A stretch of DNA of 63,603 nucleotides. It comes from Paracoccaceae bacterium. GTDB taxonomy: Bacteria > Pseudomonadota > Alphaproteobacteria > Rhodobacterales > Rhodobacteraceae. Location: the NCBI GenBank assembly GCA_030148745.1, contig JASBSV010000132.1, forward strand, positions 1 through 63,603. The letters are read 5' to 3'. This document shows positions 1 through 63,603 of the stretch, one piece after another. The position numbers and the translations under genes were made by a program. Positions within the stretch are counted from its first letter, which is position 1, and each line of letters begins with the position of its first letter. Below the pieces are notes generated by a model, which saw nothing but the letters and a program-made list of their open reading frames with translations, had not been told where the DNA came from and ran no database searches.

Positions 1-1482
1 TTCAGCACCGGCGATGCCGAGGCTGTGGCGACCGATACCACAACGCTTCTGGCGGCGGCGGAAACGGCGATCGGGCGTTCGGCGAAAACCCTGTCACAGG
101 TTGACGCGGCAAGGCTTGAGGTAACGTTGCGCCGGGCACAGCGGGGCGCGCTCGAGCTGAAGATCGTGGCGCTTATGGTCAAGATCAATGCCGCCCAGAT
201 GGCCAATGCAATCTCTGGCTCGAACGGGTTTGTTAGCGATCTTACGGCGCTGGTCGGAAACCTCAGTGATACTGTCGCGCGGGCCCAGCGGATGGCAACG
301 GTGATCATAGCACGCATCGCCGATGCCGCCGGTGATCTCGCCGACGCGGCCGCGGTCCTGCGACAGCAAAGCGCCGTGATGCAGGCGCTTAAGGAAAAGG
401 CCGATGCCCTTCTGCTAGAGCGTAACCGGCATCTTGACACCTTCAGTGCCGAGGCTGAAACGGTCGCACAGGCCTGCCAAAAGCAGATTGGCCGGCTGGT
501 GCCCTGTCTGCAATTTGCCGACGCCTTTACCCAGCGGCTGCATAACGCCAAACGCTTCATGGCCGAAGCGCAGGGCAAAACGCCCTTGGCGGTGCTGAGC
601 GCGCGGGATCTTGCGGCGCGCCAGATTGTCGAGCTTGCAGTGGATAACGGGCGGATCCGTGTCGATACCGAAGACGCACTCGACCAGATGCATCAGGTCG
701 TTTTTCGCTCGGCTCAGGTCCTGACGCCTGAGGGTAAAAGTGATGGAACCGGCGGCTGGCTTGCCGCCGCAGGTGAAATCGTGACCCGCAATGTTGAGCT
801 GATTGCGACGCTGCGCAGCTCTTTGTCGGCCAGTTTCGACAAGCTGGCGACGGCCGATGAAGCCATGGCCGACGTGGCAAGCGCTGTGCGTGAGTTCGAT
901 GCGCTGGCGATCACCCTCAATCTGGTGGCAATCAACGGGGCGATTGCTGCCTCGCAATCCTCTCAGGGCGGTCGGGCGGCCTATCTTCTGGCGACCGAGG
1001 TACAATCGGTGGCACGCAATTGCGCGGCGCAGCTGGAACAGACGCGTGGCGAACTTTCCGCTATCCAGACGTCGCTTTCCCAAGTTGATCGCGATGGGCT
1101 GGCAAAGCAGCTAGAGCGATTGTCAACGGTACAGGCCGATGTTCAGGCCGAGCGTGATGCCCAGCACGAGCGCATTGAAATAGGCCGGCAGGCGCAGGAA
1201 AATCTGGCCGAAAACCTGACCTCACTGATGGTGGCCTGCCGCGCCGCGCGCGAAACCATCCAGAAAAGCGCCGATATGGATGAGGCGCTGACAAAAATGG
1301 CATCGACCTTGCGCCCGGCGGAGGAGGTTGAGCATTCTCCCGAAAGCTCGGGCTGGATCAGGGCGTTTTATTCAACCACCGAAGAGCGCGACCTCCACGA
1401 CCAAATTCTGGGCGACGAGCGCGAGGAAGTTATCGACCCCTCCGGCGATCTGGACGACGATCTGGAAGGGTTTGTTCTGTAG
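1..1482 (+). CDS. Cytoplasmic MCP-like signalling protein (5' partial)
   Basis: The reading frame is open to the window edge. The first in-frame GTG is at 25, but the codons before it read as protein too, so the true start is probably outside the window. The visible 490 or so residues are mostly alpha-helical and alanine-rich, with no transmembrane segment. A stretch near residue 300 (motif LNLVAINGAIAAS, then GRAAYLLATEVQSVA) resembles the conserved signalling hairpin of methyl-accepting chemotaxis proteins (LLALNAAIEAARAGE...GRGFAVVADEV) in degenerate form. That suggests a soluble chemoreceptor-like or scaffold protein, perhaps contacting CheA/CheW. No sensory domain is recognised in the visible part. 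The C-terminus is acidic. The family assignment is tentative; the coding call is strong. Confidence 0.7.
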   Translation, partial: FSTGDAEAVATDTTTLLAAAETAIGRSAKTLSQVDAARLEVTLRRAQRGALELKIVALMVKINAAQMANAISGSNGFVSDLTALVGNLSDTVARAQRMATVIIARIADAAGDLADAAAVLRQQSAVMQALKEKADALLLERNRHLDTFSAEAETVAQACQKQIGRLVPCLQFADAFTQRLHNAKRFMAEAQGKTPLAVLSARDLAARQIVELAVDNGRIRVDTEDALDQMHQVVFRSAQVLTPEGKSDGTGGWLAAAGEIVTRNVELIATLRSSLSASFDKLATADEAMADVASAVREFDALAITLNLVAINGAIAASQSSQGGRAAYLLATEVQSVARNCAAQLEQTRGELSAIQTSLSQVDRDGLAKQLERLSTVQADVQAERDAQHERIEIGRQAQENLAENLTSLMVACRAARETIQKSADMDEALTKMASTLRPAEEVEHSPESSGWIRAFYSTTEERDLHDQILGDEREEVIDPSGDLDDDLEGFVL

Positions 1483-1523
1483 TCGGCGGCCTGCCGGGCA
1501 CTGCCCCGACCGGGGGCAATGGC

Positions 1524-2144
1524 TCAGAGCTCCGGCGCCGCTTTGGGGCTGTCTTCCACGATTTGCCCAGCCGCAGCGGTCTGAGCAGGTCCAATCGGCG
1601 CGGCGGCCTGTACATCCGCCTGCAAAATCTGTTCCGAAAAACCCTGAATCGCGGCCAGTATATCGGTCTCAGCAGCCGGCAGAAATTCTGCAAACTCTCC
1701 GGAAAATTCCCCGAACGCTGCCTTGTTGAGCGCATTAACGCCTGTCAGCACCGGTATCCCGCGCGACAGGGCCTCGGCGATGACATTGCGAAAACCGCGA
1801 CCCTCGGCCTCGTATTTGCCGAATTTGTTCAGGATCAGAAGGTCGGTCCGATCATTCAGCCGCGCTTCGACGCGCCGGGCGGCTTCGTCAAGCGCGCCCT
1901 GGTCAAGCCGGCAGCCCCGCGCATGTGTCCCAAGATCCTGACTGATCCGGATCACCGGACCGCCCGGCAGTACCTGCACATCCATGTCGCAAAGATGCCG
2001 TTGGGCGCGTTCGGAATTTATCTGAACAACTCCCGCCAACTGCCAGCCACACGCCATCAGATGCCGCGCGACGCCTGCCAAAAGACTGTCACTGGCGCCT
2101 GTTTCATTCATCGATATCGCAAATATTTTCATTCTGTTAGCCAT
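1524..2144 (-). CDS. DUF2478 family protein, last gene of the idr operon
   Basis: About 206 residues, 48 bases after idrA with this start, on the same strand. It resembles DUF2478 proteins, which are often encoded beside molybdate transport or molybdoenzyme genes and are distantly related to THEP1-type NTPases. The N-terminus (MKIFAISMNETGASDSLLAG) sits where a P-loop would be but has no GKS/T, so nucleotide binding is doubtful. The middle holds TDLLILNKFGKYEAEGRG, a conserved family segment, and the last 40 residues are alanine-rich. The start is uncertain: ATG codons at 2168, 2144 and 2132 are all possible and none has a clear ribosome binding site. I infer a role in molybdenum cofactor handling for the neighbouring oxidoreductase. 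Confidence 0.75.
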   Translation of the reverse strand: MANRMKIFAISMNETGASDSLLAGVARHLMACGWQLAGVVQINSERAQRHLCDMDVQVLPGGPVIRISQDLGTHARGCRLDQGALDEAARRVEARLNDRTDLLILNKFGKYEAEGRGFRNVIAEALSRGIPVLTGVNALNKAAFGEFSGEFAEFLPAAETDILAAIQGFSEQILQADVQAAAPIGPAQTAAAGQIVEDSPKAAPEL

Positions 2145-2192
2145 ATGTTTTGCGCTGCCGCCAGCCATTGCGGGCAGGCGGCAGCGATCTTG

Positions 2193-4856
2193 TCAGACCA
2201 CGGGTCGCGGTTTGAGAGACATTTCAAGGAAGCTGTGCTTGAACTGGGATTCGCCGATCCGCCGCAACACTCCGCGACCCAGTTTGTAGCGATAGTTCCC
2301 GCTGACCGGATCGGGCACCGCATGACAGACCGAGTTGGCCATCGAGCCGGGATAGTTGAACGATGCTTTGGCGACCCCCGGGCGCATCTCATCAGAAACG
2401 ATCGCGACGGCGACAAACTGACCGGTGGTGGTCTCAATATGACCCCGCTCCATAAGTCTAGTGAAGCTCAGATCGTCGCTCTTGATCCCGACGGGTGAGC
2501 CTGTCTGAACATAGACGGTATCATTGAATCCCTCGACCAGATCACCGGATTCGATCCCATGCGGCGCGGCATCGTCGGGGTGGATGAAGATGAACGGCCA
2601 GGGCCAGCGCTTGGCCAGATAGGGTTTGCGCAGATCGTCAAAGCCCGACTGCCATGTCTCGTTCACACGGCCATTGGTGATCCAGATCTCGCCCTTGTCG
2701 GGGCGCGGTTTGATCGCCTCGTAAAAATCGGACCAGCCGTCGTTGTTCCACGGTGTCTTCAGGATGTTGGCCTTGCCGGTCTGGGTGCCAAAGGCGTAAA
2801 GCCATTTCTGGTCATTGGTGACGCCCTCGACCTCACCCCAGTCGTTTGTCGGGTCATGCAGGCGCTTGGTGCCGATCAGCTGACCATCTTTGACCCGGAT
2901 CGGGGTTTGAATGCCGGTTGTCCCATATTCGCGCAGTTTCTCGTGGCCGCGTTTGCCTTCGGCCTTGGCTGCCACGGCAAGGGCGTGATAGTTCAGAACA
3001 CCGCCGCGTGAATAGCGCGAGGCCTCTTCAAAGATGTCGTTGGAATCCTTCCAGTCGAAGCCTTTGAAGCCCATCTTCTGGGCAAACTGCGAAATCGCGT
3101 ACCAATCGGGTTTGGCATCGCCCGGAGCGTCGTTGAACTTGGCATAAAGCCTCAGCCGGCGCTCGGCGTTGCAGCGCGTCAGATCCTGTTCGCCCCAGCC
3201 CGACGCGGGCAGAACGATATCGGCATATTGGGTGTTCAAGGGATCAACCGGATAGATATCGCTGTCGACCAGCACCATACCGCCGGATTCCACACGTTTG
3301 ATCAGGGTTTCGATCAGATGATCGCGATCAAGGTTGCTGGGATGGTGGGGATTGCGCACCGTCAGATCGGCCACACGGTCCGAAAGTTTCTGCGACGACA
3401 GCATCGCGGCGAACCATGTCAGGCCCACGGTCCACATAAAGCGCACCTTGCCGTCCATCACCCAGCGGTCAACGTTCAGCGATTTCTTGCGCCGGCCGGG
3501 GTATTTTTCCGGGCTGAGGAAGCCTTTCTTGCCGCCTGCGCCCATGCCGCCGCGCTGATGGCCACCGCCGCGCGACACGACCCGGCCGGGTCGGTTACCT
3601 GCACCATTGATCAGGGCCAGCGAGGCGAATGAGGCCGTGTTCATATAGTTGTTGGACCAGTAGTTGCCCTTTTCCAGCATGAACGAGGTTTTGGGCCGCG
3701 AGCCATCGGCGCGCGGTTTGGCGATCATCTCGGCTGCTTTCACGATCAGTTCGGGGTCGATCCCGGTGATGCGCGATGCCTCGGACAGCTCGGCCGCTTT
3801 TTCATTGGTGATGAACTTCTGGTAATCGTCCCAGTTGCTTTGCCAGCGGCCCCATGTCGTGCGCCACTGCCATTGGGTGTTGCGGGTGCCGCGGCCATAG
3901 CCGCTTTCGATCTCCCATTTATTGTTGGTCCATTTGTCGATGAACTCCTGATCCTGCCATCCGTTTTCGATGATGATCCGGGCCAAGGCCATATGCAGAA
4001 CCGTATCGGTGCCGGGAATGATCGGAAGCCACAGCCCCCCGTTTTTGAGTGCCCATTCAACGCCCATCGTGCGGTGCGGCGTGACAAAGATCATCTTTTT
4101 GTCCGGCACATCGCCATACATCATCCATTCAGTGAAAAGCACCGTCTTGGTCTCGTAAGGGTCAGTGCCCGAGATAAAGGCCACCTCGCATTTGCCCCAG
4201 TCGTCATAAGATGCCGAGAAGGAGTTGATCCCGCTGTCGTCCAGCCCGGCGGCATCATTGCCCGCCTGCGGCTTGTCATGCGGGGCATAGACCGGTGTGC
4301 CGATCGCCTGATTGACCAGTTTCGAGATCGCATAGGTGTTCTCGAAATATTCGTAGGAATAGGTTTTCATACCCCAGGCATGTTCGCCATGTTCCTTCAG
4401 CACATGTTTGGAAACTGCGGCCATGACATCGGTCGCCAGATCCCATGAAACAGGCGTCAGAACCCCGCCGATACGGATCATCGGGTGGGTCAGGCGCTCG
4501 CGCGTAGGGGTTTGGGGGTTATAGATCTTTTGCGCCAGGGTTCCGCCCCGCACCGAATAATTGCCGTTCCTGTTGACGACCTCGGCGTCCGGGTCGGGCA
4601 GGACGATCATATGGTGCTGGATGCCGTTATGCATCCCGATGTTATGTTGCGAGGCCGCGATCCACGGCGCGCCGCCGGTCGGAAAATCGACGCCAAAGGC
4701 GTTCTGATCCGCCTTGGTGCCGCCTTCGGTGCCGACGGGCCAGCGGTAAACCTTGTAACTGCACGCCACGATGCAATAGCTGCAGGCGGTGGTGATCACC
4801 TCGGCATCGGGGGGCGGAAGCGGGATATATTGGTTGTTGGTTACCGATTTTGACAT
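2193..4856 (-). CDS. idrA: Iodate reductase catalytic subunit (AioA-family molybdopterin oxidoreductase)
   Basis: An 887-residue bis-MGD molybdoenzyme of the DMSO reductase superfamily, closest by eye to arsenite oxidase AioA. C25-x2-C28-x3-C32 followed by S101 (in YSVRGG) where other family members have a fourth Cys predicts a [3Fe-4S] cluster as in AioA. The RGGGHQRGG segment (R429 to H433) matches the AioA R419/H423 region. The AioA segment carrying H195 and E203 is instead APHDKPQAGNDAAG, so arsenite is not the expected substrate. Neighbours are a Rieske subunit and two di-haem peroxidases, the published arrangement of iodate reductase (IdrABP1P2 of Pseudomonas sp. SCT and Denitromonas). 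There is no signal peptide; export would ride on the Tat signal of IdrB. It should reduce iodate in the periplasm. Substrate is inferred, family is firm. Confidence 0.88.
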   Translation of the reverse strand: MSKSVTNNQYIPLPPPDAEVITTACSYCIVACSYKVYRWPVGTEGGTKADQNAFGVDFPTGGAPWIAASQHNIGMHNGIQHHMIVLPDPDAEVVNRNGNYSVRGGTLAQKIYNPQTPTRERLTHPMIRIGGVLTPVSWDLATDVMAAVSKHVLKEHGEHAWGMKTYSYEYFENTYAISKLVNQAIGTPVYAPHDKPQAGNDAAGLDDSGINSFSASYDDWGKCEVAFISGTDPYETKTVLFTEWMMYGDVPDKKMIFVTPHRTMGVEWALKNGGLWLPIIPGTDTVLHMALARIIIENGWQDQEFIDKWTNNKWEIESGYGRGTRNTQWQWRTTWGRWQSNWDDYQKFITNEKAAELSEASRITGIDPELIVKAAEMIAKPRADGSRPKTSFMLEKGNYWSNNYMNTASFASLALINGAGNRPGRVVSRGGGHQRGGMGAGGKKGFLSPEKYPGRRKKSLNVDRWVMDGKVRFMWTVGLTWFAAMLSSQKLSDRVADLTVRNPHHPSNLDRDHLIETLIKRVESGGMVLVDSDIYPVDPLNTQYADIVLPASGWGEQDLTRCNAERRLRLYAKFNDAPGDAKPDWYAISQFAQKMGFKGFDWKDSNDIFEEASRYSRGGVLNYHALAVAAKAEGKRGHEKLREYGTTGIQTPIRVKDGQLIGTKRLHDPTNDWGEVEGVTNDQKWLYAFGTQTGKANILKTPWNNDGWSDFYEAIKPRPDKGEIWITNGRVNETWQSGFDDLRKPYLAKRWPWPFIFIHPDDAAPHGIESGDLVEGFNDTVYVQTGSPVGIKSDDLSFTRLMERGHIETTTGQFVAVAIVSDEMRPGVAKASFNYPGSMANSVCHAVPDPVSGNYRYKLGRGVLRRIGESQFKHSFLEMSLKPRPVV

Positions 4857-4872
4857 TTTCTGATGCTCCCTC

Positions 4873-5409
4873 TCAAACGCCCGAAGGGTTGCGGTTATAG
4901 CCGTAGAACAGCCCCATCACCCCCGTTGCCAGAATGTCATCGCCATCCTGTTCCAAAACGATTTGCGGCAGGCTGGCCGCCGAATGGCCCGATACGATCA
5001 TCCCGTGTTTGGTCAGATCGAAGGTCGACAGATGCAGTGGGCAGGGGCCCAGAACGCTGATCTCGGGCCGGAATGTGCTGGCGTCCAGATAGCCGCCCAT
5101 ATGCGGGCAGATGGTATTGAACGCCACGACCGAGCGGTTTTCGCCGATGCCCCCGCCGGCCGGTTCATTCAGCATGACCAGAATGTTTTCGATATCGTCA
5201 TTAGGGTAGGTGAATGAGACCGGAACGCCCGGTTTCAGCGCCGACATCTTGCCGATGGGCTTGTGGGCGTAAGAGCTGCTGACCAGCTCCTGAGCATCGG
5301 CACCCTGTCCGAATGTCGCCAGAACGGTGACGGCGCTGCCACCCAGGATCAGGAAGCTGCGGCGATCGACGCAGCCTATTGATTTCGATATTTTGGATTG
5401 CTCTGTCAT
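4873..5409 (-). CDS. idrB: Iodate reductase Rieske [2Fe-2S] subunit, Tat-exported
   Basis: 178 residues, 16 bases upstream of idrA. The N-terminus carries a twin-arginine signal (DRRSFLILGGSAVTVLATFG, ending near AQA/E), expected to carry the folded IdrA-IdrB complex to the periplasm. Rieske ligands are CPH (in CPHMGGYLD) and CPLH (in GPCPLHLST). In bc1 Rieske proteins each ligand loop holds an extra Cys forming a disulfide; here those positions are Gly and Leu, so the bridge is absent. Some arsenite oxidase small subunits also lack it. The role is electron transfer to the [3Fe-4S]/Mo centre of IdrA. The start overlaps the stop of the upstream peroxidase gene by 4 bases, indicating translational coupling. 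Confidence 0.88.
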   Translation of the reverse strand: MTEQSKISKSIGCVDRRSFLILGGSAVTVLATFGQGADAQELVSSSYAHKPIGKMSALKPGVPVSFTYPNDDIENILVMLNEPAGGGIGENRSVVAFNTICPHMGGYLDASTFRPEISVLGPCPLHLSTFDLTKHGMIVSGHSAASLPQIVLEQDGDDILATGVMGLFYGYNRNPSGV

Positions 5410-6527
5410 TTCGCGATCTCCGCCCAGGTTGCAGTTGCGGGAAGGTTGGGTTCGGTGACTGTCAGCGGTTCATCCATTGACAGCGCTTCTAGGAACGCGA
5501 CCAGATCGGTCTTTTCGGTAGCGGTCAGGCCAAGGGCCTTGAGGTTGGGGTTTCCCGCCCCGCCGCCGGCATCGTAGAAATCGACCACATCGGCCAGCGT
5601 CGCCATTGTGCCATTGTGCATATAGGGGTCGGTCCAGCGCAGCTCGCGCAGAGAGGGCACGCGGAACTTGCCGACGTCGCCCGGCCGCTTGGTCTTGAAA
5701 TACAGGCCCAGATCGCCCCCGGTTGTGTGATAGGTCGCTTCGGTCACGCCCTTGGCATAGATCTCGTAACGCTGGGTGATCTGGGACAGCGGATCGCCCG
5801 AAAATTCCGGTGCTGTCGGAACGCCGATGTCATAAAACCGCTGATTGCTGGCCAGCGCGCCGTTGTGACAGGCAATGCAGCCTCCTTTGCCGTTGAAAAC
5901 CTCCATCCCCGCCTTGGCCGAGGCTGACAGCGCTGATTTGTCGCCCGCCACATAGCGGTCAAAGGGCACTTTCTTGGGGTCGGTGACGATGGTGCGTTCA
6001 AAAGCGGCAATCGCGGCCCAGGCCTGTGCGGCATTTGGGTATTCGGTGCCAAAGACCTTCTTGAAGGCGGCCACATATTCGGGCGAAAATCGCAGACGCA
6101 TTTCGGCCATCGAGCCGTCAACGTTGCCGCCCACGGCCCCGCCGGCGGCCGTCTTAGCCTGCGCCTCAAGCGATTGCGAACTGCCGTCCCAGAACAGCTT
6201 GTTATAATAGGCGCTGTTCAGGATGGTCTGGGAATTGCGCCAGTGCATGCTGCCGGGATAGCCGAAAGATATCGTCCCCCCGTTGCCCCATCCTAGATCG
6301 GGCGAATGACAGGCCGAACAGGGCGATGAGGTGTCGCCCGACAGGCGGCCATCGAAAAACAGCTTTTTGCCAAGCTCTATCTTGTCCAGCGTCATCGGAT
6401 TGTCGACCGGGATCGGTGGCGGCGGCAAGGCGGCCAGAGGCGGCACACCGTCGCCGGCCATTGCGATCACTGGCGTGACTGCCAGTAATGCGAGCGGGCC
6501 AATGCTGTTCAGGAATTTGGCGATCAT
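5406..6527 (-). CDS. idrP1: Di-haem cytochrome c peroxidase family protein (IdrP1-like)
   Basis: 373 residues from the ATG at 6527, which has GAGGAG about 8 bases upstream; an upstream in-frame extension lacks a signal peptide and is rejected. A Sec signal peptide (residues 1 to about 24, ending AMA) precedes a MauG/CcpA-type peroxidase fold with two haem-binding motifs, CSACH (70-74) and CIACH (217-221). The C-terminal segment FRVPSLREL...PYMHNG is the usual CCP signature. In characterised iodate reductase loci two such proteins accompany IdrAB and are thought to dispose of H2O2 or reactive iodine intermediates made during iodate reduction. The P1/P2 labels follow gene order only (A, B, P1, P2) and could be reversed. 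The gene overlaps idrB by 4 bases. Confidence 0.85.
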   Translation of the reverse strand: MIAKFLNSIGPLALLAVTPVIAMAGDGVPPLAALPPPPIPVDNPMTLDKIELGKKLFFDGRLSGDTSSPCSACHSPDLGWGNGGTISFGYPGSMHWRNSQTILNSAYYNKLFWDGSSQSLEAQAKTAAGGAVGGNVDGSMAEMRLRFSPEYVAAFKKVFGTEYPNAAQAWAAIAAFERTIVTDPKKVPFDRYVAGDKSALSASAKAGMEVFNGKGGCIACHNGALASNQRFYDIGVPTAPEFSGDPLSQITQRYEIYAKGVTEATYHTTGGDLGLYFKTKRPGDVGKFRVPSLRELRWTDPYMHNGTMATLADVVDFYDAGGGAGNPNLKALGLTATEKTDLVAFLEALSMDEPLTVTEPNLPATATWAEIAK

Positions 6528-6538
6528 GATCTGTCTCC

Positions 6539-7672
6539 TCAGTTCTGGCCGGCTTGGCGAAGCTGGTAATCGGGCAGTTGCGGAACGCCGGCATCGGGCG
6601 CATCGCCGGTCAGGCTTTGCAGAAAGGCGACCAGATCGGATTGGTCCTGCGCGCTCAGACCCAGCGGTTTGATCCGCCTGTCCTTGTTCGCCACGCTGCC
6701 GCCGCCGTCGTTGTAAAAGGAGACCACATCGCCAAGCGTGGTATAGACGCCCGAATGCATGTAGGGGCCGGTTTGCCCGATATCCCAAAGCGACGGGGTG
6801 GCGAATTTTCCGATGCTGGCCTCATCTTTGGTGACGACGTAATTACCGACGTCCGAGCGCAGGTTCATATAGTTCGGCACGCCTTGGGTTGCGTAATGGC
6901 GCAAGAGGGTGATCTGGCGCTGGGCGGCTTCCTCGGTCGTGGCGGTAATCAGTTCGGGGTTATCGGGCGCGCCGGTTGCATGCACATCGCCATCCGACAG
7001 CATCGGGCCCGAATGGCAGGCCGCACAGCCCGCCTTGCCGGTGAACAGAGCAAGCCCGCGCAGGGCCGGTTCGTTCAGCGCGGTCTGGTCGCCATTCTGG
7101 TATTTGTCAAAGGGGGCGTTTTTGGTGCGGATCGTTTTGAGAAATTCGCCGATCGCGCCGTACATCTTGCCGCCGTAGGGATCACTTCCATAGGCCTTTT
7201 TGAACATCTCGACATATTCGGGAACCTGTTTCAGCCGTTCCTGTCCAAGCCGGCTGTCAAGGTTCATCGTATGCGCCTCGACCAGCATGTCGCGCACCAG
7301 CGTGCCCAGATCATTGCCGTCCAGCCGTGCGTCCCACATGAAAGTGTTGCGGCTGGCGACATTGAACAGATCCGGCGCGTTGCGGAAATACAAAACACCG
7401 GGATATCCGTCCGACAGCGCCTGACCGTCGCCCCAGCCCTTGGCGGGATCGTGACAGGTTGAGCATGAGACACCGGCATCCCCGGACATGCGCGCATCGA
7501 AAAACAACAGACGGCCCAGGGCGGCGCGATCAGGGTTGACCTTTGGCGCGGCGGGAAGCGGGCCCAGGGTGGGCGCCTCATCTGCCGCGGCGGGCAAAGC
7601 CAGTGCCACCAGCAAAAGCGCGGCGGACCCATTCATGCGGCTGGCAAAAGTCTTTGGTCGGTTTATATGCAT
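6539..7672 (-). CDS. idrP2: Di-haem cytochrome c peroxidase family protein (IdrP2-like)
   Basis: 377 residues from the ATG at 7672, preceded by AAGAGG at a good distance. It begins with a Sec signal peptide (SAALLLVALALPAAADE), so the mature protein is periplasmic. Haem motifs are CSTCH (70-74) and CAACH (216-220), and the C-terminus has the CCP signature FATPSLWDIG...PYMHSG. It is clearly paralogous to the next gene, with the first haem motif at the same position, but the two are diverged and not a recent copy. It is the promoter-proximal gene of the idr operon, 11 bases before the second peroxidase. The expected role is detoxification of peroxide or iodine intermediates. The P2 label is by gene order only. 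Confidence 0.84.
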   Translation of the reverse strand: MHINRPKTFASRMNGSAALLLVALALPAAADEAPTLGPLPAAPKVNPDRAALGRLLFFDARMSGDAGVSCSTCHDPAKGWGDGQALSDGYPGVLYFRNAPDLFNVASRNTFMWDARLDGNDLGTLVRDMLVEAHTMNLDSRLGQERLKQVPEYVEMFKKAYGSDPYGGKMYGAIGEFLKTIRTKNAPFDKYQNGDQTALNEPALRGLALFTGKAGCAACHSGPMLSDGDVHATGAPDNPELITATTEEAAQRQITLLRHYATQGVPNYMNLRSDVGNYVVTKDEASIGKFATPSLWDIGQTGPYMHSGVYTTLGDVVSFYNDGGGSVANKDRRIKPLGLSAQDQSDLVAFLQSLTGDAPDAGVPQLPDYQLRQAGQN

Positions 7673-7681
7673 TGCGCTGAC

Positions 7682-7731
7682 CTCTTGGCGGTAAAATCGG
7701 GTGCCTGACGCCCTGCGGGCCATGCCAAGAG
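7682..7731 (-). promoter_or_regulatory. Possible hairpin covering the idrP2 ribosome binding site
   Basis: CTCTTGGC (7682-7689) and GCCAAGAG (7724-7731) are exact inverted repeats 34 bases apart. In the mRNA read leftward, the downstream arm contains the AAGAG of the idrP2 ribosome binding site, ending about 10 bases before the ATG. The loop holds a second small stem (GCCC-GCA-GGGC). If the transcript starts upstream of 7731, the stem could mask the binding site and couple operon translation to a signal. This is seen only as sequence symmetry. Confidence 0.35.
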
Positions 7732-7788
7732 AGCGGGCCGCCCAGACCATCAGGTGCCCAAAGCCTAGCGCAGTGCGCCGCGCGAAAT

Positions 7789-7806
7789 GTTACCCCCAAG
7801 GTTACC
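7789..7806. promoter_or_regulatory. GTTACC direct repeat upstream of the idr operon
   Basis: GTTACC occurs at 7789-7794 and again at 7801-7806, a 12-base spacing close to one helical turn, within the 200 bases between the idrP2 start and the end of the kinase gene. OmpR-family regulators typically bind direct repeats spaced by about one turn, and an OmpR-family regulator is encoded at 10173-10898. This is a candidate operator only. Confidence 0.35.
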
Positions 7807-7872
7807 GGTTGCTACGAATTGTGGCAGAATGTGACAGCTGCCCGGCGCGCCGCAATGGTGCTTGCGCCCTCG

Positions 7873-10122
7873 TCAGTCGCCGCTCTGCGGGTCCAGCATC
7901 CCGCGCACTTCGATAGCCAGCGTTGCCGGATCAATCGGTTTACGTAAAAACAGCGGCCGGCCGCCGGGGATCGAGATCTTTCCGGGCCGGTAGGCGCTGC
8001 AAAAGATGATCGGGCACTGCGGATAAAGCTGTCGCAGCCGGACCGCGAAATCTTCTCCGTTCATTTGCGGCATAGCGATATCGCAGATCAGCAGATCGGG
8101 CTGGCCGTCCTTGGTGCCAAGCCGTTCAAGCGCGATCACCGGCGAGGTAAACGCTTCTACCCGATAGCCCAGCCGCATCAGATAGCGACGGAAGGTGGCG
8201 GCAACCTCGGTTTCGTCATCCACGATCATCAGGCGTTCATCGCCGCGCGGCGCGCCGGGCGTCTCCGGCGGCCTGTCGGCGGTGACCGGCTCTGCCCCCG
8301 GAAGGGTTAGAATAAAGCGGGTCCCTTTGCCCTTTGTGCTTTCGACATCGATCTGTCCGCCCATATCGGTCACCAGACCATGCACAACCGACAGCCCCAG
8401 CCCCGAGCCCTTGCCCAAAGGTTTGGTGGTGAAAAAGGCGTCAAAGACATGGTCCATCACCTCGGGCGTCATGCCCGGGCCGTCATCGGCGACGCTCAAT
8501 CCGATCCATCCGTCGCGGCGCGGCTTCAGACCGGCGGGCGGGCTGGACAGTTTCTGGATGCTGATCTTGATATGACCCGGATCGGTGCCGATCGCCTCGA
8601 CCGCATTGTGCAGAAGGTTCATCAGGATCTGATGGAGATGCGTGGGATCGCCCAGCACGGCGATATCGCGATCCGGGGCCGCAGTTTCAATCTGAACCGT
8701 TGGCGGTGCCGAGGCCTGCACAAGGCGCATAACCTCGTTTGTGATGGCGCAGAGGTTCGTTGGCGACGGACGGCCCGGCTCGCGGCGAGTAAAGATCAGC
8801 AGCTGCCCGATCAGGCTCTGGGCGCGCCGCGCCGCGATCTCGATCTGGTCGATCTCATAGGCGATTTCGCTGCCTTCGCGGGCATCCAGCCCGGCCAGAT
8901 GCGCGGCCCCCAGAATCGTGGTCAGGATGTTCTTGAAGTCATGCGCGATACCGCCGGCCAAAAGGCCCGCGACCTCGATTTTTTGCGAACGGGCGACCTG
9001 TTCGCGCGCCAGCCGCTTTTCGGTGATATCTTCGGCGATACCAATAAAATTGCGTACATCGCCCTCGGGGCCAAGCAGCGGCAGGATCGTGGTTTCGGCC
9101 CAATAGCTGTCGCCATTCTTGCGCCGGTTGCGAAACACGCCCCGCCAAGTTTCCCCGCGCGCCAGACAGGCGCGCAGTTCGGCGTAAACCTCGCCCGGGG
9201 TGTCCCCCGATTGCAGGAACTTCGGCGTCTTGCCAATTACCTCACCGCGCGACCAGCCGGTGCTTTGCTCGAATTGGCGGTTGGCATAAAGGATATGGGC
9301 GTTGGTGTCGGTCATGAAGATCGTGGCCGGGCTTTGTTCAACGGCGGCTGCCAGACGTTTTTGCGAATATTCCAGCCGCCGCCGCGCGGTAAGCTGTTCA
9401 GAGAGATGCAAGGTCGCACTGCGCATGTCGCGTAGTAAGACATACAAAAGATAGGCCAGCGCCAGAGCCGCCATCGCGAGGGCCGCAAGGGCCACAAAGC
9501 CGATCCCGATCAGGTTATCGCCATGCCGGACTGCGCTGATGATCCGCTCGGTGCTTAGCCGCCGGTTTTCCCGCCAGATGTTTTCCAGATCCCGAAGCGC
9601 CGCGATCGCTGCGGTATCGCTGACGCGGACCTGCCGGTCGGTGCGGGCCACGTTCCAGCCCTCGGCGGCGGCCTGCATCGCCACCGGCAGTTTCGACTGA
9701 TATTCGGCAATGACCGCCCCGATGGTTTCCAGTGCGCGCCGCTCCTCGGGGGTCAGCGGCTCACTCAGGAACTCTTTCATCACATGATCGAACTGATCAA
9801 TCTGGCGCAGCATTTCCTGGCGATAGAGGTCATCCTGGCGCAAGACGTAGTTCTTGAAGTTATGGATGATGCCGCCATAACCCAGATAGCCGCGCAGCGA
9901 GCTGATCCAGACCCCCTTCTTTTCGGCATTGCCGGCATAATTGGACCAGCTTGCCGCGATTTCGTGGAATTGCATCCGCGTCTGACTGCCAAGGTATAGC
10001 CCGCTGGCCACGGTCATCATCAGCAAGAGCGCGGCAGCAGCCCCGATACGATAGGCGCGGTTAAGGGTCTTTGCGGCGTCCACATCGCCTCCGGTATTCC
10101 TGAACCTCAGTCTCATTTGCAC
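7873..10122 (-). CDS. Membrane hybrid sensor histidine kinase (PAS-HisKA-HATPase-REC)
   Basis: 749 residues. Two membrane segments (about 26-47 and 203-230) frame a helical periplasmic domain of about 155 residues containing GYLGYGGIIHNFKNYVLR. A PAS domain follows (about 255-370, with PAC-type EDITEKR), then the HisKA phospho-acceptor H394 (GGIAHDFKN), HATPase N box around N506 (LLHNAVEA), G boxes (DDGPGM, GKGSGLGLS) and a C-terminal receiver with D681 (LLICDIAMPQ). The stop lies 200 bases upstream of idrP2 on the same strand. The divergent gene encodes an OmpR-type regulator 50 bases away, so the two probably form a pair. Location suggests control of the iodate reductase operon; this is inference. 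No cofactor-binding signature was recognised in the periplasmic domain. Confidence 0.88.
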   Translation of the reverse strand: MQMRLRFRNTGGDVDAAKTLNRAYRIGAAAALLLMMTVASGLYLGSQTRMQFHEIAASWSNYAGNAEKKGVWISSLRGYLGYGGIIHNFKNYVLRQDDLYRQEMLRQIDQFDHVMKEFLSEPLTPEERRALETIGAVIAEYQSKLPVAMQAAAEGWNVARTDRQVRVSDTAAIAALRDLENIWRENRRLSTERIISAVRHGDNLIGIGFVALAALAMAALALAYLLYVLLRDMRSATLHLSEQLTARRRLEYSQKRLAAAVEQSPATIFMTDTNAHILYANRQFEQSTGWSRGEVIGKTPKFLQSGDTPGEVYAELRACLARGETWRGVFRNRRKNGDSYWAETTILPLLGPEGDVRNFIGIAEDITEKRLAREQVARSQKIEVAGLLAGGIAHDFKNILTTILGAAHLAGLDAREGSEIAYEIDQIEIAARRAQSLIGQLLIFTRREPGRPSPTNLCAITNEVMRLVQASAPPTVQIETAAPDRDIAVLGDPTHLHQILMNLLHNAVEAIGTDPGHIKISIQKLSSPPAGLKPRRDGWIGLSVADDGPGMTPEVMDHVFDAFFTTKPLGKGSGLGLSVVHGLVTDMGGQIDVESTKGKGTRFILTLPGAEPVTADRPPETPGAPRGDERLMIVDDETEVAATFRRYLMRLGYRVEAFTSPVIALERLGTKDGQPDLLICDIAMPQMNGEDFAVRLRQLYPQCPIIFCSAYRPGKISIPGGRPLFLRKPIDPATLAIEVRGMLDPQSGD

Positions 10123-10172
10123 AGCGGGCGCAAATCTGCAAAATTAATTTGATCCAATCGGGTAGGCGTCAC

Positions 10173-10898
10173 ATGCAAGAGCAGATTCTGGTCGTCGACG
10201 ACGATCGCCAACTGACCTCGTTTCTGGAAAGATTGCTGGGCAAGCACGGGTTTCTGGCAACAGCGGTCGGTTCGGCCGCACAGATGAGGGCCGCGCTGGC
10301 GCGGCACAGGTTCGATCTGATCGTTCTGGATATCGGGCTGCCGGACAGTGACGGCATGGAACTGACGCGCGAATTGCGGCGCGAACACAGGATACCGATC
10401 GTCATGCTGACCGCCCGTGACGAGGTTTTTGACCGCATCGTCGGTCTGGAACTGGGGGCTGATGATTATGTGACCAAACCCTTTGAGCCGCGCGAGTTGC
10501 TGGCGCGGATCAAGGCGGTGCTGCGCCGCACAAGCGCCGGTGATCAGGACGACGGTTTTGCGCTGCCGGCGCGGCGCCATCTGTCATTTGGCGGGCTGAC
10601 GCTCGATCTTTATGCCCGCGCGCTGACCTGCGACAAGGATGAGAGCGCAATCCCGCTGACCGAGCGTGAGTTTTTGCTTCTGCGCGTTCTGGCCGAGCAT
10701 AGTGGTCAGGCGTTGAGCCGCGAGCACATTCTTACCCTCGTCTATGGTAATTCAACCATGATCACCGACCGCGCCATCGACACCCAGATGTCGCGGCTGC
10801 GCCGCAAACTGGCCGAATATACCGAACCGGACCAGACGATTATTCGCACTGTCCATGGCGAGGGGTATGTTCTAGCCGCCTATGTCACAGCGGCCTGA
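10173..10898 (+). CDS. OmpR/PhoB-family response regulator
   Basis: 241 residues from the ATG at 10173; a TTG 24 bases upstream is in frame but less likely. The receiver domain (1-120) has the acidic triad D10/D11, phosphorylation site D53 (IVLDIGLPDSDG) and the conserved lysine in YVTKPFEP. The C-terminal winged helix (about 135-235) has the PhoB-type ending TIIRTVHGEGYVL. It is transcribed divergently from the hybrid histidine kinase gene, with 50 bases between starts, and is probably its partner or the output of a shared relay. Targets may include the idr operon, where a spaced direct repeat lies upstream. The specific target is inferred from position. Confidence 0.9.
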   Translation: MQEQILVVDDDRQLTSFLERLLGKHGFLATAVGSAAQMRAALARHRFDLIVLDIGLPDSDGMELTRELRREHRIPIVMLTARDEVFDRIVGLELGADDYVTKPFEPRELLARIKAVLRRTSAGDQDDGFALPARRHLSFGGLTLDLYARALTCDKDESAIPLTEREFLLLRVLAEHSGQALSREHILTLVYGNSTMITDRAIDTQMSRLRRKLAEYTEPDQTIIRTVHGEGYVLAAYVTAA

Positions 10899-11026
10899 GC
10901 GGGCAAACCGGGCCGCTTGGGCCAGAGGCGGGGCCTGATTTTTTGCTTTACTCAAAGGCGCGCGCCGGACCATCCTGAGCTCAGGGGCCCGCCCGGTGGG
11001 CTTTGCCGCTGGTTTGCGAGACGAAA

Positions 11027-12889
11027 ATGTCGGCCAGAAGCCACATTCAGGAGATCGACCGTGCGCTGCAGGGCCAGCACCTGGACCGCGACGAATATGT
11101 TGTGCAATCCTGGCGGCGCTGTGTGAACGATCACGGGCTTGATCCGCTCAGCGCCAAACCGGCCTATGTGGTCCCCGAGCGCGAGCTGCGCCGCCATCAG
11201 GAGCAGTCGGAAAAGCTGATCTCGATCGCGCGGTCGGGGCTTCAGCAGCTTTTTCAGCAGGTCGCGGGGCAGAATTACGTGGTTCTTCTTGCCGATACCG
11301 AAGGCGTGACCGTCGATTTCTTTGGCGACCGGAATTTCGAGGATACCCTGCGCGCCTCGGGGCTTCATATGGGCATAAACTGGTCCGAGCATGTCGCCGG
11401 TACCTGCGGTGTGGGCGCCTGCCTTGCCACCGGCGGCGCGGTCACGGTGCATCAGCAGGATCATTTCGACATAAAACACACTCAGCTCAGCTGCAGCGCG
11501 GCGCCGATATTCGACACATCCGGGCGGTTGACGGCGGTGCTTGATCTGTCGCTCTTGCGCGCGCCGCAACCCAAGGTCAGCCAGCGACTGGCGCTGCATC
11601 TGGTCAGGGCCTCGGCGCGGCGGATCGAGTTGGCCAATCTGATGGCTCTGATGCGGGACGAGTGGATCCTGCGTTTCTCGCAAATGCCGGAGTTTCTGGA
11701 TGTCGATCCCGAGGCGGCGATCGCGGTGAACGGATCGGGCCGCATCATCGCCGTTACGCGCGGCGCGGTCGAGATCCTGCGCACGGCGCGCCCGGGGCCG
11801 GTGGAACATGTGGTGATCGGCAACCGGCTTGAGGATTTCTTTGCGCTCAGCGTGGATGACCTGCCAACCCTGACCCCGGCGCGCCCGACAGAGGAGCGTG
11901 TTATTCATCTGTGCAATGGTGCGGCATTCTTTGGCCACGCAATCGCGCCGCAGCGCATAAGGAGCAGGCGCGGCGATATCGCCCCCGGCCTGCCGGCGCC
12001 GCTGCGCGGGCTCAGCGGCGGGGACGCGGCGATGCACCAGCTTTTGCACAAGGCCGAAAGGCTGGCGCGCGGGGCGATGTCGGTTCTGATCGCCGGGCCA
12101 AGCGGCAGTGGCAAGAACCATCTGGCCCGGGCGATCCATGAAACGCGCGCGCCGCAGGCGCCTTTCGTAACCGTGAACTGCGCCGATATGTCCGGCGGCG
12201 CCCTTGAGGCTGCGCTTTTCGGCACGCGCGCGGGGCAGCGGGGGCTGATTGATGCCGCGCGGGGCGGCACGCTGGTTCTCGATGAGGTCGGAGAAATGCC
12301 GCTGGCCACACAGGCGCGTCTGGCGCGGGTGCTCTTGGACAGCCAGATCATGGCGACCGGGCAGCGCAGCAAGGTGCTTATACCCACCAAGATCATATCG
12401 ATCACCGCGCATGATCTGCCCGCGCTGGTGGCAAAGGGGGCGTTTCGCGCCGATCTTCTGTTTCGCGTCGCCGCGGTTCAGCTTGACATGCCCGCCCTGC
12501 GCGCGCGCGGCGATCTGGACTGGCTGATCGACCGGCTGCTTCGGATCCGCACGATCAGCCTGCCCGATACTTATCAGCTGACGCCGGCGGCACGGATGGA
12601 ACTGCACCGCCGCGACTGGCCCGGCAATATTCGAGAGCTGATCAATACGCTTGATGTCGCGGTGGCGCTTGCGGCGGGGCGGGTGATCGATCTTGAGGAT
12701 CTGCCAGATCCGGTCCTGCGGGGCGGCGATGACGGCGCGGCCACACAAGGGGCGGCTGATGCCGGCGATCTGCGCGCGGTTCTGGCGATCTGCGGCTGGA
12801 ATGTTGCCCGCGCGGCGCGCCGTCTGGGGGTTGACCGCTCGACCGTGCACCGCCGGATGCGGCGTCAGGGGATCAGGCGCCCCGGCTGA
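11027..12889 (+). CDS. acoR: AcoR-type transcriptional activator lacking the GAFTGA loop
   Basis: 620 residues from the ATG at 11027 (a TTG at 11003 is in frame). A GAF-like sensory region spans about 50-200 (GINWSEHVAGTCGVGACLAT and CSAAPIFD are typical of AcoR), then an AAA+ domain with Walker A GPSGSGKN (357-364) and Walker B LVLDEVGEM, then a Fis-type helix-turn-helix at the C-terminus (NVARAARRLGVDRSTVHRRM). Between FGT (398-400) and RGGTLVLDE only about a dozen residues remain where sigma-54 activators carry the GAFTGA loop, so direct sigma-54 activation is unlikely. It sits directly upstream of the aco-like operon, with repeated TGCAACA palindromes between, and most likely controls it. 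Confidence 0.87.
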   Translation: MSARSHIQEIDRALQGQHLDRDEYVVQSWRRCVNDHGLDPLSAKPAYVVPERELRRHQEQSEKLISIARSGLQQLFQQVAGQNYVVLLADTEGVTVDFFGDRNFEDTLRASGLHMGINWSEHVAGTCGVGACLATGGAVTVHQQDHFDIKHTQLSCSAAPIFDTSGRLTAVLDLSLLRAPQPKVSQRLALHLVRASARRIELANLMALMRDEWILRFSQMPEFLDVDPEAAIAVNGSGRIIAVTRGAVEILRTARPGPVEHVVIGNRLEDFFALSVDDLPTLTPARPTEERVIHLCNGAAFFGHAIAPQRIRSRRGDIAPGLPAPLRGLSGGDAAMHQLLHKAERLARGAMSVLIAGPSGSGKNHLARAIHETRAPQAPFVTVNCADMSGGALEAALFGTRAGQRGLIDAARGGTLVLDEVGEMPLATQARLARVLLDSQIMATGQRSKVLIPTKIISITAHDLPALVAKGAFRADLLFRVAAVQLDMPALRARGDLDWLIDRLLRIRTISLPDTYQLTPAARMELHRRDWPGNIRELINTLDVAVALAAGRVIDLEDLPDPVLRGGDDGAATQGAADAGDLRAVLAICGWNVARAARRLGVDRSTVHRRMRRQGIRRPG

Positions 12890-12897
12890 CAGGCCGG

Positions 12898-12956
12898 TGC
12901 AACAGGCTGTTGCATGCTGTTGCACCCGCTTGCCCGGCTGCAACAGGTTTTGTGCA
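12898..12956. promoter_or_regulatory. Cluster of TGCAACA palindromes upstream of acoA (candidate AcoR operator)
   Basis: TGCAACAG-G-CTGTTGCA (12898-12914) is a perfect 17-base palindrome. CTGTTGCA recurs at 12917-12924 and TGCAACAG at 12939-12946, forming a second inverted pair with a 14-base spacer, and a partial half-site (TGTGCA) follows to 12956. The array starts 9 bases after the acoR stop and lies about 205-265 bases before acoA. Multiple symmetric sites of this kind suit cooperative binding of a Fis-type HTH dimer. No convincing sigma-54 (-24/-12) promoter was seen between here and acoA. Confidence 0.6.
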
Positions 12957-13161
12957 TTTAATGCCGCCCGCCCGCCGCGCGGCGCCGTTTGCCGTTTGAT
13001 CGCGCGCGGCTCTGTTCGGCACAGTGGTTACCAGCAGCGAGGGAGACGCCGGGGAGGTGGCGATGCATCGCAAGCGGCGCAACTCTTGCTCTGCAAGGCT
13101 CGGCCGATCACCGGAAGGTGGCGTTCAGGTCCGGGCCGCGACATGCCAAGGGAGAAAGATC

Positions 13162-14154
13162 ATGGACCCGACGAAAGACCAGAAACTCTGGATGTACGAA
13201 AACATGGTGCTAAGCCGCAGGTTCGAGGAGCGGATTGAAAAGATCTATCTCGAAGGCAAGACACCCGCCTTTAACATGGCCGACGGCCCGATCCCCGGCG
13301 AGATGCATTTGTCCAACGGACAAGAGCCGGTCGCGGTGGGCGTCTGTGCCCATCTGACAGCAGAGGACGCGGTAACCGCAACCCATCGCCCGCACCATCA
13401 GGCGATTGCCAAAGGCGTTGACCTCAAAGCGATGGCAGCCGAGATTTTCGGCAAGGCCACAGGCCTGTCGGGCGGTCGCGGGGGGCATATGCATCTGTTC
13501 GATCCCTCTGTCAATTTTGCCTGCGCCGGCATCATCGCCCAGGGCTGCGGGCCGGCCTGTGGCACGGCCCTGTCGCGCAAGTTGCAAGGCAAGCCCGGCG
13601 TTGCAGTATCCTTTCTGGGCGAAGGGGCGGCCAATCAGGGCGCCTTTCACGAGGCGATGAACCTTGCTGCGCTTTGGAAGCTTCCGGTGATCTTTGTGAT
13701 CGAAGATAACGCCTGGGGCATTTCGGTCGCCAAAAGCGATGCCACATCCGTGCCACGCAATGATGTGCGCGCCGCCGGCTATGGAATACCCGGACATTAT
13801 ATCGAGGGGAACGACCCCTATGCGATCTTCGATGTGGCGGGTCAGGCCATTGCCCGCGCCCGCGCCGGCGAGGGGCCGACCCTGATCGAGGTGGAAACCT
13901 ACCGGCTTGCCGGTCATTTCATGGGCGATGCCGAACAATACCGTCCCAAGGGCGAAAAGGAGGCCCTTTTTGCGCGCGATCCGATCCCGGCGATGCGCGC
14001 AAGACTGATTGCCGATGGCGATGCGACCGAAAAGGATCTGGACCGGATCGAAGCCCGCGCCGCCGAAACGGTGGATGAGGCAATCCAATTTGCCCGTGAC
14101 AGCGCTCTGGCGCCCGAAACGGACGCTTTGACGGCCGTCTTTGCAACACAGTGA
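13162..14154 (+). CDS. acoA: Acetoin dehydrogenase E1 component, alpha subunit
   Basis: 330 residues from the ATG at 13162, which follows GGGAGA; the upstream in-frame extension is low-complexity and rejected. It is a thiamine-diphosphate-dependent E1 alpha of the acetoin/pyruvate dehydrogenase family. The ThDP/Mg motif runs from GEGAANQG to the N of VIEDN. Phospho-loop type sequence VPRNDVRAAGYGIPG is also present. With E1 beta it would cleave acetoin (or another 2-oxo or acyloin substrate) to acetaldehyde and an acetyl group transferred to a lipoyl domain. The AcoR-type regulator upstream and the short operon favour acetoin, but a different C4 substrate cannot be excluded. Confidence 0.85.
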   Translation: MDPTKDQKLWMYENMVLSRRFEERIEKIYLEGKTPAFNMADGPIPGEMHLSNGQEPVAVGVCAHLTAEDAVTATHRPHHQAIAKGVDLKAMAAEIFGKATGLSGGRGGHMHLFDPSVNFACAGIIAQGCGPACGTALSRKLQGKPGVAVSFLGEGAANQGAFHEAMNLAALWKLPVIFVIEDNAWGISVAKSDATSVPRNDVRAAGYGIPGHYIEGNDPYAIFDVAGQAIARARAGEGPTLIEVETYRLAGHFMGDAEQYRPKGEKEALFARDPIPAMRARLIADGDATEKDLDRIEARAAETVDEAIQFARDSALAPETDALTAVFATQ

Positions 14155-14172
14155 AAAGGGGAGGGGATAGAT

Positions 14173-15189
14173 ATGCTTGATACTCAGACAAATGAGCGCC
14201 GCCTGACGATCGCGCGGGCAATGGCCGAGGCCATTCAGCAAGAGATGCAGGCCGACGAGCGGGTTTTTGTTATGGGCGAAGATATTGGCGCGCTGGGCGG
14301 TGTTTTCGGCAATACCCGCGGGCTGGTCGATGAATTCGGGCGCGAGCGCGTCCGCGATACGCCAATTTCCGAAACCGCCTTTATCTCGGCCGCTGTCGGC
14401 GCGGCGATGGATGGAATGCGCCCGGTGGTCGAGCTGATGTTCGTCGATTTCTTTGGGGTCTGTTTCGACGCGATTTACAATCTGATGGCGAAAAACACCT
14501 ATTTCTCGGGCGGCAATTGCGCGGTGCCGATGGTTCTGATGACCTCCACCGGGGGCGGATATTCGGATGCCGGCCAGCATTCGCAATGCCTTTACGGCAC
14601 TTTCGCGCATCTGCCGGGGATGAAGGTCGTCTCGCCCTCGAACGCCTATGACGCCAAGGGGCTGATGACCGCCGCCATGCGCGATGACAGCCCGGTTGTC
14701 TATATGTTCCACAAGGGTTTGCAGGGCATGGGATGGCTGGGCACCGAAGAGGGCGCGATCGTCGATACCCCTGAAACCGGCTATACCGTCGAGATCGGCA
14801 AGGCGCGTGTTGTACGCGAAGGCAAGGATGTGACGCTGGTGGGTCTGGCCATGGGGGTGCATAACGCGCTGAAAGCGGCTGACAAGCTTGCCGAAGAGGG
14901 TGTCAGCGCCGAGGTTGTCGATCTTGTCTCGCTGGTGCCGCTGGATCGTGAAACGGTGCTCAACTCGGTCGCCAAAACCGGCCGGCTCATCGTGGTGGAT
15001 GAAGATTACCACAGCTATGGCGTATCAGGCGAAATCATTGCCAGCGTTTGCGAGCATGATGTCTCGAAGCTCAAGGCCGCGCCGAAACGGGTGACATATC
15101 CCGATGTGCCGATCCCCTATGCCCGGCATATGGAGCAATTCTGCCTGCCCAACCCCGACAAGATCGTCGCGGCCTATAAGGCGATGTAA
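14173..15189 (+). CDS. acoB: Acetoin dehydrogenase E1 component, beta subunit
   Basis: 338 residues, 18 bases after acoA with a GGGGAGGGG binding site upstream. It is a typical transketolase-like E1 beta: an N-terminal pyrimidine-binding domain with FVMGEDIGALGGVFG and ISETAFISAAVGAA, a central MTSTGGGYSDAGQHSQ segment, and a C-terminal transketolase C domain (VVDLVSLVPLD, IVVDEDYHSYG). Length matches AcoB/PdhB (about 325-340). It forms the alpha2beta2 E1 with the preceding gene. A 9-bp-arm hairpin lies between it and the downstream lipoyl gene. Confidence 0.87.
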   Translation: MLDTQTNERRLTIARAMAEAIQQEMQADERVFVMGEDIGALGGVFGNTRGLVDEFGRERVRDTPISETAFISAAVGAAMDGMRPVVELMFVDFFGVCFDAIYNLMAKNTYFSGGNCAVPMVLMTSTGGGYSDAGQHSQCLYGTFAHLPGMKVVSPSNAYDAKGLMTAAMRDDSPVVYMFHKGLQGMGWLGTEEGAIVDTPETGYTVEIGKARVVREGKDVTLVGLAMGVHNALKAADKLAEEGVSAEVVDLVSLVPLDRETVLNSVAKTGRLIVVDEDYHSYGVSGEIIASVCEHDVSKLKAAPKRVTYPDVPIPYARHMEQFCLPNPDKIVAAYKAM

Positions 15190-15201
15190 CGGCGCAAATC
15201 T

Positions 15202-15231
15202 CCGATTGCCGCGCCGCCGCGTGGCAATCGG
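15202..15231 (+). other. Intercistronic hairpin between acoB and the lipoyl-carrier gene
   Basis: CCGATTGCC (15202-15210) and GGCAATCGG (15223-15231) are exact inverted repeats with a 12-base GC-rich loop, 13 bases after the acoB stop and 26 bases before the next start. No T-run follows, so a full terminator is unlikely. It could stabilise the upstream E1 mRNA or lower readthrough, setting the ratio of E1 to E2 parts. Confidence 0.5.
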
Positions 15232-15256
15232 TGGATTGAAGACAAGGAAGAAATCT

Positions 15257-15490
15257 ATGACGACGGATGTGAAAATCGCCGAGGATTTATGGGACACAGA
15301 CAGCGAAGCGGTGATCACCGCATGGTTCGTGAAAGACGGAGGAAAGGTTGAAAAGGGCGCGCTTCTGGCCGAGGTGATGACCGAGAAAATTCAGCATGAG
15401 ATTAAATCCCCGGCTGAGGGCGCCGTGTCGATCCTTAAAAAGACAGATGAGATCGTGAAAAAGGGCGATGTGATCGCGCGCATCGAATGA
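15257..15490 (+). CDS. Stand-alone lipoyl carrier domain protein (E2 N-terminal part)
   Basis: 77 residues, a single biotinyl/lipoyl domain. The lipoylation site is K44 in MTEKIQHEIKSP, between the two halves of the usual beta-barrel (WFVKDGGKVEKG and DEIVKKGDVIARIE). The ATG at 15257 follows GGAAGAA. In ordinary E2 proteins this domain is fused to the peripheral-subunit-binding and catalytic domains; here it is a free protein whose stop overlaps the start of the catalytic-domain gene by 4 bases. It should shuttle acetyl groups from E1 to E2 and be reoxidised by an E3 encoded elsewhere. Confidence 0.88.
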   Translation: MTTDVKIAEDLWDTDSEAVITAWFVKDGGKVEKGALLAEVMTEKIQHEIKSPAEGAVSILKKTDEIVKKGDVIARIE

Positions 15491-16167
15491 CCGGCGAAAT
15501 AACCACCGTTCCCCTGCGCGGGGTGCGCGGGATGATCGCCGACAAGATGGTCAAAAGCCTGACCGAGGCGGCGCAGCTGACCCATCATGCGACCGCCGGG
15601 CTGAACGGGCTTGAGGCGCGCAAAGCCTGGCTTGCCGGGCAGGGGACCAAGGTTTCGGTCGAGGACCTGTTGATGGAGGCCGTAACCTCGGTCATCGCCC
15701 GCCATCGGGGTGTCAACGGCACGGTCGAAGGGCGCGAGATCCGCCTCTCGCGGCCTATTCATCTGAGCGTCGCGATGCAGATGCCCGGCGATCTGCTGGT
15801 TGCTCCGGCAATTTTCGATGCCCAGAACCTGGACGCCAAGGAACTGAGCCGGGCGCGCCACGATCTGGCCGCGCGGGCGAAAATCAACGGGCTGACAGCA
15901 TCAGAGATGACCGGCGGCACATTCACCATCAGCAATCTGGGGCTTAGCCGCGTGCATTATTTCACGCCCATTTTGAACGCGCCGCAGATTGCCATTCTTG
16001 GGGTGGGCTGCGCGCGCGAGAGGGCGGTCGCCACTCATGACGGTGTTGAGTTTCACCCCTTTATCGGCCTGTCCCTGACCTTTGATCATCGCGCTATTGA
16101 CGGTGCCCCGGCAGCGGCGTTTCTGAGCGATCTTTGCGAAACGGTCGAAGGGATGTCGGGTGATTGA
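15487..16167 (+). CDS. Stand-alone E2 acyltransferase catalytic domain
   Basis: 226 residues matching only the 2-oxoacid dehydrogenase acyltransferase catalytic domain. It starts at VPLRGVRGMIADKMVKSL, the usual domain beginning, and contains FTISNLGLSRVHYFTPILN and the active-site motif DHRAIDG near the C-terminus. No lipoyl domain or peripheral-subunit-binding domain is fused, so E3 docking must differ or be absent. It would transfer the acetyl group from the separate lipoyl carrier to CoA. It overlaps the carrier gene by 4 bases and the ligase gene by 8, so the parts are translationally coupled. Confidence 0.88.
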   Translation: MTGEITTVPLRGVRGMIADKMVKSLTEAAQLTHHATAGLNGLEARKAWLAGQGTKVSVEDLLMEAVTSVIARHRGVNGTVEGREIRLSRPIHLSVAMQMPGDLLVAPAIFDAQNLDAKELSRARHDLAARAKINGLTASEMTGGTFTISNLGLSRVHYFTPILNAPQIAILGVGCARERAVATHDGVEFHPFIGLSLTFDHRAIDGAPAAAFLSDLCETVEGMSGD

Positions 16168-16843
16168 ACAGATAGCAACCGCCACAGCGCTGCGGCGCGA
16201 GGCGGTTCTTCTTGAGGATGTCGCGCGCCATCCCGATCATTGTCATCTGTTCTTCTGGCAGGGCGCGCAATCGCTCGTGGCGCCCGAAAAGATCGGCCGC
16301 AACCCCGGGTTCGAGCGTGTAAGCGCCCGGCTCGGTCACGCCGGATGGCCGGTGCATCTGCGCAATACCGGCGGGGATGTCACACCGCAGGGGCCGGGTA
16401 TCGTCAATGTCACGCTGGTCTATGCCCTGCCGCCCGGCGCGGCCGATATCGCGGGCAGTTTTGAGCGTCTGTGCAGCCCGATCGAGCATGCGCTGGGCGA
16501 TGGTGCATCGCGCGGGCGCATTGCCGGGGCGTTTTGCGACGGCGCACATAACGTGCTGATCGGCGGGCGAAAGTTTGCCGGCACCGCGCAGCGTTTTCGC
16601 CGCTGTTACACTCAGCGTGATCGCTTTGCGGTTCTGGCCCATGCCCTGATGCTGATCGCGCCCGTGACCCAGGCGCCGATTACCGCGATCAACAGCTTTC
16701 TGCGCGAATTGGGAGAGCCGCGGGTGATCCGGCGCGAAGCTCATGGCGCTTTGCCCGCCGGATGCGCCCGCGATGAATTTCTGTCCCGGCTGATGCAGCG
16801 TTATCAGGAAATTTTACCTGCGACGGCTGCGGATCGGGGATGA
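16160..16843 (+). CDS. Lipoate-protein ligase family protein dedicated to the aco-like operon
   Basis: 227 residues from a GTG at 16160 that overlaps the E2 stop by 8 bases. It resembles the BPL/LplA/LipB fold: VAPEKIGRNPGFERVSARLG stands for the substrate-binding start, VHLRNTGGDVTPQGPGIVNV matches the RR-S/TGGGxVxHxxGnxN region of LplA, and FCDGAHNVLIGGRKFAGTAQ matches the (D)G.YD..V.G.KiaG(T/S)AQ lipoate/ATP site with the catalytic lysine (GGRKFAGTA). Its position points to attachment of lipoate to K44 of the free carrier two genes upstream. It may use scavenged lipoate or octanoate. Confidence 0.8.
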   Translation: MIEQIATATALRREAVLLEDVARHPDHCHLFFWQGAQSLVAPEKIGRNPGFERVSARLGHAGWPVHLRNTGGDVTPQGPGIVNVTLVYALPPGAADIAGSFERLCSPIEHALGDGASRGRIAGAFCDGAHNVLIGGRKFAGTAQRFRRCYTQRDRFAVLAHALMLIAPVTQAPITAINSFLRELGEPRVIRREAHGALPAGCARDEFLSRLMQRYQEILPATAADRG

Positions 16844-16891
16844 AACGGGCCACGCGGATGGGCACCGAATTGGTTAACATTTTCCCCACTT

Positions 16892-16919
16892 TTGACACAT
16901 TTGTTGATGACCTTACAAC
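16892..16919 (+). promoter_or_regulatory. Predicted sigma-70 promoter for the receiver/GGDEF-like gene
   Basis: TTGACA (16892-16897) and TACAAC (16914-16919) are separated by 16 bases. The -35 box is a perfect match and the -10 box matches 4 of 6. It lies in the relatively AT-rich 184-base gap after the lipoate ligase gene, about 110 bases before the start at 17028. Confidence 0.45.
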
Positions 16920-17027
16920 CTGAGGACGAAGTTTTGCCACCTGGGGATTCGTATGGTTTCGGGGTCGGCTGGCGGCACGGGCGCACTGAGCAGCGCCAGG
17001 CCAGGATTGAGAAGGTTAGGCAGTCTT

Positions 17028-18050
17028 ATGAAAATTCTTGCGGTAGATGACGACGAAATCATTTGCGAGTTGCTGGTCGGCACATTGGCCGTTGCGGGCT
17101 TTGAAAATGTCACAACAGCGGCGTCACCCAAGGAAGCACTCGCCATCATAGAAGAGGCCGAAAGGCCCTTTGATTGTTTCCTACTCGACATTCAGATGCC
17201 GGAGATGACAGGTATCGAGCTTTGCGAGTGGATCAGAAAGCAGCCTGAGTACAAAAAAGTGCCGGTCGTGATGATTACCGCGATGTCGGACAAGAAATAT
17301 ATCGACGCCGCCTTTCGCGCCGGCGCCTCGGATTATGTGACCAAACCCTTCGATACGCTCGAACTGGGAACGCGCATCAAGATCGCCGCGAATATGGTCG
17401 AGCAACAGAAAAACGCCGAAGCCGCGCGCCAGGAAACGCTGGCCCTGAAAGATACACTCAGACGCAGCAAGCAGTATGATATGCATCACGCGTTTCACCT
17501 CGATGAGGTCGAAGGGTTCGTCGAATTCTCAGCGTTTGAGAAATATCACCTGCTGCTCAACCGCAAGGAATACATGACCTCGGGTCTGCTTGCGCTGAGG
17601 ATCGCCAATATTCAGGATATCTATTCACGCACCGATGATGACACATTCCGCAGCGCGATTGTCGAAATCGCCCACGTCATCAGCAATGTGACGAAAAACG
17701 ATTTCGATTTCCTGACCTATCGCGGCAACGGGATTTTCATCTGTTCTTTCCTGATCGTGATGCGTCCGGATGTCGAAGATCTGCGCCTGATGCTCGAGAA
17801 TGAGCTGCGCGGTCTGATCCTGACCTATGACGATGGGCATAAGATGCCGATCGACCTTGATCTGGGCGACGCGGTTATTCCCAGCGTGTTTTCCTCGCCC
17901 GGCTCGAACAAATTGCTGACCCGGGCGGTGGAATCTCTGGACCGTCCGGCAACGGCGGATTTCGGCGGCGGCTCTGAACAGGGTCTGGCGGCCGATACGC
18001 TCAGCAGCAAATCTGCCCGGCAGCATTTCTTCATGCGCTCCGACAGCTGA
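17028..18050 (+). CDS. Response regulator with degenerate GGDEF-like output domain
   Basis: 340 residues from the ATG at 17028. The receiver domain (1-120) is intact: acidic residues D7-D9, phosphorylation site D54 (FLLDIQMPEMTG), and lysine in YVTKPFD. After a helical linker (about 120-150) comes a region of about 180 residues whose pattern resembles a GGDEF fold, with DFDFLTYRGNGIFICS where the GGDEF loop would be. The catalytic GG(D/E)EF residues are absent, so it should not make cyclic di-GMP; a protein-binding or c-di-GMP-sensing role is possible. It is separate from the aco-like operon, with its own predicted promoter, and converges on hutU. Confidence 0.8.
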   Translation: MKILAVDDDEIICELLVGTLAVAGFENVTTAASPKEALAIIEEAERPFDCFLLDIQMPEMTGIELCEWIRKQPEYKKVPVVMITAMSDKKYIDAAFRAGASDYVTKPFDTLELGTRIKIAANMVEQQKNAEAARQETLALKDTLRRSKQYDMHHAFHLDEVEGFVEFSAFEKYHLLLNRKEYMTSGLLALRIANIQDIYSRTDDDTFRSAIVEIAHVISNVTKNDFDFLTYRGNGIFICSFLIVMRPDVEDLRLMLENELRGLILTYDDGHKMPIDLDLGDAVIPSVFSSPGSNKLLTRAVESLDRPATADFGGGSEQGLAADTLSSKSARQHFFMRSDS

Positions 18051-18074
18051 CATCACAGCCGCGATCCTGTCCGC

Positions 18075-19738
<1,664 letters not shown>

Positions 19739-19742
<4 letters not shown>

Positions 19743-20539
19743 GTCATGCCTCCGGGTATTGGGGCCGCCGCGGCCAGGGATTTCAGGATTTTGTCCAGAA
19801 CCGGGCGCAGGCGCGCGGCCTTGTCTTCGTCATAGTCCCAGCCGCTGGTTTCGTCCCTCAGATAGGTCGACTGGGCCAGCTCCATCTGGATGGCGTGAAT
19901 GCCTCGTGCGGGATCGCCGTAATGCCGGGTGGTCCAGCCGCCTTTGAACCGCTGGTTTCTGACGGTGCTGAACCCGGGGGCCGAGCGGGCGATGTCAAAG
20001 ACCTTGAATTCCAGAGAGCGTGCGCAGCTTGCCCCGTCATTTGTGCCTATGTTGAAATCCGGCAGAACCCCGTCAAACAGATGCGGGATGCGCGAGCGGA
20101 TCGAGTGGCAGTCATAAAGGATCGCAAAACCGTGGATCGCTTTGACGCGCACCAGTTGTTCTGCAAGCGCCTTGTGATAGGGCGCGTGAAACCGCTCTAG
20201 CCTGCCACTGGTCGCCTCTGCGGCGGGTGGGCGGTTCCAGATCGGGGTGCCGTCGAAATCGGTCAGCGGGATAAGGTCGGTGGTGTTCTGCCCGGGATAG
20301 AGGCTGATCCCGCCGGGATCGCGATTGGCGTCGATGACATAGCGGTGAAAGCTGGCGCTGACGGTCGTTGCCTGATCAAGCAGCCCGTCATAAAGCCGGT
20401 CGATATGCCAGTCGGTATCCGACAGCTGCCGACCCCGCGCGTTAAGATCGCCGCGAATGTCATCGGGAACAAAGGTTCCCGCATGAGGAAAGCCCATAAC
20501 GACCGGCGAGCGGCCTTCGACAACCGTAACCGGGGTCAT
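19739..20539 (-). CDS. hutG: N-formylglutamate deformylase (HutG)
   Basis: 266 residues from the ATG at 20539, overlapping the hutH stop by 4 bases. It belongs to the N-formylglutamate amidohydrolase family: [29 protein letters not shown] and [13 protein letters not shown] are characteristic, and the His/Asp/Glu residues in these motifs should bind the catalytic metal. It hydrolyses N-formyl-L-glutamate to formate and glutamate, completing the pathway that runs through HutF. Presence of both hutF and hutG indicates the five-step histidine route, which releases formate rather than formamide. Confidence 0.95.
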
Positions 20540-22077
20540 TGGCCAGCCTCCGCGCAAAGTTCGGGCAGGGCAAAGCCATGGGTCAGCGCCCCCTGCGCCA
20601 CCAGGGCCGCCGCCGCCCGAATGTCGGGCGCCAGATAGCGGTCTTGCCCGACCCGCGCCACTTGCGCCCGCAGCCGGGTCATGACAGCGCTCAGATCATC
20701 GCTTGTCCTGAGGGGCGCGCGAAACTCGATCCCCTGAGCGGCGCAGATCGCTTCGATCCCCAGAATGGCGTGCAGGTTTTCATTCATCCGTTCCAGTCGG
20801 CGCGCAGCATGGGCGGCCATACTGACGTGGTCTTCCTGATTGGCCGAAGTTGGCGTGCTGTCGGTGGTGCAGGGATTGGCCAGGTGTTTGTTTTCACTCA
20901 TCAGGGCGGCGCTTGTTACCTCGGCGATCATCATGCCCGAGTTCAGGCCCGGATCGCTGGTCAGGAAGGGCGGCAGATCGAAGCTGAGCGTGGGGTCGAC
21001 CATCAGCGCCACGCGGCGCTGGGCAATGGCGCCGATCTCGGACAGGGCGATGGCGATCTGATCGGCGGCAAAGCCCACAGGCTCGGCATGGAAATTGCCG
21101 CCCGAGACGATCAGCCCCTGATCCACCAGAACCAAGGGATTGTCGGTCACCGCGTTTGCCTCGGTCTCTAGCGTGCGGCCGGCAAAACGCAAAAGATCCA
21201 GCGCCGCGCCGGTCACCTGCGGCTTGCAGCGGATGCAATAGGGGTCCTGAACCCGCGTATCGCCCTGCCGGTGGCTTTCGCGGATTTGCGAGCCGGCCAT
21301 CAGGGTGCGCTGCGCGCGGGCAACCTCGATTTGCCCGGCATGGCCGCGGAGCCGGTGGATTTCATCGTTCAGCGGTGCGGTTGATCCCATGATCGCATCG
21401 GTGGACAACGCCCCCGTTACAATCGCCGTTGTGGCATTGCGCCAGGCGGTAAAAAGCCCGGCCAGAGCACAGGCGGTCGAAAACTGCGTGCCGTTGATCA
21501 GCGCCAGCCCCTCTTTGGGACCCAGAGTGATCGGGCTGAGCCCCGCGGCCTTTAGCGCCGCCTCGCCCGGCATGATCTGGCCTTCAAACTCTGCCTCGCC
21601 CGCGCCGATCATTACCGCAGCCATATGAGCCAAGGGAGCCAGATCGCCCGACGCCCCGACCGAGCCCTTGTCGGGGATAACCGGCATGACGCCCGCGTTC
21701 AGCATCGATTGGATCAGCGCGACGGTACCCCACGCCACGCCAGAGGCGCCGCGCCCCAGCGACATCAGTTTCAGCGCCATCATCAGCCGGGTTGTGGGGC
21801 CGTCCAGCGCGTCCCCCACGCCGCAGCAATGCGACAGGATCAGGTTGCGTTGCAGGGTCTGGGTATCGCCCGGCGCGATCTTGACGCTGGCCAGTTTTCC
21901 AAAGCCGGTATTGACGCCATATATCGCATCCGCCCCTTCGGCGGCGCGGCGCACCAATTTCTCGGCAGCCTCAATCGCGGGGCGTGCGCCGGGATGAAGA
22001 TCAATCCGCTCCGTCCCGCGCCATATGGCTTCCAGCGCAGTTAGGCTGACATGGCCGGGGTCCAGCACGTGGCTCAC
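20536..22077 (-). CDS. hutH: Histidine ammonia-lyase
   Basis: 513 residues if it starts at the GTG at 22077, which overlaps the hutI stop by 4 bases as in the rest of this operon; an in-frame extension upstream is not family-like. The MIO prosthetic group forms from Ala-Ser-Gly at 142-144 ([11 protein letters not shown]). [11 protein letters not shown] and [20 protein letters not shown] are also typical. It deaminates L-histidine to urocanate and ammonia, the first step of the pathway. Cytoplasmic, normally a tetramer. Confidence 0.96.
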
Positions 22078-23267
22078 AGCGCGCCTCCGAAAATACGTTT
22101 GTAAAGCGGGTTCCAGCCGATCCGATAGGACAGCTCGGCAGGGTGGGCGGCGTCCCACACCGCCAGATCGGCGCGATAGCCCGGGCGGATCTGCCCCCTG
22201 TCGCTGAGGCCCAGCGCGCGCGCGGCGTGGCGCGTGACGCCCTCAAGCGCCTCTTGCGGGGTCATGCGTAACAGGGTGCAGCCCATGTTCATCGCCAGCA
22301 AAAGAGAGGCCAGCGGCGATGAGCCGGGGTTGCAATCGGTGGCCAGCGCCATTGCTACCCCATGGCTGCGAAAGGCATCGACCGGCGGCGCCTGTGTCTC
22401 ACCAAGGGTGTAAAACGCGCCCGGCAGCAACACCGCGACGGTGCCAGCCGCGGCCATCTGGGCCGCGTCGGCCTCTGCGGCGTATTCAAGGTGGTCGGCC
22501 GAAAGGGCGCCAAACCGGGCCGCCAGCGCCGCGCCGCCGCCATGGCCCAGCTGTTCGGCATGAAGTTTGACCGGCAGGCCCAGATCGGCAGCGCATTGCA
22601 TCACCCGGGCGATCTGATCGCGGTCAAAGGCGATGTCTTCGCAAAACCCATCCACCGCATCGACCAGCCCTTCGGCGGTGGCGGCGCGCAGGGTAGGCAG
22701 GCAGACCGTGTCGATATAGGCGTCGGGCTTGCCTGCAAATTCCGGCGGCACGGCATGAGCACCCAGAAAGCTGGTTTTGATCGTCACCGGCCGCTGCGTT
22801 TCAATCCGGCGCGCCACGCGCAGCATCTTCAGCTCGGTTTCCTGATCAAGCCCATAGCCCGATTTGACTTCGATCGTCCCAACGCCCTGGGCAATCATCG
22901 CATCCACGCGCGTCAAAGCATCGGTAAGGAGCTGTTCGGCGCTGGCGCGGCGGGTTTCGGTGACAGTCGACAGTATCCCGCCACCGGCGCGCGCGATTTG
23001 CTGATAGCTGGCGCCGTTCAGCCGCGCTTCGAACTCGCCCGCGCGGTCGCCGCCATAGACGAGATGCGTGTGGCAATCGATCAGCGCCGGCGTAACCAGC
23101 CGTCCGGCCAGATCGATATCGTCAAGCTGGTGGTGCTCGGACGGCAGGGCGTCAAGCGGGCCGGCCCAGCGGATCCTCTCGCCCTCAAGCACTACGGCGC
23201 CATCGGGCACGAGCCTGTCCTTGGCCCCGGGCTGCATCGTGACGAGAGTTGCGTTTTTCAGAAGCAT
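22074..23267 (-). CDS. hutI: Imidazolonepropionase
   Basis: 397 residues from the ATG at 23267; an in-frame extension to 23321 runs through the intergenic operator region and is rejected. It is an amidohydrolase-superfamily enzyme with the metal motif [12 protein letters not shown] and the second-metal segments [12 protein letters not shown] and [12 protein letters not shown]. It hydrolyses 4-imidazolone-5-propionate to N-formimino-L-glutamate. It is the first gene of the leftward hut operon, divergent from hutF across 77 bases. Confidence 0.96.
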
Positions 23268-23308
23268 CCGCCGACTCACCCTCTTGTTAAACTCGATCTC
23301 ATATGTTT

Positions 23309-23322
23309 TATGTATGCACATA
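23309..23322. promoter_or_regulatory. Candidate HutC operator between hutI and hutF
   Basis: TATGT-ATGC-ACATA at 23309-23322 has perfect 5-base inverted arms around a 4-base centre, in the AT-rich 77-base gap shared by the divergent hutI and hutF promoters. HutC repressors of the GntR/HutC subfamily bind symmetric TGTATxTACA-like sites, and hutC is encoded in the same cluster. Urocanate would be the expected inducer. Confidence 0.5.
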
Positions 23323-23344
23323 ATAATCTGTCAAGACGAGCTTC

Positions 23345-24712
23345 ATGATGACTGTGATTTGGGCGGAGCGGGCGTTGACCGCGGGCGGCTGGCGCGATGA
23401 TGTGGCGGTCACGATTGAAAGCGATGGGCGGATCGGTGCTGTTTCGATCGGTGCCGCGCCCTGCGGTCACAGGGTCGGCTGTTTGTTGCCGGCGCCTGCC
23501 AACGCCCATTCACATGCGTTTCAGCGCGCCATGGCCGGTCTGACCGAGGGGAGCGGCCCAGGTGGCCGCGACAGTTTCTGGACCTGGCGTGAGCTGATGT
23601 TCAGATTTCTCGACCGGCTGGACCCTGATCAGCTTCAGGCAATCGCGGCCTTTGTTCAGATGGAAATGCTCGAGGCAGGCTATGCCGTGAATGTCGAGTT
23701 TCACTACCTGCATCATCGCCCCGGTGGCGGCGCTTATGACAATCTCGCCGAGATGTCGGAGCGCATCATCGCGGCCTGTGACCAATCGGGGGGCGGCCTG
23801 ACGCTTTTGCCGGTTCTTTACCAATATGGCGGCTGCGATGGCCGACCGCTGGGCCCCGGGCAGCAGAGGTTTGGCAATGATCTTGAGCAATTTGCGAAGC
23901 TTGCCGGGATGGCGCGCAGCGCGCTGCGGTTTCTGCCCGCTGATGCCGGCTTTGGCGTTGCGCCGCACAGCCTGAGGGCCGTGGCGGCGGCCGACCTGCC
24001 ACAAATGCCCGCGCTGGCCGGCGGCGGGGTGGTTCACATGCATCTGGCCGAGCAGCTTGCCGAGGTTGCCGAGGTCGAGGCGCATCTGGGCGCGCGCCCG
24101 GTGCAATGGGCGCTGAACAATCTGGAGCTTGGTCCGCGCTGGTGCCTGATCCACTGCACCCAGATGCAGCCAGATGAGACAACGGCTCTGGCCACGACCG
24201 GGGCGGTTGCGGGGCTTTGCCCGATAACCGAGGCCAGTCTGGGCGACGGCATATTCGATGGGCGGCGCTGGCTTGATGCGGGGGGGCGCTTTGCCATCGG
24301 CTCGGACAGTAATATCCGCGTCTCACTGGCCGAAGAGTTGCGGACGCTGGAATATAGTCAGCGGTTGCGCGATCATGCGCGCGCGGTGCTTGCCGCGCCC
24401 GAATGCTCGACCGGACGACAGATTTTTCAGGCCGCCTGCGAGGGCGGGGCGCGCGCCGCCGGGCGCGAAAGCGGTGTGATTGCCGCCGGCAAATGGGCCG
24501 ACCTGTTGGCGCTTGATCTGACGCATGTCGATCTTGCCGGGCGTGATGGCGACGGGGTACTGGACAGCTATATCTTTGCCGGGGATGACCGGATGATCAC
24601 CGATGTCTGGTCGGCGGGGCGGCATATGGTGCGCCGCGGCCGCCATATCGAACGCGAGGCGATCACGCGCGCCTATCGCGACGCGGTGCAAAAATTGAGG
24701 GAGCTGGCGTGA
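23345..24712 (+). CDS. hutF: Formimidoylglutamate deiminase
   Basis: 455 residues; a second ATG one codon on is equally possible. It is an amidohydrolase-superfamily member with metal ligands in PAPANAHSHAFQRAM, a conserved His in VHMHLAEQ, HCTQM, and Asp in AIGSDSNIRVSL. It removes ammonia from N-formimino-L-glutamate to give N-formyl-L-glutamate, which HutG then hydrolyses. It is divergent from hutI and overlaps the hutC start by 4 bases. Confidence 0.95.
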   Translation: MMTVIWAERALTAGGWRDDVAVTIESDGRIGAVSIGAAPCGHRVGCLLPAPANAHSHAFQRAMAGLTEGSGPGGRDSFWTWRELMFRFLDRLDPDQLQAIAAFVQMEMLEAGYAVNVEFHYLHHRPGGGAYDNLAEMSERIIAACDQSGGGLTLLPVLYQYGGCDGRPLGPGQQRFGNDLEQFAKLAGMARSALRFLPADAGFGVAPHSLRAVAAADLPQMPALAGGGVVHMHLAEQLAEVAEVEAHLGARPVQWALNNLELGPRWCLIHCTQMQPDETTALATTGAVAGLCPITEASLGDGIFDGRRWLDAGGRFAIGSDSNIRVSLAEELRTLEYSQRLRDHARAVLAAPECSTGRQIFQAACEGGARAAGRESGVIAAGKWADLLALDLTHVDLAGRDGDGVLDSYIFAGDDRMITDVWSAGRHMVRRGRHIEREAITRAYRDAVQKLRELA

Positions 24713-25410
24713 GCGGGCAGGCGATCAACAACTGGCAGGCAGTGCAGGATGAGGTGTTGCGCCGGATCCACCGGCGTGAGTGGAAGCCGGGTGAGCCGAT
24801 CCCCAATGAGGCCGATCTGGCGCAAGAGTTCGGCTGCGCCCGCGCTACGGTGAACAGGGCCCTGCGCACCTTGGCCGAAAACGGCATTCTGGACCGCCGC
24901 CGCAAGGCCGGAACCCGCGTCGCCCTGCACCCCGTGGGTAAGGCGACGCTGGACATTCCGGTGATCCGCCATGAGGTCGAGGCAAAGGGAATGTGCTATG
25001 ACTACCGGCTGCTTGACCGCGCCATGGCGCGACCGCCGGCGCAAATGTGCCGGCAGATGCAGGTGGCCGATGACAGTGATCTACTCTATGTCAGGGCGCT
25101 TCATCTCGCGGCGCGCGCGCCCTATGTGATCGAGGACCGCTGGATCAACCATCACAAGGTGGCCGGGGCGCTGGACGCTCCGTTTGCCGAGATTAGCGCC
25201 AATGAATGGCTGTTGGCCAATGCCCCTTATACCCATGGTCAGATCAGCTTTTCGGCCCGCAACGCCACACCCGAAGAGGCCGCGCTTTTAAACGCCCGGC
25301 CAAATGACGCGCTGTTCTGGATCGAGCGGACGACTTTTGATCACGAGACCGCCATCACCTCTGTCACGCTGAGCTATGCGCATGGCTACCGGATGAACAC
25401 CGAATTATGA
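24709..25410 (+). CDS. hutC: Histidine utilisation repressor (GntR family)
   Basis: 233 residues from a GTG that overlaps the hutF stop. An N-terminal GntR winged helix (about 8-75, with IPNEADLAQEFGCARATVNRA) is followed by a UTRA ligand-binding domain (about 95-230, with YVIEDRWINHHKVAG). It is the usual repressor of hut genes, released by urocanate. Placement behind hutF gives autoregulation if the shared hutI-hutF operator is its site. Confidence 0.93.
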   Translation: MSGQAINNWQAVQDEVLRRIHRREWKPGEPIPNEADLAQEFGCARATVNRALRTLAENGILDRRRKAGTRVALHPVGKATLDIPVIRHEVEAKGMCYDYRLLDRAMARPPAQMCRQMQVADDSDLLYVRALHLAARAPYVIEDRWINHHKVAGALDAPFAEISANEWLLANAPYTHGQISFSARNATPEEAALLNARPNDALFWIERTTFDHETAITSVTLSYAHGYRMNTEL

Positions 25411-25492
25411 CCGCAACAGGCCCGTCTTGGCCGCGTGACCCGCTTTGATCATAAATCGGGCTGACAAGGCGCGCGCACGCTCTAAAATGGTC

Positions 25493-25504
25493 TGAGATAT
25501 CTCA
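25493..25504. promoter_or_regulatory. Perfect 12-base palindrome upstream of alkB
   Basis: TGAGATATCTCA is a perfect palindrome 17-28 bases before the alkB start, in a gap of 110 bases after hutC. The position fits an operator or a symmetric element over the promoter or leader. No regulator is implicated by the sequence. Confidence 0.3.
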
Positions 25505-25520
25505 TGGGCAAAGGCGGTGG

Positions 25521-26165
25521 ATGCAGGACAGTCTTTTTGGCGATACCCCGCAACCCGACCAGACCCTTTGCGAGGGGGCGGTTGTGCTGGGCGGATATGC
25601 GCGGCGTCTTGATCCCGTCATTGGCGGGCTGCTGGAGGCGCTTGCGCAGGATGCGCCATTTCGGCAGATGGAAACGCCCGGCGGGCGCAAGATGTCGGTG
25701 GCCATGACCAATTGCGGCGGTTCCGGTTGGGTCAGCGATCGCGCCGGCTATCGGTACGAGGGGCGTGATCCGCTGACAGGCCGGCCGTGGCCCGAAATGC
25801 CCGCCCCTTTGCGCGATCTGGCCCGAGACTCGGCGACGCAGGCCGGTTTTACGGGGTTTGATCCCGATGCCTGTCTGATCAACCAATATCTGCCGGGTGC
25901 CCGGCTTTCGCTGCATCAGGACAAGGATGAGGCCGATTTCAGCCAGCCGATCGTCTCGGTCTCGCTGGGGCTTTCTGCGGTGTTTTTGTTCGGCGGGCTC
26001 AGCCGGGCCGACCCGGTGCGCAAAATCGGGTTAGAGCATAGCGATGTCGTGGTCTGGGGCGGGCCTTCGCGCCTGCGCTATCACGGGATCAGCCCGGTCA
26101 AAGAGGGCGATCATGCGCTTTTGGGGCGTCGACGGATCAACCTGACCTTTCGCAGGGTGCTCTGA
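25521..26165 (+). CDS. alkB: DNA oxidative demethylase AlkB
   Basis: 214 residues. It is a 2-oxoglutarate/Fe(II) dioxygenase of the AlkB type: the iron triad is LHQDKDE (His and Asp) and RYHGI (His), the C-terminal RRRINLTFRRV holds the 2-oxoglutarate arginine, and N.QYLPGARLSLH matches the family. It repairs 1-methyladenine and 3-methylcytosine in DNA and possibly RNA by oxidative demethylation. It appears monocistronic, between hutC and the convergent ABC permease gene. Confidence 0.94.
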   Translation: MQDSLFGDTPQPDQTLCEGAVVLGGYARRLDPVIGGLLEALAQDAPFRQMETPGGRKMSVAMTNCGGSGWVSDRAGYRYEGRDPLTGRPWPEMPAPLRDLARDSATQAGFTGFDPDACLINQYLPGARLSLHQDKDEADFSQPIVSVSLGLSAVFLFGGLSRADPVRKIGLEHSDVVVWGGPSRLRYHGISPVKEGDHALLGRRRINLTFRRVL

Positions 26166-26184
26166 TCAGGGTGCCGCGCCGACC

Positions 26185-27060
26185 CTAAAACGACTGACGC
26201 ACATCCAGCGCATCGCGCAGCCAGTCGCCGATAAAGTTGATCGACAGCACCACCAGCATGATGGCCACACCGGGAAAGACGCCCAGCCACCAGGCCTGGG
26301 TGATAAAGCCGCGCCCATCGGCCAGGATCAGGCCCCATGTCGGGGTATTGGCATCCACGCCCAGTCCCAGAAACGACAGGCTGGCCTCGCCCAGAATAGC
26401 GTAGGAGACGCTGACCGTGGCCTGTACGATGATCGGTGCGACCGCATTGGGCAGGATGTGCACAAAGAGCGTTCGAAGGTTGGAAAAACCCAGCGTGCGG
26501 GCGGCATCGACATATTGCTCTTCACGCAGGCTCAGCGTCATGGAGCGCGCGATCCGGGCGAAATCATCGACGAAGGCAAGCGAGATCGCGACGATGACAT
26601 TCAAAAGCCCGGTGCCGAAAACGGCCACCAGATAGACGGCGATGATGAAATTGGGAAAGGCCCATTGCAGGTCGATATAGCGCATGATGACCATATCGAC
26701 CCAGCCGCCGAAATAGCCTGCCACAAGGCCCAGGGTAATGCCCGCCACCAGCGCGATCGCCACGGTCGAGATGCCGATAAAAAGCGACACGCGCGTGCCA
26801 TAAAGGATCCGGCTGAACAGATCGCGGCCCAGATCGTCGGTGCCCAGAGGATGGGTCCACGACAGCCCGCCCATCATGTCAAAGGTCATCTCATTGGGAT
26901 CGAAAGGCGCCAGCAGCGGCGCGAAAATTCCCGCCAGCAGGAACACAGCCAGAATGATCAGTCCAAGTTGCGCCTTGCGGTCATGGGCCAATGTGGCGCG
27001 GAAGCGCGAGCGTTGCCGGGCCGGAAGGGGTTCGGATGGCGCTAGTGCTGTGTCGGTCAT
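26185..27060 (-). CDS. Peptide/opine-type ABC transporter permease (DppC-like)
   Basis: 291 residues with an N-terminal cytoplasmic stretch, one membrane segment (about 35-57), a periplasmic loop with THPLGTDDLGRDLFSRIL (typical of DppC/OppC), then the permease domain with about five segments and the EAA loop DAARTLGFSNLRTLFVHILPN. It pairs with the preceding permease; the start ATG shares a base with that gene's stop. It is the last gene of a five-gene leftward importer operon. Confidence 0.92.
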   Translation of the reverse strand: MTDTALAPSEPLPARQRSRFRATLAHDRKAQLGLIILAVFLLAGIFAPLLAPFDPNEMTFDMMGGLSWTHPLGTDDLGRDLFSRILYGTRVSLFIGISTVAIALVAGITLGLVAGYFGGWVDMVIMRYIDLQWAFPNFIIAVYLVAVFGTGLLNVIVAISLAFVDDFARIARSMTLSLREEQYVDAARTLGFSNLRTLFVHILPNAVAPIIVQATVSVSYAILGEASLSFLGLGVDANTPTWGLILADGRGFITQAWWLGVFPGVAIMLVVLSINFIGDWLRDALDVRQSF

Positions 27061-28007
27061 CAGTTCAGCCTGATCCTGGGGTCGATCAACCCATAGAGAA
27101 GATCGACAATGAGGTTTGAGAATACGAAGATCGCCGAGACGACCAGAACCGCACCCTGAACGACGGGGTAGTCACGGTTCAGGATGCCTTCGATCAGAAC
27201 CCGCCCCAGCCCCTTGATGGCAAAGACGTTTTCGACCACGACGGCGCCGGAAATCAGCAAGGCAAAGGCGATGCCGATCACGGTGATCACCGGGATCATC
27301 GCATTGGGCAGGGCATGGCCGAACATCAGCATCCGCGGCGTCAGCCCCTTTGAGCGCGCGGTGCGCATATAGTCCGAGTTCAGAACCTCAAGCAGCGAGG
27401 AACGGATCATCCGCGCGATAATGGCGGAAAAGGCGGTACCAATGGCGATGGCCGGCAGGATCAGGTGGCGAAACCACTGCCACAGGCTTTCGTCGATGGG
27501 GGTATACCCGATCGCCGGCAGCCACTGAAGATTGGCCGCAAAGATGATGATCAGAAGGATCGCCAGCCAGAAATCGGGCATCGACAGCCCCAGAAAGGCA
27601 AAGAGCGAAACCGTATTGTCGGTCATCGTGTTGCGCCGCGTCGCCGACAGGATCCCGGCGGGCACCGCGATCACCATGGCAATGAAGAACGCCAGCAGCG
27701 ACAGGGAAATCGTGCGCGGGAACGCCTCGGTTATGATCTGGCTGACCGGCACCCGGCTTCCGTAGATCGAATTGCCAAGATCGCCCTGAAACATATTGGC
27801 AAACCAGATGCCATATTGCACGAAAACCGACCGATCGAGGCCCAGCTGAGCCTTCATCGCGGCGATCTCGTCAGGGCCGCCCGCATCGGCCAGCATCGCC
27901 GCGATAGGGTCGCCCGGAACCAGACGCAGCATGAAAAATACCAGCGTAGCTACCGCCCACATGACGATGACCGATCCGATCAGCCGGCGCAGCATATATG
28001 AGGTCAA
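27060..28007 (-). CDS. Peptide/opine-type ABC transporter permease (DppB-like)
   Basis: 315 residues, six membrane segments. The N-terminal signature LRRLIGSVIVMWAVATLVFF and RLVPGDPIAAML, plus the EAA loop MRTARSKGLTPRMLMFGHAL, identify the DppB/OppB permease class. It forms the membrane channel with the downstream permease and receives substrate from the periplasmic binding protein encoded immediately upstream. The gap between the binding protein gene and this one is 62 bases. Confidence 0.93.
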   Translation of the reverse strand: MTSYMLRRLIGSVIVMWAVATLVFFMLRLVPGDPIAAMLADAGGPDEIAAMKAQLGLDRSVFVQYGIWFANMFQGDLGNSIYGSRVPVSQIITEAFPRTISLSLLAFFIAMVIAVPAGILSATRRNTMTDNTVSLFAFLGLSMPDFWLAILLIIIFAANLQWLPAIGYTPIDESLWQWFRHLILPAIAIGTAFSAIIARMIRSSLLEVLNSDYMRTARSKGLTPRMLMFGHALPNAMIPVITVIGIAFALLISGAVVVENVFAIKGLGRVLIEGILNRDYPVVQGAVLVVSAIFVFSNLIVDLLYGLIDPRIRLN

Positions 28008-28069
28008 GTCAGCGATCCTTTGCAGAATGCCAGAGCGGCGCGGCGCCGCTCTGGCGGTTTGGCAATGCC

Positions 28070-29848
28070 TTAGCTCAGCGTGACACGATCAAAATCGGTC
28101 AGGCCCGGAATGCGGCTTTCGGCAGGGAAATTGACCGTCTTGGCACGCACCTGCACATCGACCGGGTGGTAAAGGAACCCGCAGGCAACCTTGTCCGAGG
28201 TGATCTGATTTGCGGTCTGCACAAGGGTCTTGCGCAGGTCCAGATCGGCGGTCACCGATTCCTCATCGATCAGGCCGTCCGCCTCGCTGTTGGAGAAATA
28301 GCCGAAGGGATATTTCGTCTTGTCGCGGGTGCGGCCATTGAACTTGGAGGTCGTCTTCATCCAGTCGACCAGACCGTCGTCAGGGTCGTAATCCCCGCCC
28401 GAGCCGCCAAGGCGCATGTCGAACTCCATATTGTTGAAGTCCTGAATGCCGACCGAGAACTCTTTGGGCACGATCTTGATGGTGATGCCAAGCACGGTTT
28501 TGTAGATATTGGCCAGCACCAGACCATTGCGCTTGCTTGAAGGGGTGACGATCATCTCAAGCTCGGGGAAACCCTTGCCGCCGGGATATCCCGCCGCCGC
28601 CAAAAGCGCGCGCGCGCCGTCGGGGTCAAAGGCCTGCTCGGACGAGGTGGCGATATCGGGGTCATAGTAAAACGCCATCGCCGGGTTGATCGAGCCATAG
28701 CCGGGCACCGCATAGCCGAAATGCGCCTGTTTGACATAGGTTTCGCGATCAAGCGCCTTGGCCAGCGCCAGCCGCACCATGAACCCTTTTTCCTTTTTCA
28801 ACTCTTCCATCGGCTTGTTGAAATCGGTCACTTTCATCGGCTCGCGCCATGGATTCAGCCAGACCGACTGAAACCCCGGGCCGGGTTTGATATCAACCAC
28901 CAGATCGGGGTTGGACTTGAACCGGTCGATCAACTGCGCGGCGATCGGGTTGCCGCCGATGAACTGAATATCGCCCGCCTCCAGCGCCGCGGCGATGGGT
29001 TCGACCCCGTCGATGGGTTTGATGATGATCTTGTCCAGTTTCGGGCGCTCTGGGTCATAGTAATCGGCGAATTTTTCCAGCGTCACGCCCTGACCCAGAA
29101 CATGTTTGGTCACCTTGAAGGGGCCGGTGCCGACGGGTGTCAGGCCATATTGCGCCTCGCCCATCTTCTCAAGCGCGCCCTTGGAGACGATAGTCATCGC
29201 CCGGCCCGAGGCCCGTTCGAGCGTTTTGGTCAGAAACGACGCCTGCGGGCTTTTGAGGGTGAACTGCACCTCGTGATCGCCCAGTTTTTTCAGGCTGTCG
29301 ACATTGGCCAAAACCTTGGAGTGAATTGAAATATCAGGGTTTTTCGACCTCTCATAGGTGTAAAGAACGTCATCGGCGGTGAAGGGATCGCCATTGTGGA
29401 AAGTCACGCCTTTGCGCAGCTGAAACGTATAGGTCAGCCCGTCTTCGGACACGGTCCAGTTTTCCGCCAGATCGCCACGCGGCACCAGCGAGGCGTCGAT
29501 ATGCATCAGCCCCGACAGAACGTTCGAGGTGATCTGGAATTGCAGAACCTGACCGATCTTTGCCGGATCCAGCGTCTGGATTTCGGCCACACCGGCCCAG
29601 CCGCATTTCAACGTGCCGCCGGCATTGGACGCAGCCCTTGCCGCGCCCGCCAGACCGCCCGGCGCCAGATGCGCCATGGTCAGCGCGCCGCCCGCCGCAA
29701 GCAGGCGCAGCGTGGCACGCCGCGACAGGGCAGGGCCCGACATCTCGGCGGCGGTCAGGCCGAACTTGGGATCGCGCGGATCAAAATCATGCGCCTCTTT
29801 CCAGAGGGCGCGCATTTTCTTTGTTATTTTTGCGTCAGATTTTTTCAT
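28070..29848 (-). CDS. ABC transporter substrate-binding protein, family 5, Tat-type signal
   Basis: 592 residues, a solute-binding protein of the peptide/nickel/opine class (SBP family 5). Signature elements include WTVSEDGLTYTFQLRKGVTF and FNNGDPFTADDV-like HNGDPFTADDVLYTYE. An unusually long N-terminal tail of about 42 residues precedes a twin-arginine signal (SRRATLRLLAAGGALTMAHL, cleavage near ARA/ASN), so export is probably Tat-dependent. It overlaps the ATPase gene upstream by 4 bases. The ligand cannot be read from sequence; the nearby gamma-glutamyltransferase-like enzyme suggests a gamma-glutamyl compound or small peptide. Confidence 0.9.
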   Translation of the reverse strand: MKKSDAKITKKMRALWKEAHDFDPRDPKFGLTAAEMSGPALSRRATLRLLAAGGALTMAHLAPGGLAGAARAASNAGGTLKCGWAGVAEIQTLDPAKIGQVLQFQITSNVLSGLMHIDASLVPRGDLAENWTVSEDGLTYTFQLRKGVTFHNGDPFTADDVLYTYERSKNPDISIHSKVLANVDSLKKLGDHEVQFTLKSPQASFLTKTLERASGRAMTIVSKGALEKMGEAQYGLTPVGTGPFKVTKHVLGQGVTLEKFADYYDPERPKLDKIIIKPIDGVEPIAAALEAGDIQFIGGNPIAAQLIDRFKSNPDLVVDIKPGPGFQSVWLNPWREPMKVTDFNKPMEELKKEKGFMVRLALAKALDRETYVKQAHFGYAVPGYGSINPAMAFYYDPDIATSSEQAFDPDGARALLAAAGYPGGKGFPELEMIVTPSSKRNGLVLANIYKTVLGITIKIVPKEFSVGIQDFNNMEFDMRLGGSGGDYDPDDGLVDWMKTTSKFNGRTRDKTKYPFGYFSNSEADGLIDEESVTADLDLRKTLVQTANQITSDKVACGFLYHPVDVQVRAKTVNFPAESRIPGLTDFDRVTLS

Positions 29849-30885
29849 TTCTCAGCTCCTTGCAGGACAGTTTTGGTCGTTGGGTCGGTAAATCGCTTTC
29901 GCGCGGCACTCACATTCCAGCAGGCGGTCGCATGATCGGGCGCGATGGCTTCCAAAGCCGGCTCTTCATGGTGACAACGCTCTGTCGCGACGGGACAGCG
30001 GGGATGAAATACACAGCCCGAAGGCGGGTTGGCGGGACTTGGCACCTCGCCCGCCAGAGGTTCGATGATACGGTTGACCTCGGCGTCCGGATCGGGGTTT
30101 GGAACCGCTTCGATCAGCGCCTGAGTGTAGGGGTGCGAGGGGTCGGAAAACAGGGTGTCCGATGGTGCGGTTTCGGCGATCCGGCCCAGATACATGACCG
30201 CGACATCGTCACAGATATGGCGCACCACAGACAGATCATGCCCGATAAAGAGATAGGTCAGCCCCAGTTCGCGCTGAAGCTCCTCTAGCAGGTTGATGAT
30301 CTGCGCCTGAATAGAGACATCCAGCGCCGATACCGCCTCGTCACAGACGATCAGCTCGGGGCCCATGGCCAGAGCACGGGCAATGCCGATGCGCTGACGC
30401 TGACCGCCCGACATCTCATGCGGGTAAAGATCGGCAAACCGCGCCGGAAGCCCGCAGATATCCAGAAGGCGCGCAACCTCGGCCTTTATTTCGCCGGGCG
30501 GCTTCAGCGCGTGGACGTGAATGGGTTCGGCAATGATATAGCCCGCTTTCATGCGCGGGTTCAGCGATGAATAGGGGTCCTGAAACACGGCCTGAACCTT
30601 GCGGCGGAACTGCGCCATATCCGCTTTGTCCAGCTGCGCCAGATCCTGACCGTCATAGATGATCTGTCCCGCCGACGGCTCAAGCAGCTGCAAAACGGCC
30701 CGCGCCACCGTGGATTTTCCGCAGCCGGATTCGCCAACCAGCCCGAAGGCTTTGCCGCGCTCGATCTCGAATGACACGCCGCTGACCGCCCGGATCAGGC
30801 CCGAGACACGCTGTAGCAGGCCCGAGCGGATTTCAAAGTTCACATGCAGGTCCTGAACCTGCAGCAGGGGGGCAGGGGCGCTCAT
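29845..30885 (-). CDS. Peptide/opine-type ABC transporter ATP-binding protein (DppF-like)
   Basis: 346 residues from the ATG at 30885, which overlaps the stop of the partner ATPase by 4 bases; upstream in-frame sequence lies inside that gene in another frame. Walker A is GESGCGKST, the signature motif is LSGGQ in the variant MSGGQRQRIGIARAL, and Walker B is ELIVCDEAVSALD. The C-terminal oligopeptide/dipeptide transporter extension is present with GCVFHPRCPVATERC, including the Cys cluster seen in DppD/F-type ATPases, some of which bind an Fe-S centre. Confidence 0.92.
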   Translation of the reverse strand: MSAPAPLLQVQDLHVNFEIRSGLLQRVSGLIRAVSGVSFEIERGKAFGLVGESGCGKSTVARAVLQLLEPSAGQIIYDGQDLAQLDKADMAQFRRKVQAVFQDPYSSLNPRMKAGYIIAEPIHVHALKPPGEIKAEVARLLDICGLPARFADLYPHEMSGGQRQRIGIARALAMGPELIVCDEAVSALDVSIQAQIINLLEELQRELGLTYLFIGHDLSVVRHICDDVAVMYLGRIAETAPSDTLFSDPSHPYTQALIEAVPNPDPDAEVNRIIEPLAGEVPSPANPPSGCVFHPRCPVATERCHHEEPALEAIAPDHATACWNVSAARKRFTDPTTKTVLQGAEK

Positions 30886-31874
30886 GCAACGGCCTCCCGA
30901 GCGTTTTTCTGTGCCAGATTGGGATGCCAGCAGGCCACCTGATGACGTTCGACATCGTGTATCGCCGGAACCTCGGCGATGCAGCGGTCGGTCGCTTTGG
31001 GGCAGCGCGGATGAAACCGGCAACCGGTAAGCTCTTCCATCGGATCGGGCGGTGCGCCCGCGATCGGGCTAAGCGGACGATCACGCGGTAAATCAAGGCG
31101 CGGAACGGAGTCCAAAAGCCCTCGCGTATAAGGATGCTTGGGCGCCCGGTAGAGATCGCGCGCGCTTGCCTTTTCGATGACCCGCCCGGCATACATCACC
31201 GCCACATTACGGGCATATCGCGCCACGATGCCCAGATTATGGGTGATCAGCACCAGACCGACATCGTGATCGCGGCAGAGCTTCGCGGTCAGCGCCAGAA
31301 TCTGCGCCTGTATCGTCACATCCAGCGCCGTTGTCGGCTCATCTGCGAGAATGAGCTTGGGGTTGCACGAAAGCGCGATAGCGATCATGACCCGCTGGCG
31401 CATCCCGCCCGAAAGCTGATGCGGATATTGGCGCAGCCGCTGCGCCGGGTCCGAGATCCCGACTTCCTGCAGAAGCTCCAGCGCGCGGGCCCGCGCCCCG
31501 CGGCGCGACAGGCCCATCTTAAGGCGCATCCCTTCGGTCAACTGATGCTCGATCGAACGAACCGGGTTCAGCGACGTCATCGGCTCCTGAAAGATCATCG
31601 AGATCTCGCTGCCGCGCAGCTGATTGATTTGCTTGGGGGACATCGCCGAAAGATCCCGGCCTTCAAATTCGATCACGCCCTCGGCCTGCCTCAGCCCGTC
31701 GGCCAGCAGGCCCATCACGGCAAGCGCGCTCAAAGATTTCCCCGAACCGCTTTCGCCGACGATGGCAAGGGTTTCGCCGCGATCAAGCTCAAAACTGGCG
31801 TCATGCACCAGACGGCGCGTCTGGCCATCGCGGTCGACATCGATGGCCACGTTTTCAAGTCGAAGGAGTGTCAT
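30882..31874 (-). CDS. Peptide/opine-type ABC transporter ATP-binding protein (DppD-like)
   Basis: 330 residues from the ATG at 31874. Walker A GESGSGKS, signature [15 protein letters not shown] and Walker [16 protein letters not shown] are intact, and the C-terminal extension holds [15 protein letters not shown]. It is the first gene of the importer operon, divergent from a GntR regulator across 85 bases. Together with the DppF-like ATPase it forms the heterodimeric motor of the transporter. Confidence 0.92.
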
Positions 31875-31924
31875 GCCGTTTTGCAACTCCGCGGTGCGAT
31901 GTCGGGCTGGACACCAAGGATTCG

Positions 31925-31944
31925 TATCATTATCATTATCGATA
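31925..31944. promoter_or_regulatory. Tandem TATCAT repeats in the ABC/GntR divergent promoter
   Basis: TATCAT-TATCAT-TATCGA runs at 31925-31942 with a 6-base period, and TATCGATA (31937-31944) is a short palindrome. The array sits 16 bases before the regulator start, in an AT-rich pocket of an otherwise GC-rich 85-base divergent gap. It is a candidate operator or core promoter; no assignment to the regulator can be proved. Confidence 0.35.
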
Positions 31945-31959
31945 TTAGAGGGAAGCAAA

Positions 31960-32700
31960 ATGACCTTGTCAACGGTGCCGAAAAACGACCTTGGTGAATT
32001 CATGCCGGCCAGCGTCACGTTGGCGGGAAAAAAATCGGATCATGTCTATAAAACAATCAAATGGGCTATTTTATCGCGTCATTTTGAACCTGAAACCCAG
32101 CTGCTCGAGACCGATCTGGCCCGGCAATTTGCCTGTAGTCAGGGCACCATCCGCGAGGCGCTGCTGCGTCTGGATGACGACGGGCTGGTGCGGCGTTCAG
32201 GTTATCGCGGCACGCGGGTGACCGAAACCAGTCTGGCTGAGGCGATCGAGATGGTGCGAGTGCGCCTGACCATCGAACGCGCCGTGGCAAAGGTGCTTGC
32301 GGCCAAAGGGGTTGAAAGTGACCGCCGCGCGCTTGAGGCGCTGATCGACGAGATGCGCAAGGCGCGCGACAACGCCGATCTCTTCAGCCGAAGTGAGCTG
32401 GACCGCGCGTTTCACGCAAGACTTGTGGTCGCCGCCGACATGGAGCTGTTGTCGCCGATCCTCAAACGTTGTTCGCTACATATCCATCGCTACACGATGG
32501 GCGGGTTGGAAGTGCCGCGCGATTTCTTTCAGGAATATGGCGTCGGCGATGAACACAAACAGCTTCTCGACGATCTGAGCGCCGGCGATGCCCTGCGCGC
32601 GCAAAAGGCGATGACCGGCCATCTGGCGCGGGTATTGAGCCGCTGGGCGCCGTCGCTTCTGAAAGCCGTCGGTGACGACGCATTTGCCGTAACCAACTGA
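31960..32700 (+). CDS. GntR-family regulator with FCD ligand domain
   Basis: 246 residues from the ATG at 31960, preceded by GAGGGAAG. A winged helix (about 28-95; LETDLARQFACSQGTIREAL and GLVRRSGYRGTRVTE) is followed by an all-helical FCD domain (about 100-225) with the Asp/His metal-type pattern DRAFHARLV and HKQLLDDL. FadR-subfamily regulators of this type respond to small carboxylates or amino acids. Divergent to the ABC importer and 16 bases before the gamma-glutamyltransferase-like gene, it probably controls both arms. Confidence 0.9.
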   Translation: MTLSTVPKNDLGEFMPASVTLAGKKSDHVYKTIKWAILSRHFEPETQLLETDLARQFACSQGTIREALLRLDDDGLVRRSGYRGTRVTETSLAEAIEMVRVRLTIERAVAKVLAAKGVESDRRALEALIDEMRKARDNADLFSRSELDRAFHARLVVAADMELLSPILKRCSLHIHRYTMGGLEVPRDFFQEYGVGDEHKQLLDDLSAGDALRAQKAMTGHLARVLSRWAPSLLKAVGDDAFAVTN

Positions 32701-32716
32701 GACAAGGACATAGCCC

Positions 32717-34510
32717 ATGGGCGCATTCACTACCCGGCCGGAAATTTCCGGAACATTCGGGGTTGCCACCTCGACGCATTGGATCGCCTCTTCGGCGGGC
32801 TTTGGCATTCTTGAGCGCGGCGGAAACGCCTTTGACGCGGCGGTGGCGATGGGCTTTGTCCTGCATGTGGTCGAGCCGCATCTGAACGGGCCGGGGGGTG
32901 AGGTTCCGGCAATCCTCTATACGGCGGATGACGACCGCACGCAGGTGCTCTGCGGGCAGGGCACGGCGCCCGCAGGCGCCACGATTGAGCATTATAAATC
33001 ACAAGGCATCGATCTGATCCCCGGCTCGGGCCTTTTGGCCACGGTTATCCCCGGCGCTTTTGATGCATGGATGCTGATGCTGCGCGATCACGGCACGATG
33101 AACCTGCGCGAGGTGCTGGAGCCTGCGATATATTACGCCCGCTCGGGTCACCCGATGCTGGAACGTGTTTCCCTGTCCATTGAGGGGCTGGCCGAGATGT
33201 TTCGCACCGAATGGCCCAGTTCGGCGGCGGTATGGCTGCCTGATGGTGCGGTGCCTCAGCCCGGCGCGCTGTTCTGCAACCCCGCGCTTGCCGATACATG
33301 GGAGCGCCTGCTGGCCGAATCCGAGGCCGCCAAGACCCGCGAGGCACAGATCGACCGCGCCCGCGATGCCTTCTATCGCGGCTTTATCGCCGAGGCGATT
33401 GACGATTACCTCAAAACCGCCGAGGTCATGGATGGATCGGGCGCGCGCCACCGCGGCGTGCTGACCGGCGATGACATGGCCGGCTGGCAGGCCAGTTACG
33501 AGCCGCCTCTGGAACTGGACTACGAAGGCTGGACGCTGTCCAAGACCAATTCCTGGGGGCAGGGGCCGGTTTTGCTTCAGACGCTGCAGCTTTTGTCCAA
33601 TACCGGGATCGGCCAGATGCCGGTTGAGGGATCCGATTTCATTCACACCACTATCGAGGCGATCAAGCTGGCCTACGCCGACCGCGAGGCATATTACGGC
33701 GATCCCGATTTTTATGAGGTCCCGATGGACCGGCTTCTTTCGTCCGATTATGCGCGGATGCGTGCCGGGATGATCGGCGCGGATGCCTCGGATCAGACGC
33801 GGCCCGGCCGGCTTGCCGGGCTCGAGCATCTGGCCGATGCCGCAATCGCGCGGGTTGCGGATCTGGCCGAGGTGGCGGTTGGCGCCGACGCGGGCGAGCC
33901 GACGATGGCGCATCTGGCAAACCGGCGCGGCGACACGGTGCACATCGATGTGATCGACCGCTGGGGCAATATGGTGTCGGCCACACCCTCGGGCGGCTGG
34001 CTGCAATCCTCGCCGATTGTTCCGGGGCTTGGCTTTGCCCTCAATTCGCGGGCTCAGATGTTCTGGCTCGCCCCTGACCTTCCCAGCAGCCTTGCGCCCG
34101 GCCGCCGGCCCCGCACCACCCTGACGCCGTCGATGGCGCGGCATGAGGATGGAACGCGCATGGCCTTTGGCACCCCCGGTGGTGACCAGCAAGACCAGTG
34201 GCAGCTGATCTTCTTTTTGCGGCTGGTTCATGGCGGCATGAACCTGCAGGAAGCTATCGACAGCCCGCTGTTTCATTCCCAGCATTTCACGCCTTCGTTC
34301 TTCCCGCGCCGCGCCCTGCCAGGGCAGATGATGATCGAGGAAAATGCCGGCAAGGATGTGATCGCCGCCCTTCGCGCGCGCGGCCACGAGGTGAATGTCG
34401 CCGAAGAGTGGAGCGTCGGGCGCCTGACCGCAGCGGCGCGCGGATCGGATGGGATCATGCGGGCGGCGGCGACCCCGCGCCTGATGCAGGCCTATGCAGT
34501 TGGCAGATAA
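32717..34510 (+). CDS. Gamma-glutamyltransferase family hydrolase, cytoplasmic
   Basis: 597 residues of the GGT/Ntn-hydrolase family. The likely autocleavage and catalytic residue is T407 in RRGDTVHIDVIDRWGNMVS, matching the TTH.S.VD..GN.VS pattern of GGTs. ERGGNAFDAAVAMGF and GPGGEVPAIL mark the N-terminal subunit, and FGTPGGDQQDQWQL the C-terminal one. No signal peptide is visible, unlike classical periplasmic GGT, so it should act on substrate already imported by the adjacent ABC system. Expected reaction: removal of a gamma-glutamyl or similar acyl group from an imported amide or peptide. Confidence 0.87.
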   Translation: MGAFTTRPEISGTFGVATSTHWIASSAGFGILERGGNAFDAAVAMGFVLHVVEPHLNGPGGEVPAILYTADDDRTQVLCGQGTAPAGATIEHYKSQGIDLIPGSGLLATVIPGAFDAWMLMLRDHGTMNLREVLEPAIYYARSGHPMLERVSLSIEGLAEMFRTEWPSSAAVWLPDGAVPQPGALFCNPALADTWERLLAESEAAKTREAQIDRARDAFYRGFIAEAIDDYLKTAEVMDGSGARHRGVLTGDDMAGWQASYEPPLELDYEGWTLSKTNSWGQGPVLLQTLQLLSNTGIGQMPVEGSDFIHTTIEAIKLAYADREAYYGDPDFYEVPMDRLLSSDYARMRAGMIGADASDQTRPGRLAGLEHLADAAIARVADLAEVAVGADAGEPTMAHLANRRGDTVHIDVIDRWGNMVSATPSGGWLQSSPIVPGLGFALNSRAQMFWLAPDLPSSLAPGRRPRTTLTPSMARHEDGTRMAFGTPGGDQQDQWQLIFFLRLVHGGMNLQEAIDSPLFHSQHFTPSFFPRRALPGQMMIEENAGKDVIAALRARGHEVNVAEEWSVGRLTAAARGSDGIMRAAATPRLMQAYAVGR

Positions 34511-34522
34511 AAGAGGCAAATC

Positions 34523-35275
34523 ATGACCTATTCCATCGTCGCGCGCGATCCTGAAACCGGACATCTGGGGGTGGCCGTGGCCAGCCGGTTCTTTGCGGTA
34601 GGCGCCTTGGTTCCGCATATTCGGCCCAATGCCGCCGTTGCCACGCAGGCCTTTGTCAATCCGCTGTGGGGCGCCGAAGGCGCCGACCGGCTGGCGCGGG
34701 GAGAGCGCGCGCAGGCGGTAATGGGCGATCTTGTGGCCCGTGACGGGGGGCAGGCGCAGCGCCAGGCGCATATGATCGATGCGGCGGGGATGTCAGCGGC
34801 GCATACCGGCGCCAATTGTGTCGATTGGGCAGGCCATGCCATCGCCGATGGCGTTTCGGTTGCGGGCAATATGCTTGAGCGGGCCGAAGTTGTCGGTGAC
34901 ACGCTTGCTGCCTATCTCGATCACATGGACCTGCCTCTGGCCGAGCGGCTTTTGACCGCGATGGAGGCCGGTGAGGCCGCCGGCGGCGACAAGCGCGGGC
35001 GCCAGTCGGCGGCGCTGAGGATCCACCGGGGCGAGGTTTATCCGTGGATCGACATCCGCGCCGATGATCATGCCGATCCTCTGGCCGAACTGCGCCGCCT
35101 TCTGGCCGTCGCCGGTGAGCGGTATCTTTTCTTTGCCGATGATCTGGCCACGGCTGAAAATTTCAGCGGCCTTCCGGACCGCGCCGCGCTGGACAAGGCG
35201 ATTGCCGAGGATGAAGAGCGCCGCCGCGCGCTTGGCGTCGGCTCGGCCTCTTATGCTACGACCAAACCTGGCTAA
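34523..35275 (+). CDS. DUF1028 family protein (putative Ntn-hydrolase-like)
   Basis: 250 residues, 12 bases after the GGT-like gene with AGAGGCAA as binding site. It matches DUF1028: the start MTYSIVARDPETGHLGVAVAS, given here as its halves MTYSIVARDP and TGHLGVAVAS, then VPHIRPNAAVATQAFVNP, and a long acidic C-terminal tail. The family has an Ntn-hydrolase-like fold and often lies beside peptide importers and GGT-like genes. It likely hydrolyses the same imported compound or a product of it. The exact function is unknown. Confidence 0.85.
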   Translation: MTYSIVARDPETGHLGVAVASRFFAVGALVPHIRPNAAVATQAFVNPLWGAEGADRLARGERAQAVMGDLVARDGGQAQRQAHMIDAAGMSAAHTGANCVDWAGHAIADGVSVAGNMLERAEVVGDTLAAYLDHMDLPLAERLLTAMEAGEAAGGDKRGRQSAALRIHRGEVYPWIDIRADDHADPLAELRRLLAVAGERYLFFADDLATAENFSGLPDRAALDKAIAEDEERRRALGVGSASYATTKPG

Positions 35276-35284
35276 GCGCGGCTG

Positions 35285-36298
35285 TCAGATGCGATAATAG
35301 TCGCGGTACCACTCGACGAACTTCCCGACGCCTTCGCGCAGGTCGGTTTGCGGGCGATAACCGGTCAGGCTCTGGAGCAGCGATGCATCGGCCCATGTCG
35401 CTGGCACATCGCCCTTTTGCATATCCATATAGTTGCGGATCGCCTTTTTGCCGGTCGCCTCTTCGATCGCCTCAACAAAATCCAAAAGCCGTACCTTGTC
35501 CGAATTGCCGATGTTCACCACGCGGTAGGGCGCCACCGGTGACAGGCTGTCACCTGCGGCAATCTCCTCCCCGTCGCCGGGGCGTTCGGGCGCGGCATCG
35601 ATCAACAGGCGGATCCCGCGCACCAGATCGGTTACATAGGTGAAATCGCGGAACATCTCACCATGGTTGTAGATGTCGATCGGCGTGCCTTCCAGAATGC
35701 CCTTGGTGAACTTGAAAAGCGCCATATCGGGCCGCCCCCACGGCCCATATACCGTGAAAAAGCGGAACATGGTGACCGGCAGATCCCACAGATGGGCATA
35801 GGAATGCCCCATCGCCTCATTCGCCTTCTTGGTGGCGGCATAGATCGTCATCGGCGTGTCGGCCTTATGGGTCTCTGCATAGGGCATTTCGGTGTTCGCG
35901 CCATAGACCGAGCTGGTCGAGGCCATCAGAAGATGCCGCACCCCAAGTTCACGTGCGCATTCCATCACGTTGAACGTGCCGGTGACATTGGTGTCGATAT
36001 AGGCGCGCGGATTTTCAAGGCTGTAGCGCACCCCGGCCTGCGCGGCCAGATGAACTATGACATCAGGCGCCTCGGCACGGGCCAGTGCCATCAGCGCGTC
36101 GGCATCCTCGATGTTCTGCTGGGCACGGCGAAATCCCGGCGATTGCAGCAGCATCTGATGACGCCGCTCTTTCAGGCGCACGTCATAGTAATCGGTCATC
36201 GCATCAAGCCCGATCACCTCCAGCCCCTCATCCAGCAAAAGCTGTGACAGGTGATATCCGATGAACCCGGCCGAGCCGGTGACAAGGATCTTTGTCAT
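35285..36298 (-). CDS. UDP-glucuronate 4-epimerase-like NAD-dependent epimerase
   Basis: 337 residues from the ATG at 36298. It is an extended SDR: NAD-binding GSAGFIGYH near the N-terminus, catalytic STSSVYG and YAATKK (Tyr-x3-Lys), and FRFFTVYGPWGRPDMALFKF, the hallmark of UDP-glucuronate/UDP-galacturonate epimerases (LspL/Cap1J type). It would convert UDP-glucuronate, made by the neighbouring UDP-glucose dehydrogenase, to UDP-galacturonate for capsule or LPS. It is divergent from galE across 189 bases. Confidence 0.88.
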   Translation of the reverse strand: MTKILVTGSAGFIGYHLSQLLLDEGLEVIGLDAMTDYYDVRLKERRHQMLLQSPGFRRAQQNIEDADALMALARAEAPDVIVHLAAQAGVRYSLENPRAYIDTNVTGTFNVMECARELGVRHLLMASTSSVYGANTEMPYAETHKADTPMTIYAATKKANEAMGHSYAHLWDLPVTMFRFFTVYGPWGRPDMALFKFTKGILEGTPIDIYNHGEMFRDFTYVTDLVRGIRLLIDAAPERPGDGEEIAAGDSLSPVAPYRVVNIGNSDKVRLLDFVEAIEEATGKKAIRNYMDMQKGDVPATWADASLLQSLTGYRPQTDLREGVGKFVEWYRDYYRI

Positions 36299-36487
36299 AA
36301 GATGCCCTTTGCAAACCCACCTCGGCTTAGCGGCGCCGGTTTGGCAATTCAACCGACATCTGGGGCGGTTGCGCGGGGTGGTCGCCGCGAAAGGGCGTGA
36401 TTTACAAATTGTGCGCGGGGGCGGTTTGCCGTTATTACAGGGCCCGAAGGTGCCATATAAATCACAAGCGGCAGGGGCAGGAACAAG

Positions 36488-37507
36488 ATGGCTTCGATAC
36501 TTTTGACCGGTGGCGCGGGCTATATCGGTAGCCATACCTATGTGGCGCTCTGCGAAGCGGGCCATCAGGTTACCATCCTCGACGATTTTTCAAATGCCGA
36601 TCGCAGCGTCCCGCAGCGCCTGCAACAGATCACCGGCGCCCCGGTGAGATGCCTGGAAGGTTCGGTTCTGGATACGAAGTTTCTTGCCGGAGTATTTGCC
36701 GGGCAGCGGTTTGATGCGGTCGTGCATTTCGCCGCGCGCAAGGCGGTGGGCGAAAGCGTTGAAAAACCGCTCGATTACATCGAAACCAACTGTCAGGGGC
36801 TGATCACCCTTTTGCGCGCGATGGAGCAGGCAGGAGTTTTTCGGCTTGTCTTTTCCTCTTCGGCCACAGTTTACGGCATCCCCGATGAAACGCCCACGCC
36901 CGAAACCGCGCCGCGCCGGGCGATGAACCCCTATGGGTTCACCAAGATCGCGGGCGAGGGTATTCTGGAGCAGCTTGGCCAGAACGATCCGCGCTGGGCC
37001 TTTGGAACGCTGCGCTATTTCAACCCGGCCGGCGCCCATTCATCGGCCCTGATCGGCGAGGATCCCAGCGATATCCCCAACAACCTGATGCCCTTCATCG
37101 CCCGCGTCGCCACCGGCGATCTGCCCGAGCTTGCGGTTTTTGGCGATGATTACGACACGCCCGACGGCACCGGCGTGCGCGACTATATCCATGTCGAGGA
37201 TCTGGCGCATGGGCACGTCCTGTCGCTTCAGGCGCTGCTGCGCGAAAATGAAAGCCATCTGGTGAACCTTGGCACCGGGCGGGGCTATTCGGTGCTTGAG
37301 ATGCTGGCGGCCTATTCGCGGGCCTGCGGGCGCGATCTGCCTTACCGCATCGCGCCGCGCCGGGCCGGTGACGTGCCGGTATATTGCGCCATCCCCGACA
37401 AGGCCCGCGCGCTTCTGGGGTTTCAGGCAAGGCGCGATCTTGATGATATGTGCCGCTCAAGCTGGAACTGGATTTCTGGCCCGCACGCGGCGGGCAAAAG
37501 CGGCTAG
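36488..37507 (+). CDS. galE: UDP-glucose 4-epimerase
   Basis: 339 residues. NAD-binding GGAGYIGSHT, catalytic SSSATVYG and YGFTK (Tyr-x3-Lys), and LRYFNPAGAHSSALIGEDP, characteristic of GalE. It interconverts UDP-glucose and UDP-galactose for polysaccharide synthesis. The stop overlaps the stop of the convergent UDP-glucose dehydrogenase gene by 4 bases. Confidence 0.93.
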   Translation: MASILLTGGAGYIGSHTYVALCEAGHQVTILDDFSNADRSVPQRLQQITGAPVRCLEGSVLDTKFLAGVFAGQRFDAVVHFAARKAVGESVEKPLDYIETNCQGLITLLRAMEQAGVFRLVFSSSATVYGIPDETPTPETAPRRAMNPYGFTKIAGEGILEQLGQNDPRWAFGTLRYFNPAGAHSSALIGEDPSDIPNNLMPFIARVATGDLPELAVFGDDYDTPDGTGVRDYIHVEDLAHGHVLSLQALLRENESHLVNLGTGRGYSVLEMLAAYSRACGRDLPYRIAPRRAGDVPVYCAIPDKARALLGFQARRDLDDMCRSSWNWISGPHAAGKSG

Positions 37508-38829
37508 GCGGCGCCTGAACGGCCAGCGCGCCCGACGGCCTGATAGGCATCGAAGCCTGCGCGCTTGGCCTCTTTCGCCGAATAGATGTTGCGCAGATCG
37601 GCCATCCGCGGGCGTGCCATTTTTTTCGCAATCTTCCTAAGATCCAGCGCCCGAAACTCGTTCCATTCGGTCAGGATCACCAGAAGGTCAGCGTTCTGCG
37701 CGGCCTTATAGGCATCCTGCATCCAGTTAACCCCGGGAAGCAGCGCCTCGCCCTCGCTCAGGCCCTGCGGGTCCACCACCCGCACCTTGGCGCCCCCGCC
37801 CACCAGGGCCGGCACGACGGTCAGGCTGGGTGCATCGCGCATATCGTCGGTGTTGGGCTTGAAGGTCACGCCCAGCACCGCGATGGTCTTGCCGTTGAAC
37901 GTTCCATCGCAAAGATCGCGCAGCTTTTCGATCATCCGGCGCTTGATCTCATCATTGACCTTGATGACGGTCTCAGTGATCTGCATCGGCACCGCATGTT
38001 CCTGTCCGATCCGAGCTAAGGCGCTAGTATCTTTAGGAAAACACGAGCCGCCATAGCCCGGTCCGGCGTGCAGGAACTTGTTACCGATCCGCCCGTCCAG
38101 TCCCATGCCTTTGGCCACTTCCTTGACATCAGCGCCGACCTTTTCGCAGAGCGCGGCGATCTCGTTGATAAAGGTGATCTTGGTCGCCAGAAAGGCGTTG
38201 GCGGCGTATTTGATCATCTCAGCGCTTTCCAGATCGGTCGTCACAATCGGAAAATCGCGCAGGAAAAGCGGGCGATAGACATCCGCCATCACTTCGGCTG
38301 CGCGCTCGCTCTGCACGCCGACGACCACGCGGTCAGGGCGCATGAAGTCGTCAATCGCCGCGCCCTCGCGCAGAAACTCGGGGTTTGAGGCGACGTCGAA
38401 CTCGGCCCCGGGGTTGGCTTTGGCGATGATCTGTTTGACGCGCCGGTTTGTGCCCAGCGGAACCGTCGATTTGGTGACCACCACGGTATAGCCGTCAATG
38501 GCGCCGGCGATCTCTTCGGCGGCGGCAAAGACAAAGCTCAGATCGGCATGCCCATCGCCCCGCCGCGTCGGCGTGCCGACGGCTATGAAAACCGCATCGG
38601 CCCCCTGCACCGCGTTTTTCAGATCGCCGCTGAACGTCAGCCGCCCGGCGGCGACGTTCTTGGCCATAAGCTGATCCAGCCCCGGCTCGTAGATCGGTAC
38701 CTTGCCGGCCTCGAGCATGTCGATCTTGGCCGGATCCTTGTCGACACAGACCACCTCATGTCCGAAATCCGAGAAACACACCCCGGACACCAGCCCGACA
38801 TAGCCCGTTCCGATCATGGCGATACGCAT
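37504..38829 (-). CDS. ugd: UDP-glucose 6-dehydrogenase
   Basis: 441 residues. The N-terminal Rossmann domain begins MIGTGYVGLVSG, the catalytic Cys is in GPGYGGSCFPKDT, and the C-terminal UDP-binding domain holds VLGVTFKPNTDDMRDAPS. It oxidises UDP-glucose to UDP-glucuronate with two NAD+, giving the substrate of the epimerase encoded at 35285-36298. It converges on galE and diverges from the GDP-mannose synthesis gene. Confidence 0.94.
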   Translation of the reverse strand: MRIAMIGTGYVGLVSGVCFSDFGHEVVCVDKDPAKIDMLEAGKVPIYEPGLDQLMAKNVAAGRLTFSGDLKNAVQGADAVFIAVGTPTRRGDGHADLSFVFAAAEEIAGAIDGYTVVVTKSTVPLGTNRRVKQIIAKANPGAEFDVASNPEFLREGAAIDDFMRPDRVVVGVQSERAAEVMADVYRPLFLRDFPIVTTDLESAEMIKYAANAFLATKITFINEIAALCEKVGADVKEVAKGMGLDGRIGNKFLHAGPGYGGSCFPKDTSALARIGQEHAVPMQITETVIKVNDEIKRRMIEKLRDLCDGTFNGKTIAVLGVTFKPNTDDMRDAPSLTVVPALVGGGAKVRVVDPQGLSEGEALLPGVNWMQDAYKAAQNADLLVILTEWNEFRALDLRKIAKKMARPRMADLRNIYSAKEAKRAGFDAYQAVGRAGRSGAA

Positions 38830-38861
38830 TGCAAACTCCCGGCAAAGTCACGTCAACTGAT

Positions 38862-38879
38862 CCTTCGTATGATCGAAGG
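38862..38879. other. Small hairpin in the ugd-manC divergent gap
   Basis: CCTTCG (38862-38867) and CGAAGG (38874-38879) form an exact 6-base stem with a 6-base loop in the 213-base divergent region, about 33 bases upstream of the ugd start. No other feature is seen in this gap. It could be an operator or leader element of ugd. Confidence 0.3.
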
Positions 38880-39042
38880 CTGGGCAGCGTGCAACAGTTT
38901 CGGCCGCGCGCGGCACTTGGTCCCGGAATTTGTCTTGGGAACCATTGCCTTGTGCGGGCGTTGCTTCGTAGAGTGGGCAGAGTGGAACACGCCCCCTCAC
39001 GCGGGGACACCTTCCCCGAGCAATGGGACTGGAGCGCAGAGA

Positions 39043-40476
39043 ATGACGACCGAGCCGCCGATCTACCCTGTTATCCTTTGCGGCGGATCGGGAACGCGGC
39101 TTTGGCCGGCCTCGCGCAAATCCTACCCCAAGCAATTTTCCTCCCTGACCGGTGAGCAAAGCCTTTTTCAGGCCTCGGCCCTGCGGTTTTCCGGCCCCGG
39201 CTTTGCGCCGCCGATTGTTGTCACGGGCGACAGTTTCCGATTTGTGGTGACCGAACAGCTGGCCAATGTCGAAATGTCGCCGGGCGCCATTCTGATCGAA
39301 CCCGAAGGCCGCAATACCGCGCCTGCGGTTCTGGCAAGTGCGCTGTGGCTGGCCGAACGTGACCCCGATGCCTTCATGGTGGTTGTGCCCTCCGATCATG
39401 TGATCGGCGATGCCCCGGCCTTTCGCGAGGCTGTGCGCGGGGCGATGGAGCGTGCGCGCGCAGGCGATATCGTGACCTTTGGCATTCACGCCGACCGGCC
39501 GGAAACCGGCTATGGCTATCTTGAGGTGGACCCGGCGGATCAGACGGGGGAGGGCGCCAAGCCGCTGCGCCGCTTCATAGAAAAACCCGACGCTGCCCGC
39601 GCCGCCGAGATGATCGCTGCGGGCAATTACTACTGGAACGCGGGAATTTTCCTGTTCAGCGTCAAGACCATTCTTGCCGCCTATGAGGACCACGCGCCCG
39701 ATCTTGTGGAAAAGGTTACACCAGCCGTGGCCGGCGCGACGCAGGATCTGGGTTTTACCCGGCTTGACCCCGCACCATGGTCAGAGCTTGCCGATATCTC
39801 GATCGACTATGCGATCATGGAAAAATCCGACCGTCTGGCGGTGATGCCTTATTTCGGCGGCTGGTCCGATCTGGGCGGCTGGGAGGCGGTCTGGCAGGAA
39901 ATGGGCCCCGACGCGCAGGGCAATGTCACCACCGACCGGGTTACCGCGATTGACTGCAGCAACTCGCTTTTACGCTCCGAATCCGAGGGGCTGGAACTGG
40001 TCGCGATCGGCCTTGACGATATCGTTGCGGTGGCCATGCCCGACGCGGTTCTGGTGGCCCGCAAATCCCAAAGTCAGCAGGTGAAAGAAGCGGTCGCGGC
40101 CATCAAGGCCCGCGATATTCCCCAAGCGGTCCAGTTTCCGCGCGATTACCGCCCATGGGGATGGTTCGAAAGCCTCGTCATTGCCGGGCGCTTTCAGGTC
40201 AAGCGCATCGTGGTGAAACCGGGCGCTGCGCTTAGCCTGCAAAGCCATCATCACCGGGCCGAACATTGGGTTGTGGTCGAAGGCACAGCCAAGGTCACCA
40301 TTGATGACACCACCCGCCTCGTGGCCGAAAACGAAGGTGTTTACATACCTTTGGGCGCGGTCCACCGGCTTGAAAACCCGGGCAAGGTGCCGATGATTCT
40401 GATCGAGATCCAGACCGGCAGCTATCTGGGCGAAGACGATATCATCCGTTACGAGGATCTTTACTCACGCGGCTGA
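39043..40476 (+). CDS. manC: Mannose-1-phosphate guanylyltransferase / mannose-6-phosphate isomerase
   Basis: 477 residues from the ATG at 39043, preceded by GCAGAGA. The nucleotidyltransferase domain (about 8-290) has CGGSGTRLWPASRKSYPKQF and RRFIEKPD, and the C-terminal cupin-type PMI domain (about 350-475) has SLQSHHHRAEHWVVVEG and FGRPWG-like YRPWGWFESL. This is the bifunctional AlgA/XanB/ManC type, making GDP-mannose for exopolysaccharide or LPS. The gene is separate from the epimerase genes by strand but belongs with them functionally. Confidence 0.93.
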   Translation: MTTEPPIYPVILCGGSGTRLWPASRKSYPKQFSSLTGEQSLFQASALRFSGPGFAPPIVVTGDSFRFVVTEQLANVEMSPGAILIEPEGRNTAPAVLASALWLAERDPDAFMVVVPSDHVIGDAPAFREAVRGAMERARAGDIVTFGIHADRPETGYGYLEVDPADQTGEGAKPLRRFIEKPDAARAAEMIAAGNYYWNAGIFLFSVKTILAAYEDHAPDLVEKVTPAVAGATQDLGFTRLDPAPWSELADISIDYAIMEKSDRLAVMPYFGGWSDLGGWEAVWQEMGPDAQGNVTTDRVTAIDCSNSLLRSESEGLELVAIGLDDIVAVAMPDAVLVARKSQSQQVKEAVAAIKARDIPQAVQFPRDYRPWGWFESLVIAGRFQVKRIVVKPGAALSLQSHHHRAEHWVVVEGTAKVTIDDTTRLVAENEGVYIPLGAVHRLENPGKVPMILIEIQTGSYLGEDDIIRYEDLYSRG

Positions 40477-40493
40477 CAAAGCCGGTGGAAAGA

Positions 40494-41087
40494 TCAGGTC
40501 TCGAAACGAAACCGCATCCGGCGGGCGGCGGCGGGCAGATCATCCTCGGCCACATCTTCCGGCGCATCATCCTCAGCGAAACGCGCCGCCTCATCCTCGG
40601 CTGGATCGCTTTGCGGGGCGGTATCCTGAGGTGCGGCATCGGCCACTTCTGCCTCGCCGGTCTGCCCCTCTGGCCCTGCGGGCACTGCTGGTTCAGTTTC
40701 ACTTTGCGCGTCCGGCATCCCCTTGCCCGCCTCATAAAGTGAGGTGACCGCGCCCAGAACGGTCGCGCTGTCTGTGTAATCCTCGCCATATTCCAAGAGG
40801 CCGTCGACATTGGCCAATGTGGGGTTGCTCAGCCAAAGCTGGCGCAGCGCGCGCCTGCGCAGGCGGTCGGGAACCGCGCGGGACATGAAGGCGGCAAAAT
40901 CGTCACCGGGCTTAAGCTCATCCGGATCGGACAGGCCCAGCTCGTCCAGAATTTCGCCATCCGTCTTTTCGGCCAGGGCGGCTTCGGCCTCGGTCGCGAG
41001 GCGCTTTTGCTCGGCTGCCTCTTCGGCCGCTTTCTCTGCCGCCACCGCTGCGCGGCGACGTGACCAGAAATCACTTGGTTGGCTCAA
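40494..41087 (-). CDS. DUF3306 family protein, formate-dehydrogenase cluster type
   Basis: 197 residues, best started at the TTG at 41087 (reads LSQPSDFWSRRRAAVAAE), with GGGAG about 9 bases upstream; the in-frame extension to 41126 has no binding site. SDFWSRRRAAV and FMSRAVPDRLRRRALRQLW, then NPTLANVDGLLEYGEDYTD, match DUF3306, a family that recurs in formate dehydrogenase gene clusters of Proteobacteria. The C-terminal third is very acidic and Pro/Ala-rich, probably disordered. The function is unknown; it is presumed to assist FDH maturation. It is divergent from the polyferredoxin gene. Confidence 0.85.
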   Translation of the reverse strand: MSQPSDFWSRRRAAVAAEKAAEEAAEQKRLATEAEAALAEKTDGEILDELGLSDPDELKPGDDFAAFMSRAVPDRLRRRALRQLWLSNPTLANVDGLLEYGEDYTDSATVLGAVTSLYEAGKGMPDAQSETEPAVPAGPEGQTGEAEVADAAPQDTAPQSDPAEDEAARFAEDDAPEDVAEDDLPAAARRMRFRFET

Positions 41088-41308
41088 GACGAAATCTCCC
41101 GTCGCTTGGGCAAGAGGCCGGACCATGCTGCCCCGGCCCCGGGCATCGTGCCAAGTCTTTTTATCGCGACGCGGAAAATAATGCCATGGGCTGGCCTGCA
41201 GCCCTTCATCACGATTTTTCGGTTTGCGGTCTGCCGCGTTCCTGCCTAGCCTAGCGTGTAGCCCTTTGCTTAAAAAACGGGCTGAGGGGGCTGGATGCGG
41301 GTGAATTC

Positions 41309-43273
41309 ATGACCAAAACCGTGATACTTTGCGATTGCCTTTCCAGTCAGAAACTGGATCGCGCAGCGCTGCAGGACGCCAGCGGAGTTTCCTGTTCCCG
41401 CGTCCATAATTTTCTTTGCGGCGACCAGATCGGCGAGGCCGGCAAGGCCATTGCCGGCGGAGATGTCATCATCGCCTGCCAGCAGGAACGCCAGAGATTT
41501 GAAGAGCTTGCCGATGATCTGGGCGCCGAGGCGCCGGGGTTTGTCGATCTGCGCGACCGCGCCGGCTGGAGCGATGATGCGCGCGCGCCCATGCCCAAGA
41601 TGGCGGCGCTTCTGGCCGAGGCGGCGATCGAGGTGCCGGGTGTCAAGACCATGGATGTCCTGTCCGAAGGCACCTGCCTGATCATCGGAGAGGGCGACAC
41701 GATCCTGCCGGTCGCGCGCGAGCTGTGCGAGATGCTGGCGGTCACGGCACTTGTGACCGATGCGGCCGAGCCCGATGAGGACCGGCGCTTTGACATGATC
41801 CGCGGCAGGCTGAAACGTGCGACCGGGGCGCTGGGACAGTTTCAGGTCGAAATCGACGCTTTTCAGCAGGTAATCCCGGGCGGGCGCGGGCCCCTGACGA
41901 TGACGCCGCCGCGCGACGGGGCGCTGTCGGATTGTGATATCATTCTGGATCTTTCGGGCGGCCAGCCGCTTTTCGCAGCGCCGGGCAAGCGCGAAGGCTA
42001 TCTTCGCGCCGATCCCAAAAGCGCGCCCGCAGTGGCACATGCCACGCTGGCGGCAAGCCAGCTTATCGGCACCTTCGAAAAGCCGCTTTATGTAACGCTC
42101 GAGCCGACGCTCTGCGCCCATTCGCGCGCCGGTCAGCCGGCCTGTTCGCGGTGTCTGAACCTTTGCCCGACCGGGGCGATCAGCCCTGATGGCGATCATG
42201 TCACCATCGACCCGATGATCTGTGCCGGCTGCGGCTCCTGCGCTGCGGTCTGCCCCTCGGGGGCCATCGCCTATGACGCGCCGCCCGTTGACACGGTGTT
42301 TCGCCGCCTGTCCACGCTGGCAGGCACCTATCGGTCGGGCAGCGGCGGCGAGGCGCCGCCGCGCCTTCTGGTGCATGACGACGGGCATGGCGCCGAGATG
42401 ATCCGCCTTGCTGCGCGTCATGGCCGCGGTCTTCCGGCCGATGTCATCCCCTTTGAAACCACGACGCTTGCCGGGTTCGGCCATGCCGAGATGCTGGCGG
42501 CGCTGGCCTGTGGCTTCGGCTCGGTCGATATTCTGTTCAGCCCCGGAACCGAACGCGACGCGCCGATGGGCGAGCTGGCCCTCGCCCGCGCCATCGTCGA
42601 TGACGATGTGCTGGGCTATCTCGACCCTGACGATCCCGATCACCTTTCGGCGGCACTTTTCGATCAGGCGCCGGCGCCCGCCGCGCCGGGCGATCCGATC
42701 CTGCCGATGGGCAGCCGGCGGCAGGTGGCACGTCTGGCCGCCCGCGCCCTGCGCCCCGGCGAGACGATGCTGGCCCTGCCCGAGGGCGCGCCATATGGCG
42801 CTGTTCTGGTGGACACCGAGGCCTGTTCGCTCTGCCTGTCCTGCGTGTCGCTTTGCCCCTCGGGGGCCCTGGGCGACAATGCCGACATGCCCCAGCTGCG
42901 GTTTCAGGAAGACGCCTGTCTGCAATGCGGGCTTTGCGCCAATATCTGCCCCGAAGATGCGATCACCCTTGCGCCGCGCCTGACCCTTGACGATAGCGCG
43001 CTGAGCCAAAGGGTTCTGCATGAGGAAGAGCCCTTTGCCTGTGTCGAATGCGGCAAGCTTTTCGGTGTGAAATCGACGGTTGAAAAGATCACCGAAAAAC
43101 TGGCCGGGAAACATTCGATGTTTGCAAGCTCGCAGGCCGCGAGGATGATCCAGATGTGCGATGACTGCCGCGTCAACGCCCAGATGCATATGCAAAACAA
43201 CCCCTTTGGTATGGGCGATCAGCCGCGCACGATCACTGCGGATGATTACCTGTCCAAACGGCGGGACCATTAA
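41309..43273 (+). CDS. Multi-cluster 4Fe-4S polyferredoxin of the FDH accessory cluster
   Basis: 654 residues, soluble. Fe-S motifs are CSRCLNLCP (plus an upstream Cys), CAGCGSCAAVCP, CSLCLSCVSLCP and CLQCGLCANICP, consistent with about four [4Fe-4S] clusters, and a further pair CVECGK/CDDC near the C-terminus. The N-terminal 270 residues lack ferredoxin motifs except scattered Cys (CDC, SCSRVHNFLC). Proteins of this layout are found beside DUF3306 and formate dehydrogenase genes in Rhodobacteraceae. A role in electron transfer or assembly for formate dehydrogenase is inferred from that context. Confidence 0.85.
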   Translation: MTKTVILCDCLSSQKLDRAALQDASGVSCSRVHNFLCGDQIGEAGKAIAGGDVIIACQQERQRFEELADDLGAEAPGFVDLRDRAGWSDDARAPMPKMAALLAEAAIEVPGVKTMDVLSEGTCLIIGEGDTILPVARELCEMLAVTALVTDAAEPDEDRRFDMIRGRLKRATGALGQFQVEIDAFQQVIPGGRGPLTMTPPRDGALSDCDIILDLSGGQPLFAAPGKREGYLRADPKSAPAVAHATLAASQLIGTFEKPLYVTLEPTLCAHSRAGQPACSRCLNLCPTGAISPDGDHVTIDPMICAGCGSCAAVCPSGAIAYDAPPVDTVFRRLSTLAGTYRSGSGGEAPPRLLVHDDGHGAEMIRLAARHGRGLPADVIPFETTTLAGFGHAEMLAALACGFGSVDILFSPGTERDAPMGELALARAIVDDDVLGYLDPDDPDHLSAALFDQAPAPAAPGDPILPMGSRRQVARLAARALRPGETMLALPEGAPYGAVLVDTEACSLCLSCVSLCPSGALGDNADMPQLRFQEDACLQCGLCANICPEDAITLAPRLTLDDSALSQRVLHEEEPFACVECGKLFGVKSTVEKITEKLAGKHSMFASSQAARMIQMCDDCRVNAQMHMQNNPFGMGDQPRTITADDYLSKRRDH

Positions 43274-43326
43274 GTGGCCGGGCGCAGTCTCGGCGTCATA
43301 TTCTGTCAGATCAAATGGAGGATCCG

Positions 43327-43521
43327 ATGAGCGATAACTTCAATATGTCGATGCGCAAATTTCTCAAACAGGTGGGGGTTACCTCGCAGCAGGCCATCGA
43401 AGAGGCGATGCGCAAGGCGGGCGACACAAGCGGCGAAACCTTCGAGGCGAAAATGGTTCTGACCATCGACGGGCTGGACCTGACGCATGAGGTGACGGGC
43501 AAGATCGAAGGAAACTCCTGA
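43327..43521 (+). CDS. DUF6494 family small protein
   Basis: 64 residues from the ATG at 43327, preceded at 6 bases by GGAGG; an ATG at 43315 is in frame but would include that binding site. The compact sequence MSDNFNMSMRKFLKQVGVTS and EMRKAGDTSGETFEAKMVLT-like EEAMRKAGDTSGETFEAKM match a family of about 65 residues found next to Mrp-like ATPases in alphaproteobacterial FDH clusters. No known motif or membrane segment. It lies 53 bases after the polyferredoxin gene and 1 base before the Mrp gene, so it is co-transcribed. Confidence 0.85.
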   Translation: MSDNFNMSMRKFLKQVGVTSQQAIEEAMRKAGDTSGETFEAKMVLTIDGLDLTHEVTGKIEGNS

Positions 43522-43522
43522 C

Positions 43523-44605
43523 GTGGCACTGGAGCGTGAAACAGTTCTTGCGGCATTGCGTTCGGTTGCCGACCCGTTCGGCAATGGCGATATCGTCACC
43601 ACCGGGCTGGTGCGGGCGCTGACCGTCGAAGAGGGCGCGGTGCGCTTTGTGCTTGAGATCAACCCCGCCCGCGCAGAGGCCTATGAGGCCGTGCGCGACG
43701 CGGCCGAAGGGGCGGTCAAAGCACTGGAAGATGTGGCATCGGTCAGCGTAGTTCTGACCGCGCATTCCAGGCCCAAGGCGCCGCCCGATCTTAAACCCTC
43801 CCGCCGGGCCGAACCTGCGGGGCCGCAAAAGATCCCCGGCGTGGATCGCATCATCGCTATTGCTTCGGGCAAGGGCGGGGTCGGTAAATCGACGGTTTCG
43901 GCCAATCTGGCCTGTGCTCTGGCCGCCGAAGGCTGGCGCGTGGGGCTGTTGGACGCGGATGTCTACGGCCCCTCCCAGCCGCGGATGCTGGGCGTTTCTG
44001 GGCGGCCGGCCTCTCCCGATGGCAAGACGATCCTGCCGCTTCGCAATTACGGCGTCACGATGATGTCGATCGGGCTGATGACAAATGAGGATCAGGCGGT
44101 CGTCTGGCGCGGCCCGATGCTGATGGGCGCGTTGCAGCAGATGCTTAACCAGGTGCAATGGGGCGCGCTGGATGTGCTGATTGTCGATCTGCCGCCGGGC
44201 ACCGGGGATGTGCAGATGACGCTTGCGCAAAAGGCGCATCTGGACGGCGCGATCATCGTATCCACGCCGCAGGATGTCGCGCTTCTGGATGCGCGCAAGG
44301 GGATCGACATGTTCACCCAGCTCAAGACGCCGATCATCGGCATGATTGAGAATATGTCGACGCATATCTGTTCGTCCTGCGGGCATGAGGAACATGTCTT
44401 TGGCCATGGCGGCGTTGCGCATGAGGCGGAAAAACTGGGCGTGCCGCTTTTGGCTGAAATCCCGCTGCATATCGATATCAGGCTGGCCTCGGACGGGGGC
44501 GCGCCGATTGTGGTGTCCAAACCCGACAGCGCTCAGGCTGCAGGTTTTCGCCAGGTGGCGCGGGATCTGATTGCCCAGGACATGACAGCCGGTGCCAAAG
44601 CGTGA
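43523..44605 (+). CDS. Mrp/NBP35-family Fe-S cluster carrier ATPase
   Basis: 360 residues from a GTG at 43523. The N-terminal MIP18/DUF59 domain (about 5-80) precedes a deviant Walker A, GKGGVGKST (116-124), DADVYGPSQPRML, and the cluster-binding CxxC in HICSSCGHEEHVFG. Such proteins bind and transfer [4Fe-4S] clusters as dimers. Its place within the FDH accessory set suggests delivery of clusters to a formate dehydrogenase or to the polyferredoxin. The stop overlaps the next start by 4 bases. Confidence 0.92.
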   Translation: MALERETVLAALRSVADPFGNGDIVTTGLVRALTVEEGAVRFVLEINPARAEAYEAVRDAAEGAVKALEDVASVSVVLTAHSRPKAPPDLKPSRRAEPAGPQKIPGVDRIIAIASGKGGVGKSTVSANLACALAAEGWRVGLLDADVYGPSQPRMLGVSGRPASPDGKTILPLRNYGVTMMSIGLMTNEDQAVVWRGPMLMGALQQMLNQVQWGALDVLIVDLPPGTGDVQMTLAQKAHLDGAIIVSTPQDVALLDARKGIDMFTQLKTPIIGMIENMSTHICSSCGHEEHVFGHGGVAHEAEKLGVPLLAEIPLHIDIRLASDGGAPIVVSKPDSAQAAGFRQVARDLIAQDMTAGAKA

Positions 44606-45321
44606 CAGCCTACGACCGGCAGCCCGATTTCCCGCCGCTGCTGAAAGGCCGCGCCGTGGTGGGCCAATCGGCGCCGTTTCAGGCGGCGGTCGCCGCCGCC
44701 TGCGAGGGCTGCGATCCGGGGCTGATCTTTTATACCCCCGATGCCGCCCGGCTTGAGTTGGCGCTGGTTCTTGCGCCCGAGGTGCCGCTGGCCGATGCGC
44801 TGGCGATGTTTGCCGCCGCCGGGGTTGGGTTTCAGGCCGCGCTCGGCTCACTCGCGCCGCCCGAGGTCGGGGTGCATCTGACATGGGATGGCACCATCCG
44901 GGTCAATGACGCGGCTTGTGGCGGGCTGCGTATGGCCGCCGACACGCGCGACAGCGGGGCCATTCCAAACTGGCTGGTTGTGGGGCTTGATGTGCCGATC
45001 TGGCCGCTCAGCGACAATCCCGGCGAAACCCCGGACCAGACCGCGCTTTATTCCGAAGGCTGCGGCGATGTGGACCCGGTCGAGCTTTTGGAGTTCTGGG
45101 CCCGTCATACCCTTGTGGCGATCAATCACTGGTCAGAGGATGGACCGGCAACACTGCACCGCGATTGGTGCGAGCTGGCCCATGGGCTGGGCGAACCTGT
45201 CACCATCAACGGCCAGAGCGGTATCTTTCAGGGCATCGACGAACGCTTTGGCCTCTTGCTGAAAACCGCCGGGGGGACCACATTGATCCCGCTTGAAACG
45301 CTGTTGGAGACCAATCCATGA
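44602..45321 (+). CDS. Biotin/lipoate-protein ligase-like protein (DUF4444 type)
   Basis: 239 residues from a GTG overlapping the Mrp gene by 4 bases. The sequence LPPLLKGRAVVG-like FPPLLKGRAVVG and the segment VHLTWDGTIRVNDAACGGLR sit in a fold related to biotin/lipoate ligases, with a C-terminal SH3-like tail (TINGQSGIFQGIDERFGLLL) as in BirA. The catalytic biotin-binding GRGR(K/R)G loop of BirA is not evident, so true ligase activity is doubtful. It is a constant neighbour of DUF6505 and Mrp in FDH clusters, where its role is unknown. Confidence 0.78.
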   Translation: MTAYDRQPDFPPLLKGRAVVGQSAPFQAAVAAACEGCDPGLIFYTPDAARLELALVLAPEVPLADALAMFAAAGVGFQAALGSLAPPEVGVHLTWDGTIRVNDAACGGLRMAADTRDSGAIPNWLVVGLDVPIWPLSDNPGETPDQTALYSEGCGDVDPVELLEFWARHTLVAINHWSEDGPATLHRDWCELAHGLGEPVTINGQSGIFQGIDERFGLLLKTAGGTTLIPLETLLETNP

Positions 45322-45806
45322 AACTGGCGCGCGCCATCCATTTCGATGAAAGCGACATGAATGTCTTTCGCATCCCCGCCCGCACCGGCGAGTGGTGCAT
45401 TTCCGGCGGGTTTGAGTTTTCTAACTGGACCGAGGGCGAGTTGACCGGCAAGGCCGGTCAGGCCTTTGCCAACGGCTGGCTGGGGATCGAAACCTTCGGC
45501 CGGGTGACCTTTGTTGCAGTAACATCGATTGAACCAGGTGAGCATGAGGTGCTGGCCGATCATCTGGCGCAGCATTTCGTCGACATCTACGGCGCCCCTT
45601 CGCTAGAGGCGGCCCGCGCCGTCGCGCTGGAAGAGATGGCGCATATGGCCGAATTATGCGACGAGCACCGCCCCAATACGCTTTTGACGGTCGAGCGCGA
45701 GTTGACCGATGCTGGGGTGCGGGAAAGTTTCCGGGTGATCGAGGCGCAGGAGGCGGATCTGCAGCAATTTGCGATCCACGGATCGCTGGACGACGATCCG
45801 CATTAG
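45318..45806 (+). CDS. DUF6505 family protein
   Basis: 162 residues, overlapping the previous gene by 4 bases. Matches DUF6505 in its start MKLARAIHFDESDMNVFRIP and length (about 160). No membrane segment and no recognised catalytic motif; the middle has FGRVTFVAVTSIEPGEHE. It is the last gene of the rightward FDH accessory operon and converges on tupA across 27 bases. The function is unknown. Confidence 0.83.
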   Translation: MKLARAIHFDESDMNVFRIPARTGEWCISGGFEFSNWTEGELTGKAGQAFANGWLGIETFGRVTFVAVTSIEPGEHEVLADHLAQHFVDIYGAPSLEAARAVALEEMAHMAELCDEHRPNTLLTVERELTDAGVRESFRVIEAQEADLQQFAIHGSLDDDPH

Positions 45807-45833
45807 CGCAGATCGTCGCCCGATACGGCTCTG

Positions 45834-46673
45834 TTACCGCTTGGCGTTGAAAACAAACAGCTTCTCGCCGTTTATCTTATAGTCGTTGATAATTTTCTCG
45901 GCCTTCTCGCTGGTCAGCCAGGTCTCAAGCTTGGCCACCAGATCGGTTTTGACCTGCGGGTGCAGCTTGGGGTTCACCGGAATGAAGGCATATTGGTTGA
46001 ACAGCACGGGATCGCCTGCATAAAGCAGCTTCAGATCGCCCTTGTTGGCGAATTTCAGCCAGCTGGCGCGATCGGACATGATATAGGCGTTCATCCCCGA
46101 GGCGGTGTTCAGGCTGGCGCCCATGCCGGCCCCGACCGCGCGATACCAAGACCCGAAACCGCTGCTGTCCATCCCGGCGGATTTCCACAGGCTCAGCTCT
46201 TTTTTGTTGGTGCCGCTGTCATCGCCCCGGCTAACGAAAGGCACTTTGGCCGCCGCGATCTTTTTCAGCGCCTCAACGGCGGTTTTTGCGCCCGCGATCC
46301 CCGCGGGGTCGGATTTGGGGCCGATCAGAACAAAATCATTATACATGATCTCGCGCCGGTGGGTGCCGTATCCTGCGGCCAGAAACGCCTCTTCGGCGGC
46401 GCGCGAATGGACCAATACGGCATCGACATCGCCGGCCTGACCCAGGCGCAGCGCCTGTCCGGTGCCAACGATCAGAAGCTGAACATCAAGCCCGAGGTCT
46501 TTCTTGATTTCGGGCAGCAGGATATCGGACAGGCCCGAGTTGTTGAAGGATGTGGTGACAGCCATTTTCAGGCTCTCTGCGCGTGCAAGCGCGGGGGCAA
46601 ACAGGCCCGAAACAAGGCTAACAGACAAAAGTACGACACGGACAAACGTCCGGGCAAAGCTAAGACGGCTCAT
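45834..46673 (-). CDS. tupA: Tungstate ABC transporter, substrate-binding protein
   Basis: 279 residues with a Sec signal peptide (about 1-32, ending ALARA). The mature start LKMAVTTSFNNSGL, VDAVLVHSRAAEEAF and FVSRGDDSGTNKKEL are the oxyanion-binding loops of the TupA family, whose VTTS and SRGDDSGT segments bind tungstate. It captures tungstate in the periplasm. Gene order is B, C, A, with a 4-base overlap to tupC. Next to the FDH accessory island, it likely supplies W for a W-dependent formate dehydrogenase; molybdate cannot be excluded. Confidence 0.9.
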   Translation of the reverse strand: MSRLSFARTFVRVVLLSVSLVSGLFAPALARAESLKMAVTTSFNNSGLSDILLPEIKKDLGLDVQLLIVGTGQALRLGQAGDVDAVLVHSRAAEEAFLAAGYGTHRREIMYNDFVLIGPKSDPAGIAGAKTAVEALKKIAAAKVPFVSRGDDSGTNKKELSLWKSAGMDSSGFGSWYRAVGAGMGASLNTASGMNAYIMSDRASWLKFANKGDLKLLYAGDPVLFNQYAFIPVNPKLHPQVKTDLVAKLETWLTSEKAEKIINDYKINGEKLFVFNAKR

Positions 46674-47386
46674 ACGACAATATCTCCCTTAAAAAAGGAT
46701 CTGGTTTCGGATGTCTTGGGTGCATCAAAAAAGCTGTTCGCATCGCCCCTTTCATGCACGGCGCCATTCAAGAGAAAGATCGCGTCAGTTGCAAGGCGCT
46801 TTGCCTGCGCCAGATCGTGGGTGGCCATGATGATACGCGTGCCGCTGTCGCGCGCGGCCAGCAAAAGCTCTTCGATCTCGCGCGTGGCGTGACCGTCAAG
46901 GTTTGCGCAGGGCTCGTCCAGAAACAACAGATCTGGCTTGCGGATCAGCGCCCGCGCCAGTGCCAGCTTTTGCTTCTCGCCCCCCGAAAGGCGCGGCGCC
47001 TGGGTTTCGATGGATCGGGCCAATCCGATCCGATCCGCCCATTTGCGGGTCTCAACACGGATTTCTTCGGCCGGCCTGCCGATCAGTTGCAGCGGATAGG
47101 CCAGATTCTGGCGCACCGAGCGGCGCAGCATGATCGGCGTCTGAAAGACATAGGCCTCGCGCCGGCGCGCCTCGGCCAGATCCACCGCATGGCTTATCCG
47201 GCCCTCGCTCAGCCGCTCCAGCCCGTGCATGACCTTCAACAGCGAGGTCTTGCCGGCGCCATTGGGGCCCAGCACCACGGTCAGGCCCGATCCCTCAATG
47301 GTCAGATCGACCGGCCCCAGAAGCACCCGCGCGCCCCGGCGCACCACCGCGCCCTCGATCCTCAGTGGCAAAAGCGGGCTTACCAT
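46670..47386 (-). CDS. tupC: Tungstate ABC transporter, ATP-binding protein
   Basis: 238 residues with Walker A GPNGAGKTS, signature LSGGEKQKLALARAL and Walker B DLLFLDEPCANLD. YVFQTPIMLRRSVRQNLAYP is typical of the phosphate/tungstate-type ATPases. It powers the TupB channel. It overlaps tupB by 7 bases upstream and tupA by 4 bases downstream. Confidence 0.9.
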   Translation of the reverse strand: MVSPLLPLRIEGAVVRRGARVLLGPVDLTIEGSGLTVVLGPNGAGKTSLLKVMHGLERLSEGRISHAVDLAEARRREAYVFQTPIMLRRSVRQNLAYPLQLIGRPAEEIRVETRKWADRIGLARSIETQAPRLSGGEKQKLALARALIRKPDLLFLDEPCANLDGHATREIEELLLAARDSGTRIIMATHDLAQAKRLATDAIFLLNGAVHERGDANSFFDAPKTSETRSFFKGDIVV

Positions 47387-48084
47387 CGGCCTTCCCTTTC
47401 GGTCTGCGACAGCCAGTGGCTGACGATACTGACCGCCAGCGCCAGCGCGATCAGAACAAACCCCAGCCCCAGCGCCAGAGCGAAATCGCCCTTGCCGGTC
47501 TCCAGCGCGATCGCGGTCGTCAGAACCCGCGTTGCATGGTCGATATTGCCGCCCACGATCATGATCGCGCCGACCTCGCCGATGGCGCGCCCGAACCCGG
47601 CAAGGGCGGCGGTCAAAAGCGTGCGCCGCCCGTCCCAGATCAGGGTGCGGATCCGCTGCATCTTGGTGGTTTTGAGCGAGATCAGAAGGTCATGATATTC
47701 GGCCCAGAGATCGCGCATCGCCTGATGGGTGATCGAGGCGACAAGCGGGGTGATGATGATCACCTGCGCAATGATCATCGCCGTCGGCGTGAACAAAAGG
47801 CCCAGCACTCCAAAAGGGCCCGACCGCGACAAAAGGATATAGACCACCAGACCCACCACCACCGGCGGCAGCCCCATAAGCGCATTCAGCGTGGCAATGG
47901 CAGTGCGTCGCAGCCGAAACCGCTGAACCGCCAGCCATGTGCCTAAGGGAAAGGCAAAGACACAGGCAATCGCCAGCGCCGAAAGGGTGACCTGCAGCGA
48001 CCGCAGGCTGATTTCGACAAGATTGGCGTCAAGTGTAACGATCAGCCAGAATGCCGCCGCCAGACCATTGAAGATATCGCTCAT
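47380..48084 (-). CDS. tupB: Tungstate ABC transporter, permease
   Basis: 234 residues with five or six predicted membrane segments; the EAA-type loop is around DLLISLKTTKMQRIRTLIWD and AALAGFGRAIGEVGAIMIVG is the conserved permease motif of TupB/ModB. It is the first gene of the tupBCA operon. The 166-base gap upstream, up to the metG stop, is GC-rich and no riboswitch or operator was recognised in it. Confidence 0.9.
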   Translation of the reverse strand: MSDIFNGLAAAFWLIVTLDANLVEISLRSLQVTLSALAIACVFAFPLGTWLAVQRFRLRRTAIATLNALMGLPPVVVGLVVYILLSRSGPFGVLGLLFTPTAMIIAQVIIITPLVASITHQAMRDLWAEYHDLLISLKTTKMQRIRTLIWDGRRTLLTAALAGFGRAIGEVGAIMIVGGNIDHATRVLTTAIALETGKGDFALALGLGFVLIALALAVSIVSHWLSQTEREGRW

Positions 48085-48250
48085 TTGCGGGCCCGCACTC
48101 CCGCGGCGGGGCGGCGCGGTGCGGGCGCCTGAATGGCTCGGTTTTGGGCTGGGCTCATCGTCACATCCGGTTTTGGCGCGAGCGTTTCAGCCGCACCCGC
48201 CAATGTCAACCGCTGCCCCGGGCAGGCGGCCCGGCGCGGCGAGGGGCGCG

Positions 48251-49972
48251 TCAACCCCGCTGGCCCGCAAACCGCTCCTGCCAATCCTCGCGCTGCTCAT
48301 CTGTGATCTTGGCGAAAAGAACCTCGGGAACCTCGAAAGCGTCACCGGGGCCGAGCCGGGCAAGGGCCTGGCCCAGATCATCGCCCGGCCAGCTGTCGTC
48401 GCTGGTGCCCATCGCTTTCAGCATCCGTGCCGATGCATCGGGAATGAAAGGCGCCGAAAGCACGGCATAAAGTGCGACCAGGTTCAGCGACAGCCGAATG
48501 ATCGCCGCCGCCGCATCCGGGTCGGTCTTGTAGACCGACCATGGCGCGGCAGATTGCAGATATTCATTGCCCGCCACCCAGATCGCGCGCAGCTCAGCCG
48601 CCGATTTGCGGATTTCCATCGCCTCCATCAGATCCTGATAGGTCTGGAGGCGCCGCGACAATTCCGCGATCAGCGCCTCTTCGGCCGGGCCAAACGCGCC
48701 GCCTTCGGGCACCGTCTCGCCAAATTTGGAACGGGCGAATTTGGTGACCCGGCTGACGAAATTCCCCAGAACATCGGCTAGATCCTTGTTCACGCTGGCC
48801 TGAAAGTTTTCCCAGGTAAACTCGGCATCCGAGTTTTCGGGCGCATGGCTAAGCAGCCACCAGCGCCAGTAATCGGCCGGCAGAATCTCAAGCGCCTGAT
48901 CCTGAAAGATCCCGCGCCCCTGACTGGTCGAGAACTGACCGCCGTCATAGTTCAGAAAATTGAACGATTTGATGTAATCGACCAGTTTCCATGGCTCGCC
49001 CGACCCCATGATTGTGGCCGGGAACGACAGCGTGTGAAAAGGCACATTGTCCTTGCCCATGAACTGAATATAGCGCACGTCTTCTGCGCCCTTATCGGTG
49101 CGCCACCAACGTTCCCATTCGGCATCCGGCGCGCCGCGCGCATTGGTCCATTCATTGGCCGCGGCGATGTATTCAATGGGCGCATCGAACCAAACATAGA
49201 AAACCTTGCCCTCCATCCCGGGCCATGGCTCGGTGCCCTTTTTGACCGGCACGCCCCAGCTCAGATCGCGGGTGATGCCCCGGTCGCGCAACCCATCGCC
49301 GTCATGCAGCCATTTCTTGGCGATCGAGGTGGTCAGCACCGGCCAGTCGGTCTTGCTGTCGATCCATGCATCCAGATCACGGCGCAAAGCGGACTGGCGC
49401 AGATAAAGATGCTTGGTCTCGCGCACCTCAAGATCGGTCGATCCCGATATCGCACTGCGCGGATCGATCAGATCGGTCGGGTCGAGCTGTTTGGTGCAGT
49501 TCTCGCATTGATCGCCGCGCGCCTTGTCATAGCCGCAGTTGGGGCAGGTGCCCTCGATATATCGGTCGGGCAGAAACCGCTTGTCGGCATTGGAATAGAC
49601 CTGACGTTCGCTGACCTCCTCGATCAGACCGGCATCGGCCAGACGACCCGCGAAATGCTGGGTCAGCGCACGGTTCTCGGGCGAGGACGAACGCCCGAAA
49701 TGATCGAACGACAGGCCAAAACCCTTGGCGATCGCCGCCTGAACCTGATGCATCTCGGCGCAGAACTCCGCCACCGGTTTGCCTGCCTTCGCCGCGGCCA
49801 GTTCCGCAGGCGTGCCATGCTCGTCGGTGGCGCATAAAAACAAAACCTCATGCCCGCGCGCACGCATGAAGCGGGCATAAAGATCGGCCGGAAGCTGCGA
49901 TCCGACGAGGTTTCCAAGATGTTTGATCCCGTTGATATAGGGAATAGCCGAGGTAATCAGAATACGTGCCAT
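48251..49972 (-). CDS. metG: Methionyl-tRNA synthetase
   Basis: 573 residues from the ATG at 49972. Class Ia synthetase with the HIGH-type motif HLGN (18-21), two zinc-knuckle pairs CPNC (143-146) and CENC (156-159), and a C-terminal anticodon-binding helical domain. The KMSKS loop reads QFSTS (346-350), a strongly altered form in which both lysines are lost. It should charge methionine onto initiator and elongator tRNAs; as the only metG in view it is expected to be essential, so the altered loop is presumably functional. No C-terminal tRNA-binding extension is present. Confidence 0.95.
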
Positions 49973-50097
49973 CAGTCGTCCGTTGCTCTGTTCGCCCCCT
50001 CCTAGCGCAGCCACCGGCGAAGGGCCAGCGCCCTGTGTGCTTCCACATGGCAGAAATATCCCCGCCGGAGGCATGATGTTTTCAGCCGCCGGGATTA

Positions 50098-50131
50098 CGC
50101 CTTCGGCGAGAGTATTTGGACAAAGAAGAAA
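50098..50131. repeat. Roseobacter-type intergenic repeat, copy 1
   Basis: A small stem CGCC-TTC-GGCG (50098-50108) is followed by AGAGTATTTGGACAAAGAAG and further A/G-rich bases. The core AGTATTT...CAAAGAAGAA recurs at 52656-52678. A nearby CAGAAATATCCCCGCCGG (50051-50068) resembles CAGAAAAATACCCGCCG at 51502-51518. Repeats of this kind are frequent between genes in Rhodobacteraceae and probably mark transcript ends. Confidence 0.45.
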
Positions 50132-50140
50132 CCCGCGGCG

Positions 50141-51364
50141 TCAGTCAGGCTTGCGCGCGCCCTGCCAGAGCCGGCCGATCAGAAACGAGGTGCGCGGCGA
50201 ATAGACATAGCGCGTTCGGTCGGAAACCGTAGGCCGCGCGCGCATGCGCCAGAGGCTTATGATGACCAGAGCGGCGTGGCACAGGGCCAGAAACACAAAG
50301 AGCGCGTAGGGGCCGAAGCCGCTGATCAGCCACGAGGCGATAAGCGGCGAGGCGATTGCGCCGATGGCATAGACGAACATCAGTGCCGCCGAAAGCTCGA
50401 CCCGTTCGTGGTTTTCGGCAAAGTCATGGGCGTGGGCCGCGGCGATCGAGAATATTGGAAAGGTCGTGAAGCCGAAAAAACCTGCGGCCAGCATGACGCC
50501 GAGGGTACCGGTGCCGCCGGCCAGAATTGTCGTGGCCGACGAAATGATTGCGGCGAGTGACAGCCAGATCAGGACCCAGCGCCGGTCGTATTTATCGGCC
50601 AGCGATCCGACGGGATATTGCGCCAGCGCGCCGCCCGCGACATAGGCGGCGAGGAAAAAGGCGATCTGACCGGCGGCCAGGCCGACCTCCTGGCCATAGA
50701 CCGGACCGACCATCCGGAAGGCCGCGGATGTCAAACCGGCCACGACGATGGCCGCTGCGGCAAGGGGCGAGCGCTCCCACGCCAGGCGCGGGCGCAGCCG
50801 TGGTGCGGCAGGTGTGCGGGGTTGCTCGACGCGGGTGAGTGTCAGGGGCAGGAGGCTGGCGCAGCAGAGCAGCGCCAGAAGGTTGTAGGAGACATAGGAG
50901 GCCGGCTCCAGCACGCCAATCAGAAGTTGCGCCACCAGCGAGGCGCCCATATCGACCACCCGGTAGCTGCCCATGGCGCGGCCGCGGGTTTCATTGGTGA
51001 CCTTGGCGTGGAGCCATGCCTCGATCACCGTGTAGCAGCCGGCGATGGACATGCCTGTACCGATGCGCATCAGCGCCCAAGCCGTCGGGTCGATCACCAG
51101 CATATGCGCCAGAAGGCCAATTGCGCCCAACGCGGTAAATGCTGCGAAAGTACGCGAATGGCCCACCGCCCCCATCAGGCGCGGCGCCCACCAGCAGCCG
51201 ATGAAAAATCCAAAGAAATGCGCCGAGCCCAGAAGGCCGACCTGACCTGTCGTAAAGCCGATCTGAAGGCCTGAGAGCGCATCCAGCGGCCCGACGCCGC
51301 CTGATGAAAGCTGCAGGAGTATGACGGAAAGGAAAAGCGACAGAAATGAAATGATAAGGCGCAT
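50141..51364 (-). CDS. MFS transporter
   Basis: 407 residues with about 12 membrane segments. The motif between segments 2 and 3 is weak (GCWWAPRLMGAVGHSRTFAA), and GSLADKYDRRWVL matches the usual G-x3-D-x2-G/D-R-R/K pattern between segments 8 and 9. It belongs to the YcaD/UMF2-like MFS group by appearance (VIEAWLHAKVTNETRGRAMGSY). Substrate unknown. It is a single gene, upstream of which the gap to the aldo/keto reductase start is 216 bases with only repeat-like sequence. Confidence 0.88.
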   Translation of the reverse strand: MRLIISFLSLFLSVILLQLSSGGVGPLDALSGLQIGFTTGQVGLLGSAHFFGFFIGCWWAPRLMGAVGHSRTFAAFTALGAIGLLAHMLVIDPTAWALMRIGTGMSIAGCYTVIEAWLHAKVTNETRGRAMGSYRVVDMGASLVAQLLIGVLEPASYVSYNLLALLCCASLLPLTLTRVEQPRTPAAPRLRPRLAWERSPLAAAAIVVAGLTSAAFRMVGPVYGQEVGLAAGQIAFFLAAYVAGGALAQYPVGSLADKYDRRWVLIWLSLAAIISSATTILAGGTGTLGVMLAAGFFGFTTFPIFSIAAAHAHDFAENHERVELSAALMFVYAIGAIASPLIASWLISGFGPYALFVFLALCHAALVIISLWRMRARPTVSDRTRYVYSPRTSFLIGRLWQGARKPD

Positions 51365-51580
51365 GAGGTCAACCTGAGTGACTGATTATTTGCCGCTTGT
51401 TCTTATTCGACATGGCGCGTCGTTTTTGGAAAGAGAGTGCTGTGCCGGGGCCGATTGTTGCACGGGCGGTCGGGCAGGGCGATCTGGAATTATACAATTT
51501 GCAGAAAAATACCCGCCGCAGGCTTGCCGCCGGAGCAGGGTCGGGTAGGGTCGCGGTGACCAAAACAGGAGTAAGCCGAT

Positions 51581-52624
51581 ATGCGAATGACGACCCTTGG
51601 GCGCACCGATCTGAACGTATCCGTATTATGTCTGGGATCGATGACCTGGGGCACGCAGAACACCATGGCAGAGGCCCATGCGCAAATAGATCATGCCTTG
51701 GATCGGGGGATCAATTTCATCGACACCGCCGAGATGTATCCGGTCAACCCGGTCTCGCGCGAAACGATCGGCAGGACCGAGGAAATCATCGGCGAATGGC
51801 TGGCAGATTCAGGCCGGCGCAGCGATATTGTACTGGCCACGAAACATTCGGGTGAAGGTCTGGCCCATGTGCGCGGCGGCGCCCCGATTTCCTCGGCGAC
51901 CATTGTCGGGGCGGTCGAAGGCTCGCTCCGGCGGCTGAAGACTGATGTGATCGACCTTTATCAGTTCCACTGGCCCAACCGCGGCAGCTATATGTTCCGC
52001 AAGAACTGGCGCTATGATCCGTCGCATCAAAACCGGCAGGAGACGGTGGCGCATATGGAAGATGCGCTGGGCGCCCTGCAGAAGCTGGTCGATCAGGGCA
52101 AGATCCGCCATTTTGGCCTGTCGAACGAGAGTGCCTGGGGCACGGCGAACTGGCTTGAGGTAGCGGGGCGCTGCGGCGGGCCGCGGGCGGCCACGATGCA
52201 GAACGAATATTCGCTGCTCTGCCGGCTTTACGACACCGATATGGCCGAGCTTTCGGTGAATGAGGATGTCACGCTATTGGCGTTCTCGCCGCTGGCGACC
52301 GGCCTATTGACCGGAAAATACCAAAACGGCGCCAGGCCCGAAGGCTCGCGCATCACGTTGAACTCCGACCTTGGCGGACGGGTCAACGAGAAGGTCTTTC
52401 CGGCGGTGGACGCTTATCTGAAGATTGCCCGCAAACACGGGCTCGATCCCTCGCAAATGGCGATCGCCTGGTGTCTGACGCGGCCCTTTGCGGCGGTGCC
52501 GATCTTTGGCGCCACGACGATGGAGCAGCTGGATACCGCGCTGGGCGCGGCGGAGGTGAGCCTGAGTGATGAGGTTCTGGCAGAGATCGACACGGCCCAT
52601 CGCGCCCATCCGATGCCCTATTGA
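51581..52624 (+). CDS. Aldo/keto reductase (Tas-like)
   Basis: 347 residues of the AKR superfamily, Tas subgroup (NADP(H)-dependent). Catalytic residues are visible as Asp and Tyr in DTAEMYPVNPVSRE, Lys in LATKHSGEG and His in DLYQFHWPNRG. The substrate is unknown; Tas homologues reduce small aldehydes and ketones. A strong hairpin follows the stop. The next gene belongs to a separate carnitine operon. Confidence 0.9.
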   Translation: MRMTTLGRTDLNVSVLCLGSMTWGTQNTMAEAHAQIDHALDRGINFIDTAEMYPVNPVSRETIGRTEEIIGEWLADSGRRSDIVLATKHSGEGLAHVRGGAPISSATIVGAVEGSLRRLKTDVIDLYQFHWPNRGSYMFRKNWRYDPSHQNRQETVAHMEDALGALQKLVDQGKIRHFGLSNESAWGTANWLEVAGRCGGPRAATMQNEYSLLCRLYDTDMAELSVNEDVTLLAFSPLATGLLTGKYQNGARPEGSRITLNSDLGGRVNEKVFPAVDAYLKIARKHGLDPSQMAIAWCLTRPFAAVPIFGATTMEQLDTALGAAEVSLSDEVLAEIDTAHRAHPMPY

Positions 52625-52630
52625 GCCGCG

Positions 52631-52648
52631 CCGGGGGCCAGCCCCCGG
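52631..52648 (+). terminator. Strong hairpin after the aldo/keto reductase gene
   Basis: CCGGGGGC (52631-52638) and GCCCCCGG (52641-52648) form a perfect 8-base stem with a 2-base gap (loop may open to 4), starting 7 bases after the stop codon. The following ACCCCCGGAGTATTTTCGC contains T-rich sequence. It is a plausible intrinsic terminator. Confidence 0.55.
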
Positions 52649-52655
52649 ACCCCCG

Positions 52656-52680
52656 GAGTATTTTCGCAAAGAAGAAGAAA
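52656..52680. repeat. Roseobacter-type intergenic repeat, copy 2
   Basis: GAGTATTTTCGCAAAGAAGA matches the core of the copy at 50098-50131 (AGTATTT...CAAAGAAGAA), again directly after a GC-rich stem. It lies 69 bases before the BKACE start. Confidence 0.45.
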
Positions 52681-52748
52681 GCGTCGCATTTGAGCTTGCG
52701 GTCCGGGGGCGGCTGGGGTCGGCTGGGACGGAAAGGGAGGGAGTGCAA

Positions 52749-53663
52749 ATGCCGCTGGAAATGAACCGTGAGGTCTTTATCACCTGCGCAGTGACCGGAT
52801 CGGGTGCGACGCAGGACCGGAGCCCGCATGTGCCCCGCTCGCCGGCGCAGATTGCCGAGAGTGCGATTGCGGCGGCCAAGGCCGGGGCGGCGGTGGTTCA
52901 CTGCCATGTGCGCGATCCGGGTACCGGGGCGCCATCGCGCAAGATCGAGTATTACCGTGAGGTCACCGACCGCATCCGTGCTTCGGATGTGGATGTGGTT
53001 CTGAACCTGACGGCGGGGATGGGCGGTGATATCGTCTTTGGCGGTGTCGAGGAGCCCTTGCCGGTGGCGAAGGGGACCGATCTGATCGGGGCCAGCGAGC
53101 GGGTGGCGCATATCGCCGAATGTCTGCCCGAGATCTGCACGCTGGATTGCGGGACGATGAATTTCGCCGAGGCTGATTATGTGATGACCAATACGCCGGG
53201 CGCGTTGCGGGCGATGGGCCGGATGATGACCGATCTTGGGGTGAAACCGGAGATCGAGGCCTTTGACACCGGGCATTTGTGGTTTGCCAAACAGCTGGTG
53301 GAGGAGGGCGTTCTCGAGGCGCCGGCGCTGGTGCAGCTTTGCATGGGGGTGCCTTGGGGTGCGCCTGATGACCTCAATACCTTTCTGGCCATGGTAAACA
53401 ACATCCCCGCTGGCTGGGAGTTTTCGGCCTTTGGGCTGGGGCGCAGTCAGATGCCTTATGTCGCCGCTTCGGTCCTGGCGGGGGGCAATGTGCGGGTTGG
53501 TCTGGAAGATAATCTGATGCTGGACAAAGGGGTTCTGGCGGAGAACTGGCAATTGGTGGAACGGGCCAGCAGCATTATTGAAAACATGGGCGCGCGGGTG
53601 ATCGGCCCGGCGCAGGTGCGCGAAAAGCTGGGGCTGGTCAAACGCGCGCCGGTGGCGGGTTGA
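52749..53663 (+). CDS. BKACE-family enzyme, probable 3-dehydrocarnitine cleavage enzyme
   Basis: 304 residues from the ATG at 52749, preceded by GGGAGGGAG; an ATG four codons on is possible. It is a beta-keto acid cleavage enzyme (DUF849) with the Zn-binding HCHVRD (51-56) and the conserved FAFGLGRSQMP-like SAFGLGRSQMPY. The downstream carnitine dehydrogenase fusion points to 3-dehydrocarnitine plus acetyl-CoA giving betainyl-CoA and acetoacetate, as described for Sinorhizobium and Pseudomonas. Substrate from context; family is firm. Confidence 0.88.
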   Translation: MPLEMNREVFITCAVTGSGATQDRSPHVPRSPAQIAESAIAAAKAGAAVVHCHVRDPGTGAPSRKIEYYREVTDRIRASDVDVVLNLTAGMGGDIVFGGVEEPLPVAKGTDLIGASERVAHIAECLPEICTLDCGTMNFAEADYVMTNTPGALRAMGRMMTDLGVKPEIEAFDTGHLWFAKQLVEEGVLEAPALVQLCMGVPWGAPDDLNTFLAMVNNIPAGWEFSAFGLGRSQMPYVAASVLAGGNVRVGLEDNLMLDKGVLAENWQLVERASSIIENMGARVIGPAQVREKLGLVKRAPVAG

Positions 53664-53666
53664 GCC

Positions 53667-54293
53667 ATGCCGGTTCTGCTTGCTTATGGTGACAGCAACA
53701 CGCATGGCACGGTGCCGCTGAGGCAGTTGGGCGAGATGGGGCGATTGCCGCTGGACGAGCGCTGGGTTTCGGTTATGGGCCGGGCGCTGGGCCCGGCGTG
53801 GGAGGTGATCGCCGAAGGCCAGCCGGGGCGCACCACCGTGCATGACGATCCGGTCGAGGGCGCCCATCGCAACGGGCTGCGGGTTCTGCCCGCGATTTTG
53901 GACACGCACCGGCCCATCGACATGATGATCCTGATGCTGGGGACGAATGACCTCAAGCCGCGGTTTTCGGTGAGCGCCTTTGACATCGCGGCGTCTGTGG
54001 CGCGGCTGTTGGCGGTTGTGCGTGCCTCGGGCGTGGTTGCGGACGCCATTGTGGTGGCGCCGGCGCCGGTGCGCGAGAAAGGCTGTCTGGCCGGGATGTT
54101 TGAAGGCGCCGAGGCGCGGGGCGCGGGGCTGGCCGGGCGGCTGGGTAATGTGGCGCGCGAGGCGGGATACGGGTTTGTCGATGCCGGGGCGCATGTCGAG
54201 GTCGATCCTGTGGATGGCGTGCATCTGGGGCGGGACGCGCACCGGGTTCTGGGCGGTGTGATGGCTGCGGCGGTAAAGGAGCGGATGGGATGA
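53667..54293 (+). CDS. SGNH/GDSL-family hydrolase within the carnitine operon
   Basis: 208 residues, 3 bases after the BKACE gene. SGNH blocks are visible: block I GDSNTHG (nucleophile Ser near residue 10), block III GTNDLKP, and block V DGVHLGRDAH. No signal peptide, so cytoplasmic. Position between two carnitine enzymes suggests it may cleave an O-acylcarnitine or another ester to feed free carnitine to the dehydrogenase; this is inference. It overlaps the next gene by 4 bases. Confidence 0.85.
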   Translation: MPVLLAYGDSNTHGTVPLRQLGEMGRLPLDERWVSVMGRALGPAWEVIAEGQPGRTTVHDDPVEGAHRNGLRVLPAILDTHRPIDMMILMLGTNDLKPRFSVSAFDIAASVARLLAVVRASGVVADAIVVAPAPVREKGCLAGMFEGAEARGAGLAGRLGNVAREAGYGFVDAGAHVEVDPVDGVHLGRDAHRVLGGVMAAAVKERMG

Positions 54294-55756
54294 AACAGGT
54301 CGCGGCGATCATTGGTGGCGGGGTTATCGGCGGCGGCTGGGCGGCGCGGTTTTTGCTGATGGGCTGGGATGTACGGCTGTTTGATCCTGATCCTGAGGCC
54401 GCGCGCAAGATGGGTGAGGTTCTGGACAATGCCCGCCGTTCGATGCCGGGGCTTTTCGATGTAGCCCTGCCGCCGGAAGGCGTGCTGAGCTTTCACGAGA
54501 CGCTGGCCGAGGCCATTGATGGTGCGGCCTGGGTGCAGGAAAGTGTGCCGGAGCGGCTGGATATCAAGCGCAGGACCTATGCCGAAGTGCAGAAGCATAT
54601 CGACCCCGAGGCGGTGATCGGTTCCTCTACCTCGGGCTTCAAACCGTCGGAGCTGCAGGAGGGGGCAAAAGACCCTACTCAGATCGTGGTCGCGCACCCG
54701 TTCAACCCGGTCTATCTGTTGCCCCTCGTTGAACTGGTGCCGGGGGATAATTACGATCCGCGCGCCGTCGCCTGGGCCAAGACGGTGCTAACCGGGATCG
54801 GCTGTTACCCGCTTCATCTCAAAAAGGAAATCGACGCCCATGTGGCGGATCGTTTTCTTGAAGCGGTCTGGCGCGAGGCGCTGTGGCTGGTGCGCGACGG
54901 CATTGCCAGCACCGAAGAGATCGACAATGCGATCCGCTATGGCTTTGGCATCAGATGGGCGCAGATGGGTCTCTTTGAAACCTACCGCGTCGCGGGCGGC
55001 GAGGCGGGGATGAAGCATTTCATCGCCCAGTTCGGCCCGGCCCTGAAATGGCCATGGACCAAGCTGATGGATGTGCCCGATCTGACCGATGAGTTGATCA
55101 ACCAGATAGCGGGCCAGTCGGATGCCCAGTCGGGCAGCTATTCCATTCGTGAGCTTGAGCGTATTCGCGACAATAATCTGGTGGCGATGATGCGCGCGCT
55201 CAAGGGACAGAACTGGGGCGCGGGGGCGCTGCTTAATGAGGCCGATAGCGCGCGCGATGCGCTGGCGCATAGCGCTGATGAGATTACCGATCCGGGCCAG
55301 CCGATCACCACCGTCAACCGCGCCGTGCCGCTGGATTGGACCGATTACAACGGGCATATGAATGAGGCGCGCTATCTTCAGGCCTTTGGCGATGCGACCG
55401 ACCGCTTCATGGAGCTGATCGGCTGTGACGCCGATTACATCGCCTCGGGCGGCAGCTATTTCACGGCCGAGACGCATATCCGCCATCTTGACGAGGTGCG
55501 CGCCGGCGCGCGGATTGCCGTGCGCACCCGCTGCCTGATGGGCGCGAGCAAAAAGATGCACCTCTGGCACGAGATGTATGAGGATGGGCGGCTGCTGGCC
55601 ACGGGCGAGCACATGCTGATCCACGTCAGTCTGGAAACCCGCAAACCGTCGCCGCCCGCGCCGCAGATCGAAGAGCGGCTTATGCGCTTCGCGCAGGCGC
55701 AGGCCGATTTGCCGATACCCCAAGGCGCAGGCCGCGCCGTGGGGCAGGGTCGGTGA
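54290..55756 (+). CDS. L-carnitine dehydrogenase / betainyl-CoA thioesterase fusion
   Basis: 488 residues in two parts. Residues 1 to about 315 are a 3-hydroxyacyl-CoA-dehydrogenase-type NAD-dependent enzyme: GGGVIGGGWAARFL at the N-terminus, QESVPERLDIKRRTY, VIGSSTSGFKPSEL and HPFNPVYLLPLVELV, the last two typical of L-carnitine dehydrogenase. Residues from about 335 are a hot-dog thioesterase domain with LDWTDYNGHMNEARYL. Together they would oxidise L-carnitine to 3-dehydrocarnitine and release glycine betaine from betainyl-CoA, flanking the BKACE step. The fusion is known in Rhizobiales. Confidence 0.9.
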   Translation: MKQVAAIIGGGVIGGGWAARFLLMGWDVRLFDPDPEAARKMGEVLDNARRSMPGLFDVALPPEGVLSFHETLAEAIDGAAWVQESVPERLDIKRRTYAEVQKHIDPEAVIGSSTSGFKPSELQEGAKDPTQIVVAHPFNPVYLLPLVELVPGDNYDPRAVAWAKTVLTGIGCYPLHLKKEIDAHVADRFLEAVWREALWLVRDGIASTEEIDNAIRYGFGIRWAQMGLFETYRVAGGEAGMKHFIAQFGPALKWPWTKLMDVPDLTDELINQIAGQSDAQSGSYSIRELERIRDNNLVAMMRALKGQNWGAGALLNEADSARDALAHSADEITDPGQPITTVNRAVPLDWTDYNGHMNEARYLQAFGDATDRFMELIGCDADYIASGGSYFTAETHIRHLDEVRAGARIAVRTRCLMGASKKMHLWHEMYEDGRLLATGEHMLIHVSLETRKPSPPAPQIEERLMRFAQAQADLPIPQGAGRAVGQGR

Positions 55757-56502
55757 GCGCGCGGGTTCTGATCACCGCCGGCGCGTCGGGTATCGGGCGC
55801 GCGATGGGTCAGGGCTTTGCCGCTGCGGGCTATGAGGTCTGGGTGACGGATGTGGATGCAGCCGCGCTTGCCGCGCTGCCCGCAGACTGGCATGCGCGTC
55901 ACGTCGATGCCACCGACGAAGGGGCGGTTGCAGACCTGATCGCCGAAATGGGTCCGCCCTGCGCGCTTTGCGCCAATGCCGGGATCGCGGGGCCCACGGC
56001 GATGGTCGAAGAGATCGCGCTGGACGATTGGCGCACCTGCGTCTCGGTGAACCTTGAGGGCGCGTTTCTGGCGGTAAAACATGCGGTTCCGGGTATGAAG
56101 CAGGCCGGGCAGGGGGCGATCATCCTGACCTCTTCGACCGCGGGCATTTATGGCTATCCCAACCGCGCGCCATATGCGGCGGCGAAATGGGCGGTGATCG
56201 GCCTGATGAAGACCCTTGCGATGGAGCTGGGCCCGCATGGTATCCGGGCCAATGCGATCTGCCCCGGCGCGGTCGAAGGTCCCCGGATGGAAGGGGTGCT
56301 GACGCGCGAGGCGGCGGCCAAGGGCATGACCCGCGATCAGGTATATGATGGCTATGCCAGCGGCACCTCGCTGCGCAGCTGGGTCGAGGCCGGGGATGTC
56401 GCCAATATGGCGGTGTTTCTGGCCTCGGACGGGGCGCGCAAAGTATCAGGTCAGGTTATCGCGGTTGACGGGCACACCGAAAACCCCGACCCCAAACCCT
56501 GA
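55753..56502 (+). CDS. Short-chain dehydrogenase/reductase of the carnitine operon
   Basis: 249 residues from a GTG overlapping the fusion gene by 4 bases. Classical SDR: NAD-binding TAGASGIGRAMG, NAG in CANAGIAG, catalytic Ser in LTSSTAGIYG and YAAAK (Tyr-x3-Lys). Adjacent to carnitine enzymes, it may oxidise D-carnitine to 3-dehydrocarnitine, an activity found in SDRs of some Rhizobiales loci, but this is inferred. It converges on the XRE regulator gene. Confidence 0.86.
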   Translation: MSARVLITAGASGIGRAMGQGFAAAGYEVWVTDVDAAALAALPADWHARHVDATDEGAVADLIAEMGPPCALCANAGIAGPTAMVEEIALDDWRTCVSVNLEGAFLAVKHAVPGMKQAGQGAIILTSSTAGIYGYPNRAPYAAAKWAVIGLMKTLAMELGPHGIRANAICPGAVEGPRMEGVLTREAAAKGMTRDQVYDGYASGTSLRSWVEAGDVANMAVFLASDGARKVSGQVIAVDGHTENPDPKP

Positions 56503-56514
56503 ACTGCGCCGCCG

Positions 56515-57375
56515 CTAGCGGATTGCCTTGCGCAGGCTGGTCAGATGCCCGGGCAGGGCATTGTCGGGCACATCGGCCTCGCGGACCAGCAGGTTGAAAT
56601 GCCGGGTCAGGGCCTGCACCCTTTCGACATCGCGAAAGGCCAGATAATTGCGCCCCAGATAGATCACCGCCAGAAGCGGGCCGAAAATCGTGATCGGCGC
56701 GGAATACAGCCGCCGGGCGTCAAACAGGGTGATACGCACCGCCGGATAAAGCTGCCGGTGCAGCTCGAGCATCCGGTCGATCTGCTGCACCCGCAGCGCC
56801 GCCGACAGCCCCCGGTAATAGCCCTCGGCGCGCGCGAAAGAGGCGATCTCGTGAAGCGGGATGGCAATCTCGAAATCCGATTGCGCCTGCCGCATCCAGT
56901 TCAGCCGGTCCTGACTTGCGCCGATCGCCTGTTCGGTCGTGCGGCCCAGTTCGGGCGTATATTCCCAGCGCAGCATCGCGTCGGTCTTAAGCATATCGGG
57001 CAGGCCCGCCGGCACATGGCGGATCTTGTAGCCGGCCGCTTCTTGGTGCCATGCGAATATCTGTTCATCGACCAGCGCGCGGGGCGCTTCGGTAATTGTC
57101 ATGGCCGAGGCCATCAGATCGGCGGCCTGTTCCTGAAGCGCGGTAAGCCCCAGCAGCCAATCGGCCGAAACCCCCAGCGCCGCCGCGCATTCGCCCACGA
57201 TCTGAGCGTTCGGCAACCGCGCGGTTTGCGATCCCAGAAGCTGTGAGACGGTCGAGCGATCGACACCGATCCGCCGGGCCAGGGCGCTCTGGCTCATCGC
57301 CGATTGCTCCATCGCTTTGGCCAGCCGTTCCCGAAAAAGCTGTGATCGGTCACGTTTGTCGATTTTTATCATCAA
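56515..57375 (-). CDS. XRE-family transcriptional regulator with C-terminal sensing domain
   Basis: 286 residues. An N-terminal Cro/C1-type helix-turn-helix (about 12-68; MSQSALARRIGVDRSTVSQL) is followed by a 210-residue domain with no recognised motif, containing LFDARRLYSAPITIFGPLLAVIYLGRNYLAF, of which the pieces LFDARRLYSAPITIFG and AVIYLGRNYLAF suggest a soluble alpha/beta fold. It is divergent from the desaturase-like gene across 111 bases and next to the carnitine operon, and may regulate either. Confidence 0.85.
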   Translation of the reverse strand: MMIKIDKRDRSQLFRERLAKAMEQSAMSQSALARRIGVDRSTVSQLLGSQTARLPNAQIVGECAAALGVSADWLLGLTALQEQAADLMASAMTITEAPRALVDEQIFAWHQEAAGYKIRHVPAGLPDMLKTDAMLRWEYTPELGRTTEQAIGASQDRLNWMRQAQSDFEIAIPLHEIASFARAEGYYRGLSAALRVQQIDRMLELHRQLYPAVRITLFDARRLYSAPITIFGPLLAVIYLGRNYLAFRDVERVQALTRHFNLLVREADVPDNALPGHLTSLRKAIR

Positions 57376-57486
57376 AACGTAAAATCCAAAACAATTGTGA
57401 TATTATGTTTCGTATCTTCGGAATTTTCCACCGCCGAGGCAAGTGCTACCTCCTTTTGTAATGTTTTCGTGACGTTGGAGGGAAGG

Positions 57487-58389
57487 GTGCACAATAAGGG
57501 CACCAGGGGGGCCGAATGGCCAACCCTTGGTTTGATCGTGGCCTGTTATCTGGTCTGGGCGCTGGGTACGACCTGGATTGCCGGTCAGGCGCCGGTAGTG
57601 GGGGTTGTGGTGACCGCTTTGGCCATCGCGTTGTTTTCATCGCTCCAGCACGAGGTTATTCACGGCCACCCCTTCGCGAACCGCCGGGCCAATCATGCGC
57701 TGGTCTTCCCGGCGCTGGCGCTTGCAATTCCCTATCTGCGGTTCCGCGATACCCATATCGCCCATCACCGGGATGAGCTTCTGACCGATCCCTATGACGA
57801 TCCCGAGACCAATTATCTGGATGCCGCCATCTGGTCGCGGCTGCCGCGCGTTCTGCGGGCGGCCTTGTCGTTCAACAACACGCTTCTGGGCCGGGTGCTG
57901 ATCGGCACGGCGGTGTCGCAGGTGGCATTCATGCATAGCGACTGGCGGGCGATCCGGGCGGGTGATCGGGGGGTTCTGGCCGGCTGGCTGTGGCATCTGC
58001 CAGCGGTGGCGCTGGTTGTCTTGTGGCTGGCCGCTCTGGGGCAGATAACATTCTGGCAATATCTGCTGGCCGCATATATCGGTCTTTCACTGATCAAGAT
58101 CCGCACATTTCTTGAACATCAGGCCCATCAGAACGCACAGGGGCGCACGGTGATCATAGAAGATCGCGGCCCGCTTGCGTTTCTGTTTCTCAACAACAAC
58201 CTGCACGCGGTTCATCATCTGCATCCGGCGGTGCCATGGTACCGGCTTCCGGCGCTTTACCGCAACGGACGCGCCGAGTATCTGCGCCGCAATGGCGGCT
58301 ATCTTTACCGCTCTTACGCGCAGGTCTTTGCCAGCTATCTGTGGCGCCGCAAGGACCCGGTGCCGCACCCGCTGTGGAGCCGCGACTGA
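57487..58389 (+). CDS. Fatty acid desaturase family membrane protein
   Basis: 300 residues from the GTG at 57487, which has GGAGG five bases upstream; a GTG at 57469 is in frame. Four or five membrane segments. Histidine boxes HEVIHGHP, HIAHHRDE and HAVHHLHP match the di-iron membrane desaturase/hydroxylase family. The substrate could be an acyl lipid, or a carotenoid or sterol-like lipid. A role in modifying acyl chains linked to carnitine is speculative. It is divergent from the XRE regulator. Confidence 0.85.
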   Translation: MHNKGTRGAEWPTLGLIVACYLVWALGTTWIAGQAPVVGVVVTALAIALFSSLQHEVIHGHPFANRRANHALVFPALALAIPYLRFRDTHIAHHRDELLTDPYDDPETNYLDAAIWSRLPRVLRAALSFNNTLLGRVLIGTAVSQVAFMHSDWRAIRAGDRGVLAGWLWHLPAVALVVLWLAALGQITFWQYLLAAYIGLSLIKIRTFLEHQAHQNAQGRTVIIEDRGPLAFLFLNNNLHAVHHLHPAVPWYRLPALYRNGRAEYLRRNGGYLYRSYAQVFASYLWRRKDPVPHPLWSRD

Positions 58390-58432
58390 TTGCTGACTTG
58401 CCAGCGCGGTAAACCGCGTGGCAAGCGGTGGC

Positions 58433-59335
58433 ATGGAAGCCTGGATCGTCCTGACCTTTGCCGCGGCGCTGTTCCAGACGGCGCGCTTTATGTTGCAAAA
58501 GCAGCTGGCGGCGAGCCGGCTGAGCGCGACCGGCGCCACCTTTGCACGTTTCGTCTATTCGGCGCCGCTGATCGCCTTTGGCATTACCGGCTATATCTGG
58601 CTCAGTGGTCAGGCGGTACCGGCGATGCCGCCGGCCTTCTGGGGCTATGCGGCGATGGGCGGCATCGCCCAGATTTTGGCCACAGTGGCGGTGGTGGCGC
58701 TTTTCGCGCGGCGCAACTTTGCCGTGGGGATCACCCTTAAGAAGACCGAGGTGATGCAGACCGTGCTGGTCGGTTTTGTCCTGTTGGGCGAAGGGGTCAC
58801 CTTGCTGGCTTTGGCGGCGCTGACGGTTGGGATGATCGGCGTGCTGCTGTTGGGCGATCCGCCCTCTGGTACGGGGGGCTGGCGGGCGCGGGCTTTCACT
58901 CCGGCAACGTTGCTTGGGCTTGGCTCGGGGATGTTTTTTGCCTTTGCCGGGGTCGGCTACCGCGCCGCATCGCTTTCGCTTGAAGGGGGTGATGTAGCCC
59001 TGCGCGCGGGGCTGACCCTTGCCGTGGTTACAAGCGGGCAGGCGATCGGCCTGTGGATCTGGTTGAGGCTGCGCAGCCCCGGCCAGATCACCCGCACTTT
59101 CCAAAGCTGGCGCCAGAGCGCATGGGTGGGGCTGACATCGCTGGCCGGCAGCTATTGCTGGTTTGCGGCCTTTACCCTGCAAACGGCCGCATATGTCTAT
59201 GCCGTGGGTCAGGTCGAGGTGATCTTTGGCTTTCTGGCCGGTCTGCTGTTCTTTCGTGAAACCGCCACGGGTCGCGAGCTGGCCGGTATCATCCTGCTGA
59301 CCGGCAGCATTCTGGGCCTTATTCTGCTTGTCTGA
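58433..59335 (+). CDS. EamA/DMT-family transporter
   Basis: 300 residues from the ATG at 58433 (a GTG at 58418 is also possible). Ten predicted membrane segments in two repeats of five; EamA features such as KKTEVMQTVLVGFVLLGE and YVYAVGQVEVIFGFLAGLLF. Probable exporter or importer of small metabolites such as amino acids. The stop overlaps the stop of the convergent Nudix gene by 17 bases. Confidence 0.87.
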   Translation: MEAWIVLTFAAALFQTARFMLQKQLAASRLSATGATFARFVYSAPLIAFGITGYIWLSGQAVPAMPPAFWGYAAMGGIAQILATVAVVALFARRNFAVGITLKKTEVMQTVLVGFVLLGEGVTLLALAALTVGMIGVLLLGDPPSGTGGWRARAFTPATLLGLGSGMFFAFAGVGYRAASLSLEGGDVALRAGLTLAVVTSGQAIGLWIWLRLRSPGQITRTFQSWRQSAWVGLTSLAGSYCWFAAFTLQTAAYVYAVGQVEVIFGFLAGLLFFRETATGRELAGIILLTGSILGLILLV

Positions 59336-60020
59336 CCGCGCGGCCTTTCAGATGCTCAAAAAGGCTCTGCTCGTCGGTATTGTTGAAAAACGGCACCTGC
59401 GCGGGGGGCTGGCCGGTTTCGATCTGCCCTGCAACCTCGGCCAGAACGACCTCGGTGATAAAGGGAAGGTCAAAGCCGCGCGCCTGATCCAGAGGGACCC
59501 ATTGCAGATAGGACAACTCATCCGAGGCGGCTGAAAAATCGTCCAGATCGCCATCGATCATCGCGGCATCCACCATGAAGAACCGGGCATCGAAACGGCG
59601 CGGGCGCCCCGGCGGAGTGATCGCGCGAAAGACAAAGCTGAACCCGCGCGCCGAAGGAAGAAGCCCCCTGCGCCCGAAATCGCGCCAATCCCAGGGGATC
59701 GGTTCCGGCCATGCCCCGGCGGCGCCCAGCATCAGGCCGGTTTCCTCCCACAGCTCGCGAATGGCTGTGGCCGGCAGCGCCGCCGCCCGCGCCGGATCGG
59801 CCGCATCGGTCAGCCGGTCATGGCAGGTGTCATTCAACCCTTCGGCCAGCGGGATATCAAGATCGCCCTCATCCAGCGCCCCGCCGGGGAAGACGAATTT
59901 ATTCGGCATGAAGGCCGCCGCCGCGCCGCGCTGTCCCATCAGGATCCGGGGTGTGCTGGCGCCGTCGCGGCGCAGCACGATCAGGGTGGCGGCGTCGCGG
60001 ATTGGCACATTTTTGGTCAT
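59319..60020 (-). CDS. Nudix hydrolase (NUDT19-like)
   Basis: 233 residues. The Nudix box is present as GGALDEGD followed, after a long insertion of about 40 residues, by AIRELWEETGL, the arrangement of NUDT19/NUDT7-related CoA or nucleotide pyrophosphatases. RFDARFFMVDA and YLQWVPLDQA are also typical. It likely hydrolyses a nucleoside-diphosphate-linked compound, possibly CoA or acyl-CoA. It is 30 bases after the DUF983 gene on the same strand. Confidence 0.87.
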   Translation of the reverse strand: MTKNVPIRDAATLIVLRRDGASTPRILMGQRGAAAAFMPNKFVFPGGALDEGDLDIPLAEGLNDTCHDRLTDAADPARAAALPATAIRELWEETGLMLGAAGAWPEPIPWDWRDFGRRGLLPSARGFSFVFRAITPPGRPRRFDARFFMVDAAMIDGDLDDFSAASDELSYLQWVPLDQARGFDLPFITEVVLAEVAGQIETGQPPAQVPFFNNTDEQSLFEHLKGRAVRQAE

Positions 60021-60050
60021 CTCTGGCAGCCCCCTTGCAACGAAACGGCG

Positions 60051-60470
60051 TTACCGGGGCTGGTCGACCTCTCCGAACCCATGCATGCGCTTGGCCCATT
60101 GGGTGGCGACGATCAGCCCCTTCAGTCGGGGCAGAAGGTAAAGCGACAAAGTGACCGAGCCAATCGCAAAGATCGCAAAAAGCGTCAGCGGCTGAGGCCG
60201 GAAGGTGGTGAATACGATCAGCAGGGTCGGGGCGATGATATGGCCGACGATGAGGATCGTCAGATAGGCTGGCCCGTCGTCGGCGCGGTGATGGTGCAAA
60301 TCCTCACCGCAGGCCGGGCAGGCCGCGCGCACTTTCAGATACCCCTCAAGCAGCGCGCCTTCACCGCAGCTGGGGCAACGGCGGCGCCAGCCCCGCAAGA
60401 GCGAGCGGCGCATGGGCCGATCTTCGGGTCCGGCCCCGGTTACAGGGCCGTTCTGAGTGATATCTGTCAT
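60051..60470 (-). CDS. DUF983 family membrane protein
   Basis: 139 residues. An N-terminal zinc-ribbon-like CPSCGEGALLEGYLKV...CPACGEDL is followed by DDGPAYLTILIVGHIIAP and two membrane segments, as in DUF983, found near cytochrome oxidase and Nudix genes in alphaproteobacteria. The function is unknown. The 266-base region upstream to the ECF sigma gene holds a candidate ECF promoter and otherwise nothing recognised. Confidence 0.88.
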   Translation of the reverse strand: MTDITQNGPVTGAGPEDRPMRRSLLRGWRRRCPSCGEGALLEGYLKVRAACPACGEDLHHHRADDGPAYLTILIVGHIIAPTLLIVFTTFRPQPLTLFAIFAIGSVTLSLYLLPRLKGLIVATQWAKRMHGFGEVDQPR

Positions 60471-60578
60471 GATGTCTGCCTTGATGATGCGGCCAATCTA
60501 ATCCTTTTCTAAGAATAATACAGGGGCGAGCTGTCGGTTGCGGCGGCATGTCGCAAAGATTTTTCAACTTTACGCGAC

Positions 60579-60611
60579 GGAAACTTCCCCGGGCCGCGTT
60601 TGATGGTCTGA
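60579..60611 (+). promoter_or_regulatory. Candidate ECF-type autopromoter
   Basis: GGAAACTT (60579-60586) resembles the GGAACTT -35 element of ECF sigma factors and GGTCTGA (60605-60611) a GTC-type -10 element, about 18 bases apart. It lies about 125 bases before the predicted sigma gene start, as expected for an autoregulated ECF operon. Confidence 0.35.
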
Positions 60612-60736
60612 GTGATATTTCAAGCGTCGCCACAGGGGCGGCGCAGATGGATCAAAGGGCAGGCCGGCACCGCTACCTCCACCCGGCGTTGAGGTGGATT
60701 GCGGAGCGGCTTGGATCGGGTTACCCCCAGCGGGTG

Positions 60737-61321
60737 ATGGACAAGCCTTTTGATGCCATGGATGAGGTTGAGGATGACGCTTTGTTGGTGCTTTTCGCCA
60801 ATGGGGACTTCGAGGCCGCGCGTGAACTGACCCGGCGGTTGACGCCGCGGGTTCTGGCACAGGCGTTTCGTCTTTTGGGCGATCACGCCGAGGCCGAGGA
60901 TGTCGCACAGGAGGCGCTGATGCGCCTCTGGAAGATCGCCCCCGACTGGCGTCAGGGCGAGGCAAAGGTTTCAACATGGCTTTACCGGGTTGTCGGAAAC
61001 CTTTGCACCGACCGTTTGCGCAAAGCCAGAGGCGTGGGGCTTGAGAGTATTCCCGAACCTGAAGACGGGCAGCCCGGCCCGGCCGGCGCCATGCTTGACC
61101 GCGCGCGTGCCTCGGCCTTGCAGGCGGCGCTGCAAAACCTTCCCGACCGACAGCGTCAGGCGGTGGTCCTGCGCCATATCGAAGGGCTGACCAACCCGGA
61201 AATTGCCGAGGTTATGATGATAAGTGTTGAAGCGGTCGAAAGTCTGACCGCTCGCGGAAAACGGGCGTTGATCCGGGAATTGGACGGGCGCCGCGAAGAA
61301 CTGGGGTATTATGATGAGTGA
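60737..61321 (+). CDS. ECF-family RNA polymerase sigma factor
   Basis: 194 residues from the ATG at 60737. Sigma region 2 (about 10-80; LAQAFRLLGDHAEAEDVAQE, LMRLWKIAPDW) and region 4 (about 120-180; NLPDRQRQAVVLRHIEGLTN, ISVEAVESLTARGKRAL) are present and no region 3. The start is uncertain; ATG codons at 60647 and 60758 are in frame, none with a good binding site. The next two genes encode a small membrane protein and a periplasmic sensor-like protein, so this resembles a CnrH-type metal or stress-responsive sigma. The stop overlaps the next gene by 11 bases. Confidence 0.88.
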   Translation: MDKPFDAMDEVEDDALLVLFANGDFEAARELTRRLTPRVLAQAFRLLGDHAEAEDVAQEALMRLWKIAPDWRQGEAKVSTWLYRVVGNLCTDRLRKARGVGLESIPEPEDGQPGPAGAMLDRARASALQAALQNLPDRQRQAVVLRHIEGLTNPEIAEVMMISVEAVESLTARGKRALIRELDGRREELGYYDE

Positions 61322-61682
61322 CCAAATCCGTGACGATGATTTTCTGAAAGGTTTTTTTGCCGCCGCGCGCGCCGAAAACCCTGCGCCCGATGCCGCCCTG
61401 ATGGGCCGTGTTCTGGCCGATGCCAAAAGGGTGCAGGCAGGGTTTGGCCCGGCCCGCGTCCCGCCGCCCGCGCCACAGGGGGCGATCGGCTGTCTGATCC
61501 GCGCTGTGGGCGGCTGGCCGGTGCTTGCCGGAATGACCGCCGCTGCCGCGACCGGGATCTGGATCGGACTGTCCGCGCCGCAATCGCTGGACAGGTTGCT
61601 GGCGCGTGATCTTGCCGGGCAGGGCGCGCCGCATTTTGTCGATCTGATGCCGTCGTTCAATCCATTCAGCATCGAGGGCTAA
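61311..61682 (+). CDS. Small membrane protein, probable anti-sigma factor
   Basis: 123 residues, start overlapping the sigma gene by 11 bases; a second ATG follows directly. A soluble N-terminal part of about 70 residues (DDDFLKGFFAAARAENPAPD) precedes one membrane segment (WPVLAGMTAAAATGIWIGLS) and a short periplasmic tail. No zinc-binding anti-sigma motif is visible. Genetic position and topology fit a CnrY-like anti-sigma, but sequence alone does not prove it. Confidence 0.75.
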   Translation: MMSDQIRDDDFLKGFFAAARAENPAPDAALMGRVLADAKRVQAGFGPARVPPPAPQGAIGCLIRAVGGWPVLAGMTAAAATGIWIGLSAPQSLDRLLARDLAGQGAPHFVDLMPSFNPFSIEG

Positions 61683-61685
61683 GCC

Positions 61686-62168
61686 ATGCCGGAGACTTCT
61701 GCCCAGCCATCCAAGCCGATCCGCATCGCCCTGGCGGTGTCGGTGGCGCTGAACCTTCTGGTCATCGGCGCTTTGGGCGGTGCCTATATGGCCGAGGATG
61801 ACGATGACGACATCGTCGCGCAGCACCCGCCGCCGCCGGGTGAGGCCGGTGCCTTTGGCGTCTTTTCGCGCGCCATGCTGCCCGAGGATCGCCGCGCCAT
61901 ACATGACGCGCTGCGCGCCCGCCGCGACGAGTTTCGCGCAGGCCGGCGCGCCGAACGGCAGGAGATCATCGCGGTGATCGATGCCCTGCGTGGCAGGCCC
62001 TTTGATCCTGCCACCCTGACCAATGTGTTCGAAGCCCAGAAAGCGCGCGCGGCCGAGCGGGTTTCGATGGGCCAGAAAGCGCTGATCGACCGGATCTCGG
62101 CGATGAGCGAGGCCGAGCGGCAGGAGTATGCCGACCGTCTGGAAGAGATCATCGACAACCGCTGGTAA
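61686..62168 (+). CDS. Membrane-anchored periplasmic heavy-metal-sensor-like protein (CnrX/Spy-like)
   Basis: 160 residues. One N-terminal membrane anchor (about 11-34), then an acidic AEDDDDDI stretch, then a long helical periplasmic domain with FSRAMLPEDRRAIHDALRAR, ERQEIIAVIDALRGRPFD and the C-terminal EAERQEYADRLEEI. This matches the CnrX/heavy-metal-resistance (Spy/CpxP-related) family. The Asp run could bind divalent metal. It should sense periplasmic metal or misfolded protein and relieve the anti-sigma. It lies 3 bases after that gene. Confidence 0.8.
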   Translation: MPETSAQPSKPIRIALAVSVALNLLVIGALGGAYMAEDDDDDIVAQHPPPPGEAGAFGVFSRAMLPEDRRAIHDALRARRDEFRAGRRAERQEIIAVIDALRGRPFDPATLTNVFEAQKARAAERVSMGQKALIDRISAMSEAERQEYADRLEEIIDNRW

Positions 62169-62178
62169 CGGCCTGCCG

Positions 62179-63564
62179 TCAGGCCGCCGAGAGGCTGACC
62201 GTGACCTGATCGCGGCCTTCCGATTTCGACAGGTAAAGCGCCTTGTCGGCGCTTTGGATCAGGCTTTCAACCGGCGCGTCATCGGGGCCGCTACCGGGAC
62301 CCATTGCGATACCGATGCTGATGGTGACATGGATCGGGGCCAGCGCGCCGGGCAGCGCGATCGGCGTTTGCTTGATGATCTGGCACAGCCGTTCACCGGC
62401 AACCCGCGCCTCTTCCAGCTTGCTGTCGGGCATGGCGATCAGAAATTCTTCGCCGCCCAGCCGCGACACAAGATCGACGCCGCGCAGATTGTCACGCAAA
62501 CGCCGCGAAATCTCGACCAGAACCGCATCGCCCGCCGCGTGACCATAGGTGTCGTTGACCTGTTTGAAACGGTCAAGATCGGCGACCATGACGGCAAATT
62601 CGCGCCCCGAGCTGCGGGCCTTTTCGGCGATGCGCCCAAGGTGCGGCAAGGCATAGCGGCGGTTGAACAGCCCGGTCAGCGGATCGGTCATCGCAAGTTT
62701 CAGCCCGTCGCGCACGGTTTTGCGTAGCCGGTCTGCCTCGCGTTTCTTGCCGATCTGAAGGCGTAATCTGAGCGCCAGTTCCCTTGCCTCGAAGCCCTGC
62801 GGCATCACATCGCTGGCACCAAGATCAAGCGCCATGACCGCCGCCGCCGGATCGGGGGCGGCCAGCACCGCCAGCACCGCCGCATGGCGGCTGGCCTTGC
62901 GGCTGCGCAGCTCGGGCAGGATCGACAGCGGCTGATCGGGCTGCATCCCGGCCTCGACCGCAAGGATCACCGCATCCGGCCCATTTTCGTCGTCAATCCG
63001 CTCCAGCGCAGTGTCGGGCGCCCAGATTTCAACGGCTTGCCCAAGCTCTGTCTCAAGCGCCTGCCGCCAGAGCGTCGCTTGCGGCTGATGGCGGCTGACC
63101 AGTGCCACGCGCGGCGGCGGCCCGAAGGGGGCAGGGCTTTCGGCCAGACCCAGCGCGCGGCTGGTGCCGTCACGCAGCCTGAGCTCTTCGGAGGCATGGC
63201 TGGAGCGCAGGAGGCTGCGCAGCCGGGCAAGCAGGAATGCGTCATTCAGGGGCCGGGTCAGAACGTCATCGGCCCCCGCCGACAAAAGCGCCAGCCGCGC
63301 GCCGGATTGCAGGGGTGGGGCAACGGCCACCACCGGAACCCGCGCCAGTTCGGGCACCGCGCGGATGCTCTGAACCAGCGATGCATCGCAGTCATCGGGC
63401 GACAGGCCGGCGATGATAAGATCGGGCCGGGTCTTGGCGGCAATCGTCAGACCGTCGGCAATCCGGGCAGCGTGAAAAATCTCATATCGCGCGGCCGAAA
63501 GCTTGACCTTTATGATGATCCGATTTGTCGCAACCGGATCTATGACCAATATTCGGCCCGGCAT
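62179..63564 (-). CDS. PleD-like diguanylate cyclase with two degenerate receiver domains
   Basis: 461 residues. Layout REC (1-120), REC-like (about 150-270), GGDEF (about 285-455). The cyclase domain is intact: LTGLFNRRY, the metal Asp in VADLDRFKQVNDT, active loop GGEEF (370-374) and an RxxD inhibitory site RGVD (361-364). In receiver 1 the phosphorylation Asp is Gly (G53 in LIIAGLSP) and the conserved Lys is Arg (VLTRP); receiver 2 also lacks the Asp. Phospho-control as in PleD is therefore unlikely. It should make cyclic di-GMP with product inhibition. Only 39 bases of sequence remain upstream in the window. Confidence 0.92.
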   Translation of the reverse strand: MPGRILVIDPVATNRIIIKVKLSAARYEIFHAARIADGLTIAAKTRPDLIIAGLSPDDCDASLVQSIRAVPELARVPVVAVAPPLQSGARLALLSAGADDVLTRPLNDAFLLARLRSLLRSSHASEELRLRDGTSRALGLAESPAPFGPPPRVALVSRHQPQATLWRQALETELGQAVEIWAPDTALERIDDENGPDAVILAVEAGMQPDQPLSILPELRSRKASRHAAVLAVLAAPDPAAAVMALDLGASDVMPQGFEARELALRLRLQIGKKREADRLRKTVRDGLKLAMTDPLTGLFNRRYALPHLGRIAEKARSSGREFAVMVADLDRFKQVNDTYGHAAGDAVLVEISRRLRDNLRGVDLVSRLGGEEFLIAMPDSKLEEARVAGERLCQIIKQTPIALPGALAPIHVTISIGIAMGPGSGPDDAPVESLIQSADKALYLSKSEGRDQVTVSLSAA

Positions 63565-63603
63565 ATAGAACCCCGTCTCGCTGCTTGTGTCTTTTGTGCA
63601 GTC

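Follow-up and report, generated by a model that had tools for sequence, protein, structure and literature searches.

A probable complete periplasmic iodate reductase operon with its own putative regulatory module in a Rhodobacteraceae-like bacterium

Does an arsenite oxidase-like molybdoenzyme gene that stands beside a Rieske subunit and two di-haem protein genes belong to an iodate reductase (Idr), and if so, how would the enzyme be controlled and what would the di-haem proteins do? We addressed these questions in the window, by which we mean the whole analysed stretch of 63,603 nucleotides. The comparisons described below make it very probable that the window carries a complete periplasmic Idr operon together with its own regulatory module, and that the host is a Rhodobacteraceae-like bacterium from the marine Roseovarius/Rhodobacter group.

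All five genes of the leftward operon announced by the original prediction are present on the minus strand at 1524–7672, transcribed in the order idrP2, idrP1, idrB, idrA, DUF2478, and supported by Pfam and NCBIfam matches (Table 1). They are tightly packed, with an intergenic spacing of −4 to 24 bases, and idrB overlaps the idrP1 stop. The start of idrP1 is the ATG at 6527, the longer listed ORF beginning too early, and the DUF2478 start is, by homology, probably at 2132 and not at 2168.

Table 1. Features of the idr locus in the window, with the evidence for each assignment.
Feature	Position	Strand	Evidence
idrP2	6539–7672	minus	Pfam PF03150 (CCP_MauG); two CXXCH
idrP1	5406–6527	minus	Pfam PF03150 (CCP_MauG); two CXXCH
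idrB, Rieske [2Fe-2S] subunit with Tat signal	4873–5409	minus	PF00355, TIGR02694, DRRSFL
idrA, catalytic subunit (bis-MGD molybdoenzyme, [3Fe-4S])	2193–4856	minus	arsenite_ox_L, IdrA clade
DUF2478 gene, final operon gene	1524–2168	minus	PF10649, 164 bits
Four decameric direct repeats, putative response-regulator site of the idr promoter	7796–7835	minus	PWM
Hybrid sensor histidine kinase, putative idr sensor	7873–10122	minus	Pfam domains; conserved place in relatives
OmpR/TorR-type response regulator, divergent from the kinase	10149–10898 (start perhaps 10173)	plus	Response_reg + Trans_reg_C

The window thus shows the arrangement by which idr loci are recognised, with idrA, idrB and a pair of di-haem genes side by side. 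Since nearly all related loci whose flanks are long enough, in groups as far apart as Alphaproteobacteria, Planctomycetota and Chloroflexota, have these four genes in the same order, the operon is not a chance arrangement. That two peroxidase genes always precede idrAB has been reported (PMC8801600). The P2-P1-B-A order had been pointed out for this locus; it is indeed present, but we rejected it as a peculiarity, because it is the canonical order across related loci. The name idrABP1P2 differs from the order of transcription.

IdrA matched the NCBIfam model arsenite_ox_L with 438 bits, along with Rieske_3, Molybdopterin and Molydop_binding, and it exceeded the NCBIfam arsenite oxidase cut-off (TIGR02693), a name that annotated IdrA relatives carry as well. 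Scanning one genome per species, we found 80 close relatives of IdrA. Identity reached 83% with Aliiroseovarius sp. S1339, 79% with Roseovarius azorensis, 74% with Notoacmeibacter marinus and 67% with Denitromonas iodatirespirans IR-12, as compared to about 30% with AioA proteins. In a quickly computed tree of 64 rows, all 50 IdrA rows fell on one side of a branch with a support of 100, while the nine AioA rows lay outside. The AioA-IdrA branch is long, yet the window protein is nested deep inside the IdrA group, where it sits among alphaproteobacterial sequences between N. marinus and R. azorensis. The placement that would have pointed to an arsenite oxidase was not seen.

The cofactor motifs, preserved in each of the four core proteins, agree with this assignment. 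IdrA carries a CX2CX3C motif at residue 25, as expected for a [3Fe-4S] cluster, although the distant Ser of CX2CX3CX70S could not be placed exactly. IdrB has a Rieske domain scoring 92.5 bits against TIGR02694, just under the AioB cut-off, and its twin-arginine motif fits the proposed Tat export. The Rieske motif, CXHX19CX2H, is one residue longer than the reported X18 spacing, a feature shared with the alphaproteobacterial IdrB group.

A close likeness is the idr locus of R. azorensis, which has the same seven-gene unit of regulator, kinase, P2, P1, B, A and DUF2478 and the same four decamer repeats in front of idrP2. It differs from the window in that a small gene for a c-type cytochrome is inserted after the kinase gene, before idrP2. 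Such a gene, a likely electron donor, was seen in the kinase–idrP2 interval of two Roseovarius loci (L038:3900–4330 and L039:5700–6110, the latter from R. azorensis). The idr islands of D. iodatirespirans IR-12 and Azoarcus share the idrABP1P2 core in the same order and an IdrA identity of 65–67%, but they are adjoined by a sigma-54-type regulator and the kinase belonging to it, no DUF2478 gene was found downstream in them, and their IdrB has the X18 spacing.

Several of these relatives have been studied physiologically. R. azorensis and N. marinus reduce iodate in static culture, and idrA of R. azorensis is induced by 0.1 µM iodate (PMC11445184); an IR-12 idrA mutant shows no growth with iodate (PMC8692401, summarised in PMC11445184). 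Together with the clade placement, iodate reduction by close relatives with the same operon and the failure of this mutant support the iodate reductase reading of the original prediction. The wider proposal that the host could respire or detoxify iodate stands less evenly. The closest tested relatives reduce iodate mainly at low oxygen and do not grow anaerobically on it (PMC11445184), so that respiration is the less secure half of the proposal and the operon may be an electron sink.

The chance that the operon serves iodate detoxification or electron-sink disposal, and not energy-conserving respiration, is by our estimate close to even. R. azorensis, N. marinus and A. sediminilitoris all follow this low-oxygen pattern (PMC11445184), but relatives among the Betaproteobacteria do grow by respiring iodate (PMC8692401, PMC10149662), and NarG and genes for anaerobic ubiquinone synthesis occur in the host as well. 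Its assembly (2.87 Mb, 87% complete) contains NarG (2120 bits), UbiU, UbiV and six COX1-family subunits, a set fitting a facultative low-oxygen respirer. No 16S gene was found in the assembly; MetRS encoded on the same contig shares 81% identity with its R. azorensis counterpart and 78–80% with those of other Rhodobacteraceae, as compared to about 30% with those of other alphaproteobacterial idr carriers, so the contig is not a stray and the operon belongs to a Rhodobacteraceae-like organism.

The two di-haem proteins had been described as peroxidases. Two genes of the di-haem bCCP/MauG superfamily are indeed present, but the catalytic residues do not support the peroxidase label. We aligned 71 IdrP1 and 63 IdrP2 sequences with Nitrosomonas bCCP (1iqc), Geobacter CcpA/MacA (4aal, 3hq6) and MbnH (6e1c). 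At the position of the Met ligand of the six-coordinate haem in bCCPs, Tyr was found in 67 of the 71 IdrP1 and 62 of the 63 IdrP2 sequences, as in MauG/MbnH, most of the exceptions having Phe or His and belonging to a divergent group of betaproteobacterial loci. In this group, IdrP1 of three loci (L088, L089 and L092) has Phe in place of Tyr and IdrP2 of L089 has His, so the six-coordinate haem should differ there. In the window the residue is Tyr322 of IdrP1 (a numbering that counts four residues ahead of the ATG) and Tyr320 of IdrP2.

The distal pocket is changed as well. The distal Glu is kept in none of the 71 IdrP1 and none of the 63 IdrP2 sequences, with Ala or Gly in IdrP1 and mainly Phe or Thr in IdrP2; this comparison is limited to bCCPs, the MbnH Glu region apparently having been shifted by the aligner. 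The distal Pro is lost throughout both sets, and the distal Gln is kept in 70 of the 71 IdrP1 but lost in IdrP2. The window proteins follow suit: IdrP1 keeps Gln and lacks Pro and Glu, and IdrP2 lacks all three. An alignment slip does not explain these losses, because the stretch aligns gap-free to the bCCPs. The Trp between the haems is conserved in nearly all IdrP1 and IdrP2. IdrP2 has in addition invariant Arg127, Asp139, Arg141 and Arg146, and mostly Asp128, Glu132 and His134, a residue set indicating strong constraint and not a decayed copy.

A Foldseek search with the IdrP2 model returned bCCP, MauG and MbnH structures, bCCP and MauG being inseparable by predicted fold, whereas the residue-level alignment did separate IdrP from bCCP. 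The best PDB sequence match of IdrP1 was MbnH (6e1c), and its scores against the curated MauG and MbnH models were 207 and 202 bits, as compared to cut-offs of 444 and 363. Judged by these residues and scores, IdrP1 and IdrP2 fall outside the canonical bCCPs, lacking the Met ligand and the complete distal Gln/Pro/Glu set, and they belong with MauG/MbnH only in part: the alignment with 6e1c predicts a Tyr-His six-coordinate haem, and the distal Glu and scores above the curated cut-offs are missing.

The BthA study gives the ligands as Met-His for the bCCP haem and Tyr-His for the MauG haem, and describes the distal Gln/Pro/Glu as conserved across bCCPs, MauG and BthA (PMC6405878). IdrP thus resembles MauG, MbnH and BthA in the Tyr sixth ligand of the six-coordinate haem and in the Trp between the haems, but differs from them in that IdrP1 lacks the distal Pro and Glu, and IdrP2 the Gln as well. 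In the same study, a Glu-to-Gln change in BthA impaired peroxidase activity, and Tyr-ligated BthA was still a peroxidase.

Both published models, those of IR-12 and SCT, assign H2O2 removal to IdrP (PMC8692401, which also describes the SCT model). With the Met ligand, distal Glu and Pro absent, this role rests on the family name; it has no support from the active-site residues as aligned here, and the accepted job of these proteins needs retesting. We consider it somewhat improbable that IdrP1 and IdrP2 act as ordinary cytochrome c peroxidases, clearing H2O2 formed in iodate reduction. Their superfamily, fold, two haem c sites and inter-haem Trp are those of such enzymes, idrP is induced with idrA (PMC11445184), and IdrP was found with IdrA in an active gel band (PMC10149662); BthA shows, moreover, that peroxidase activity can persist with a Tyr ligand. 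Against it stand the Met-to-Tyr replacement and the missing distal Glu and Pro, in IdrP2 also Gln, given that the Glu-to-Gln change cost BthA part of its activity (PMC6405878).

A different function may be suggested, tentatively and as a rather unlikely one. IdrP1 and IdrP2 could form their own di-haem class and not be H2O2 peroxidases, combining a MauG-type Tyr-ligated haem with a rebuilt distal pocket, and could either reduce a reactive iodine product of IdrAB, e.g., hypoiodous acid to iodide with cytochrome c electrons, or oxidatively mature IdrAB. Were this true, the abiotic disproportionation or chlorite dismutase of current models would be unnecessary. Our search of the open-licence literature for iodate together with MauG found nothing. 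We also considered chlorite dismutase-dependent HIO removal, as in the SCT model, and set it aside, having found no PF06778 protein in the assembly. A second AioA-like protein was likewise not found there; both absences are weak because the assembly is 87% complete.

The arsenite oxidases themselves (AioAB of NT-26, Nitrobacter, Rhodobacter CZR27 and Thermus) share the subunit plan and cofactors of IdrAB, but form a separate clade, have a Glu-containing pocket, are neighboured by ars/aioXSR genes and lack paired di-haem genes. At the residues that we take, from AioA structures, to bind arsenite, the window IdrA keeps His, Arg and His, and has Asp for Glu and GGHQR (with Arg435) for GGHQE; in 14 alignment columns the two families are fixed for different residues. 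The scanned ORFs of the window include no ars, aioX or aioR gene, unlike most of the AioA loci examined, and the absence of paired di-haem genes from the latter agrees with what had been said of arsenite oxidase loci. It is therefore highly improbable that the enzyme is an AioAB arsenite oxidase that happens to adjoin two di-haem proteins: AioA is the nearest characterised fold, TIGR02693 is passed and true AioA occurs in Rhodobacteraceae-like genomes (e.g., the same-genus genome G001), but the tree, the far higher identity to IdrA, the pocket residues and the neighbouring genes speak strongly against this identity.

The idr unit is larger than five genes: in Alphaproteobacteria it also includes a kinase, a response regulator and promoter repeats, which the original prediction did not mention and which belong to the same conserved unit. 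Pfam domains of the kinase comprise a periplasmic sensor, PAS, HisKA, HATPase and a receiver. In nine to ten idr loci of Alphaproteobacteria, the corresponding position holds a kinase of 50–60% identity, accompanied in nine by a regulator partner of 52–60% identity (the pair in L034, L036, L037, L038, L039, L041, L042, L045 and L101; the kinase also in L073). The H-box near residue 396 reads HDFKN in the window and HDFNN in the other nine idr kinases. Many beta- and gammaproteobacterial idr loci have, in place of the hybrid kinase/OmpR-type pair, a kinase coupled to a sigma-54-type regulator, and the regulator pair of Azoarcus DN11 is AtoSC-like (PMC10149662).

Between the kinase stop and idrP2, the pair-bearing alphaproteobacterial loci have four ten-base direct repeats, GTCACAnnnn, which read in the window, on the minus strand, GTCACATTCT GCCACAATTC GTAGCAACCG GTAACCTTGG. 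A PWM built from nine other loci, with the window left out, scored 24.8 bits at this site, as compared to 2.1 bits for the next best match on either strand of the whole 63.6 kb and 6.3 bits for the best of 12 Markov-simulated windows. In left-out tests the best match lay at the locus's own site in eight of nine loci, and in L034 at the same place on the opposite strand. The PWM found no clear repeats in L101, which has both kinase and regulator, and none in the sampled loci with the sigma-54 pair. The PWM also gave a second, seemingly incidental match of 14.4 bits in L029, some 2.8 kb beyond idrA and within what appears to be a coding region.

OmpR-family regulators typically have sites made of direct repeats about ten bases long, and we infer that the regulator binds the decamers, which are thus a putative site. 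Their nearest likeness is the tor boxes of the TMAO system (PMC9239176). As in TorS/TorR, a hybrid kinase and an OmpR-family regulator stand by an operon that encodes a periplasmic molybdoenzyme and carries direct repeats at the promoter; the window differs in having no adjoining TorT-like binding protein, no HPt domain found by Pfam in the kinase, the repeat GTCACAnnnn and a regulator that scores 196 bits against the TorR model, below its cut-off. The open-licence literature on idr and response regulators yielded nothing beyond mention of a two-component system.

A DUF2478 gene also lies 3' of idrA in six related loci (L037, L038, L039, L041, L042 and L045). The best PDB match of the protein by predicted fold was THEP1/thymidine-kinase-like and weak (E 3e-4), and nothing on its function was found in the open-licence literature. 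A second DUF2478 gene of the same genome (L120:5203–8269; contig C140, about 43.2–46.3 kb) adjoins an SCP2/UbiT-like gene, ubiU and ubiV, genes of anaerobic ubiquinone synthesis, which suggests that DUF2478 is tied to low-oxygen respiration more than to iodate. A radical SAM gene adjoins this cluster as well.

IdrA was found in 20 of 395 genomes of the host family, four of them of the window type, the window host included. The remaining IdrA proteins are about 50–54% identical to the window type and, where placed in the tree, nearer the Vibrio type. The two lineages, whose IdrA proteins are about 52% identical, sit in different genera, the non-window type being the commoner; their presence in one family is consistent with horizontal spread. 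Base composition gave no clear signal of a horizontal island (GC 60% in the idr stretch and 60–64% elsewhere in the window).

Elsewhere in the window we noted a TupABC-like tungstate/molybdate ABC transporter (45834–48084, minus), a possible oxyanion supply for molybdoenzymes, with a DUF3306 protein (40494–41126) and a large 4Fe-4S protein (41309–43273) near it. Acetoin-dehydrogenase-like E1/E2 and lipoate ligase genes (13024–16843, plus), preceded by a sigma-54 GAF activator (AcoR/DhaR-like, 11003–12889), are probably unrelated to idr. Histidine degradation genes occupy 18075–24712 (urocanase, N-formylglutamate amidohydrolase, aromatic amino acid lyase, HutF-like, amidohydrolase).

A working scheme for the operon would run as follows. 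At low oxygen and in the presence of iodate, the membrane kinase would signal to the TorR/OmpR-type regulator, which, on the four repeats, would switch on P2-P1-B-A-DUF2478. Folded IdrA with Mo-bisMGD would be exported via the Tat signal of IdrB, and quinol would supply electrons, which bc1 and a c-type cytochrome would relay to the IdrB Rieske centre, the 3Fe-4S cluster of IdrA and Mo, where iodate would give up oxygen. The IdrP proteins may handle a reactive product of this step, and DUF2478 probably assists molybdoenzyme supply or assembly. What our comparisons show directly are the genes, the clade, the motifs and the conservation of module and repeats. Iodate reduction, its dependence on idrA and its induction by iodate are taken from papers on relatives; the regulator–repeat link, the electron route and the roles of IdrP and DUF2478 are what we infer.

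Iodate reducers in marine Alphaproteobacteria were known already, and the operon of the window is one more, ordinary set. New, at the level of sequence comparison, are a control module and its repeats conserved in Alphaproteobacteria, and the family-wide lack of peroxidase residues in IdrP. The role of IdrP1 and IdrP2 as H2O2 peroxidases, used in both published models, is directly testable. The sensor, regulator and promoter repeats common to alphaproteobacterial idr operons are a candidate for the sensing of sub-micromolar iodate, in a group whose iodate reducers supply iodide to the surface ocean and thereby contribute to ozone loss.

Follow-up and report, generated by a model that had tools for sequence, protein, structure and literature searches.

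In the textbook account, dehydrogenases of the 2-oxoacid type depend on lipoyl domains that are tethered within giant particles. The acetoin dehydrogenase complex (AcoA-AcoB-AcoC-AcoL) and the other 2-oxoacid dehydrogenases share with the locus examined here E1-alpha and E1-beta, an E2-type lipoyl domain, an E2 fold with the HRxxDG motif and an AcoR-like regulator; in contrast, this locus encodes E2 as separate proteins, has no peripheral-subunit-binding domain (PSBD), anchor or E3 gene, and some of its relatives lack any E2 domain. Actinobacterial AceF/OdhA likewise has E2 reduced to trimers and lipoyl groups supplied in trans to the active sites of another enzyme, although the lipoyl domains of AceF stay on the chain and its trimeric state results from an insertion, whereas in the present system E2 simply lacks the anchor residues and the carrier is a protein of its own. 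Small free lipoyl carriers are also known: the H protein of glycine cleavage resembles the present carrier in working principle only, and LbpA is, likewise, a free lipoyl protein co-encoded with its own attachment enzymes, the dedicated sLpl(AB) ligases, although it is GcvH-like and serves sulfur oxidation, whereas our carrier has an E2-type lipoyl domain and adjoins E1. Finally, the LipL of Firmicutes serves tethered dehydrogenases, whereas the transferase described below is encoded with a free carrier. Full-text searches of the openly licensed literature found no description of the split cassette. We read it, at a probability of about 0.6, as an acetoin-type dehydrogenase whose parts are untethered, with a free carrier, a LipL-like transferase dedicated to it and a shared E3; for this system we infer the substrate, the chemistry, the trimer, the sharing of E3 and the diffusion of the carrier.

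Layout, distribution and context of the cassette

The DNA studied (the window) is the stretch of 63,603 nucleotides from Paracoccaceae bacterium at positions 1-63,603 of contig JASBSV010000132.1 (assembly GCA_030148745.1). On one strand between 11003 and 16843 it carries genes for an AcoR-like activator, E1-alpha, E1-beta, a lipoyl protein, an E2 catalytic domain (E2cat) and an LplA-B_cat protein (Table 1), the start codon of E1-alpha having been picked through homology and an upstream purine-rich stretch. The initial annotation had claimed that E2 is divided into a 77-residue lipoyl protein and a 226-residue catalytic domain and that the genes are coupled by 4- and 8-base overlaps; reading frames and Pfam agree on the division, with the 2-oxoacid_dh match of the window E2 spanning profile positions 3-226 of 232, and the overlaps are exact (ATGA at 15487-15490, and 16160-16167). 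Its statement that the operon lacks an E3 was likewise borne out, since a genome-wide TIGR01350 search gave no match on this contig; the single Lpd above the TIGR01350 cut-off lies outside it. An E3 hidden in the cassette was considered and rejected, an Lpd-like open reading frame (40% identity) lying within just 1 of the 80 best loci of 135 (described below). Gene content, the split, the lack of a PSBD and an E3 and the conservation of catalytic residues are established at the level of sequence. Downstream of the cassette, at 18075-24712, lie histidine-utilisation-like genes, mostly on the opposite strand, which look like the urocanase, histidine ammonia-lyase and imidazolonepropionase types.

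Table 1. Coordinates in the window of the cassette genes, key residues and upstream repeats
Feature	Position	Strand	Evidence
AcoR-like sigma-54-dependent activator (GAF, AAA+, Fis-type HTH)	11003..12889	+	Pfam GAF 3.1e-10, Sigma54_activat 9.7e-38, HTH_8 6.9e-9
Two overlapping inverted repeats TGCAACAG/CTGTTGCA	12898..12946		Repeat search; candidate activator-binding sites
E1-alpha, 330 aa from ATG 13162	13162..14154	+	Pfam E1_dh 2.1e-68
E1-beta, 338 aa	14173..15189	+	Pfam Transket_pyr 1.9e-39, Transketolase_C 6.8e-37
Free lipoyl carrier, 77 aa; K44 = 15386-15388	15257..15490	+	Pfam Biotin_lipoyl 4e-14
Free E2 acyltransferase catalytic domain, 226 aa; H201/D205 motif	15487..16167	+	Pfam 2-oxoacid_dh 7.2e-55
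Putative LipL-like lipoyl/octanoyl transferase, 227 aa, GTG start	16160..16843	+	Pfam LplA-B_cat 1.2e-15
Transferase residues C126; K138	16535-16537; 16571-16573	+	Invariant, 46 rows

Relatives were collected by scanning named genomes with a carrier alignment, using search patterns built from alphaproteobacterial carriers; this gave 135, and the analysis went on with the best 80. Among these best 80 of 135, the five-gene cassette is complete in 67 loci, the E2 domain alone is missing in 9, and the other 4 lack other members, with a contig end explaining at least some of these. Record titles of the 80 name Rhodobacterales, Sphingomonadales, Hyphomicrobiales, Pseudomonas, Marinobacterium, Halomonas and others. 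The window E1-beta is 80-88% identical in relatives that carry the cassette. Within the order of the window, 16 of 196 genomes hold relatives of the LplA-fold protein, and 13 of these 16 sit in E1-bearing cassettes: 8 with an E2 domain (the window included), 4 without and 1 internally deleted. At one locus (L045 in genome G064), pieces of E1-alpha and E2cat lie in one frame with the intervening genes gone, through either a natural deletion or an assembly fault. Across 398 genomes sampled from the whole phylum, the carrier profile matched in 42, with just 6 matches at 86 bits or more and the remainder below 50 bits and mostly inside long open frames; the cassette is accordingly widespread yet uncommon. 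Split E2s also occur in more distant relatives, on plasmids of Rhodococcus opacus, where lipA takes the place of an adjoining LplA-fold gene, and of the haloarchaeon Natrialba magadii, which has no adjoining LplA-fold gene either, and Haladaptatus salinisoli has E1 and carrier with no E2 gene beside them.

Upstream of E1-alpha, the perfect palindrome of the TGCAACAG/CTGTTGCA repeats occurs once in the window, against 0.20 expected when up to 2 mismatches are allowed, and the repeats were not found in exact form in other loci. Lying between regulator and E1-alpha, they are likely candidate activator-binding sites. A search for sigma-54 promoters upstream of E1-alpha gave best sites of 8/12, a score equalled at about 237 places in the window. 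AcoR-like activator homologues adjoin the cassettes of several relatives.

Gene context suggests that the cassette encodes an acetoin-type dehydrogenase. A gene lying between E1-alpha and E1-beta in one scanned locus has (R,R)-butanediol dehydrogenase as its best solved relative (6ie0, 4.7e-86), and the cluster resembling this enzyme recurs in 8 of the best 80 of 135 loci, being absent inside the window cassette. A genuine minority possibility is that E1 acts on a different alpha-hydroxyketone or on a 2-oxoacid and that the cassette is an acyl-carrier module, portable between the various catabolic clusters it serves. Consistent with this, neighbours vary among the best 80 of 135: a GMC oxidoreductase cluster is found in 44, after the cassette in many relatives (L110 and L092, for example), a VOC cluster in 18 and an acetamidase/formamidase-like cluster in 4, and a Sphingomonas plasmid carries its copy among genes for a ring-hydroxylating dioxygenase and maleylacetoacetate isomerase, which belong to aromatic degradation. 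The activator that adjoins the window cassette and the eight loci with the butanediol-dehydrogenase-like gene speak, however, for the acetoin-type assignment. These neighbour clusters were annotated through one representative each (two for cluster 7); cluster 0, present in 45 of the best 80 of 135, is called 'sigma-54 regulator' by resemblance to annotated neighbours. A Tat-signal-like protein, whose representative had no Pfam match at the threshold used, often accompanies the GMC oxidoreductase (34 of the best 80 of 135).

The lipoyl-attachment enzyme

The initial annotation gave the carrier its own lipoate ligase. Membership of the LplA-B_cat fold family was upheld, and the assigned reaction is probably wrong, since the protein has no accessory domain and resembles LipL-type enzymes. 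Pfam gives only the catalytic domain on the 227-residue chain, with no LplA accessory (LplB) domain, and the predicted structure (pLDDT 95) leaves no room for a second domain. When a profile of 13 homologues was used, the best solved structures were 2p5i (BH3822; 1e-16), which we take to be LipL, and 2p0l (1.5e-13), deposited as lipoate-protein ligase A, while the best lipoate-protein ligase of two-domain size was 5ij6 (9.1e-5). Comparison of the predicted structure gave Z 21.5 with 2p5i (rmsd 2.8, 212 residues aligned) and 21.1 with 2p0l, followed by Z 20.0 with Thermoplasma LplA and 15.1 with E. coli LplA. LplA-type chains thus follow closely, and the margin (Z 19-20 against 21.5) is a modest one that tempers the LipL reading.

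Residues C126 and K138 are invariant in all 46 aligned homologues (chosen sequences), and the Cys-Lys motif is present in 78 of the 79 homologues of the named loci (best 80 of 135), the exception (L116) keeping both Cys and Lys and differing after the lysine. C126 aligns with a Cys of both 2p5i and 2p0l; a Cys at this position is presumably the LipL nucleophile, and it precedes the lysine by 12 residues in the window transferase and in BH3822 alike. Among the same 46 chosen sequences, the LipL model NF053589 matches every one, weakly, and the LplA large-subunit model matches 10. Across the 196 genomes of the order, LipL-model matches occur in 15, all within the 16 that hold relatives of the window transferase, and none exceeds the cut-off; the window transferase itself scores 34.4 bits against a curated cut-off of 400. 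With scores so far under the cut-off, it is not a called LipL. In sum, the LipL of Firmicutes (NF053589; 2p5i) has in common with it a single catalytic domain, a Cys 12 residues ahead of the Lys and the closest structure and profile, whereas the window protein is about 19% identical, falls far under the curated cut-offs and is proteobacterial.

LipL relays lipoyl groups from GcvH, and the human relay enzyme LIPT1 works via an acyl-enzyme, according to passages of a review by Cronan (PMC7253636), which also calls assigning function from sequence in the LplA/LipL family perilous. In view of this caution, we put the chance that the attachment enzyme is a LipL-type cysteine transferase, as the residues above suggest, at roughly two in three. 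The genome encodes GcvH, LipA and a LipB-fold protein, and so holds the donors and the synthase that this reading needs. The transferase is not always tied to a free carrier, as three genomes (G053, G079 and G178; loci L031, L042 and L046) have it without any.

We consider it unlikely that this protein instead attaches lipoate to the carrier as an ATP-dependent ligase, either lacking an accessory domain altogether or working with a separate LplB encoded elsewhere. The LplA-B_cat fold and the conserved lysine would suit such an enzyme, and a passage of PMC6067878 (eLife 2018) describes a single-domain LplA-like protein of sulfur oxidisers that ligates its own carriers. Against it, the closest structures and profile matches are of LipL type, the invariant Cys is aligned to that of BH3822, and the genome (87% complete) gave no PF21948 protein beyond the window transferase and the LipB-fold protein.

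The carrier and the catalytic domain as separate proteins

The carrier had been likened to the glycine cleavage H protein, a comparison that stands for the principle of a small free lipoyl carrier and fails for the family: Biotin_lipoyl and Biotin_lipoyl_2 are its sole Pfam matches, with no match to GCV_H, so that GcvH membership is ruled out and the protein belongs to the E2 lipoyl family. Membership in LbpA is excluded as well, because the 77-residue chain contains no Cys; a passage of PMC6067878 gives two conserved cysteines as the mark of LbpA in the sHdr system. K44 is invariant across 10 aligned carriers, that of the window among them. Ahead of this lysine, the best 80 of 135 loci have A, E or Q and never D, an outcome in part imposed by the search itself, since one of its two patterns called for A or E at that place; the E2p and E2o of the same genome have TDK at the lipoyl lysine, and the Rhodococcus carrier has DK.

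The claim that the acyltransferase has no PSBD also held, as the Pfam scan of the window E2 shows PF00198 only. E3_binding was found in 0 of 39 aligned E2cat homologues (chosen sequences), whereas the E2p and E2o of the genome, used as positive controls, display lipoyl, E3_binding and catalytic domains in a like scan. The HRxxDG motif (D or N) is present in 69 of 71 free E2cats (from the best 80 of 135), the others being L084 and L103, and the predicted structure (pLDDT 93.6) has the canonical E2 fold, matching 9j1w at Z 30.5 (rmsd 1.6, 220 residues aligned). Its alignment ends at residue 633 of the A. vinelandii protein (1dpb) and at residue 626 of E. coli E2p (4n72), chains that presumably extend a few residues further. 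Past the glycine of the motif, the tail is 20 residues long in the window E2cat and 17-22 in 68 of the 69 free E2cats with the motif (from the best 80 of 135), with 31 in the other; full-length E2s have tails of 22 or 24 residues in every case (23 rows, 14 genomes), ending NPxxML-like or DPRRLLM/L. Although the single free tails of 22 and 31 residues weaken an argument from length, these hydrophobic endings are absent from the free E2cats. A passage of PMC10415282 describes a C-terminal 3-10 helix as the knob joining trimers, with E2p trimeric where the helix is displaced. The window protein therefore has the catalytic domain of a classical E2 and, judged by its residues, neither a lipoyl domain on the chain nor a PSBD nor an anchor. 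Since free E2cats lack the C-terminal hydrophobic anchor of the cage-forming E2s, a trimer is expected, and the window E2cat is probably a simple bare trimer.

In nine of the best 80 of 135 loci the E2 domain is missing, so acetyl transfer by an E2cat gene is not essential in every version of the cassette. Thioclava atlantica is among the E2-less strains. On an E1-beta tree of 81 rows the 'no E2' label needs two changes, one sufficing in 0 of 200 bootstrap trees, and the window falls in a 12-row clade (100/100) together with the nine E2-less loci, adjoining them. The idea that E2 had merely relocated was rejected: searches of four E2-less genomes in full found no free E2 domain elsewhere, and E2s only in frames of full-length size. 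Median dN/dS was 0.09 for E1-alpha, 0.05 for E1-beta, 0.14 for the carrier and 0.26 for the transferase in eight of the nine E2-less loci (L136 was omitted, its E1-beta being identical to that of L135), and 0.09, 0.06, 0.11 and 0.37 in eight chosen E2-bearing loci, many saturated pairs having been dropped. E1, carrier and transferase of the E2-less loci are under purifying selection and are maintained without a dedicated acyltransferase. The simplest guess is that E2p acts there in trans as acyl acceptor. Upstream of E1-alpha, four E2-less loci (L134, L146, L153 and L156) carry a gene of the acetamidase/formamidase family.

In all 71 E2-bearing loci (from the best 80 of 135) carrier and E2cat are separate genes, with no fusion, and their junction is often an ATGA-type 4-base overlap. 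Such tight coupling in many loci favours co-assembly, and would fit a scheme in which the lipoyl protein and E2cat bind E1 by way of other surfaces, in place of a PSBD, and so rebuild a stable complex of classical kind, the split being only genetic; that actinobacterial OdhA unites E1o and E2o in a single hexamer, as a passage of PMC10415282 describes, would fit it too. We nevertheless think this scheme improbable, given a 77-residue carrier without linker or docking domain, an E2cat without PSBD or anchor, and the loss of E2cat where E1, carrier and transferase remain under purifying selection. That a sequencing error, an objection foreseen by the initial annotation, or pseudogenisation broke a single E2 gene in two can be dismissed with near certainty, because the split is conserved in all 71 loci, in several different frame relations, and the window junction has no slippery heptamer nearby. 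The same absence of a heptamer and the varying frame relation of the two genes also exclude a fusion by programmed frameshifting.

Proposed mechanism and significance

Because E2 is split, devoid of a PSBD and conserved in that form across many genera, an enzyme of the attachment family is co-encoded and no E3 lies in the operon, this locus is most naturally read as a non-classical system whose carrier is free; on these points the interpretation of the initial annotation is supported, whereas its 'lipoate ligase' is not. In the untethered system that we favour, E1 (alpha2beta2) would cleave the substrate and reductively acylate the free 77-residue lipoyl protein, and the acyl-dihydrolipoyl carrier would diffuse, or dock weakly, to the free E2cat, which would pass the acyl group to CoA. 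A housekeeping dihydrolipoamide dehydrogenase would then reoxidise the reduced carrier. The carrier would be charged by its dedicated cysteine transferase of LipL-like type, whose donor is probably lipoyl- or octanoyl-GcvH (or ACP), with no ATP-dependent ligase.

More tentatively, the carrier may be an independent 'ACP-like' module for thiamine-dependent C-C cleavage, with a core of E1, carrier and LipL-type transferase. E2 would then be an optional client lost in at least two lineages, and the acyl group would go to housekeeping E2p in trans or to a different enzyme.

Collectively, what is probably new here is an untethered system of E1, E2 and carrier, with what is likely a dedicated LipL-like transferase and an E2 that is dispensable in some lineages. 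A passage of PMC10332631 assigns to Proteobacteria LipB only, never LipM, and suggests that other bacteria may have amidotransferases as yet unknown; the known routes of lipoate assembly would be extended if a proteobacterial carrier has a LipL-like enzyme of its own. Moreover, a natural and widely distributed untethered version of these dehydrogenases would provide a direct test of the need for tethering and large size.
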